Below are positions 1 to 37,939 of a stretch of 37,939 nucleotides of DNA, piece after piece. The notes beneath the pieces are model-generated. The model was given only the letters and a program-made list of their open reading frames with translations, searched no databases and had not been told where the DNA came from. The first letter of the stretch is position 1. Every line of letters begins with the position of its first letter. This stretch comes from Acholeplasmataceae bacterium (lineage in GTDB: Bacteria > Bacillota_I > Bacilli_A > ML615J-28 > CAG-698), in contig JAAYBG010000108.1 of the NCBI GenBank assembly GCA_012718985.1, positions 1-37,939 of the forward strand, in the 5' to 3' direction. Made by a program: the position numbers and the translations under genes.

Positions 1-296
1 ACAGAGGCAATTTTACTATTTCCTTCAACACTTACTGTAATCGTTGCTTCACCGACAGACACTCCAGTGACTAATCCATCGACTACAGTTGCCACCATTT
101 CATTAGAAGATTTCCACACAAATGTTAATCCTGTTAATCCAGCAACATTCGCTGATAATTGGATTTGTTCTTCTTCTTCAACAGATGTCTCACCCGTTAA
201 TGATAGTACATAATCTTTTTCTTCTTCTTTTGGAGTACATGCTGCTAAGAATAAACACGCAAAACTAAATACAAGAATTACCAATATTTTTTTCAT
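1..296 (-). CDS. Lipoprotein with bacterial Ig-like (BIG2) domain, 3' part missing
   Basis: N-terminal part of a surface lipoprotein; the C-terminus lies beyond the left edge. A short basic start is followed by a hydrophobic stretch and the lipobox LAAC (Cys about residue 20), so it should be lipidated and held on the outer face of the membrane. After a Glu/Lys-rich linker, residues about 30-98 read as a BIG2 fold, with the pattern W-K-S-S-N-x-x-V-A-T-V followed by G-L-V-T-G-V-x-x-G-x-A-T-I-T-V. ATG codons lie at 299 and 296. The AAGGTGAGA ribosome binding site fits the one at 296 better (about 6 nt spacing). A sigma-A promoter precedes it. Function is unknown: BIG2 domains occur in adhesins and other cell-surface proteins. 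Confidence 0.8.
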   Translation of the reverse strand, partial: MKKILVILVFSFACLFLAACTPKEEEKDYVLSLTGETSVEEEEQIQLSANVAGLTGLTFVWKSSNEMVATVVDGLVTGVSVGEATITVSVEGNSKIAS

Positions 297-324
297 CATT
301 TCTCACCTTTTTATCAACGGTATT

Positions 325-353
325 ATTATACCCGATTTTTTTTACTATTACAA
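325..353 (-). promoter_or_regulatory. Sigma-A promoter of the left-edge lipoprotein
   Basis: On the minus strand TTGTAA (348-353) and TATAAT (325-330) are separated by 17 nt. The expected start of transcription lies about 20 nt upstream of the ribosome binding site. Confidence 0.7.
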
Positions 354-358
354 GACTT

Positions 359-1192
359 TCAAACATTCCATTTTACTTCTTTTGAAAAAATCAACTTTTT
401 CTTTGTTTGAGGATGAATAAATTCCATATAATAACAATCTAAATACAATCTTTTTTCTTCGGTTCCATAGAGTTTATCTCCTACAAGGGGATGCCCGATA
501 TGCGATAGATGAACCCTTATCTGATGAGTTCTCCCTGTTTCAAGAATTAATTCCAATAAACTCGTATTTTCATACTCGACAAGCACTTTATAATTAGTGA
601 TTGCTGTTTTTCCTGTTTCACTAACCCCTCTTTTTATTTCCCCATCAACAAGACGAGCAATCGGTAAATTAATTGTTCCTTCTTTTTCAAGAAGTTTACC
701 TGTTACAAGGGCTTGATATTTTTTATTAATACGATTTTTACTTGTTAATTGATGATGAATATATCCATTTTTTGCGACTAAAACCAATCCTGATGTTGCA
801 TAGTCAAGGCGATTTACAATATGAATATTAGAAGTTATTTCTTGATCGATAAAGAAAGCTTTTATTCTAGAAATCAAATTGTCTTCTTGATGACGTCTAG
901 AAGGTTGAATTGCCAAATCATGAGGTTTATTCACTACCATCAAATCATCATCGTTATAGAAAATTTCTAACTCTGATGGATTGGCAACGATTTCTTGATT
1001 CAGCGTTTCATCAAATTCGATTGTTAGGAGGTCGCCCTTTTTTACAAGATGATAATTAAAAGCTTCCTGATGATTAATATACATCTTCCCATAAAGTTTT
1101 ATTTTTCTCGCCAAACGACGAGACAATCCTAAAAGCATGAGGTATTCTTTGATAGAAATTTCTTCTACATCAACTAGATACTCTAATCGCAT
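359..1192 (-). CDS. RluA-family 23S rRNA/tRNA pseudouridine synthase
   Basis: Converts specific uridines of ribosomal RNA (or tRNA) to pseudouridine. The 277 residues show an N-terminal S4-type RNA-binding region (about 15-60, with G-L-S-R-R-L-A) followed by the RluA/RluC/RluD catalytic domain. The active-site motif N-R-L-D-Y-A-T-S-G (about residue 127-135) carries the catalytic Asp, and G-R-T-H-Q-I-R-V-H-L and G-D-K-L-Y-G are the other family signatures. Length is slightly shorter than the usual 290-310. GGAGGGAAA immediately precedes the ATG. It follows the EF-G gene by 46 nt containing a hairpin, so the two may be cotranscribed. Which uridine it modifies cannot be read from sequence, so no RluC/RluD assignment is made. 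Confidence 0.9.
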   Translation of the reverse strand: MRLEYLVDVEEISIKEYLMLLGLSRRLARKIKLYGKMYINHQEAFNYHLVKKGDLLTIEFDETLNQEIVANPSELEIFYNDDDLMVVNKPHDLAIQPSRRHQEDNLISRIKAFFIDQEITSNIHIVNRLDYATSGLVLVAKNGYIHHQLTSKNRINKKYQALVTGKLLEKEGTINLPIARLVDGEIKRGVSETGKTAITNYKVLVEYENTSLLELILETGRTHQIRVHLSHIGHPLVGDKLYGTEEKRLYLDCYYMEFIHPQTKKKLIFSKEVKWNV

Positions 1193-1212
1193 TTTCCCTC
1201 CTCATAGATGAA

Positions 1213-1233
1213 AGGGCTATTTTGAATAGCCCT
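1213..1233 (-). terminator. Intercistronic hairpin after the EF-G gene
   Basis: Perfect 9-bp inverted repeat AGGGCTATT / AATAGCCCT with a 3-nt loop, just after the EF-G stop codon. On the minus strand it is followed by TTTCATC rather than a clean U-tract, and the rluA ribosome binding site begins a few bases later. It may be a weak terminator or an mRNA-stabilising hairpin. Confidence 0.5.
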
Positions 1234-1238
1234 GGTTC

Positions 1239-3299
1239 TTATTTTTCTTTCTTATATTCTTCAATTATTTTCTTAATTAACATTTCAGGAACTTCTTCAT
1301 AACGAACAAACTTACGGGTAAAACGACCGCTTGCTTGTGTCATTGCTTTTAAGTCAGTTGCATATTTAACAATTTCTGCTTCAGGAACTTCAGCAATAAT
1401 TGTTTGCATACCATGACCTTGTTCCATACCTAAAACGCGTCCACGCCTTTTGGTCATATCACCCATGATATCACCAACGAATTCGTCTTTTACTGTAACA
1501 TTTACTTCACAAATTGGTTCTAGAATTGTTGGTTTAATCTTATCGATTGCATTTTTAAATGCTAATCCAGCAGCCAATTTAAATGAAATTTCATTGGAAT
1601 CTACTGGATGATAAGAGCCATAGAACAATGTTGCTTTGATTCCAATGACTGGAAATCCTGCTAATGGTCCATGTTCTAATGTTTCAATTAGACCTTTTTC
1701 AACGGCTGGGAAATAATTTTTTGGAACAGCTCCTCCAACAACTTCTTCAGCAAAGATAAAGTCTTCTTTACATGGTTCAAAGCGAATCCATACATCACCA
1801 AATTGTCCAGCACCACCTGATTGCTTTTTATGTCGACCTTGAGCTTCACCTTTAGCTTTAATTGTTTCACGATAAACAATTTTTGGATCAGAAACATCAA
1901 TTTCAACCTTAAACATATTTTTCATCTTTTCTAAGATGTAACCGATATGAGTCATTCCTTGACCACCAATCAATTGTTGTGCTGTTTCTGGATTTCTTAC
2001 AATTTCAAATGTTTCATCTTCTAATTTTAATTTTTGTAATGAACCAGATAATTTATCTTCATCGTTTTTATTCTTTGGTTGAATAGCCACATAAATGATA
2101 GGGTTTGCGTGTTCATTTTTTGGATAAACAATCGGATCTTTCTTATCACAGAATGTAAGACCATTATAAAATTCTGATACTTTTGCCACACAAGCAATAT
2201 CGCCTGCACTAACAGAATCGATTGGTAATTGTGTTTTTCCCATAACAGTAAATAATTGAGTAATTTTCACTACACTTCCTGTTGATGGTATGAAGACTTC
2301 TTGCCCTACCTTTAATGAACCGGCATATAGTTTAAAGAAACTGATTGTACCAACAAAGGGGTCAATTGTAGTCTTGAAAACATATCCTGCAAGTGGAGCA
2401 TTTTCGCTCATTTCTCTTTTCACCGTTTCATTATTAGTATTAAGACCTTCTTTTAGTGGTCTTTCATTTGGAGCAGGTAAAAAGTCAACAATCATATCCA
2501 ATAAAGCATCGACACCAACATTTTTTAAACCTGCACCTACTAAAATAGGGAATAATTCTGACGCCGAAACTTCTATCTTCAGTCCTTGACGAATTTCCTC
2601 AGCAGTTAATTCTTCACCACTGAAATATTTTTCCATCAGCTCTTCTGTCGCTTCAGCAACTTTTTCCAATAATTGTCCATTAATTTCTTCCACTTTTGCT
2701 GTTAATACAGGAGGAATCGGTCCTTCTTTACAATCCAATCCATTAAATAAAACTGCTTTCTTATTTAGCAAATTAATGAATCCACCAAAATTATTCGTTT
2801 CACCAACAGGCCAAGCAAATGGAGTAGCATTTTTACTTAGTTTACTGGTAATTGAATCGATAACCTCATCAAATTTAACATTCTCTTTATCCATCTTATT
2901 AACAAAAATGATGGTTGGAATTTTACGATTACTTAGTTCTTCCCATACTCTTTCTGTACCGACTTCAACACCTTTAGTAGCATCAATTAAGACTACTGCA
3001 CCATCAGCAACAGATAGAACATTACTAATATCTCCAATAAACTCTTCTGATCCAGGAGTGTCAAGGAAATTAATTTTATTGTTTTTCCATTCACATGGTA
3101 ATAAAGAAGACATCAAAGTTGTTTGTCGGTTTTGCTCTTCAAGAGAATAATCACCAATGGTAGTTTTACGCTCTACTTCACCTTTTTTATCGATAGCTTT
3201 GGTAACAAAAAGTAAAGCTTCTCCCATGCTTGTCTTACCACTTCCCATATGACCAAGCACAGCGACATTTCTAATATTGCTTGTTTTATATTCTTTCAT
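1239..3299 (-). CDS. Translation elongation factor G-like GTPase (divergent, EF-G2 type)
   Basis: GTPase of the EF-G family, which drives translocation of tRNAs and mRNA on the ribosome. All five EF-G domains are present in the 686 residues: P-loop G-H-M-G-S-G-K-T at 16-23, switch I with R-Q-T-T near 58-61, G3 motif D-T-P-G-S at 80-84, N-K-M-D near 135, and a domain IV segment K-Q-S-G-G-A-G-Q-F-G. The P-loop is not the A-H-I-D-A-G-K-T of housekeeping EF-G. The usual His after D-T-P-G is Ser84, and switch I lacks the R-G-I-T-I signature. These features resemble the paralogous EF-G2/FusA2 group, so a housekeeping fusA is expected elsewhere. It has its own promoter and a strong AGGAGGT ribosome binding site. 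Confidence 0.88.
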   Translation of the reverse strand: MKEYKTSNIRNVAVLGHMGSGKTSMGEALLFVTKAIDKKGEVERKTTIGDYSLEEQNRQTTLMSSLLPCEWKNNKINFLDTPGSEEFIGDISNVLSVADGAVVLIDATKGVEVGTERVWEELSNRKIPTIIFVNKMDKENVKFDEVIDSITSKLSKNATPFAWPVGETNNFGGFINLLNKKAVLFNGLDCKEGPIPPVLTAKVEEINGQLLEKVAEATEELMEKYFSGEELTAEEIRQGLKIEVSASELFPILVGAGLKNVGVDALLDMIVDFLPAPNERPLKEGLNTNNETVKREMSENAPLAGYVFKTTIDPFVGTISFFKLYAGSLKVGQEVFIPSTGSVVKITQLFTVMGKTQLPIDSVSAGDIACVAKVSEFYNGLTFCDKKDPIVYPKNEHANPIIYVAIQPKNKNDEDKLSGSLQKLKLEDETFEIVRNPETAQQLIGGQGMTHIGYILEKMKNMFKVEIDVSDPKIVYRETIKAKGEAQGRHKKQSGGAGQFGDVWIRFEPCKEDFIFAEEVVGGAVPKNYFPAVEKGLIETLEHGPLAGFPVIGIKATLFYGSYHPVDSNEISFKLAAGLAFKNAIDKIKPTILEPICEVNVTVKDEFVGDIMGDMTKRRGRVLGMEQGHGMQTIIAEVPEAEIVKYATDLKAMTQASGRFTRKFVRYEEVPEMLIKKIIEEYKKEK

Positions 3300-3342
3300 T
3301 AATTATACCTCCTATAAAAGAAAACCTATTCGCACTATTATT

Positions 3343-3370
3343 ATTATACTATAGTATTTGTTTTTTTCAA
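3343..3370 (-). promoter_or_regulatory. Promoter of the EF-G-like gene
   Basis: Minus-strand TTGAAA (3365-3370), 16-nt spacer, TATAAT (3343-3348). It lies in the gap after the potD terminator, about 44 nt before the start codon. Confidence 0.65.
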
Positions 3371-3408
3371 AAGGTTTTTTTATTTATTTTATAAAACATT
3401 TTTAGTTT

Positions 3409-3430
3409 AAAAAAAGAGCTAAGCTCTTTT
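3409..3430 (-). terminator. Rho-independent terminator of the pot operon
   Basis: Stem AAAAGAGC / GCTCTTTT with a 3-nt loop (3412-3430), followed on the minus strand by a seven-T run (3415 down to 3409). The potD TAG stop codon (3419-3421) lies inside the hairpin. Confidence 0.85.
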
Positions 3431-4846
3431 GCTTAGTCTCTTGTTTCTTACTTTCTTTGATTTGTTATTGAAATAATAAATTATTACTCCTCCAGCAATA
3501 ATCACCACAATAATAACGATAGCCCAGATGGAAATAACGCTTCCCTTTACTCTTTGCCACATTTCCAATACTGCTTCATTGCGGTCGCCAAAATCCTCCA
3601 TCACACCACAACGAGCAATAATTGTTTCATCAGGATATTGTGCATCAAATTGGCGTCCTCTTTCATTGATTTTAACAATCGCTTTTCCATCGGTTAATTT
3701 TTCATTTGATAATGTTCCCTGGAAAAAGTAAGTTAAATCGACTTCCTCCCCATCTTCATCACCATACCAATCGATAATTTGATCAAAAATAGCATCTCCA
3801 GCGATTGCAGAGGTATAACCTATTTTATTCATGTTCTTTACAGCAACTTCCGGCAAAGATAAATAATTGATAAAATCAGATGCAAGCTGAATATTAGCAC
3901 CTTTCGGCATTACCCAACCATCAAACCATACATTGCTTCCTTCTTGAGGAACGATATAATTCAAATTCATGTCGTTTTCTTCTTCCGCAGTATCCATTGC
4001 ATAGACTGCATCACCACTCCAAGCGAAATTGATATCAATCTTACCTGTAACAATGTCTTTTTTACCACTATCTACTTCAAAACCATAAATATTTTTTTTC
4101 ATTTGATTTAAGGCTTCTTCTACCTTGGCCAAGGTTTCTGAATCAGTTCTATTCATAATCGCAGTTATTTGATTTTGATAGGTATGAGCATCAATTTTAC
4201 CCGCTACAAAATCACCAGATAGTCGATCTAATTCTTCTTTATAAACATAAAACACACCGATAATGTAAGTGTCGCGAACACTATTTTTTGCCGTTGCTTT
4301 ATTTTTATAGGCTTCATTCCATAAAATAGTCCAGCTATTAATATCCTCTTCGTTCACTTTTTCAGGATTATAAATAAATCCCATCGTCCCCCACATATAT
4401 CCAACAGCGTAATCTTCCCAACCATTTTCAAGAAACAAATTCTTTAAATAAGGAGAAGCATAGGCTTGATAATTAGGGATTAAATCTAAATCAATCTTTT
4501 CTAATAGATTTTCTCTGATCATTTTTTGAATCATATAGTCAGATGGACAAACTAAATCATAAGTCGTTTTTCCTGTTTTTAATGTGTTTAACATTAATTC
4601 ATTGGTTTCAAACATATCATAGACAACAGTTACTGTTTTCCCTGTCCTCGCTTTATAATCCGCTGCCCATTCTTCCATAACAGAAGGTCCTACTTTATTT
4701 CCATCTTCGTCTTTACCATCCTCAATATATTCATACCAATTATATACTCGTAAAGTTAAGTTTTCTTCTTCAGCATGAATTGTTGACTGTGTTAGTAAAA
4801 AAACAGTAATAATCATGACTAATAAAGAAAGAATTGTTTTTCTCAT
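3419..4846 (-). CDS. potD: Spermidine/putrescine ABC transporter substrate-binding protein with C-terminal membrane anchor
   Basis: Captures polyamines outside the cell and delivers them to the PotBC channel. It has a Sec-type signal peptide with a likely cleavage site after I-H-A (about residue 25) and the family opening L-R-V-Y-N-W-Y-E-Y-I. A periplasmic-binding-protein fold follows, with I-N-F-A-W-S-G-D-A and W-F-D-G-W-V-M-P-K-G-A. No lipobox Cys is present. Instead residues about 430-460 form a hydrophobic helix (I-W-A-I-V-I-I-V-V-I-I-A-G-G-V) ending in a strongly basic tail, so the protein is probably tethered by its C-terminus. At 475 residues it is much longer than typical PotD (about 350). 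It is the last gene of the operon, 2 nt after potC. Exact substrate preference is not predictable. Confidence 0.9.
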   Translation of the reverse strand: MRKTILSLLVMIITVFLLTQSTIHAEEENLTLRVYNWYEYIEDGKDEDGNKVGPSVMEEWAADYKARTGKTVTVVYDMFETNELMLNTLKTGKTTYDLVCPSDYMIQKMIRENLLEKIDLDLIPNYQAYASPYLKNLFLENGWEDYAVGYMWGTMGFIYNPEKVNEEDINSWTILWNEAYKNKATAKNSVRDTYIIGVFYVYKEELDRLSGDFVAGKIDAHTYQNQITAIMNRTDSETLAKVEEALNQMKKNIYGFEVDSGKKDIVTGKIDINFAWSGDAVYAMDTAEEENDMNLNYIVPQEGSNVWFDGWVMPKGANIQLASDFINYLSLPEVAVKNMNKIGYTSAIAGDAIFDQIIDWYGDEDGEEVDLTYFFQGTLSNEKLTDGKAIVKINERGRQFDAQYPDETIIARCGVMEDFGDRNEAVLEMWQRVKGSVISIWAIVIIVVIIAGGVIIYYFNNKSKKVRNKRLSKRA

Positions 4847-4848
4847 TT

Positions 4849-5646
4849 TTATATTTGCTCCTTTCTAATTCCATTGTTATTTTTTGTCCTTGCATTAACA
4901 ATAATCAAAACGATTAAAATCACAACAAAAATAATCGTTGATAAGGCTCTTAATGCAGGAGGCAATGCTCCTTTTCGCGCAGTTGCACCATAGACATAAG
5001 TGCTTAGTGTTTGAAAAGAATTATTGCGGGTAAAAGCGGTAATAATATAATCATCTAGCGATAAAGTTATCGCTAAAATAAATCCTGAAAATACTCCGGG
5101 AATAATCTCCGGTACAATCACTTTCCACAGTGCTGTATTTGGTGTTGCTCCTAAATCAAGGGCTGCCTCATAAATACTAGGATCCATTTGTTTTAGTTTG
5201 GGAGTTACGCTTAACACCACGAAAGGAACAGTCAAAACGACATGACCTATTAATAACGTGATAAAATTGAATTCTACGCCAACAAAAACAAATAAAATGG
5301 TTAGCGATAAAGCTGTTACAATTTCTGCGTTCAATACTGGTATTTGCGAAATGGCCTCCATACTCTTTTTTACTTTTCTTCCACTATAAAAAATTCCTAT
5401 TGCTCCCAATGTTCCTAGGATTGTTGAAACGACACTAGAAACAATTGCTACCATCAATGTATTATATAATGATTCCATAATATCTTTATTTTTAAACATC
5501 AAATGATACAATTCAAAAGAAAATCCATTCCATGTACCAATATTTTGTGTATTAGTGAAACTAAAAATAGCCAAGACGATTAATGGTGCATACATAAAAA
5601 GCAACATAATTGAGATATAGGCTTTTGCTAATATTTTTTTTACCAT
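4849..5646 (-). CDS. potC: Spermidine/putrescine ABC transporter permease PotC
   Basis: One of the two membrane subunits forming the polyamine import channel. The 265 residues contain about six hydrophobic segments and the binding-protein-dependent permease EAA loop (E-A-A-L-D-L-G-A-T-P, about residues 165-175), which docks on the PotA ATPase. The sequence ...S-L-D-D-Y-I-I-T-A-F is characteristic of PotC. It overlaps the end of potB by 7 nt, and GAGGTAG before the ATG lies within potB, which suggests coupled translation. Confidence 0.93.
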   Translation of the reverse strand: MVKKILAKAYISIMLLFMYAPLIVLAIFSFTNTQNIGTWNGFSFELYHLMFKNKDIMESLYNTLMVAIVSSVVSTILGTLGAIGIFYSGRKVKKSMEAISQIPVLNAEIVTALSLTILFVFVGVEFNFITLLIGHVVLTVPFVVLSVTPKLKQMDPSIYEAALDLGATPNTALWKVIVPEIIPGVFSGFILAITLSLDDYIITAFTRNNSFQTLSTYVYGATARKGALPPALRALSTIIFVVILIVLIIVNARTKNNNGIRKEQI

Positions 5647-6437
5647 AGACTACCTCGTATATCTTCCTGACTTTGAACGTTCTTTGTTAATAGCATTGTA
5701 ACACCAATGATTATTAACATAATCAAAGCAATTAAACTACCACTATGCCACTGTCCTTGATCAAAATTCAATTGAATTGTATTACCAATTAATTGAATTT
5801 TATTTTCTCCCATAACATCGCTGATAACAAAGGATGACATGGTAGGCATGAAAACCATCGTTGCCGCACTGATTACTCCTGGCATTGTCATGGGAATAAT
5901 TGTCTTAACGAAAGTTTGTCGCTTATTTGCTCCTAAATCATAAGAAGCTTCAATTAAACTTTTATCCATTTTCAACATCGTTGTATACAAAGGTAAAATA
6001 GTAAAAGGTAAATAATTGTATACCATACCAATCATCGTCGCTAAGTATGGATATTCCCCTCCATTGATTCCTATCCAATATAATAAATCCCTTGTAGCGG
6101 CAATTCGCAATACAAAGTTAATCCACATTGGCATAGCGAAGAGCATGACGATGACTTTGCTATTATTATATTGTTTATTACTCAAAATCATAGCTACAGG
6201 ATAACCAAATAATAAGCAAAGGGCAGTATTGCCAAACCCAATTAGAGCGCTAATTAATAAAACGCTGAGTTTTGTATTATCACTAAAGAAGGAAACAAAG
6301 TTATTTAATGTTAATTTACCATTATTATCAGTAAAAGCATAATATACGATTAATAACAAGGGAAAGACAACGAAAAATAGTAAAAATAACGCATAAGGCA
6401 AAGTTAATTGTTTACGTGAAAATCTAATCCTTGACAT
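5640..6437 (-). CDS. potB: Spermidine/putrescine ABC transporter permease PotB
   Basis: Second channel subunit of the polyamine importer: 265 residues with about six membrane segments and the EAA loop E-A-S-Y-D-L-G-A-N-K (about residues 163-172). The N-terminus (S-R-K-Q-L-T-L-P-Y-A-L-F-L-L) and the M-P-M-W-I-N-F-V-L-R segment are typical of PotB. Its start lies 14 nt inside the end of potA and its end overlaps potC by 7 nt, so the three genes form a tightly coupled block with expected equal stoichiometry of PotB and PotC. Confidence 0.93.
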   Translation of the reverse strand: MSRIRFSRKQLTLPYALFLLFFVVFPLLLIVYYAFTDNNGKLTLNNFVSFFSDNTKLSVLLISALIGFGNTALCLLFGYPVAMILSNKQYNNSKVIVMLFAMPMWINFVLRIAATRDLLYWIGINGGEYPYLATMIGMVYNYLPFTILPLYTTMLKMDKSLIEASYDLGANKRQTFVKTIIPMTMPGVISAATMVFMPTMSSFVISDVMGENKIQLIGNTIQLNFDQGQWHSGSLIALIMLIIIGVTMLLTKNVQSQEDIRGSLW

Positions 6438-7938
6438 AGTTTTTCGCCTCTTGTTTTAAAGTCATTTTAATATTCTCGGGAAGAATGGCGATACTAACTG
6501 TATCAAATTCATTCCACAAATATTCGGTATCCACTACAAAATCATCATAATCTTTTGTTCTGACAATAACCTGATAATGGTCACCTTTATAGATAATGGA
6601 AACAATTTGACCTACAACATTGCCTTCTTCTTCATTATCACTGATATCAATGTCCTTTAATCCTACCTCTACTTTTACAGGAGCATCGGTCAAATCATAA
6701 ACGACTCCTTTAGCATCAACCAAATATCCATCTTCATCAAGAGTAGAATTAGGAATCAATTGGGTTACATCACATTCAAATTCTCCCTCAGCAAAAACGA
6801 CTTTGTTATTTTTATCAATATGGCCTTCATAAACATTGCTGATAAAATCCTTTTTCATGATATGAATATCGAATGGTTTAATATAGATACTCATCGTTTG
6901 ATTAATATCATGTTCTTTTGTATCATGGATGATAACCTCATTTTTACCAACCATCATCGTATATTCATAATAAACACCTTTAAAGATTTTACTAACTAGC
7001 TTACCATTGACCATCCCAATGTCTTTTTCCATCAAGAAAATATCTTCTGGACGAACAATAACATCAACTTTTTCATTTTTCTCGAAGTCATCAACCATAT
7101 CAAAAACATGATTGATAAATAACACTTTCTTTTCATCGGTGATGGTACCATTATATAAATTGCTTTCGCCGATGAAATCCGCTACAAAAGCATTTTTAGG
7201 CTCATTATAAATATCCGTTGGAGTTCCTATTTGTTGGATTATGCCATCATTCATAACTACTATCGTATCAGACATCGTTAATGCTTCTTCTTGATCATGA
7301 GTCACATAAATGAAAGTGATTCCTAGTTTTTTATGCATTGCCTTTAACTCTAATTGCATTTCTTTTCTCATTTTTAAGTCTAGTGCTCCTAGAGGTTCAT
7401 CGAGAAGAAGAATTTCTGGTTCGTTAACAATCGCTCTGGCGATAGCGACACGTTGTTGTTGACCACCTGACAAAGTGGAGATGTCTCGTGCCTCAAATTC
7501 TTCTAAGTCAACTATTTTTAAAGCTTTCGTTACTTTTTCATCGATTTCCTCAACCGTTAGTTTTCTTTCAATCTCAATAGTTTCCCCTTTTTTATTGACT
7601 TTTGTTTCTTTTATTTTTTTCATTTTTAGGCCAAAAGCAATATTATCATAAACATCATAATGAGGAAATAATGCATATCGCTGAAAAACAGTATTTACTG
7701 GTCTTTTAAAAGGAGGTAATAAAGTTATGTCTTGTCCATTCAACAATATTTTTCCTGTTGTTGGCATTTCAAAACCAGCAATCATTCTTAAGGTTGTTGT
7801 TTTACCACAACCTGATGGACCTAAGAAAGTAATAAATTCCCCTTTCTTAACGTATAGATTAAAATCATCAACAACAGTATTACCATTAAATTGCTTTGAT
7901 ACACCGATTAATTCTATAATTACATTTTTCTTTTTCAT
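6424..7938 (-). CDS. potA: Spermidine/putrescine ABC transporter ATPase PotA, C-terminally extended
   Basis: Cytoplasmic ATPase that powers polyamine import. It shows Walker A G-P-S-G-C-G-K-T-T (about 41-49), signature L-S-G-G-Q-Q-Q-R, Walker B I-L-L-L-D-E-P and the switch His in T-H-D-Q-E-E-A. Two features make it 504 residues rather than about 370. A Lys/Glu-rich insertion of roughly 25 residues sits between Walker A and the signature (about 105-130). After the normal TOBE region a second TOBE-like unit follows: V-S-K-I-F-K-G-V-Y-Y-E-Y and, about 130 residues later, V-S-I-I-Y-K-G-D-H-Y-Q-V. It starts 14 nt after the XRE regulator gene and is the first transporter gene of the operon. Confidence 0.93.
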   Translation of the reverse strand: MKKKNVIIELIGVSKQFNGNTVVDDFNLYVKKGEFITFLGPSGCGKTTTLRMIAGFEMPTTGKILLNGQDITLLPPFKRPVNTVFQRYALFPHYDVYDNIAFGLKMKKIKETKVNKKGETIEIERKLTVEEIDEKVTKALKIVDLEEFEARDISTLSGGQQQRVAIARAIVNEPEILLLDEPLGALDLKMRKEMQLELKAMHKKLGITFIYVTHDQEEALTMSDTIVVMNDGIIQQIGTPTDIYNEPKNAFVADFIGESNLYNGTITDEKKVLFINHVFDMVDDFEKNEKVDVIVRPEDIFLMEKDIGMVNGKLVSKIFKGVYYEYTMMVGKNEVIIHDTKEHDINQTMSIYIKPFDIHIMKKDFISNVYEGHIDKNNKVVFAEGEFECDVTQLIPNSTLDEDGYLVDAKGVVYDLTDAPVKVEVGLKDIDISDNEEEGNVVGQIVSIIYKGDHYQVIVRTKDYDDFVVDTEYLWNEFDTVSIAILPENIKMTLKQEAKNYVKD

Positions 7939-7952
7939 AGTATAATTCCTTC

Positions 7953-8489
7953 TTAAAAATTAGGGGGACTTGTCACCCATATAATTTTCGCAATCTTATT
8001 TGTTGCATTTTTAATAAAATGGTTTTTATCAGTAGTAAAATAGAATGTTTCTCCTTTATGACAAACAAGGCTCTTTCCACCAATGATAATCATAATTTCA
8101 CCCTCTAAAACATATCCAAATTCTTGTCCTTCATGGGGCATATCAATGGTAGTTTGACTATTAGCTAATAACTTAAAGAGAATTGGTTCCATTTGATTCT
8201 TTTGGCTGTTTGGAACTAACCAAGTAATCGTATGGTCCTTTTCTTCCTTAACAATATAGTCTTCATCAGTAAAGACTATTTTTTCATCTTCATCATTATC
8301 GCTGAAAAATTCTTTGAGATTTGTTCCTAGTGCGACCAAAATATCCGTTAATGTACTAATAGAAGGACTTGTTAAATCATTTTCAATCTGCGATATATAT
8401 CCTTTTGTTAGCTCACAACGATCAGCAAGTTCTTCTTGTGTGAGTTGACACAAGACACGTAACCTTTTTATCTTTATTCCGATATTCAT
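7953..8489 (-). CDS. XRE-family regulator with C-terminal cupin domain, likely repressor of potABCD
   Basis: DNA-binding regulator of 178 residues. It has an N-terminal XRE helix-turn-helix (about 4-60: L-T-Q-E-E-L-A-D-R then K-G-Y-I-S-Q-I-E-N) and a C-terminal cupin (about 105-178: M-P-H-E-G-Q-E-F-G-Y-V-L-E-G-E) that presumably binds a small ligand. This PuuR-like architecture is common upstream of polyamine genes in Bacillota. A GTG at 8501 could add four residues, but it sits inside the GTGAGG ribosome binding site and the ATG at 8489 has ideal spacing, so the latter is chosen. It is the first gene of the pot operon, and palindromes just upstream suggest autoregulation. Polyamine as the cupin ligand is inference. 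Confidence 0.9.
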   Translation of the reverse strand: MNIGIKIKRLRVLCQLTQEELADRCELTKGYISQIENDLTSPSISTLTDILVALGTNLKEFFSDNDEDEKIVFTDEDYIVKEEKDHTITWLVPNSQKNQMEPILFKLLANSQTTIDMPHEGQEFGYVLEGEIMIIIGGKSLVCHKGETFYFTTDKNHFIKNATNKIAKIIWVTSPPNF

Positions 8490-8511
8490 TTTATTCCTCA
8501 CTTTCTATTAA

Positions 8512-8527
8512 ACATTAAGTTTAATGT
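8512..8527 (-). promoter_or_regulatory. Promoter-proximal operator-like palindrome
   Basis: Inverted repeat ACATTAA-GT-TTAATGT between the pot promoter and the regulator start codon. It shares the core TTAAGTTTAAT with the second palindrome at 8540-8554, where the core lies in the opposite orientation. Confidence 0.6.
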
Positions 8528-8539
8528 GTTTTATATAAT

Positions 8540-8554
8540 TAAACTTAAAGTTTA
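8540..8554 (-). promoter_or_regulatory. Second operator-like palindrome of the pot operon
   Basis: Inverted repeat TAAACTT-A-AAGTTTA placed about 15-30 nt downstream of the expected transcription start. With the palindrome at 8512-8527 it makes a pair suited to repression by the XRE-cupin protein encoded immediately downstream. Confidence 0.6.
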
Positions 8555-8577
8555 GTAAATGTAAACAACGCAGATAT

Positions 8578-8606
8578 ATTATATGATTTACCCTATGCTT
8601 TGTCAA
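8578..8606 (-). promoter_or_regulatory. Consensus sigma-A promoter of the XRE-potABCD operon
   Basis: Minus strand: TTGACA (8601-8606), 17-nt spacer, TATAAT (8578-8583). Both hexamers match consensus perfectly, which fits a strong promoter held in check by a repressor. Confidence 0.88.
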
Positions 8607-8619
8607 TACTTTTTCCTAT

Positions 8620-8650
8620 AAAAAAATCTCCCTTTTATGGGGAGATTTTT
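8620..8650 (-). terminator. Rho-independent terminator after the PII-like gene
   Basis: Stem AAAATCTCCC / GGGAGATTTT with a short A/T loop and a run of T on the minus strand. It overlaps the stop codon of the PII-like gene and separates it from the pot promoter. Confidence 0.85.
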
Positions 8651-8954
8651 ATACATTGATACCAATGACTTGATCTAATTTAATTGAGAAAGTAATTGCA
8701 TGGGCTTCCGTTTGAACTCCAGCATTTTGAACAATTGCTTTCATAATATTTTCTTTCAAATTTTCTGGAACGATAATCATCACCATTTCTTTTTCTGGTT
8801 GAATGGTAATCCCAAAAAACTTTGCAACTTCCTTACCGGCAGAACCTCTTGCTTTGAGTATTGTTCCTCCTTTAGCACCTGCCTTACGAGCGATAGTCAT
8901 AATATCACCAGCATATCCATGATGGCAAATAGCAAATATCATATAATTTTCCAT
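8649..8954 (-). CDS. PII-like signalling protein
   Basis: A 101-residue protein of the PII/PII-like family, small trimeric sensors that bind nucleotides and control partner proteins, often transporters. Visible are the first beta strand plus helix (Y-M-I-F-A-I-C-H-H-G-Y-A-G-D-I-M-T-I-A-R), the conserved G-A-K-G-G-T-I-L-K-A-R-G turn (about 25-36), and a later strand E-K-E-M-V-M-I-I-V-P. The canonical GlnB T-loop with its modifiable Tyr is not recognisable, so this is not a classical GlnB/GlnK. A strong AGGAGG precedes the ATG. It lies 10 nt downstream of another PII-like gene and the DUF1538 gene, so the membrane protein is its likely partner (inference). Confidence 0.82.
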   Translation of the reverse strand: MENYMIFAICHHGYAGDIMTIARKAGAKGGTILKARGSAGKEVAKFFGITIQPEKEMVMIIVPENLKENIMKAIVQNAGVQTEAHAITFSIKLDQVIGINV

Positions 8955-8964
8955 TGTTTTCCTC

Positions 8965-9309
8965 CTAACACTCTCTTCCTAATAAGATTTGTAGCGCTTT
9001 ACTGCCACCGATACAATCAAGATCTACAACACATGCAATTCCCTTACCTTGCTTGTTTAATTCTAATTTGCCTTGCAATTGATTAAGGGCTTCCTCGACA
9101 TTGTCTTCCTCAACAAACGACAGTACAACATCTTTTTCCAAACTACTCAATCCTAGCAGATGTAAAATTTCTTGCTCAGCAGTGCCTTCTCCTAACATAA
9201 TTAATTGATAATAAACTCCGCATTTACTTAAAATTTCTTCTACTTTTTCTCCTTTATCGCGATCAATTATCGTGATAATTAATTTCATACCTTGTAATTC
9301 ATCAGTCAT
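8965..9309 (-). CDS. Second PII-like protein associated with DUF1538
   Basis: A 114-residue soluble protein with a beta-alpha-beta, beta-alpha-beta pattern as in PII proteins: K-L-I-I-T-I-I-D-R-D-K-G-E-K-V-E-E-I-L then V-V-L-S-F-V-E-E-D-N-V-E-E-A-L. A terminal segment G-K-G-I-A-C-V-V-D-L-D-C-I-G-G resembles the C-terminus of PII-like domains. It is divergent from the neighbouring PII-like protein. The start is taken at ATG 9309, preceded by AAGGTGG at good spacing; an upstream GTG at 9318 is within that site. It overlaps the DUF1538 gene by 8 nt, so translation is probably coupled. Family membership rests on fold pattern and gene context, so it is less certain than its neighbour. Confidence 0.7.
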   Translation of the reverse strand: MTDELQGMKLIITIIDRDKGEKVEEILSKCGVYYQLIMLGEGTAEQEILHLLGLSSLEKDVVLSFVEEDNVEEALNQLQGKLELNKQGKGIACVVDLDCIGGSKALQILLGREC

Positions 9310-10825
9310 TTTTACCACCTTCTTGAACTAGTTCTTTATTTTTCTTGGTTTTCTTTAGTTTAATTATCTTTATATCCTCTTCAACCCTATCTTGTTTTAT
9401 CTTTCCTAATTTAATCTTATAGATTAAACCCAGCAATTGAATAACAATTAGGGGTGTCATGGAAACAAAGGCAACAATTCCAAATGCATTTAAGAGAACT
9501 TTTGAACTGTCAACACTTGTTCCTACACCAATAGCAAAGGGAAAAATAAAGGTTGCTGTCATCGGTCCAGATGCAACACTGCCTGAATCAAAGGCAATCG
9601 CGGTAAAAATTTTCGGAACAAAAAACATTAAAGTTAGAGCAATACCATATCCTGGAATCACAAACCACCAAATAGAAATATCATAGATAATTCTAAACAT
9701 AGCCATAGCAACAGAAATACCAACCCCAATTACTAAGCTAAATAACATCAATCGTTTAGATATTGTTCCACTGGTGATTTCTTCTACTTGGTCGTTTAAT
9801 ACATATACTGCTGGTTCCGCTAGTACAGTAAAGAATCCAATCAATCCACCAAGAGGAATTAATATCCAATTCGACTCCAATGCTCCAAGTTTTTTTCCAA
9901 AAATAACTCCTATTGGCATAAAGCCATAGTTTACAGCCGATAAAAACAAAACCAAACCTACATAGGTAATCAATAATCCAATTATTATTTTTTTAATTTT
10001 TTTTGCACTTAATTTTAAATATAACAACTGATATCCAGCAAAGAAAATAGATATTGGTGCAAGCGCTATTCCTACATCTTTGATGTTAGTAACAAGAATT
10101 TCAAGAAAATTCCCCTGTTCTTCAGTTCCGGCGTTGATTGTTGTCTCTCCCAAGAATAATCCTAGGAATAAAACAGCAAGAATCGGACCAATAGCACATA
10201 AAGCAACCATTCCGAAACTATCTTCCTCAGAACCACTATCGCCACGTGCTATAGCAATACCTGAACCCAAGGCTAGAATAAACGGAACGATAATCGGACC
10301 AGTCGTTACTCCACCAGAATCCAATGAAACTGGAACAAATTCTGGAGCCACAAAAAGTGCAATCAGAAAAATCAATGAATACGAAATGATTAACAAATAC
10401 GACAATTTTATTTGAAAGACAATTCTCAACGCTGAAATTACTAAGAAAATACCCACTCCTAATGCAATTGGGAGTATCAAATAATATTTGTTTTTTAATC
10501 CATCAAATTGTTCTGCTAGAACCACCAAGTCTGGTTCAGCAATCGTAATCATAAATCCTATTATAAAAATAACCACTATCATTAATGTTAAATTACGTTT
10601 TTTGGTTATATGCGTTCCAACTTCTCTTCCTATAGTGAGCAAGGATGAATCAGATCCCATGTTGAATAAACCCATTCCGATAGCTAACATAATTGCACTA
10701 ATAATAAAATGAATCATATCCTCTTTTGCAACATCAAGAAAAAAAGAAATGATAATTACTAATAAAGTTATTGGTAATACTGATATTGCAGATTCTTTTA
10801 GTTTACCAATAATTATTTTTTTCAT
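9302..10825 (-). CDS. DUF1538 family multi-spanning membrane protein (putative transporter)
   Basis: A very hydrophobic 507-residue protein with roughly a dozen membrane segments and a basic C-terminal tail (about 478-507). It matches the DUF1538 family, whose function is not established. The sequence is a direct internal duplication. A-E-P-D-L-V-V-L (about 96) recurs as A-E-P-A-V-Y-V-L (about 338). L-D-S-G-G-V-T-T-G-P (about 168) recurs as F-D-S-G-S-V-A-S-G-P (about 415). G-M-V-A-L-C-A-I-G-P recurs as G-I-V-A-F-V-S-M-T-P. Such paired D-S-G-x-V-x-x-G-P re-entrant-like segments suggest a two-fold pseudosymmetric transporter. Two PII-like genes follow directly, which suggests allosteric control. 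GGAGGG precedes the ATG. Substrate unknown. Confidence 0.85.
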   Translation of the reverse strand: MKKIIIGKLKESAISVLPITLLVIIISFFLDVAKEDMIHFIISAIMLAIGMGLFNMGSDSSLLTIGREVGTHITKKRNLTLMIVVIFIIGFMITIAEPDLVVLAEQFDGLKNKYYLILPIALGVGIFLVISALRIVFQIKLSYLLIISYSLIFLIALFVAPEFVPVSLDSGGVTTGPIIVPFILALGSGIAIARGDSGSEEDSFGMVALCAIGPILAVLFLGLFLGETTINAGTEEQGNFLEILVTNIKDVGIALAPISIFFAGYQLLYLKLSAKKIKKIIIGLLITYVGLVLFLSAVNYGFMPIGVIFGKKLGALESNWILIPLGGLIGFFTVLAEPAVYVLNDQVEEITSGTISKRLMLFSLVIGVGISVAMAMFRIIYDISIWWFVIPGYGIALTLMFFVPKIFTAIAFDSGSVASGPMTATFIFPFAIGVGTSVDSSKVLLNAFGIVAFVSMTPLIVIQLLGLIYKIKLGKIKQDRVEEDIKIIKLKKTKKNKELVQEGGKND

Positions 10826-10869
10826 AGGCCCTCCACATTTATCCTGTCAATTTACTTTTTGATTATTTC

Positions 10870-11826
10870 CTATTTTTCTTTAAAATATTTTAAAGTGTTT
10901 TTTGCTTTTGCGATTCTTAATAAACTTTTTTTATAAAACTTTCGACCATATATTCTTTCCCAAGGAATGACAATCTTTCTGATTAACCAAGAACCTTTAT
11001 GTAACCACCCATTATAAAATTTAGGGCTTGTCGTTACACTTTTAGGGGTTTTTAAATCAACATCCACGGTTATCTGGCCCTCTTCATTCGGGCAATAAAA
11101 AGCCTTTCCATCAGGTAAAAAAATTGCTGAGGATCCATTCAAGGAAAAATAATCACTGTTCATCATTTTTCCAAAAAATCCTAACATTGGGGGCATTTTC
11201 CCCCATGAATTAACGAACATAGTCGGTACTTTCAAATTAATTGCGTATATTTTGCCCAACGTTTTTAAGTCTTCCTCTGCTTTAACAATATCCTTTTTAC
11301 TAATCAATTTGTTTTCGCTGGTAGGTGTCGCCCAAGCATGAGGAAGAATTATCAAATCCGGTTGAATTTTTTTCATTTTTTTAAAGAACCACTTTTTATG
11401 AGTATCAGCACAAATGCCAATCCCGATTTTTCCTATTTCTGTTTCGATGATATTCTTACCCGAAAACGACTTAAAACAATAGGCCTCCACATCTTTTTTC
11501 CTAATAACACCATCTATTTTACCTTGTGGATTGGCGATTAAATAAGAGTTATAAAAATCGATTCCGTCGCATTCTAAAAAACCAGCACCAACATAAATTT
11601 GATATTTTTTCGCGATTTCTTTTGCCCACTTACTAGTGATACCCTCACGAGGTTCACCAAAACTCCATATATCAGTATTGGGAATATATCCACATGTTGA
11701 CAATTCTGGCAACGCAACAAATTTCGCCCCTTGATGAACTGCTTCTTTAATTAAAGTTTCCGCGCCGATAAAACTTTGAACCATCTCACCAATATAGTTG
11801 TTTAGTTGTATTGCTGCTATTTTCAT
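10870..11826 (-). CDS. Carbon-nitrogen hydrolase (nitrilase superfamily)
   Basis: Cytoplasmic amidohydrolase of the nitrilase superfamily, which cleaves C-N bonds of amides or carbamoyl compounds and releases ammonia. The Glu-Lys-Cys catalytic set is visible: Glu41 in A-L-P-E-L-S-T-C-G-Y, Lys in I-R-K-K-D (about 108), and Cys in I-G-I-C-A-D-T-H (about 136). After the catalytic domain (about 1-265) comes a basic C-terminal extension rich in Lys/Arg (about 280-318). ATG 11826 is chosen because GAGG lies 7 nt upstream; the two TTG codons before it are unlikely starts. It lies 30 nt after the ZIP gene and 44 nt before the DUF1538 gene, so it is probably cotranscribed with both. The specific substrate cannot be named. 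Confidence 0.85.
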   Translation of the reverse strand: MKIAAIQLNNYIGEMVQSFIGAETLIKEAVHQGAKFVALPELSTCGYIPNTDIWSFGEPREGITSKWAKEIAKKYQIYVGAGFLECDGIDFYNSYLIANPQGKIDGVIRKKDVEAYCFKSFSGKNIIETEIGKIGIGICADTHKKWFFKKMKKIQPDLIILPHAWATPTSENKLISKKDIVKAEEDLKTLGKIYAINLKVPTMFVNSWGKMPPMLGFFGKMMNSDYFSLNGSSAIFLPDGKAFYCPNEEGQITVDVDLKTPKSVTTSPKFYNGWLHKGSWLIRKIVIPWERIYGRKFYKKSLLRIAKAKNTLKYFKEK

Positions 11827-11856
11827 CAACAAACCTCTATCGATAATCTATTTATT

Positions 11857-12636
11857 TTACCCTAAAGCAACATCTAATATCATCATGATGGCAAATCCAA
11901 CAGCAACACCGATTGTTGCTATATTGGAATGATTTCCTCTTTGCGATTCAGGAATTAACTCTTCAACAACGACATATATCATTGCTCCTGCAGCAAAAGC
12001 CAATAAGAATGGTAAAATAGGCACCATAAAACTTGTTAGCAAGATTGTAATAAAAGCAGCAATTGGTTCAACAATTCCTGATAATGCTCCAATTACAAAT
12101 GCTTTATTACGTGAATTCCCTTCAGCTTTTAAAGGTATGGAAATGATAGCCCCTTCAGGAAAATTTTGAATTGCAATACCGATGGATAATGCTAGGGCTC
12201 CCGCTAACGATATTCCCATATTCCCTGCTAATGCACCAGCAAAAACAACTCCTATCGCAATTCCTTCAGGAATATTATGCAATGTCACAGCAAATACTAA
12301 CATCGTTGTTCGCTTCAATTGCGATTTTAACCCTTCTGGAGAAGAAGCACGATTATGCAAATGGGGAATAATGCTATCCAATATTAACAGAAATCCCATT
12401 CCCGATAAGAAGCCAACGCTAGCTGGTAGCCAAGCAATTTTACCTTGCTCCTCTGCCATATCAATTGCCGGTATTAATAACGACCAAATCGATGCCGCTA
12501 TCATCACACCAGAGGCAAACCCCAACAATAGTTTTTGGATGGAAGGTTTGATTTCTTTTTTTACAAAAAAAACCATTGATGCACCTAAAGTCGTTCCTAA
12601 AAAGGGAATTATTAAACCAATAATTGCTTCTTTCAT
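11857..12636 (-). CDS. ZIP-family divalent metal transporter
   Basis: Membrane protein of 259 residues with about eight hydrophobic segments that imports zinc or related divalent metals. The metal-binding helices are clear: H-N-I-P-E-G-I-A-I-G (about 119-128) and N-F-P-E-G-A-I-I-S-I-P (about 157-167), plus a conserved Glu pair in V-V-E-E-L-I-P-E. This fits the GufA/ZupT-like branch of the ZIP family. A histidine-bearing loop (S-I-I-P-H-L-H-N) lies between the third and fourth segments. AGGTAGG precedes the ATG and a -10 box lies about 25 nt upstream. It seems to be the first gene of a five-gene unit running through the nitrilase, DUF1538 and two PII-like genes. Confidence 0.9.
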   Translation of the reverse strand: MKEAIIGLIIPFLGTTLGASMVFFVKKEIKPSIQKLLLGFASGVMIAASIWSLLIPAIDMAEEQGKIAWLPASVGFLSGMGFLLILDSIIPHLHNRASSPEGLKSQLKRTTMLVFAVTLHNIPEGIAIGVVFAGALAGNMGISLAGALALSIGIAIQNFPEGAIISIPLKAEGNSRNKAFVIGALSGIVEPIAAFITILLTSFMVPILPFLLAFAAGAMIYVVVEELIPESQRGNHSNIATIGVAVGFAIMMILDVALG

Positions 12637-12659
12637 GTGAATTCCTACCTTTTTTTCTA

Positions 12660-12665
12660 ATTATA
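12660..12665 (-). promoter_or_regulatory. Probable promoter (-10 box) of the ZIP-nitrilase-DUF1538-PII unit
   Basis: TATAAT on the minus strand about 24 nt upstream of the ZIP start codon, with only a weak TTGTTT-like -35 at 16 nt. It follows the tRNA terminator. Confidence 0.5.
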
Positions 12666-12703
12666 CCCTATTTTTTAAAAAAAACAAAGAAGAATACTAA
12701 TAA

Positions 12704-12722
12704 AAACGGCTCCATTAGAGCC
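12704..12722 (-). terminator. Rho-independent terminator of the tRNA pair
   Basis: On the minus strand GGCTC-TAATG-GAGCC is followed by GTTTTTATT, about 55 nt after the tRNA-Glu 3' end. Confidence 0.75.
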
Positions 12723-12776
12723 ATATATATCAGGTATATATTATATCTCGAGTATATCGCATACCTTTTTATCAAT

Positions 12777-12853
12777 TGGTGACCTTTACGGGATTCGAAC
12801 CCGTGTATGCATGCGTGAAAGGCATGTGAGTTAAACCGCTTCTCCAAAAGGCC
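12777..12853 (-). tRNA. tRNA-Glu (anticodon TTC)
   Basis: A full cloverleaf can be folded on the minus strand. The acceptor GGCCTTT pairs with AAAGGTC (one G-U). The anticodon stem CATGC/GCATG encloses loop CTTTCAC with anticodon TTC, and the T arm ACGGGTTCGAATCCCGT is intact. Discriminator A is followed by an encoded CCA. Seventy-seven nt including CCA. Confidence 0.95.
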
Positions 12854-12859
12854 CAAAAA

Positions 12860-12950
12860 TGGCGGAGTAGAAGGGATTTGAACCCTTGCACCAGTTTCCC
12901 GATCTATGCCCTTAGCAGGGGCACCTCTTCAGCCACTTGAGTACTACTCC
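12860..12950 (-). tRNA. tRNA-Ser (anticodon GCT)
   Basis: Class II tRNA with a long variable arm. Acceptor GGAGTAG pairs with CTACTCC, discriminator G, and CCA is encoded. The anticodon stem TGCCC/GGGCA holds loop CTGCTAA, giving anticodon GCT, which reads AGC and AGU. It lies 6 nt upstream of tRNA-Glu, so both are processed from one transcript. Confidence 0.95.
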
Positions 12951-12963
12951 AAAGTCCTTTAAC

Positions 12964-12992
12964 ATGTTATAACAAAACATGATTAAAGTCAA
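12964..12992 (-). promoter_or_regulatory. Promoter of the tRNA-Ser/tRNA-Glu transcript
   Basis: Minus strand TTGACT (12987-12992), 17-nt spacer, TAACAT (12964-12969), about 14 nt before the mature tRNA-Ser 5' end. Confidence 0.6.
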
Positions 12993-13026
12993 GATTTTTC
13001 AATACGAAGAAAATGGTGTTATCCTC

Positions 13027-13560
13027 TTATTTATTTTCTTCTATGATTGTTTGCAAATAATCACTGATGTCATTTTCTGTTATATCATAAGAAATAACTG
13101 AACCTTTTTTAATAACAATTAGCACAGGAATCGATTTGTCACTAACCTTTAAATCAGAAAACTGGCTACCTACTAACATATTTGTTTCCGATTCAAAAAC
13201 AACCGCTTTTGCATTTTCTGGATCTGCCAAGTCAACAGCATATAATTTGTATACATCGGCATCATCAGAATTTCGTTTTTGGAAGGTAACATAATTAAAA
13301 ATAATCTCATCCATTGCCCCTACTGCTTCTTCATATTGAGAATCACTACTATATAAATAAACAATGTAAGTTTCTTCTGTTTGTTCAAAGATTTCTTCAC
13401 CTACTAGATGCTCAATAGAATCATAGTTATTCACTGTTCTTGAACCAATAAATCTAACGATAACAGCGATGATAAATGCTAATGTAATTAAACCAATGAC
13501 TCCCCAAAAAATAATATTTTTATAATTAACTGTCTTTTTTGTTGTTATTTTCTTGTTCAT
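13027..13560 (-). CDS. Membrane-anchored thioredoxin-fold-like protein lacking CxxC
   Basis: A 177-residue protein with a basic N-terminus and one membrane segment (about 15-38), so the rest is probably outside the membrane. Residues about 55-175 follow a thioredoxin pattern: strand E-T-Y-I-V-Y-L-Y, then S-S-D-S (71-74) where thioredoxins carry C-x-x-C. A central V-Y-K-L-Y-A-V-D-L-A-D strand follows, then S-I-P-V-L-I-V-I-K-K-G, which matches the cis-Pro strand-turn of thioredoxins. There is no cysteine at the active-site position, so oxidoreductase activity is unlikely. It has its own good promoter and lies downstream of acpS. The fold assignment is inference from pattern and not a recognised family; a generic membrane-anchored hypothetical is the fallback. 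Confidence 0.65.
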   Translation of the reverse strand: MNKKITTKKTVNYKNIIFWGVIGLITLAFIIAVIVRFIGSRTVNNYDSIEHLVGEEIFEQTEETYIVYLYSSDSQYEEAVGAMDEIIFNYVTFQKRNSDDADVYKLYAVDLADPENAKAVVFESETNMLVGSQFSDLKVSDKSIPVLIVIKKGSVISYDITENDISDYLQTIIEENK

Positions 13561-13599
13561 TTTTTATCACCTATAAATCTCTATATTTTTACGATATAT

Positions 13600-13628
13600 A
13601 TTATACTAAAAAAAGTTGTTTTTATCAA
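13600..13628 (-). promoter_or_regulatory. Promoter of the thioredoxin-fold-like gene
   Basis: Minus strand TTGATA (13623-13628), 17-nt spacer, TATAAT (13600-13605), about 40 nt before the start codon. Confidence 0.75.
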
Positions 13629-13640
13629 GGAACTTTTAAA

Positions 13641-13991
13641 TTATTTTCGTTGTTCCAAAATAACGAAAGCGATGCTATATGCTTTCTCATGAGATATAGA
13701 AACATGAGTGATATAACCATCTAAAAAATTCGCTTCGATGTAAGGACTGCCATCTTCATGGTTCAAAATGCTCACTTCATTAAAGTTAAATTTTTTATTA
13801 CAAGCTTTAAAGAGTGCTTCTTTTGCTGAAAAACGACTCGCTAGATACTCTATCTTTCTTTTTTCATATGAAAATTTTTCAAACACCATGATTTCCGTTG
13901 GTGAAAGAATTTTTTCATAACATTTCTTATCTTTAATAATATCTATAAAACGAGAATTCTCAGATATATCTACGCCGATTTTTTCAATCAT
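13641..13991 (-). CDS. acpS: Holo-[acyl-carrier-protein] synthase
   Basis: Transfers 4'-phosphopantetheine from coenzyme A to apo-acyl carrier protein, activating fatty-acid synthesis. The 116 residues match the AcpS length and show both signatures: I-G-V-D-I near residue 5-9 with the Mg-binding Asp, and R-F-S-A-K-E-A-L-F-K-A (about 53-63) with the second metal ligand Glu. AGGAGGAAATT precedes the ATG. It is divergent from the plus-strand xre gene at 14070, leaving 78 nt for both promoters. Its own promoter is not obvious. Confidence 0.95.
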   Translation of the reverse strand: MIEKIGVDISENSRFIDIIKDKKCYEKILSPTEIMVFEKFSYEKRKIEYLASRFSAKEALFKACNKKFNFNEVSILNHEDGSPYIEANFLDGYITHVSISHEKAYSIAFVILEQRK

Positions 13992-14017
13992 AATTTCCTC
14001 CTGCTACTTTTAGGCTG

Positions 14018-14046
14018 TTGATAGGTTTTTCATTTTTTTATATCAT
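14018..14046 (+). promoter_or_regulatory. Promoter of the plus-strand xre gene
   Basis: TTGATA (14018-14023), 17-nt spacer, TATCAT (14041-14046), 23 nt before the xre start codon. It overlaps the upstream region of acpS. Confidence 0.7.
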
Positions 14047-14069
14047 GTATGCATTGAAGGTAAAAAGCA

Positions 14070-14297
14070 ATGAAAGATAATGCAATAAACGTCCTTTTCG
14101 GATTAAGACTAAAACAATTAAGAAACGCAAAAGGCTATTCCCAAGAAGCTCTCGGATATGAATCTGGTCTTCATCGGACTTACATCGGCCATGTCGAAAG
14201 AGCAGAGAAAAACATTACCCTTAAAAATATCGACAAATTAGCAGCTACCTTGGGTGTTGATATTAAAGAATTATTTGATTTTTCCCAATTAAGATGA
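14070..14297 (+). CDS. Small XRE-family DNA-binding protein
   Basis: A stand-alone helix-turn-helix protein of 75 residues. The five-helix XRE fold fills the whole sequence: R-L-K-Q-L-R-N-A-K-G-Y-S-Q-E-A-L, recognition helix region H-R-T-Y-I-G-H-V-E-R-A-E-K-N, then N-I-D-K-L-A-A-T-L-G-V-D. This form resembles the small controller proteins found with restriction-modification systems and phage-like elements, but neither is present in this window. It is the only recognisable plus-strand gene. It has its own promoter and terminator, is divergent from acpS, and overlaps the end of whiA by 9 nt. Targets are unknown; acpS and its own promoter are plausible by position. Confidence 0.88.
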   Translation: MKDNAINVLFGLRLKQLRNAKGYSQEALGYESGLHRTYIGHVERAEKNITLKNIDKLAATLGVDIKELFDFSQLR

Positions 14298-15248
14298 GGA
14301 TTTATCCTTATCTTTTTTTATTTGTTCACACATTCTTTCAATATCTTTAAAACAATGGCTCAGTCCTGATTTAGAAAAATATCGACCGATTAAACTTTCC
14401 GATTTTTCACTCAATTGAGACAATGAATCATCAGGATAAGTATTTCTTAATAGAATGGCATCGATTAAACGATCGGATAAATTCAATAAACCAAAGTTTT
14501 TTTCTAAATATGCTATATTTTTTAATTGTTTTGCTGCGGTAGTAATCGCTTTTTCTTCATTCGCAATATCACAGTTTATTGTTCTATTAGCATAATTATT
14601 GTAATCTCTTCTGATCCTTTCGTCTTCAAAATAAAATAAACTATTTGTAGCCCCAACAAAACGCAGAAAGTCAGCAATTTGTTCTGCTTTCTTTACATAT
14701 ACAACAATTCCTTTATGACGAGTCACATGTTTTGCCATTATCCCTACCTGACTCATCACTTCAACAAGAAAGTCGGCATCATTTTGATTCATGGCAACAA
14801 TCTCTAAATGATAGTTGCTTTTACGCGGATCATTAATCGACCCCCTCATCAAAAAAGCACCTCTTAAAACACTTAATCTACAACAAGGTTTTGCTATTAA
14901 TTCTCTGGATACCTCTTCTTTAATCTGATAATTTTCATCTATCAAGTCTAAATCCTTAAGGATGTCAAGACCTTTTTCTGTTGTTGTTAGGACATAAAGA
15001 TTTTTATAATCGAGTTTTTTCTTTTCAACAAGAATAATTTCCAGTTTTATCGAATATATTTTTTTAAATAAATATATAATTCTCCGTGCTATCGCATTCA
15101 AAGTAGTAATGATTTCAATTTTAAAACTTCCAGTGGATACCTTTATCGTTGAGCGATACTTGATAATGGAATAAAGTTCTGCTTTTAAACAACAGTCATC
15201 ACCTTGAATATTACTTATTTCCTTTTTTACTTCTGATGCAAATGACAT
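14289..15248 (-). CDS. whiA: DNA-binding protein WhiA
   Basis: WhiA-family protein of 319 residues, conserved in Gram-positive bacteria. It links chromosome segregation and cell division in Bacillus and is a sporulation regulator in Streptomyces. The N-terminal domain resembles LAGLIDADG endonucleases without catalysis (C-C-L-K-A-E-L near 19-25 and C-C-R-L-S-V-L-R-G-A-F-L-M-R-G-S near 121-136). The C-terminal part (about 225-310) carries the helix-turn-helix, with L-S-Q-L-S-E and ...K-S-G-L-S-H-C-F-K-D-I. It starts 2 nt after trxB and is last in the ligA-led operon. Its 3' end overlaps the convergent xre gene and the latter's terminator. Confidence 0.93.
   Translation of the reverse strand: MSFASEVKKEISNIQGDDCCLKAELYSIIKYRSTIKVSTGSFKIEIITTLNAIARRIIYLFKKIYSIKLEIILVEKKKLDYKNLYVLTTTEKGLDILKDLDLIDENYQIKEEVSRELIAKPCCRLSVLRGAFLMRGSINDPRKSNYHLEIVAMNQNDADFLVEVMSQVGIMAKHVTRHKGIVVYVKKAEQIADFLRFVGATNSLFYFEDERIRRDYNNYANRTINCDIANEEKAITTAAKQLKNIAYLEKNFGLLNLSDRLIDAILLRNTYPDDSLSQLSEKSESLIGRYFSKSGLSHCFKDIERMCEQIKKDKDKSSS
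14291..14319 (+). terminator. Rho-independent terminator of the xre gene
   Basis: Plus strand stem AAGATGAGGA / TCCTTATCTT (one G-U) with loop TTTA, then a run of seven T (14313-14319). The xre stop codon lies in the stem and the hairpin lies within the 3' end of whiA. Confidence 0.75.
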
Positions 15249-15250
15249 AA

Positions 15251-16162
15251 TTATTCCTTGCAGTACTTAACAATATTTAATGCTGCAATAGCCCCATCAT
15301 TAATTGCAGTAGCTATTTGTCTGATTTCTTTCGCAACAATATCCCCACAAGCATAAAGACCTTTAATTGATGTCTCAAAATTCTTATCGACCACCACGTA
15401 TCCACGTTCATCGGTAATTTCTAATTTACTGATTAGTTGATTCGCTGGTTGCTGACCGACATACTCAAAACAACCATCTACATCAATAGTAAAAACCTCA
15501 GAACTTAGTTTGTTTTGCAATTTAATCTGTTTTAAATTTTCTTCCCCCAAAAATTCTAAAGGAATAGTATTTAGGATAAACTCAACATTCTCCCGGACTT
15601 TTAACTTGCTGACCAAAATTTCTGCTCCTCTAAATTCATCACGACGATGAATGACATATACTTTGCTCGCAATATCGGCTAAGTATAGGGCTTCTTCTAA
15701 AGCAGAGTTTCCTCCACCAATGACAGCAACTGGTTTATTCTTATAAAAGGAGCCATCACAAATAGCACACCAAGAAATTCCTTTTCCTTTATACGTCTCT
15801 TCACCAGGAATATTAAGGTGTTTATTCTTTGTTCCGGTAGCGACTACCAAAGCTTTTGACTCTAGTTTTTCTGCTAATCCTTCTACAGTCACTTTAAAAA
15901 TATCTTCGTTTTTCTCAATATCAATGACAGAATAGCCAAAATATTCAACACCTAAATCATTTACTTGTTCGAACATTTCTAGCGCCAAAGAGGTTCCTTC
16001 TATTTTTTTGAATCCTGGATAATTCTCAATCACTGAAGTATTGACCATTGCTCCTCCCGGAGCTCCTTGTTCAATAATACCAACTTTTAAATTTCCCCTA
16101 GCTGCATATATTGCCGCAGTCATTCCCGCTGGTCCTGCTCCTATAATTAATACATCAAACAT
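15251..16162 (-). CDS. trxB: Thioredoxin-disulfide reductase
   Basis: FAD- and NADPH-dependent enzyme that keeps thioredoxin reduced. The 303 residues contain the FAD-binding G-A-G-P-A-G-M-T-A-A (about 7-16), the redox pair C-A-I-C-D-G (about 131-136), the NADPH site G-G-G-N-S-A-L-E-E-A (about 149-158) and the C-terminal FAD motif G-L-Y-A-C-G-D-I. Length is normal. It overlaps the upstream HAD phosphatase gene by 8 nt, and whiA starts 2 nt later. A close ferredoxin/flavodoxin-type reductase of the same fold cannot be excluded, but C-x-x-C at this position supports TrxB. Confidence 0.92.
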   Translation of the reverse strand: MFDVLIIGAGPAGMTAAIYAARGNLKVGIIEQGAPGGAMVNTSVIENYPGFKKIEGTSLALEMFEQVNDLGVEYFGYSVIDIEKNEDIFKVTVEGLAEKLESKALVVATGTKNKHLNIPGEETYKGKGISWCAICDGSFYKNKPVAVIGGGNSALEEALYLADIASKVYVIHRRDEFRGAEILVSKLKVRENVEFILNTIPLEFLGEENLKQIKLQNKLSSEVFTIDVDGCFEYVGQQPANQLISKLEITDERGYVVVDKNFETSIKGLYACGDIVAKEIRQIATAINDGAIAALNIVKYCKE

Positions 16163-16796
16163 AATTATCCCTCACTATCTTTAATAAATCTTTCATATCT
16201 GAAGCTACGTATTTAGCTCCAGCAGCCAATAAATCTTCTTTAGATGTCAGAGCCCATCCCACACCGATGCCATCAATTCCAGCATTAATTGCTGTAGCCA
16301 TATCTGTTTTTGTATCTCCAATATAAATACATTTCTCAACATTCAGCATCTTTTTAATCAAATCAATTCCTTCACGATTAGGTTTAGGCTTTTTTACTTG
16401 ATCAATTCCAATAATCAAATCAAAGAATGATAATAGATTCATTTGTTTTAAGTTGGAAGTGATTGCCTCATTGATTTTATTAGAAAGGATTGCCATTTTA
16501 TGACCCCTATCTTTTAACGCTTGTAGTACTTCCCTTGTATCAGGAAACATCCGTAAATACTTCGGTTGTAAATTGGCATTTAATTTGCGATATTCACGAA
16601 ACAAGTGCTTCGCTTTCTCCTCGTTACAACCAATTTTCGTAAATGTATCCAGTAGTCCTGGTCCAAAAAAACTTTGCAAATCTGTTTCATCATATTGGTA
16701 TTCAGGCAAAAATCGCTCGAACAATTGAATAAATGTCTCCCTGATTAAAGGATATGTATCTAGTACTGTTCCATCCAAATCAAAAATTAACAACAT
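16155..16796 (-). CDS. HAD-superfamily phosphatase, PpaX-like
   Basis: A 213-residue haloacid dehalogenase hydrolase. Motif I is F-D-L-D-G-T-V-L-D-T (about 5-14), with the nucleophile Asp and acid/base Asp. Motif II is I-L-S-N-K (about 105), and motif III/IV is K-P-K-P with G-D-T-K-T-D-M (about 160-166). The alpha-helical cap is inserted after motif I. In many Bacillota the pyrophosphatase ppaX sits between lgt and trxB near whiA, and position plus size fit that gene, although phosphoglycolate phosphatase is an alternative. It lies 3 nt after the membrane protein gene and overlaps trxB by 8 nt. Confidence 0.85.
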   Translation of the reverse strand: MLLIFDLDGTVLDTYPLIRETFIQLFERFLPEYQYDETDLQSFFGPGLLDTFTKIGCNEEKAKHLFREYRKLNANLQPKYLRMFPDTREVLQALKDRGHKMAILSNKINEAITSNLKQMNLLSFFDLIIGIDQVKKPKPNREGIDLIKKMLNVEKCIYIGDTKTDMATAINAGIDGIGVGWALTSKEDLLAAGAKYVASDMKDLLKIVRDNYV

Positions 16797-16799
16797 AAG

Positions 16800-17336
16800 T
16801 TACACTCTTTTTCTAGTAAATATTCGATTTATCATTAACCATTTAATTAAGCTCCTCAATACTAGAAAAATAATGTAGAACATAATCACTCCAAATGTAC
16901 TAACGATTGAAATTTCAGGTGCAAAAAGGATTGTTAGAACAAAAGCAATGATTCCTCCAATAATCCCAAATGCTCCTAAAGAATAAACCGCAAATTTTGG
17001 TAATAATAAATCTATTAGTTTTATTAATATTGTTTCACCAAATACATATATTCCCACCGCAAGAAGAAAATAGGATAATTCTGGATAATCAACCCATTTT
17101 ATATAGCCGCTTAAGCCAACGAATAATAAAAATGAAATAACTATTTCAATAAAAAATAGTAGTCTTCGTTTTTTCGGATCAATATTGGGTAATCGCACTT
17201 TAACAACTTTTATTTTGTCGGGATCCACTAAGCCAGATTCTTTTAATTCTTCGATTTGCTTTTCCAATTCACGCATCGACTTTTCAAAATCTTCTTCTAT
17301 TTTTTCCCGTTTTTCTTTTCTTTTTTTCTTATCCAT
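16800..17336 (-). CDS. Hypothetical membrane protein with N-terminal charged helix
   Basis: Unrecognised 178-residue protein. Residues about 1-35 are extremely Lys/Glu-rich and probably helical (K-K-R-K-E-K-R-E-K-I-E-E), followed by four hydrophobic segments at about 58-78, 87-108, 115-138 and 142-163, and a basic tail (N-R-I-F-T-R-K-R-V). The N-terminus should be cytoplasmic. ATG 17336 is chosen because AGAGG sits 6 nt upstream; a TTG two codons earlier is within that site. It lies between uvrA and the PpaX-like gene, the place where lgt or hprK sits in related gene orders, but it resembles neither. Confidence 0.75.
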   Translation of the reverse strand: MDKKKRKEKREKIEEDFEKSMRELEKQIEELKESGLVDPDKIKVVKVRLPNIDPKKRRLLFFIEIVISFLLFVGLSGYIKWVDYPELSYFLLAVGIYVFGETILIKLIDLLLPKFAVYSLGAFGIIGGIIAFVLTILFAPEISIVSTFGVIMFYIIFLVLRSLIKWLMINRIFTRKRV

Positions 17337-17347
17337 AATCAACCTCT

Positions 17348-17368
17348 AAAGAAGCTTATCGCTTCTTT
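17348..17368 (-). terminator. Intercistronic hairpin after uvrA
   Basis: Stem AAAGAAGC / GCTTCTTT with a 5-nt loop, starting about 16 nt after the uvrA stop. On the minus strand the T-run is only three bases and the next ribosome binding site follows directly. It is probably a leaky terminator or processing hairpin, not an operon end. Confidence 0.45.
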
Positions 17369-17384
17369 TTATTCTGAAAATAAC

Positions 17385-20207
17385 TTATTTTTTTACCATT
17401 ACTTTTCGTAAATATTCTCCTGTATAGGATTTATCACAGTTTATGATTTCTTCAGGAGAACCGGCAAAAACAATTTCTCCTCCCCGATATCCTCCTTCAG
17501 GACCTAAATCAATGATGTAATCAGCACTTTTAATCACATCTAGATTGTGTTCAATAATAATAACTGTTGCACCTTGATCGACAATGTAATTGATTACCTC
17601 CAATAATCGTTTTATATCGTCTGTATGAAGTCCTGTTGTGGGTTCATCAAGTAAATAGATTGTTTTATTGGTAATTTTTTTATTTAACTCACTTGCTAAT
17701 TTTACTCTTTGTGCTTCTCCTCCTGATAAAGTAGTCGCACTTTGACCTAATTTTACATAGCCTAACCCGACATCCCTTAAAGCAGTCAATTTATTATTGA
17801 TACTAGGAATCTTGGAAAAAAATTTGACTGCTTCATCAATCGTCATTTCTAAAACATCAGCAATTGATTTTCCTTTATACTTTACTTCTAAAGTCTCTTT
17901 ATTATATCTTGTTCCACGGCATTCCTCACACGGAATATAAACATCAGGCAAGAAATGCATTTCTATTTTTACAACGCCATCCCCCCAGCATTTCTCGCAT
18001 CTTCCTCCCTTTACATTAAAAGAAAATCTTCCTTTATTGTAACCTCGAACCTTTGCTTCCATTGTTTCTGCAAACAATTCTCTTATTTGATCAAACACTC
18101 CTGTATAGGTGGCAGGATTACTACGTGGGGTTCTTCCAATTGGCGACTGATTAACGTCTACAACTTTATCAAAATCACGCCAACCAAGAATATCATCGCA
18201 TTTCCCTGGCGTTTGTTTAGAGCGATATAATTTTTGACTTAAAAATTTTTGCAAGATTTCATTGACTAGTGTCGATTTACCACTACCGCTAACCCCTGTA
18301 ACTACCGTCAACATTCCCTCAGGAATCGCTACATCGATATTTTTTAAATTGTTTTCGCAAGCATTAATAATCTTTATAAATCGACCATTTCCTGTTCTTC
18401 TCTTTTCAGGAACGGGGATAAATTTCTTCTTCGATAGATATTGTCCTGTTATACTTTTTTCATTCATCATGACTTCTTGAGGAGTTCCTGCAGCGACAAT
18501 TTCTCCACCAAAATCTCCAGCTAAAGGACCTACATCGATTAGATAATCTGATTGCATCATGATTTCTTCATCATGTTCAACAACAATTAAGGTGTTCCCT
18601 AAATCGCGCATTTCCTTCAAGGCTCCCACTAGTTTTGCATTATCTCTTTGGTGTAATCCAATTGATGGTTCATCCAACACATATAAAATACCTGTTAAAT
18701 GAGAGCCGATTTGTGTGGCCAAACGAATTCTTTGATTTTCACCACCAGATAAAGTGGCACTAGCACGAGACAGCGTTAAATAATCTAACCCTACGTTAAT
18801 CAAAAACTGCAATCTCTCTTTGATTTCTTTTAATACCAAATTAGAAATTTGTATATCTGTTTCACTTAATTGCAATTGATTCAAATATTCTAATGCTTCT
18901 ATAACAGTTAATTCGGTTAATTGATAAATATTTTTATTGCCTACCAAAACACTTAACGCTTCTTTTGATAAGCGCATTCCGTGACATTCAGGACATTCAA
19001 AGTCAGCCAAGTAAGAATTATAATATTCTCGAGCCATACTAGATGTCGTTTGTAAATATCTTCGTTCAATTAGACTAGCAATTCCTTCAATGCGTTGTGA
19101 TTTCCTAATTATGTTTTGACCACTTGTTATTATTTCATAAGGAATCGGTTCCTTAGAACCAAACAAAATGATTTCCTTTTCTTCATCACTTAGGTCTTGG
19201 TAAGGTTTGTCTAGATCAATATGGTAATGGTTTGTCATTTTCTCGAAAACTTGCCATTCAATATTCTCTGTATCAACAATGTTGCGTAAATAACGGATTG
19301 CTCCTTTTCGAATAGAAACACTGGGGTTCGTTACCAGCAAATTCTCATCTAGTTTTTGTAATACACCCAATCCCTTGCATTCATTACAAGCTCCAAAAGG
19401 AGAATTAAACGAAAATAATCTTGGCTCTAATTTAGGAATAGAGAAATCACAATAAGGACAAGCTAAATGCTCACTAAAAATTTGCTCATTATCGTTAATG
19501 GAAACGATAACTTTACCTTCGCCAAATTTCAATGCTGTCTCTAATGATGAATATAGCCTAGAACGAATATCATTTCTAAGCTTTAGACGATCTATGACAA
19601 TTTCTATATTATGTCTTTTTGTCTTTTCTAAAACGATGTCTTCTGATACATCAACGATTTTACCATTTACCCTAATCCGAGAAAAACCCTCTTTTTGAAT
19701 CAAATCGATTGTTTTTTCATGTGTTCCCTTTTTACCATAAACAATGGGGGAAAAAATAATAATTTTCGAATCTTCTTTCGCTTCAAAAATTTTATTTACT
19801 ATTTCTTCAATGGTTTGTGCTGCAATCAAAACATGATGTTCAGGGCAATATGCTTTTCCTATTCTCGCATATAACAATCGTAAATAATCATAAATCTCAG
19901 TGATGGTTCCTACTGTCGAGCGAGGATTTTTACTCGTTGTTTTTTGGTCAATCGCTATCGCTGGGGATAATCCCTCGATAGAATCCACATCTGGTTTATT
20001 AACATTGCCTAAAAATTGTCGCGCATACGCTGACAAACTTTCAACATATCGCCTTTGACCTTCCGCGTAAATGGTATCAAAAGCCAACGAAGTTTTACCA
20101 CTTCCTGATAAACCTGTCATAACAACCAGTTTATCTTTAGGAATCTTAACATCGACGTTTTTTAGGTTGTTTTCTCTTGCCCCTTTTACAACGATATATT
20201 TTTGCAT
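17385..20207 (-). CDS. uvrA: Excinuclease ABC subunit A
   Basis: Damage-recognition ATPase of nucleotide excision repair, acting with UvrB. The 940 residues carry two ABC modules: Walker A G-L-S-G-S-G-K-T-S (about 33-41) with signature L-S-G-G-E-N-Q-R, and G-V-S-G-S-G-K-S-T (about 640) with signature L-S-G-G-E-A-Q-R. Zinc-binding cysteine sets are visible: C-P-Y-C ... C-N-E-C in the first half and C-E-K-C ... C-E-E-C in the second. Length is normal. AGGTGA precedes the ATG, and it begins 4 nt after the ligA stop, so ligA and uvrA are cotranscribed. Confidence 0.98.
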   Translation of the reverse strand: MQKYIVVKGARENNLKNVDVKIPKDKLVVMTGLSGSGKTSLAFDTIYAEGQRRYVESLSAYARQFLGNVNKPDVDSIEGLSPAIAIDQKTTSKNPRSTVGTITEIYDYLRLLYARIGKAYCPEHHVLIAAQTIEEIVNKIFEAKEDSKIIIFSPIVYGKKGTHEKTIDLIQKEGFSRIRVNGKIVDVSEDIVLEKTKRHNIEIVIDRLKLRNDIRSRLYSSLETALKFGEGKVIVSINDNEQIFSEHLACPYCDFSIPKLEPRLFSFNSPFGACNECKGLGVLQKLDENLLVTNPSVSIRKGAIRYLRNIVDTENIEWQVFEKMTNHYHIDLDKPYQDLSDEEKEIILFGSKEPIPYEIITSGQNIIRKSQRIEGIASLIERRYLQTTSSMAREYYNSYLADFECPECHGMRLSKEALSVLVGNKNIYQLTELTVIEALEYLNQLQLSETDIQISNLVLKEIKERLQFLINVGLDYLTLSRASATLSGGENQRIRLATQIGSHLTGILYVLDEPSIGLHQRDNAKLVGALKEMRDLGNTLIVVEHDEEIMMQSDYLIDVGPLAGDFGGEIVAAGTPQEVMMNEKSITGQYLSKKKFIPVPEKRRTGNGRFIKIINACENNLKNIDVAIPEGMLTVVTGVSGSGKSTLVNEILQKFLSQKLYRSKQTPGKCDDILGWRDFDKVVDVNQSPIGRTPRSNPATYTGVFDQIRELFAETMEAKVRGYNKGRFSFNVKGGRCEKCWGDGVVKIEMHFLPDVYIPCEECRGTRYNKETLEVKYKGKSIADVLEMTIDEAVKFFSKIPSINNKLTALRDVGLGYVKLGQSATTLSGGEAQRVKLASELNKKITNKTIYLLDEPTTGLHTDDIKRLLEVINYIVDQGATVIIIEHNLDVIKSADYIIDLGPEGGYRGGEIVFAGSPEEIINCDKSYTGEYLRKVMVKK

Positions 20208-20211
20208 ACAA

Positions 20212-22203
<1,992 letters not shown>

Positions 22204-22216
22204 CTACCTTCGTTAT

Positions 22217-22222
22217 ATTATA
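22217..22222 (-). promoter_or_regulatory. Extended -10 promoter of the ligA-uvrA operon
   Basis: TATAAT on the minus strand preceded by TGG (an extended -10). The -35 at 17 nt (TTTTAA) is weak. The start codon of ligA is 22 nt downstream. Confidence 0.65.
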
Positions 22223-22312
22223 CCATATTACAGATGGTTTTAAAACGAAAAAGCATATGTTTTTGTTCTGTTTTTTCAAAAAAATGTCATTAGTTTTTTT
22301 CTGCTATCCAAT

Positions 22313-22342
22313 TAAAAAGGTAGATAAAATTACTTATCTACC
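22313..22342 (-). terminator. Rho-independent terminator after pcrA
   Basis: Perfect 9-bp stem GGTAGATAA / TTATCTACC with a 6-nt loop, followed on the minus strand by TTTTTAATT. It ends the long operon that starts near 32700. Confidence 0.85.
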
Positions 22343-22355
22343 ATTCTATCTTTTA

Positions 22356-24482
22356 TTATTTTTTTCGTAACGCTTTATGTGCTAGCATAATATTCGTCAT
22401 TCGCTTTTGACTGGCAAAGAAAATCATACCGATTTCGCCTCTGATACCGATAATCACACCCTCACCAAATTTATCGTGAATCACCAAATCTCCTGTCCTA
22501 TAAGGACCAGATTTTTTTTGCTCTTCCTCGGATGGTTTTTTCATCAGATATTCTTGTTCTAAATCATGAAATGGATTTTCTTCTTCGAACATTTGTTTTT
22601 TTATCTTCTTTGTCCCTGCAAATTCAAGTAAAAATCTCGATGGTTGATTATGAAACCAAGTTCCATAGAGCATTCTATTTTTTGTTGCCAGTAAATACAA
22701 TTTACTTTTGGCCCTTGTGAAGGCAACATAGGCAATTCGGCGCTCTTCTTCCATTTCAAAATTATTAACAATCCGTCCTTCATTAGGAAAAATATTTTCC
22801 TCAAGAGCTACAACAAAAACATATTCGAATTCTAACCCCTTAACAGAATGAATTGTTGATAAGGTAACCCCATTTTTATTTTCCTTTTGATTTTGTAGGT
22901 ATTCATCTGACAAAATCGTATAATCAAAGGCTTCACGCAATCGTTCACTTCTTGAGGTTCCGTCTGAATTTGATTCGATTTGATAAAGAACACTCTTGAA
23001 TTCTTGCAAGTTATCATTTCGTTCTTCAAAATTTTCTGTTTCTTCCTTCAAATACTCTTTGTATCCAATTTTTTCAATCAGTTCATCGAATAATTCATTC
23101 AGATTAACCTTATCTATTTTCTCTTGAAAATACTTAATCATCGTCATAAAATCTAGCAAGGTTTGATATTTGCTCTTATTTAGAATGACATTGGAAGCTT
23201 TCAATGCTTCAAACAACTGAACTTTATCCTCTTTACATATCGCTTCGATTTTACCAATAGTTACTTCGCCAATTCCACGTGTCGGGACATTAATAATTCT
23301 TTTAAAACTATGAATATCATTATCGTTTATGATTAATTTTAAATAAGCGATAATATCTTTCACTTCACGTCTTTTTAAATAGGAAACTCCACCAAAAACA
23401 CGATAGGGTATTCCCATTTTAATAAAACCAAGTTCAAAATTTCTTAATATAACAGAATTACGATAAAGTACTGCAAAATCAGTCCAGGGAGTAGTTGTCG
23501 TTTTTAAACTGCGAACAGCATCGAGAACATAATTTACTTCATCCTTTTCCGATTCTGTTTGCACGATAATCACATCATCTTCTTTTCCTTTATTACGAGA
23601 AAATAATTCCTTTGGTTCACGGTTTTCATTGTTTTTAATCAATTTATTACAGCCATCAAGAATTGTTTGTGTTGAACGATAATTTTCTGTTAGGTAAAAA
23701 ATTTGATGTTCAGGAAAATCGCGTTTGAATTGCGACATATTTTCATAGTTAGTTCCGCGAAAACTATAAATACTTTGATCATCATCACCGACAACAAATA
23801 AATTTCTACTCTTTTCTGTTAGCATCTTGATAATCTCATATTGAATAAGACTGGTATCTTGAAATTCATCGCATAATACATAGTGAAATCGATCTTGGTA
23901 TTTTTGCAGTGTTTGAGGAAAATTGGTAAATATTTCCTTTGTTTTCAACAATAAATCCTCAAAATCCAATAAATTTAAACTCTTCATTTTATCTTCGTAG
24001 AGTTTAAAAATTTTGTTCTCCAAAGGATTATCAATCTTTTCTATACCAAAACACTTATTATAATTGATTGCTTTTTGGATATGCTTTGCTTTTCTCTTTT
24101 CTTCATTGTTTTCTTTTAGAACATCGGTGATAATTTTCAATTGTTCTTCTTCATCAATAATAGAAAAAGTACGACTATATCCTAAAACCGGGATTTCTTT
24201 TCGCAAGATTCTAGCACATAGTGCATGGAATGTACTAATAGTTGCATCATATATTTCCGGTCCAACAAGATTGATTAATCGTTCTCGCATTTCGTTGGTT
24301 GCCTTGTTTGTAAAGGTAATTGCCAGAATATTAGCAGGATTAATCCCTTTTTCCTTTACCATGTAAGCAATACGAAAGGTTAGAGCTCTTGTTTTCCCAC
24401 TACCAGCGCCAGCCGAAACCATGACAGGACCAGAGTATGCTAACACTGTCTTTTTTTGCTCTTCATTCAAATTGCTTAACAT
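22356..24482 (-). CDS. pcrA: ATP-dependent DNA helicase PcrA/UvrD
   Basis: Superfamily 1A 3'-5' helicase that unwinds DNA in repair and removes recombination intermediates and stalled complexes. In the 708 residues the motifs are clear: Q-motif region L-N-E-E-Q, Walker A G-A-G-S-G-K-T, motif Ia T-F-T-N-K-A, motif II D-E-F-Q-D-T-S, motif III G-D-D-D-Q-S-I-Y-S-F-R-G, motif V S-T-I-H-S-V-K-G-L-E-F and motif VI R-R-I-A-Y-V-A-F-T-R-A. The C-terminal G-D-L-V-I-H-D-K-F-G-E-G-V-I segment is the Tudor-like domain that contacts RNA polymerase in PcrA. It begins 18 nt after glnS and closes the operon, rather than sitting next to ligA in the same transcript. Confidence 0.95.
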   Translation of the reverse strand: MLSNLNEEQKKTVLAYSGPVMVSAGAGSGKTRALTFRIAYMVKEKGINPANILAITFTNKATNEMRERLINLVGPEIYDATISTFHALCARILRKEIPVLGYSRTFSIIDEEEQLKIITDVLKENNEEKRKAKHIQKAINYNKCFGIEKIDNPLENKIFKLYEDKMKSLNLLDFEDLLLKTKEIFTNFPQTLQKYQDRFHYVLCDEFQDTSLIQYEIIKMLTEKSRNLFVVGDDDQSIYSFRGTNYENMSQFKRDFPEHQIFYLTENYRSTQTILDGCNKLIKNNENREPKELFSRNKGKEDDVIIVQTESEKDEVNYVLDAVRSLKTTTTPWTDFAVLYRNSVILRNFELGFIKMGIPYRVFGGVSYLKRREVKDIIAYLKLIINDNDIHSFKRIINVPTRGIGEVTIGKIEAICKEDKVQLFEALKASNVILNKSKYQTLLDFMTMIKYFQEKIDKVNLNELFDELIEKIGYKEYLKEETENFEERNDNLQEFKSVLYQIESNSDGTSRSERLREAFDYTILSDEYLQNQKENKNGVTLSTIHSVKGLEFEYVFVVALEENIFPNEGRIVNNFEMEEERRIAYVAFTRAKSKLYLLATKNRMLYGTWFHNQPSRFLLEFAGTKKIKKQMFEEENPFHDLEQEYLMKKPSEEEQKKSGPYRTGDLVIHDKFGEGVIIGIRGEIGMIFFASQKRMTNIMLAHKALRKK

Positions 24483-24500
24483 TCATTTCACACTCCATAA

Positions 24501-26138
24501 CTATTTAATCGCTGATTTTAATGATACAATGCGGTTAAAAACTAATTTATTCTTTTTTGTTTCTTTATCAACAACATAATATCCATCTCGCACAAATTGG
24601 AAACGTTCCATAACAGAAAATTGCTTCTTACTTCCTTCAACAAAGCCTTTTTTGATGGTCCAAGAATTTGGATTTAATCGTTCCAAAAAACTACGGTTGT
24701 CTTCAGGATTGTCGATTACTAATGTTTCAAACAAATTGAAGGTAGCTGGTTTTGCTGTTGTTGCTTCAACAAATTGAATCGTTCCATTTGGTTTTCTTTC
24801 ATTAAACCCGCTTCCGCTCTTTGTCCGTGGATCATAGGTACAATGTACTTCAACAATATTTCCATCTTTATCGTAAACTACCTCATTTGCTTTGATAAAA
24901 TAAGCATGGAACAACCTTACTTCTAAACCTAAAGCTAAACGTTTGTAATGTTTATCCGGTTTTTCTAAAACAAAATCGTTTCTATCAATATATAAATTAC
25001 GAGAAAAGGCAATTTGACGGGTTCCTAATTCTTCGTTTTCATTATTATTATTGGCTTCAAGGTATTCTATTTTTCCTTCCTCATAATTAGTAATCACTAT
25101 TTTTAAAGGATCTAAAACAGCCATTAAACGATTCGTTTTTAATTTCAAATCTTCCCGAAGAAAATGTTCAAGCATATCGCCTTCGATTGTTGAGTTGATA
25201 CGAGATAGCCCTGACGCCTTCACAAAATTTTTGATTGATTCTGGAGTATATCCTCTTCTAGCTAGACCAACTAAGGTAGGCATACGGGGATCATCATACC
25301 CTGTTACCTTTTTACTATTTACCAGTTCCCGTAAATATCTCTTGCTCATTACGGTATTGGTAATATTCAAACGTCCAAATTCGATTTGTTGGGGAACATG
25401 GGGCATTTCGCACTTCTCTACAACCCAATCATATAATGGACGATGGTTATCATATTCTAAACTACACAAAGAATGAGTAATCCCCTCAATTGCATCTTGA
25501 ATAGGATGAGCAAAATCATACATTGGATAAATACACCATTTATCTTTAGTACGATGATGACTAATATATAAAATACGATATAAAACAGGATCACGCATAT
25601 TGATATTAGGGCTCGCCATATCAATTTTAGCTCGTAAAACGCGTTCTCCTTCTTGGTATTTTCCCTCTTTCATGTTCTTAAATAATTCTAAGTTTTCTTC
25701 CACACTACGATTACGATAAGGAGATTCGATTCCAGGGGTATTGAAATCCCCCCGGTATTTGCTGGTTTCTTCTGGTGTTAAATCACAGACATAAGCAAGC
25801 CCCTTTTTAATGAGTTTTACTGCCAATTCATAAGTTTCATCAAAATAATCACTACCATACAATACCTTAGCAGGGTGATATCCTAACCATTCGATGTCTT
25901 TTTCAATTGCTTTTACAAATTCAACATCTTCTTTTGCAGGATTGGTATCATCAAAGCGTAAGTTTGTCTTTCCCCCAAAGCTGTTTGCTAATTCAAAATT
26001 GGTAATGATTGCTCGTGCATGTCCAATATGTAAATAGGCATTGGGTTCAGGAGGAAATCTAGTTACTATTGATTTCACTTTTCCACTTTCTAAATCATTA
26101 ATCATAATTGTCTTTATAAAATTCGACATTTCTTCCAT
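24501..26138 (-). CDS. glnS: Glutaminyl-tRNA synthetase
   Basis: Class I aminoacyl-tRNA synthetase that charges tRNA-Gln with glutamine. It has [14 protein letters not shown] (the HIGH motif), [16 protein letters not shown] and V-M-S-K-R (the KMSKS equivalent). Two anticodon-binding beta barrels follow (about 330-545). Length is standard. Candidate starts are GTG 26147, ATG 26138 and ATG 26129; AGGAAGTG fits ATG 26138 best. Many Bacillota instead make Gln-tRNA with the GatCAB amidotransferase, so a dedicated GlnRS is informative about lineage. It follows the B3/B4 gene by 5 nt. Confidence 0.95.
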
Positions 26139-26143
26139 TGTTT

Positions 26144-26803
26144 TCACTTCCTAGTTATTATAATATCTTCTATGTTTTTTGCAGAGGCATACTTTTGATA
26201 AATATCAATAGCGAATTGTTTGTTTTCCTCGTGCATACTTGGACCAAAACAAATAATCATCAACAATATTTTTTTTGTTTCCTTTGTTACCATGGTTCTT
26301 TCTGTATCGCTTGTTGTTGAGCCAAAAGGCCCAATGTCATCTTCATAAACGGGAACATTACTGACATTTAATAGTCCTCGACCAATCCCGTAATATTCAT
26401 CTGTTTCTTTTCCTATTCTTATTGTGATGTCCCCTTTGATTTTTTCATAGTCTAGTACAGCAACCGACCTTTTTGCCTCTATCGACAAAAGATTTCCCGC
26501 ATCAACAACATTATTGATACGATATAAGCTGTTCCCTTTCACTAAACGTCTCAGCAAAGATTCACAAGCTAAACGGTATCGACTGGGATCTTTCCCCAGT
26601 TTTTTATAACCATCTCGAGCTTCTTTGATAAGAGGAATATTCAATACATCCTCTAATGAATATTCCCCCTTGATTTTTTCTTCATAAATTGTAATCATTT
26701 CTGATATTTTCTCACTATCCTCAACTTCAACATCCATCTTCATTGCAATGATAGTGAATGCAGGAATAATATCAGTTATTTCTTTGTTTATGGTAATTAT
26801 CAT
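26144..26803 (-). CDS. Free-standing B3/B4 domain protein, possible tRNA-editing factor
   Basis: A 219-residue soluble protein matching the B3/B4 domain, which forms the editing site of the phenylalanyl-tRNA synthetase beta subunit. Diagnostic segments are [10 protein letters not shown] (about 68-77), [20 protein letters not shown] (about 84-103), and the later [12 protein letters not shown] (about 165-176), corresponding to the ...D-x-x-R-T region of the family. Stand-alone members are widespread but poorly characterised; hydrolysis of mischarged tRNA in trans is plausible. The start codon overlaps the stop of the coiled-coil gene as ATGA, and glnS follows closely, so all three are translationally linked. 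Confidence 0.85.
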
Positions 26804-29800
26804 TCTAGTTTAAACTTCTCTTCCTTTGTTCTTTCTAATTCAGCATTTTTTTCAGAAATTTCTGTCTTTAATTTTTCAATATTCAGTTTCAATTCTTCTT
26901 GCTTATTTTTAAGTTCTTTTATACTTTCTATTAATCTCGTATAATAAAGAACTTTTTCATTATTCCTCAAATTTTCCATTTTCTTCCGTGAAAATTCAAT
27001 CTTTGCAATCAAATCTGACTTTAATATATCCAAATCTTCGAGTTTCGCTCTTAAACGAAGTACTTCTGATTTTTGATCAGGATTATTAGCTAGAGCATCA
27101 ATCTTTTCTGTAACTTCTTGTGTCTGGTTAAGATTATCATGATACTCTTGTGTTAAATCTTCATTATCGCCGGCAATTTTTAAATAATTTACCACTGTTT
27201 CATCGGTCATCCTAATCTGCTTTTCTGCGTTGATGCGTTCTCCGTACTTTAGGTTAACTGTACCTAACAAACTAGTCAAATTATTGCACATGGTATTTTT
27301 TTCTTGGATTTCGTTTTCCAAGCGACGAATACTTTGATCAATATTTTGTTTCTTATCGCTTAAAATTTGTTCTTTGATTTCTCTATTTGTTTCTAATGCT
27401 TTACTAATAACTTGATTATTTTGCCATAAAGCTGTCTGTGTTTGTTGTTGGGCTTGATTTAACTCATTTAGTTGACGAATTAAATCTTCTCTTTCTTCAT
27501 TTTTAACACTATAAGCCTTATCCTTTCCAATTAAATCGCTCTTCATTTCATTCAAATAATAATCGATGATTTCCTTTTCCGATTGATTTAATTGTTCTAC
27601 TCGTTCATCATAGCATTGAACCAGATAATCATAGCGTTCTTTTAAGTCGACCAATTCACCACTTAATTTTTGCAAGCGATCTTCAAATAGTTCTAATTCG
27701 ATTAATGCTTTTCCTCTTTTACTTAAATATGACTCTCGCCCTAGTGAAGTACGATCCGTCTGACCCGCATATTCTTTTTCTATTGTTTCTACTTTTTCTT
27801 TTGCATTCGCTACTTCAATTTTCTTTTGATTAATTTGTTGTTCAACTTGAATAATACTTCGATTAATGAATTTCTTCTCTTCTTCAAATGATTCATTTAA
27901 TTCTTTTTTTATATTGCGGACACGACGAATTTTTCGTTTAAATTCAGGATCAATAATTTTTTCTTCGTTAATATCATTGAATTGTTGGCGAATCAATTGT
28001 AATTGTTGATCTTTTTGATAGATTTCTTGTTCTAGATTATGTATTCTTTGGTACATATCCTGATTTTTATTCATCACATATTTTTGATCATTATCTTCAA
28101 GAATACTGATTTCTCGTTTTTTAATCTGCAATATTTCATCTTTAATTTTCTTTATTTCTGCTTCAACATCGTATTTATCTTCTACTTTAACTTTTTCATC
28201 AAATAATGTCGGTTCTTCTATTACTGGTTTTTGACCAAGAACTTTCAATTCTGAATTTTCCTTTTCCAAAGTAGCAATAAATTCATCCTTAGCAAGCAGT
28301 TTTGCTTTTACATCGTTTAATTCATTGACATTTTCTTCATTAGCTTTCTTCAGTGTCTCCAAGTATGCTTCTAATTCAGAAGAAATATCCTCTCCACTTT
28401 TATCTAAAACAAAAATATCGTTATACTTTATCGATAATAATGTCGCTTTCTTTTGCTTTGCATCATTTAAAGATTCTTGTAATTTTGTTTTTTGTTCGGT
28501 TAATAAATGATTGGTTTTTTCTATTTCCTGTTTTTCTGCTTCTAATTCCGCTATCTTATTCTTAGCTTCCTCATATGAATTCTGTTGAGTGGCAAGTTCT
28601 GTTTCTTTTTCTGCTAATTTACTCGCACTATCTTCTCTTATCTCCTCAATATTTTTAATTAATTCTTGATTTTGGGTTTCTAATTCTACCACTTTTTTTG
28701 CAGTTTCTTCATATAATTTTTTCTGTTCTAGAAGTTCAGCTTCTGTTTGTTCATAATCGTTTTTATCCACTACTTGTGCAACTTGTTCTTTTTTCGTTAA
28801 TTCTTGACGAAGCTCCTCAATAACAAGGTTAGCTTTCTTAAGTTCATCTTTTTGATTGTTTAACTCTTCATTAAGTTCTGTAAATTGCTTATTTAGATCA
28901 TTTGACTTAGATAATAAATCTTCTTTTTCTTTATTGATTGCTGTTAATTTCTTCTCTAAATTTTGCTTTGTTTTTTGCAGTTCTTTTTTTTCTTGAGTGA
29001 TTGCAGTCAATTGTTTCGACAATTTATTGACATTCTTATCCGCTTCGGCAATCATTTCCTTCATTTTTTGATTTTCCTGCATTAGAGAATCTATTTTTCC
29101 ATAAGCATCTTCAAGTTCTTTATTTAACTGATCATCATATGATTCTTCATAATTAACTTCCAATTTAGACATTTTTTCTTTTAGATCCATTTCTTTACTT
29201 TGCGTTTTTTCTGCTTCGCTTTTGATGAATCCTTGGTCTAACAGTTTTTGCGCTTCAATTTTGCGGCGCATTTTTTCTTGAATGCCTAATTTCTCTTGTT
29301 TTTCTTTTTCCACTTCCTCTTGTAATTCTAAATCTTCTTTTATTATTTTTTCCGTTTTTGCTGGTTCTTCTTTTTCCTCAACTAGGAGTTCCTTCTCTTT
29401 TGCTTTTTCTTTCTCCTTAGCTAAACGTTCCTTTTCTTTTGCTTTTTCCTTTTCCTTGGCTAAACGCTCTTTTTCTTTTGCTTTTTCTTTCTCCTTAGCT
29501 AAACGCTCTTTCTCTTTAGCCTTTGCTTTTTCCTTGGCTAACCGTTCTTTCTCTTTTGCCTTTGCTTTTTCCTTAGCTAAGCGTTCTTTCTCTTTTGCCT
29601 TTGCCTTTTCCTTAGCTAAGCGTTCTTTTTCTTTTGCTTTCTCCTTCTCTTTAGCTAAACGTTCTTTTTCCTTTGCTTTTGCTGCATCAGAAAGAACAAC
29701 CTTCTTTTCCTTTAGTTCAGGTTCTTTTTTAGCCTTAATTTCTTCGGTAGTAACTACAGTATTAGGTTTTTCAGTCATGGTCTCACCCTCTTTATTACTG

Positions 29801-29964
29801 ATAATTGTTCGCTCACTAAACAAATAACGTTCTTTAGCATTTTTTTCATTAATTAGTCCTTTTTCGCTTCTTATCTTCAAATACTTTTTCCTGTTCTTTG
29901 AATCTTCGAGCAAGCTTCTTTTTATAATTTCTAGTTTTTCAGATTGGCCCTTGTCCCTAATCAT
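26800..29964 (-). CDS. Giant coiled-coil protein with charged KEK repeats
   Basis: Unrecognised 1054-residue protein, almost entirely charged helix. After a basic N-terminus, residues about 96-199 are eight near-identical 13-residue units K-A-K-E-K-E-R-L-A-K-E-K-(A/E), an alternating-charge pattern of the single-alpha-helix type. Long heptad-like coiled coils follow (about 260-560 and 620-1050), separated by a less regular stretch (about 570-600) with Y-N-D-I-F-V-L-D and E-P-T-L-F-D-E. There is no membrane segment, Walker motif or hinge, so it is not SMC or Rad50. ATG 29964 has AAAGGGGTGA just upstream; an in-frame ATG at 29778 has an equally good AGAGGGTGA. It is flanked upstream by two membrane-protein genes (14 nt gap) and overlaps the B3/B4 gene by 4 nt. 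A structural or scaffold role is inferred. Confidence 0.85.
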   Translation of the reverse strand: MIRDKGQSEKLEIIKRSLLEDSKNRKKYLKIRSEKGLINEKNAKERYLFSERTIISNKEGETMTEKPNTVVTTEEIKAKKEPELKEKKVVLSDAAKAKEKERLAKEKEKAKEKERLAKEKAKAKEKERLAKEKAKAKEKERLAKEKAKAKEKERLAKEKEKAKEKERLAKEKEKAKEKERLAKEKEKAKEKELLVEEKEEPAKTEKIIKEDLELQEEVEKEKQEKLGIQEKMRRKIEAQKLLDQGFIKSEAEKTQSKEMDLKEKMSKLEVNYEESYDDQLNKELEDAYGKIDSLMQENQKMKEMIAEADKNVNKLSKQLTAITQEKKELQKTKQNLEKKLTAINKEKEDLLSKSNDLNKQFTELNEELNNQKDELKKANLVIEELRQELTKKEQVAQVVDKNDYEQTEAELLEQKKLYEETAKKVVELETQNQELIKNIEEIREDSASKLAEKETELATQQNSYEEAKNKIAELEAEKQEIEKTNHLLTEQKTKLQESLNDAKQKKATLLSIKYNDIFVLDKSGEDISSELEAYLETLKKANEENVNELNDVKAKLLAKDEFIATLEKENSELKVLGQKPVIEEPTLFDEKVKVEDKYDVEAEIKKIKDEILQIKKREISILEDNDQKYVMNKNQDMYQRIHNLEQEIYQKDQQLQLIRQQFNDINEEKIIDPEFKRKIRRVRNIKKELNESFEEEKKFINRSIIQVEQQINQKKIEVANAKEKVETIEKEYAGQTDRTSLGRESYLSKRGKALIELELFEDRLQKLSGELVDLKERYDYLVQCYDERVEQLNQSEKEIIDYYLNEMKSDLIGKDKAYSVKNEEREDLIRQLNELNQAQQQTQTALWQNNQVISKALETNREIKEQILSDKKQNIDQSIRRLENEIQEKNTMCNNLTSLLGTVNLKYGERINAEKQIRMTDETVVNYLKIAGDNEDLTQEYHDNLNQTQEVTEKIDALANNPDQKSEVLRLRAKLEDLDILKSDLIAKIEFSRKKMENLRNNEKVLYYTRLIESIKELKNKQEELKLNIEKLKTEISEKNAELERTKEEKFKLE
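29368..29679 (-). repeat. Eight 39-bp in-frame tandem repeats in the coiled-coil gene
   Basis: Eight consecutive 39-bp units encode K-A-K-E-K-E-R-L-A-K-E-K-(A/E). Units differ mainly at synonymous third positions and at the last residue (Ala or Glu); the last unit is degenerate (E-L-L-V-E-E). The length is a multiple of three, so gain or loss of units keeps the frame. Confidence 0.85.
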
Positions 29965-29977
29965 TAGCCTCACCCCT

Positions 29978-30919
29978 TTAGAAAATAAATGTTTTAACTA
30001 CCTCATAAATCACATAAACTACCACTGTTAACGTACCAGCAATGCTGAGTATTATCAATAAGGTTTTGAATAATAAAAGCCAGGTTTTTTTCTTTTTGAA
30101 ATGGGAGCTTTTATCAATTATTGTTTGGGAAATGGTATCCAAAGTCTGATTACCTATCTTTCCTTCACAGACCAAATTTATAGCATAGGGAGCAAATGTA
30201 TAATTTTTCTTTAAGACATTTGTCATATAATATGCTTTGGCTTTTTTAATTTTTTTCTCATATTCCTTGTCTAATATTCTTGTATTTCTTTCAAGTATAT
30301 GTTGAGCACTATTCGTAATCTTTTTGAAATCTTGAATATTTACATTATAATATCTTGCATAGATTAAAGAAATTATGATTATATATAGACTTGAGTCCAT
30401 AACTAATTTAATCCATGGTTTTTTTGAAAAAAGAGTGTAAAGAAGATTTTCCATTTGAACAAAAAAATTACCACCAAATGCCTTTACCAATAATCCGTTT
30501 GTTAAGCCATGAATAAAAACGAGAAGAATCAACATCAACCACAATAATAATATCATTCCCCATGAAAAAGGTTTGATTTTAATATCTGCAGAAGTTTCAA
30601 TGACACTACTACCTTCAATGATTTTCTTTTCTTGAGTTTTCTTCACATCTTTTTCCCACAACAAAAATGCCTTCTTTGCTATTCTTCGCCTTCGATAGCG
30701 AGAATAAGTAGCATTTCTAATGAGATGCCCAAAAGCTTGATAATTCTTTTTATATTTTATACGATAATCCTCAATACTACTCACAATATACGGCGAATTC
30801 AAGGGGTCATAAAGAAATGGATTCCCTTTTAAAAATTCAATTTTGTCTAAATCGACAACATCTGTATCTTCACCCGACCATAAGGGATTATATAATTTTA
30901 CTTGTGGATTATCTTTCAT
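29978..30919 (-). CDS. Hypothetical three-pass membrane protein
   Basis: Unrecognised 313-residue protein. Residues 1-115 are soluble and contain a basic cluster R-Y-R-R-R-R-I-A-K-K (about 75-84), so the N-terminus is probably cytoplasmic. Membrane segments lie at about 118-145, 170-190 and 278-305. Between the second and third is a helical, Lys-rich domain (about 195-277, with I-L-D-K-E-Y-E-K-K-I-K-K-A-K). The C-terminus is hydrophobic up to the last residue. AGGAG precedes the ATG. It sits 13 nt after the CvpA-like gene and 14 nt before the coiled-coil gene, and is likely to act with both. Confidence 0.8.
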   Translation of the reverse strand: MKDNPQVKLYNPLWSGEDTDVVDLDKIEFLKGNPFLYDPLNSPYIVSSIEDYRIKYKKNYQAFGHLIRNATYSRYRRRRIAKKAFLLWEKDVKKTQEKKIIEGSSVIETSADIKIKPFSWGMILLLWLMLILLVFIHGLTNGLLVKAFGGNFFVQMENLLYTLFSKKPWIKLVMDSSLYIIIISLIYARYYNVNIQDFKKITNSAQHILERNTRILDKEYEKKIKKAKAYYMTNVLKKNYTFAPYAINLVCEGKIGNQTLDTISQTIIDKSSHFKKKKTWLLLFKTLLIILSIAGTLTVVVYVIYEVVKTFIF

Positions 30920-30932
30920 TTGTAATCTCCTG

Positions 30933-32672
30933 TTAATTCGTCAGATACACCTTTATTGCTGAATCGATATCCGTTGAATTTAAAATATCATCAATTAAGT
31001 TTTCCGCCAATAGATTCTTATCTAATAGGTTAAATAAAAACCCTGTATCTTTTGTAAATATCTTTTCTAAAACACTATATCTTGCTTTATCTGTGATAAT
31101 TCCTAAATTGGACAAATCTTTTATCCTATTTAAACCGTTCTTGATGTCTTTAATAGTAACAACCTCTTCGTTTGTTTTTAGCACATATTCAAAAGCAAAA
31201 TATTCAAAATATAAATCATGCCCTGACAACTCTTGTGAACTTAATGTATCACAAAAATAACTCGATAAAAGTATTTCCTCTTCCCAACTATGATTTTGAA
31301 AAAAATCACGATAACTTTGCCCTAAAACTAAACGAACAGGATATGAGTTTTTGGAATCAATCAAAAATATCTCTTCTTTATACTTGCTATGAACAGAAAA
31401 AGCTTCCTTCAACGTTTTAAACACTCTTTGTTCGTATTCACTTTTTTCTAATAAGTTCATATTTATGTATTCTTTTAAATATTCTTCAACAAAATCATCT
31501 ATTGATGATGGATTTTGAAATAGTTGATTGAAAGTATCAACATATTCATTTATAGGATAATCATATAAAGTCTTTTTTGTTAATCGATATAGTTCGTTAT
31601 GATTATTGAAATAAAATGACATAGAATTGTAAACTGCAAGAAAACTTGCTCGATCACTTTCCTTTACAAAGCAATCCAATATCTTTGTTTTATTGTTTTC
31701 TAACAACTCAAAAATTTCATTAAAAGTATAAGAACTAAAATCATTCTCTAATATTTCACCGATAAAATAAACATACCCTCTTTTCGCAAGTAGGTATTCA
31801 TATTTTTCAAAAAAAACATCATACAACGAATTTTCTTTTTCATCTAATAATACATAGTAAAATAAGGTTCTCTTTTCCCCCATCTCCATTAATGTTAACA
31901 CATAATCATCATCAATCTTAGCATTCTCAATTCTAGTTTGAGATGCCGGTGATAAATTAGGTATCATTTCATTACTGAAATAGGTGTTCAACTCTGCAAA
32001 TTCATTTGCTAGGCTATCTAATTCTCGATATCCTGCTAGGGCCTTTGACCCATTCAATTCCTCAAAAGCATGTGTCCACGTTCTATATTTTTGTACATTA
32101 TTATTTTGATATTGATTGAATAAAGAAATATCAAATACTTTCGTACTTGTTTTTGCCATTACATTTGCCAGTGGTTTTGATATACTAGTAATCATTGTTG
32201 TTCCTAAAACAAATAAAAGGAGCGTAAGATAAATATAGGTGTTCATAACGGATGAAACAGCCCCTAAAACACGCGATAAAACACTTGTCTTTTTTAGAAT
32301 AATTTTTTCTTTGCTTGGTGAAAACAGTTTTAGAATAAGATAAATTAGTAAATATATTAAAAGGTAAAGAATAATTCCAACAAAAATACAGAAAATAACA
32401 TTTTCATACTTAGCAATAACAAAGTGCTTTTCTAACCACAAGAAAATTTTCTCTTTTGATTGCCTAATAAAATTAATTTTCAATAGAAAATGAACAACAT
32501 GCTCTAATGAAAAATGGAGAATGAAAAATGGTAATGTTAGATTAATAGTTTTTTTCAATTGACGACCAAAACCATAGTAGCTTCCAAATAGTAAGCCTGT
32601 TATGAAAACAATGATTGCTAGTATGTCAAAATTGAATGTCGCAAAAGACTCCATTTTTTCCACCGAGAACAT
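30933..32672 (-). CDS. CvpA-like membrane protein with large C-terminal domain
   Basis: A 579-residue protein. The first 165 residues look like the four-helix CvpA (colicin V production) fold: hydrophobic segments at about 17-36, 43-63, 89-117 and 140-163, with G-F-G-R-Q-L-K-K between the first two and S-K-E-K-I-I-L-K-K between the last two. The basic loops place these on the inside, so the large remaining domain (about 165-579) should be outside. That domain is mostly helical with many Tyr, Phe, Asn and acidic residues, and no family is recognised. Typical CvpA proteins are only about 160-220 residues. It opens the six-gene operon and has a clear promoter. The CvpA relation is a pattern-level call. 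Confidence 0.7.
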   Translation of the reverse strand: MFSVEKMESFATFNFDILAIIVFITGLLFGSYYGFGRQLKKTINLTLPFFILHFSLEHVVHFLLKINFIRQSKEKIFLWLEKHFVIAKYENVIFCIFVGIILYLLIYLLIYLILKLFSPSKEKIILKKTSVLSRVLGAVSSVMNTYIYLTLLLFVLGTTMITSISKPLANVMAKTSTKVFDISLFNQYQNNNVQKYRTWTHAFEELNGSKALAGYRELDSLANEFAELNTYFSNEMIPNLSPASQTRIENAKIDDDYVLTLMEMGEKRTLFYYVLLDEKENSLYDVFFEKYEYLLAKRGYVYFIGEILENDFSSYTFNEIFELLENNKTKILDCFVKESDRASFLAVYNSMSFYFNNHNELYRLTKKTLYDYPINEYVDTFNQLFQNPSSIDDFVEEYLKEYINMNLLEKSEYEQRVFKTLKEAFSVHSKYKEEIFLIDSKNSYPVRLVLGQSYRDFFQNHSWEEEILLSSYFCDTLSSQELSGHDLYFEYFAFEYVLKTNEEVVTIKDIKNGLNRIKDLSNLGIITDKARYSVLEKIFTKDTGFLFNLLDKNLLAENLIDDILNSTDIDSAIKVYLTN

Positions 32673-32696
32673 CTTTCCTTGTACTATCTTTTTTTT

Positions 32697-32725
32697 ATTA
32701 TATCATTTATAATCTTTTTTTACAA
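32697..32725 (-). promoter_or_regulatory. Promoter of the six-gene coiled-coil/glnS/pcrA operon
   Basis: Minus strand TTGTAA (32720-32725), 17-nt spacer, TATAAT (32697-32702), about 25 nt before the first start codon. Confidence 0.72.
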
Positions 32726-32751
32726 TCCTTTTATTAATTTACAAGGCAACA

Positions 32752-32780
32752 AAAAAAGCTGAATTTTTAAATCCAGCTTT
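32752..32780 (-). terminator. Rho-independent terminator after the BspA/BIG2 lipoprotein gene
   Basis: Stem AAAGCTGGATTT / AAATTCAGCTTT on the minus strand (one G-U pair) followed by seven T. The G-U pair is stable only in the minus-strand transcript, supporting the orientation. Confidence 0.85.
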
Positions 32781-32796
32781 TGCTTTTTTCTTTTTT

Positions 32797-34167
32797 TTAG
32801 TCTAATTCGTAAATCTGTTCATCATAAACTGACCAAACAGCATTGTTTTTATACATTTCAGCGCTTCCTTTTGGTACATAAATCTTAACATCTTCTGATA
32901 ATCTGAATTTTGTAACTGAAGTGTTAATGCAATTTGGATTAACAACGTTCAATATCAATTTTTCTAATCCTGAACATCTATCAAAAGAATTTGAACTTGC
33001 AACAAGTAAAACTGGGCACGCCGCTATTGTTATTTTAACGGTTGCTTTTTTTGTTGGGTCAGCTGCTAACGAAGCAGTTATTGTTGCAGAGCCATTTTTA
33101 ATTGCTGTTACAGTTCCTTTATCGCGGTCAACTGTAACTACATCGGGATTATTCACTGTCCAATAAACCAATTTTCCACTAGCTTCAGTTAAGCGAACAA
33201 TATCACCAACATACATATTTCTTGCATTAATAATTTCAATACCATCTGTTGATGTTGAAGCGATCATTTCTTGACCATCACCGTACATCTCACTATCATC
33301 AACATTGATGGTTATTGTTTTTAATCCTCTACAACTAGCAAAAGATAATCCTGTATTTCCACCAATTGTTTTAACACTGTTAGGAATATTCACTGATTGT
33401 AATTTCTTACATTGATAGAAAGCATAATCTTCGATTGTTTCAACAGTATAAGGAATAGTAATTTTTTGAACTTTACTAGTCGCAATACTAATATTTAAAA
33501 ATCTAATATATTTGTAAAAAGCATAACTCTTAATTACTTTTACAGGTGCTCCATCAAGTTCAGCAGGTATTTCAACATTTTTATCATTACCAATATATTG
33601 AACAATCGTGATATAGTCACCATTGACTTTATCATAAACATATTTATATTTAAATTTTTCATCTTTAGTGATTCGAATCGTTCTTTGAATCCATGTATCA
33701 TTAGGTTTATTGCCTAATTCATCTTCTTCATAAGAAGTAATATTTACTGGCGCAGTAAAATTCCATACGTTCATTTCCCCTGATAAAAAGTAAACATCAA
33801 ATTCTTTCGCCTCTGGGCCATCAGGAGTAACCAATGTTATTTTCACATGAGCGCTGGCGTATTTTTCCCATTTCTTATTAGTGGTAACATCGCTTTGTAG
33901 CGTGTATTTAAAGGAATCTGTTTTTAAAGACTCAATTCCATCAAAATATGTTGTCTTACCATCTTCATCTGTGTTTTCCTTGATAAATTTTGGATATGCT
34001 ACGCTTGATGTTGAGTAAAATGCACGGGCAACTGCCTCTAAGTCTTTGTTATTTACTGCCTCAACATAAGCATCCCACAAATCTTTGGCTTCTACTTCTT
34101 CACTACAACCAATTGAAAAAGTTAAAGTAAAAACTACAGCGAATAATAAGAATAATATTTTTTTCAT
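32797..34167 (-). CDS. Surface lipoprotein with NTF2-like, leucine-rich (BspA-type) and BIG2 segments
   Basis: A 456-residue lipoprotein with lipobox S-I-G-C (Cys21). Residues about 28-140 (D-L-W-D-A-Y-V-E-A-V-N-N-K-D) read like an NTF2/SnoaL-type fold. Residues about 180-285 are BspA-type leucine-rich repeats, for example K-V-I-K-S-Y-A-F-Y-K and V-E-T-I-E-D-Y-A-F-Y-Q-C. A BIG2 domain then intervenes (about 310-375: Y-W-T-V-N-N-P-D-V-V-T-V ... G-T-V-T-A-I-K-N-G-S-A-T-I-T-A). The repeat pattern then resumes and ends in a typical cap (I-Y-V-P-K-G-S-A-E-M-Y-K). ATG 34167 is chosen because GGAGG lies 8 nt upstream; the earlier ATG at 34182 overlaps that site. A binding or adhesion role at the surface is inferred. 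Confidence 0.85.
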   Translation of the reverse strand: MKKILFLLFAVVFTLTFSIGCSEEVEAKDLWDAYVEAVNNKDLEAVARAFYSTSSVAYPKFIKENTDEDGKTTYFDGIESLKTDSFKYTLQSDVTTNKKWEKYASAHVKITLVTPDGPEAKEFDVYFLSGEMNVWNFTAPVNITSYEEDELGNKPNDTWIQRTIRITKDEKFKYKYVYDKVNGDYITIVQYIGNDKNVEIPAELDGAPVKVIKSYAFYKYIRFLNISIATSKVQKITIPYTVETIEDYAFYQCKKLQSVNIPNSVKTIGGNTGLSFASCRGLKTITINVDDSEMYGDGQEMIASTSTDGIEIINARNMYVGDIVRLTEASGKLVYWTVNNPDVVTVDRDKGTVTAIKNGSATITASLAADPTKKATVKITIAACPVLLVASSNSFDRCSGLEKLILNVVNPNCINTSVTKFRLSEDVKIYVPKGSAEMYKNNAVWSVYDEQIYELD

Positions 34168-34231
34168 TTTTAATTCCTCCATATGTTTTTTGGATTAAAG
34201 ATTATCTTTTATTATTTGATTACTATACGTA

Positions 34232-34260
34232 ATTATACAATAAAAGGCTTATTAAATCAA
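34232..34260 (-). promoter_or_regulatory. Promoter of the lipoprotein gene, -35 overlapping the tsaD stop
   Basis: Minus strand TTGATT (34255-34260), 17-nt spacer, TATAAT (34232-34237). The -35 box contains the tsaD TGA stop codon (34257-34259). Confidence 0.7.
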
Positions 34261-35228
34261 CACTTTTTTAAATCGTTTTCAAAACGGTATTTGAAATAGC
34301 CAGCAACAGCAATCATAGCCGCATTGTCAGTACAATATTTCATTTTGGGAAAAGTCAATTTTACATTTTCCAATTTGTTTACTGCATCAGTTAACGATTT
34401 TCGCAATCCTTGATTAGCAGCCACACCACCAGCAACGACAATTTGTTTCACTTTATAAGTTTGTGCTGCTTTAATAGTTTTATCTACTAATACTGTTACA
34501 ACACTACTTTGAAAGGAAGCAGCCAAATCTGCGACATTGATTGGTTCATTTTTCATATTACATTTGTTAATAATATTTAAAACCGCTGATTTTAATCCTG
34601 AAAAAGAGAAATTATAACTGTCTTTATCGAGATAAACAAAAGGTAATTTATAGGATGGCTTTCCTGTTTGCGCCAGTTGATCAACATACATTCCTGCAGG
34701 ATAATCCAGTCCCATTACTCTACCGACTTTATCATATGCTTCCCCTACTGCATCATCTAAGGTTTGCCCTAAAATTTCAAATTGGTAATGCTCTTTCATG
34801 AGTACTAACTCAGTATGACCACCTGAGACAACCAGTGCTAATAGTGGAAAGTGAAAATCACTTTCGATATAATTTGCATAAATATGACCATCGATATGAT
34901 TCACATCAACACAAGGAATATTATGAGCTAAAGCAAAAGCTTTGGCTGCATTAATTCCTACTAACAATGAACCGATTAATCCTGGTGTTGTAGTTACCGC
35001 AACTAAATCAATCTCTTTCGGAGTAACCTTGGCATCCATTAAGGCTTGTTCGAAAACATAAATCATCTTTTTTACATGTTCTCTACTGGCAACCTCAGGA
35101 ACAACACCACCAAATATTTTATGAATATCTATTTGTGTATAAATAGCGTTCGCTAAGACTTCTTTTCCATTCCTTACTATTGCGACACTGGTTTCATCAC
35201 AACTACTTTCTACACCCAACACTAACAC
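34257..35228 (-). CDS. tsaD: tRNA N6-adenosine threonylcarbamoyltransferase
   Basis: Catalytic subunit that transfers threonylcarbamoyl to A37 of ANN-reading tRNAs. The 323 residues of ASKHA fold begin L-G-V-E-S-S-C-D-E-T-S and carry the metal-binding N-H-I-D-G-H (about 107-112), P-L-L-A-L-V-V-S-G-G-H-T (about 124-135) and the ATP-site V-V-A-G-G-V-A-A-N motif. Its partners TsaB and TsaE are encoded upstream. The start is 4 nt after rimI. No intrinsic terminator follows; the next promoter begins in its stop codon. Confidence 0.96.
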   Translation of the reverse strand: MLVLGVESSCDETSVAIVRNGKEVLANAIYTQIDIHKIFGGVVPEVASREHVKKMIYVFEQALMDAKVTPKEIDLVAVTTTPGLIGSLLVGINAAKAFALAHNIPCVDVNHIDGHIYANYIESDFHFPLLALVVSGGHTELVLMKEHYQFEILGQTLDDAVGEAYDKVGRVMGLDYPAGMYVDQLAQTGKPSYKLPFVYLDKDSYNFSFSGLKSAVLNIINKCNMKNEPINVADLAASFQSSVVTVLVDKTIKAAQTYKVKQIVVAGGVAANQGLRKSLTDAVNKLENVKLTFPKMKYCTDNAAMIAVAGYFKYRFENDLKKC

Positions 35229-35232
35229 CCAA

Positions 35233-35676
35233 TCACCTCAATTCTTTTATCATTACCAAAGCATCTTCAAGATCTTTATAATATTTTTCTCTTCGATAAG
35301 CAACCTTAAATCCATATTTCTCATAAAGACTGATCGCTATTAAATTATGTTCTCTAACTTCTAAACTGATATTCGGCACTTTAGACATTTTGCATAGATT
35401 AATAGCAAATTCCAAAATCATTGAACCATAACCATGATTTTGGTATTCCTTGTCCACATAGAAATTTACTATTTCTGCTCGTTCACTTTCAATCCATAAA
35501 CCGATATATCCTTTTACTTGATGATTAATATCAAGAACAAAATAATAGGCGTAAGGATTTAAAGTCAATTCTGAATAAAGCATATCGTATCCCAATGTTT
35601 CTTTAAAAATCCTTTTTTCACCTTCTATAACAGCGGGAATGTCAGCTATTTTCATTTCACGGATTTGATATTTCAT
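35233..35676 (-). CDS. rimI: Ribosomal protein S18 alanine N-acetyltransferase-like GNAT
   Basis: A 147-residue GNAT-family acetyltransferase. The acetyl-CoA loop reads Y-Q-N-H-G-Y-G-S-M-I (about 77-86), preceded by I-V-N-F-Y-V-D and followed by L-E-V-R-E-H-N-L-I-A-I-S-L-Y-E-K-Y-G-F, a typical RimI C-terminus. In Bacillota rimI is embedded in the tsa operon as here. It overlaps the end of tsaB by 4 nt (ATGA). The substrate is predicted by homology, and paralogous GNATs can act on other proteins. Confidence 0.9.
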   Translation of the reverse strand: MKYQIREMKIADIPAVIEGEKRIFKETLGYDMLYSELTLNPYAYYFVLDINHQVKGYIGLWIESERAEIVNFYVDKEYQNHGYGSMILEFAINLCKMSKVPNISLEVREHNLIAISLYEKYGFKVAYRREKYYKDLEDALVMIKELR

Positions 35677-36260
35677 GTATTTGCCTTTCTTAGATAATTA
35701 GGAACTAAAGCTTTTAAATCTATCACTTCATTTTGGGCTAGTTCAATGATTTTAAACGCAGAGAATTTAAAACTTTTCTCATCAATTATCTGATAGCCAC
35801 CTTCTTTTATTTGCTTAATGAAATCTTCGGCTAAAACAAAGCAATCATCAGCAAGCACCGAATACTTACCCTTTCTAATTTCAACAATTCTCGTATACAA
35901 ATAATCCTTTTTCGCAACGCTTGTAATTGCATATTTCCCATCAATATGATAATAACCGCTAGCAATCACATCAAGACTACTAATCGTATATAAAGGAATA
36001 TTTAGTGTCCAAGCAAACATTTTTGCGATAATTGTACTGACTCTCAATCCAGTATATGAACCTGGTCCAATGCCAACGATAATTTTTGAAAAATCTTTTA
36101 CTTCTAAACGGTGTTCATTTAGACCTTCCTTGATTACATTTAAAAGATTTTCTGAATGATTATTAGGTGTTTTCAAAAGTTTTTGAAAAATCTCTTTCTT
36201 CTCATCAATAAAAGCAACATATAAAAAACTTGTTGAAGTGTCAATTATCATTGTCCTCAT
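35673..36260 (-). CDS. tsaB: t6A complex subunit TsaB
   Basis: Non-catalytic ASKHA-fold partner of TsaD in tRNA t6A synthesis. In the 195 residues (somewhat shorter than the usual 220-240) the first strand I-I-D-T-S-T-S-F-L and the signature V-G-I-G-P-G-S-Y-T-G-L-R-V (about 62-74) are clear. The C-terminal half is reduced, but ends in the typical V-P-N-Y-L-R-K. It overlaps both tsaE (ATGA at 36257-36260) and rimI by 4 nt, which suggests coupled synthesis of the complex. Confidence 0.93.
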   Translation of the reverse strand: MRTMIIDTSTSFLYVAFIDEKKEIFQKLLKTPNNHSENLLNVIKEGLNEHRLEVKDFSKIIVGIGPGSYTGLRVSTIIAKMFAWTLNIPLYTISSLDVIASGYYHIDGKYAITSVAKKDYLYTRIVEIRKGKYSVLADDCFVLAEDFIKQIKEGGYQIIDEKSFKFSAFKIIELAQNEVIDLKALVPNYLRKANT

Positions 36261-36709
36261 AAGTTAACCTCTTTTAATAAATTGATGTATTGTTGTGCTT
36301 TGGCCTCGATTTCTACAATTCTTACCGTATCACCAGATTGTTTAATCATCACTTTTAGAATATTTTCAGGTAAAATATCACTTATATTGTTTGCCCATTC
36401 AATGACGCATACTCCCTTAGCCTCAAAATACTCTTCTAAATAGTCATCTCCACTGTCATTATTCAAACGATATACGTCCATATGATAGAGTGTTAAACGA
36501 CCATAATGTATTTTCATAATTGTAAAAGTAGGACTATTGATGATTGTTGAGATACCTAAGCCTAAGGCAATTCCTTTTGTCAGAGTTGTCTTCCCCACTC
36601 CCAAGTCTCCTTCAAGCGTGATAACCATATTTTCTTCAACAAGTTCCCCAATTTTTTTCCCCAACTCAATCATTTGTTCAGGACTTTTAATTTTAAACTC
36701 TTTTTTCAT
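36257..36709 (-). CDS. tsaE: t6A complex ATPase TsaE
   Basis: P-loop ATPase that resets the TsaBD complex during t6A formation. The 150 residues include Walker A G-D-L-G-V-G-K-T-T (about 34-42), S-P-T-F-T-I (about 60), Y-H-M-D-V-Y-R-L (about 74-81) and V-I-E-W-A-N (about 99), all standard for the family. It is the first gene of the tsaE-tsaB-rimI-tsaD operon, 58 nt after the nucleotidase gene. A promoter in this gap is not clear-cut, so read-through is possible. Confidence 0.95.
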   Translation of the reverse strand: MKKEFKIKSPEQMIELGKKIGELVEENMVITLEGDLGVGKTTLTKGIALGLGISTIINSPTFTIMKIHYGRLTLYHMDVYRLNNDSGDDYLEEYFEAKGVCVIEWANNISDILPENILKVMIKQSGDTVRIVEIEAKAQQYINLLKEVNL

Positions 36710-36767
36710 AATTACACCATTTTGATATTATCCATATTAAGGATATCATTTATAATATTTTTTTATC

Positions 36768-37939
36768 TTATTTTGTAACGTAGAACTTTCCATACAAAGC
36801 TATTTTTTCATTAACCGAATCTACCATTATTTCCCGAAGCAGGATCGATGTTTTTGTTATTTCCTCCCCATCCATAAACGGGTAATAGGTTTTTTCGAAT
36901 AGATAGTCAATAGTTCCTACTCGATATCTTTTATCGCTTTCCACGCGGACACCATTAATATAATAGGACTGTCCACTCTTAGTTACATTATTACTAAAAT
37001 ACAACCCATTATTCATATAGTTAAGAATTTTTAATAATTCTCTTCCTAATATTGTTGTCCTACATATTGTATTTTCAAAGGGCATTATTTCAAAAATATC
37101 ACCATAACTTACATTATCATTGGCATAGATGGGAAAGGCACTACTGCGAACTCCTCCAGAATTTACAACTCCAAGATCAGTTCCCATCTTTTCTTGAATT
37201 ACAGTTGCCATCCATATTCCTGCAATATTTTTATAGATATTTTCACCAGCAACTCCCAATATAGATTTAGCTTCATCAATATAGCTTTGATATTTGCTCA
37301 TCAAATCATTAATTGCTTGATTTTCTTGAAAACAAACACTACTAGCTTTGATATTTTCACTAGAAACATCAATAACTTCCCTTGTTTCCTTATCAATTTC
37401 TAAGGTAATTTTTCCTATATATTGACCATTTGAACCTGATTGAACATAGGGTAATGGTACTTGTCGATTATAATTTAATTCGCCATAATACTGTTGATGT
37501 GTATGACCATTAATTAATACATCAATTTTTTCATCACCTGTTAGTGACGATAATTTATAGTTGATTTCCGCTGTATCAAGATGTGCTGCGACAATGACAA
37601 TATCACAATTTTCTTCATTTCTGAGAATTTTTGCGTATTTTTTGATTGTTGAAAACTCATCAGTAAAAACATAATCTTTTACATGTGAGGCAAGAATATC
37701 ATTGATTTGATCACTACCCAATAAACCGATAATGCCAATTTTAAGATTTCCCCGATCGATAACCGCATAAGGATTTGCCCATTCAACTAATTCATAGTTG
37801 TGTTTATAGCACACATTTGCTGATAAAAAAGGAAAAGATGCTTCTCCATTTTCTTCGTTTTCGTCAAAGAAGACTTTTATTTGATCAACTCCCCAATCAA
37901 ATTCATGATTCCCAAGCGTCATTGCATCAAAACCAATTA
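36768..37939 (-). CDS. 5'-nucleotidase/2',3'-cyclic phosphodiesterase family protein (UshA type), 5' end missing
   Basis: About 390 residues of a metallophosphoesterase of the UshA/YfkN family; the N-terminus is beyond the right edge. The metal-site motif G-N-H-E-F-D-W-G is near the visible start, preceded by I-G-F-D-A-M-T-L. The second metal motif I-N-G-H-T-H-Q is about 140 residues on. The C-terminal 5'-nucleotidase domain follows, with V-V-N-S-G-G-V-R-S-S and M-P-F-E-N-T-I-C-R. Such enzymes are normally exported and hydrolyse extracellular nucleotides for nucleoside and phosphate uptake. There is no C-terminal anchor in the visible part. The ATG inside the G-N-H-E-F-D region is internal, not the true start. 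Confidence 0.93.
   Translation of the reverse strand, partial: IGFDAMTLGNHEFDWGVDQIKVFFDENEENGEASFPFLSANVCYKHNYELVEWANPYAVIDRGNLKIGIIGLLGSDQINDILASHVKDYVFTDEFSTIKKYAKILRNEENCDIVIVAAHLDTAEINYKLSSLTGDEKIDVLINGHTHQQYYGELNYNRQVPLPYVQSGSNGQYIGKITLEIDKETREVIDVSSENIKASSVCFQENQAINDLMSKYQSYIDEAKSILGVAGENIYKNIAGIWMATVIQEKMGTDLGVVNSGGVRSSAFPIYANDNVSYGDIFEIMPFENTICRTTILGRELLKILNYMNNGLYFSNNVTKSGQSYYINGVRVESDKRYRVGTIDYLFEKTYYPFMDGEEITKTSILLREIMVDSVNEKIALYGKFYVTK

What the first reader, a model, noticed from the sequence alone, without database searches (positions are those of the whole stretch)
26800..32672. CvpA-like protein, second membrane protein and giant coiled-coil protein form a candidate envelope scaffold module
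Three consecutive genes of no recognised function share one promoter and short gaps of 13-14 nt. One has a CvpA-like four-helix head with a predicted external domain of about 415 residues, one is a three-pass protein with cytoplasmic helical domains, and one is a roughly 1050-residue soluble coiled coil. A membrane pair encoded with a cytosolic filament-like protein suggests a shape, division or attachment apparatus, analogous in layout but not in sequence to mollicute cytoskeletal genes. Layout and topology are read from sequence; function is inference.
Basis: partly seen in the sequence, partly recalled or inferred. Interest (0 to 1): 0.65.

Follow-up and report, generated by a model that had tools for sequence, protein, structure and literature searches.

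The report
Conserved CvpA-type membrane pair with coiled coil
In a little-known group of mycoplasma-related bacteria, most of them uncultured and many apparently without a cell wall, two membrane proteins of unknown function are always encoded side by side, and in this lineage a long rod-like protein follows them; this looks like an uncharacterised cell-envelope complex, but what it does is not known.

Summary
P1 (30933-32672, 579 aa) has a CvpA/Colicin_V four-helix head and an all-alpha ~400-residue outer domain. P2 (29978-30919) is a three-pass protein with no Pfam, NCBIfam or PDB match. P3 (ATG 29964 to 26800, 1054 aa) is a soluble coiled coil. The six-gene run behind the promoter also holds B3/4, glnS and pcrA, so the trio is not a closed operon.

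Comparative data change the picture. P1-P2 is the core: adjacent in all 40 loci measured (gap -38 to +37 nt), in families f1, f2, f13 (Izemoplasmataceae) and f8 (probably Haloplasmataceae), and duplicated as a pair at a second locus in f8. P3 holds a variable third slot: a long coiled coil in f1/f2, a short Lys-rich protein in f13, nothing in f8. The window's genus lacks MraY, transpeptidase, SEDS and MreB but keeps FtsZ. The module also occurs in relatives that have wall genes, so it is neither wall synthesis nor a wall-less speciality. No fold or profile search gives a function.

Best reading: a membrane complex built around P2, P1 facing outward, P3 docking inside. Physical complex plausible; shape or division role unproven.

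The parts
30933..32672 (-). P1: CvpA-headed membrane protein with large outer domain, 579 aa
   Evidence: ORF; PF02674 in 20/21 homologues; AlphaFold2 model pLDDT 81.5; conserved neighbours
32178..32642 (-). P1 CvpA/Colicin_V four-helix head (about residues 11-165)
   Evidence: Pfam match residues 15-165; hydropathy in 21 homologues
30936..32123 (-). P1 all-alpha outer domain (residues 184-579)
   Evidence: model pLDDT mostly 85-95; no PDB fold match; f1-only ectodomain profile finds f8 copy A at 4e-14
29978..30919 (-). P2: three-pass membrane protein, 313 aa, new family
   Evidence: A1/A5 alignments; model pLDDT 78; 41 genomes with E<1e-12
30647..30823 (-). P2 conserved cytoplasmic N-terminal motif NPFLYx..SIEDFxI..KK..FGxxIRN..KRxxIxKKxFxxWxKD (residues 33-91)
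   Evidence: columns with P34 invariant and N33, F35, W88 at least 90% in 24 sequences
30065..30355 (-). P2 long cytoplasmic helices between TM2 and TM3 (residues 189-285)
   Evidence: AlphaFold2 helices 168-234 and 254-312
26800..29964 (-). P3: soluble coiled-coil protein, 1054 aa from ATG 29964
   Evidence: ORF and SD; heptad periodicity; profile hits only generic coiled coils
29368..29680 (-). P3 KEKAKAKERLAKE-type 13-aa repeat, 8 copies, likely single alpha-helix
   Evidence: TRF period 39, 8.0 copies, 86% matches
32697..32725 (-). promoter-like site (TTGTAA-17-TATAAT, extended -10) upstream of P1
   Evidence: consensus only
32754..32781 (-). terminator-like hairpin between the lipoprotein gene and P1
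   Evidence: 12 pairs and T run
26144..26803 (-). B3/4-domain protein, same transcription run (4-nt overlap with P3)
   Evidence: PF03483 5.6e-17
24501..26147 (-). glutaminyl/glutamyl-tRNA synthetase, same run
   Evidence: PF00749 2.9e-104
22356..24482 (-). PcrA/UvrD-type helicase, end of the run
   Evidence: position and conserved order; family named from sequence, not scanned
32797..34182 (-). lipoprotein with LRR_5 and Big_2, upstream neighbour, own unit
   Evidence: PF13306 3.9e-13, PF02368 6.3e-9; present upstream of P1 in about half of f1 loci

Best explanation
P1 and P2 form an envelope membrane complex, with P2 as hub. P1 sits in the membrane by a CvpA-type four-helix head and presents an all-alpha domain outside. 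P2 crosses three times and sends a conserved N-terminal module and a pair of long helices into the cytosol. In this family and its sister the cytosolic side is extended by P3, a long coiled coil docking on P2, giving a scaffold from outside the membrane into the cytosol. Shown: gene content, conservation, domain make-up, predicted structures, pair duplication. Inferred: topology. Not shown: any physical contact, P3 polymerisation, or a role in shape, division or attachment.
For: P1-P2 are neighbours in all 40 loci measured, gaps -38 to +37 nt with many translational overlaps, in four families. In f8 the pair occurs twice per genome, once at the glnS locus and once at an unrelated locus beside a class A PBP, so the pair travels as a unit independent of the housekeeping neighbours. 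P2 kept its partner P3 in two genera that lost P1 (L083, L086) and kept P1 in f8, which has no P3: P2 is the common element. P3-slot proteins follow P2 at a median of 11 nt in 31 loci. P3 is soluble and heptad-periodic. P1, P2 and P3 evolve about 5-7 times faster than flanking glnS/tsaD (mean distance 2.0-2.5 vs 0.33-0.40), as is common for envelope structural proteins (general knowledge).
Against: No solved-structure match for P1 or P2 by sequence or fold. The residual mirror-tree test is not specific: P1-P2, P1-P3 and P2-P3 give r 0.43-0.46, but P2-B3/4 gives 0.61 and B3/4-rimI 0.68. P3 lies in a conserved housekeeping run, so its link may be positional. Presence does not track wall genes or MreB consistently. 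P1's outer domain is lost in at least seven relatives (L082).
Confidence: 0.4

Rival explanations
1. P1-P2 is a small transporter, channel or lipid-handling complex (CvpA heads have been likened to solute exporters), and P3 or the other third-slot proteins are regulators or unrelated passengers.
For: PF02674 is grouped by Pfam in the LysE transporter clan, and EHEC cvpA mutants are hypersensitive to deoxycholate, read as export (PMC6705877). In f8 the pair exists without any third gene. Weak DUF2207_C similarity of P2 points only to a membrane hairpin.
Against: The outer domain of about 400 residues and the long cytosolic helices of P2 are more than a small transporter needs. No transporter fold was found.
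Confidence: 0.27
2. P3 is a bystander: the gene order around tsaD-glnS-pcrA is frozen in this clade, and P3 merely shares a strong housekeeping transcript.
For: The whole neighbourhood is conserved from tsaE to pcrA. P3 overlaps B3/4 by 4 nt and the run continues into glnS and pcrA. P3 is missing in f8 and replaced in f13. Mirror-tree signal is unspecific.
Against: Other genes (lipoprotein, GroEL, Lit) come and go between tsaD and P1, while nothing enters between P1, P2 and the third slot. P3 stays with P2 where P1 is lost.
Confidence: 0.23
3. The pair is a surface-protein or lipoprotein assembly aid: P1's outer domain handles secreted neighbours such as the LRR/Big_2 lipoprotein.
For: Secreted or lipoprotein-related neighbours: LRR/Big_2 lipoprotein in f1, a secreted 630-aa protein in f13 and Lit transacylase in f8 copy A, a class A PBP beside f8 copy B.
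Against: The neighbours differ in every family and are missing in several f1 genera; the window's lipoprotein has its own terminator.
Confidence: 0.1

Closest known systems
CvpA / Colicin_V family (PF02674), e.g. E. coli CvpA, B. subtilis YshB
   Same: Four-helix N-terminal head of P1; 20 of 21 homologues match the Pfam model
   Different: P1 adds an outer all-alpha domain of about 400 residues and is tied to P2; most f1 genomes also keep a separate classic CvpA of about 250 aa, at G000:C65 in the window's genome
MarP (Rv3671c), mycobacterial acid-resistance membrane protease
   Same: Four N-terminal transmembrane helices followed by a large domain outside the membrane (PMC4992679); that the MarP helices are CvpA-like is from memory
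   Different: MarP's outer domain is a chymotrypsin-fold protease; P1's is all-alpha with no protease match
DUF2207_C (PF20990), predicted membrane protein C-terminal domain
   Same: Six of 19 P2 homologues align weakly over the same two-helix stretch, best 5e-6
   Different: All below the curated cut-off (33 bits), the window P2 does not match; kinship unproven
Mollicute attachment-organelle and cytoskeletal coiled-coil proteins
   Same: Layout only: membrane proteins plus a long cytosolic coiled coil in wall-less or wall-poor relatives
   Different: No sequence family shared; P3 matches only generic coiled coils such as kinesin, SMC and vimentin

Membership tests
CvpA / Colicin_V (PF02674) | Profile match to the Pfam model | tested here: met
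   20 of 21 P1 homologues at E<=0.01, best 1.6e-11; window copy 3e-4, 21.2 bits against cut-off 29.3; G002 orthologue 29.8 bits
[quoted passage not shown]
   Four segments in 18 of 21 homologues by hydropathy (five in two, three in the window copy, where TM2 scores below threshold); helices 15-65, 85-116, 131-156 in the model
CvpA / Colicin_V (PF02674) | Role in colicin V production or bile-salt resistance | not testable with these tools
   Phenotype known only for proteobacterial CvpA (PMC6705877)
MarP-like membrane protease | Chymotrypsin-fold outer domain | tested here: not met
   Outer domain all helical, no protease family or fold match
DUF2207_C (PF20990) | Profile match above the curated cut-off | tested here: not met
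   Best 26.8 bits against 33 in one relative; window P2 no match
SMC | ATPase head domains at both ends of the coiled coil | tested here: not met
   TIGR02168 only 20.9 bits against 567 over the coiled-coil part; no Pfam domain
Mollicute attachment or cytoskeletal apparatus | Homology to known organelle proteins, or polar or filamentous localisation | tested here: inconclusive
   No homology found in Pfam, NCBIfam or PDB; localisation not testable

The most novel reading that the evidence does not exclude
P1-P2-P3 is an envelope-spanning skeleton that needs neither peptidoglycan nor MreB: P3 forms cytosolic rods or filaments anchored by P2 and coupled through P1 to the outside, giving FtsZ-only, wall-less free-living bacteria mechanical order.
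Probability: 0.15. Interest if true: 0.8.

Novelty: new variant of a known kind. Interest (0 to 1): 0.5.

Why it matters
Izemoplasma, Haloplasma and their uncultured relatives sit between walled Bacilli and mycoplasmas, and how they organise an envelope after losing wall and MreB is open. A membrane pair kept across them, through repeated wall loss, with an exchangeable cytosolic partner, is a concrete candidate. It is testable in a cultured organism: Xianfuyuplasma coldseepsis zrk13 carries P1 and P2.

Tried and rejected
P1 and P2 models against the PDB: no match with E<=0.001, only generic long-helix and solenoid proteins. PDB sequence profile searches: nothing for P1 or P2, generic coiled coils for P3. 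Genetic code 4 for the window: the three frames do not need it; P1 and P2 are unchanged and P3 gains only one residue at its terminal TGA. Tie to wall loss: rejected, because families with and without SEDS, transpeptidase and MraY both carry the module. P3 as a substitute for MreB: f1 and f2 lack true MreB and have P3, while the f8 and f13 genomes tested have MreB and no P3, but this is two clades only and G013 has both, so it is only suggestive. f2 giant CvpA-headed proteins as P1-P2-P3 fusions: rejected, they sit at another locus and the ectodomain profile does not find them. Mirror-tree test: inconclusive. Literature searches for CvpA with coiled coils or in Mollicutes found nothing on this module.

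Full report
What is there. All three genes are on the minus strand. P1 spans 30933-32672 (579 aa), P2 29978-30919 (313 aa) and P3 26800-29964. P3 starts at ATG 29964, behind AAAGGGGTGAGG; the listed GTG at 29973 lies within this ribosome-binding site, so P3 has 1054 residues and the P2-P3 gap is 13 nt, as the P1-P2 gap. A 12-pair terminator-like hairpin and an extended -10 promoter-like site lie between the upstream lipoprotein gene and P1. P3 overlaps the B3/4 gene by 4 nt, B3/4 overlaps glnS by 4 nt, and the next clear terminator-like site on this strand is after pcrA, so the likely transcript holds six genes, three of them housekeeping. Promoter counts in the region are no higher than in shuffles (79 against 70), so the promoter is a consensus match, not evidence.

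P1. The window copy matches PF02674 at 3e-4, below the curated cut-off, but 20 of 21 homologues match, best 1.6e-11, so the CvpA head is real. Charges around the helices put both termini outside, and the remaining 414 residues are acidic. AlphaFold2 with a nine-sequence alignment gives an all-alpha outer domain (residues 184-579, pLDDT mostly 85-95) and no solved structure resembles it. A profile from the outer domains of family f1 alone, head removed, finds the f8 copy-A proteins (best 4e-14) and one f13 protein (1.2e-4), above shuffled and reversed controls (best 0.55), but not f8 copy B. In six f1 relatives P1 is just the head of about 175 aa, in L082 about 200 aa. P1 is a paralogue: a separate classic CvpA of about 250 aa occurs elsewhere in most f1 genomes, in the window's own at G000:C65, beside a CCA-adding/poly(A) polymerase-like gene (L091).

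P2. No member reaches a Pfam or NCBIfam cut-off. Six of 19 members show weak DUF2207_C similarity over a shared stretch (best 26.8 bits against 33). Conserved are NPF near residue 34, SIED-type residues, a Trp near 88 and a Tyr at 231. The model (pLDDT 78) shows a small beta-hairpin module, a cytosolic helix, TM1, a short re-entrant or amphipathic helix, then two very long helices carrying TM2 and TM3. No fold match.

P3. No hydrophobic segment and 2% Pro+Gly. Hydrophobic periodicity at 3.5 residues has z=10 for residues 241-1057, against 4 for GlnRS; an f1 orthologue gives 14 and a more distant one 4.5. An 8-copy 13-residue KEK-rich repeat, likely a single alpha-helix, precedes it. Profile matches are generic coiled coils.

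Conservation. In 20 relatives the order tsaE-tsaB-rimI-tsaD-(lipoprotein)-P1-P2-P3-B3/4-glnS-pcrA is kept wherever the contig extends. Named relatives are environmental or bioreactor MAGs labelled Bacilli, Acholeplasmatales, Tenericutes or Mollicutes. P1 and P2 also occur in two genera of sister family f2 with a coiled-coil gene after them, in f13 and in f8. One f13 contig of 1,958,905 bp has exactly the published genome size of Xianfuyuplasma coldseepsis zrk13, a cultured Izemoplasma without a wall by electron microscopy (PMC8397711). In a class-wide sample of 395 genomes P2 is confident (E<1e-12) in 41, all in these four families; ten further hits are marginal.

Which parts belong together. 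P1 and P2 are adjacent in all 40 loci measured, with gaps from -38 to +37 nt. f8 carries the pair twice, once by B3/4-glnS and once beside a class A PBP, the best evidence that the pair is a functional unit rather than a frozen neighbourhood. The third slot varies: long coiled coil in f1 and f2 (two of these, in L082 and L085, are matched by position and composition only), a Lys-rich protein of 154-348 aa with a conserved C-terminal domain in f13, nothing in f8. P1 was lost in two f1 genomes that keep P2 and P3 (L083, L086), and was not found beside P2 in two f13 genomes (L132, L133). P2 is therefore the common element.

Cell biology of the carriers. The window's genome (95.6% complete) and two genus mates have no SEDS protein, transpeptidase or MraY match. 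The only MreB_Mbl match in the window's genome is a weak one in a frame of about 600 aa, as expected for DnaK (inference), while FtsZ is clear. About ten f1 relatives keep wall genes and still carry the module. So the module is not part of wall synthesis and not a speciality of wall-less cells. Published analyses also describe repeated wall loss in this part of Bacilli (PMC7301438).

Judgement. Well supported (about 0.9): a conserved, uncharacterised P1-P2 membrane pair. Moderately supported (about 0.4): a complex in which P2 joins an outward P1 and a cytosolic P3. Weak: shape, division or attachment; this is inference from layout. Rivals are a transport-type complex with P3 as passenger or regulator, and P3 as a bystander in a housekeeping transcript. 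The mirror-tree test does not separate them because controls correlate as strongly.

Noticed in passing
L074-L081 (family f2), e.g. L080:3-6281 and 6573-9827: f2 genera without the P1-P2 pair carry one or two giant CvpA-headed or CvpA-like proteins (845 to over 2,100 aa), often in tandem and next to a MurA/AroA-like gene, not at the glnS locus.
   Followed up: partly
L118, L120, L122, L134, L093 (family f8 copy B): The second P1-P2 pair stands next to a penicillin-binding-protein-sized gene (class A, Transgly + Transpeptidase, in L118, the one scanned) transcribed in the opposite orientation; copy A stands beside the lipoprotein transacylase Lit.
   Followed up: partly
L125:10768-11814 and nine f13 homologues: The third-slot protein of Izemoplasmataceae is mostly charged and disordered-looking but ends in a conserved ~65-aa domain (KKYxxVEDFIxYLNxHYLxIDxIAxxVLDDExFFGW); no Pfam or NCBIfam match.
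   Followed up: partly
family f1 genomes G000-G027: Wall genes (SEDS, transpeptidase, MraY) are present in about ten and absent in about half of the genomes of one family, suggesting repeated wall loss inside it.
   Followed up: partly
L021:4583-8262 (G002): P3 is broken into two frames (220 and 960 aa) near the KEK repeat; assembly error, frameshift or real split cannot be told.
   Followed up: no
L030:3790-5247, L031:6921-8336: In genus g7 P2 has an acidic N-terminal extension of about 150 residues.
   Followed up: no
L084, L085 and f8 copy A loci: A GroEL-like gene lies between tsaD and P1 in two f2 genomes (tsaD seen in L084 only) and upstream of P1 in f8, while in f1 a lipoprotein gene often takes that place.
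   Followed up: no
window:32797-34182: Lipoprotein with a BspA-type LRR segment interrupted by a Big_2 domain upstream of P1; a variable neighbour in f1.
   Followed up: no
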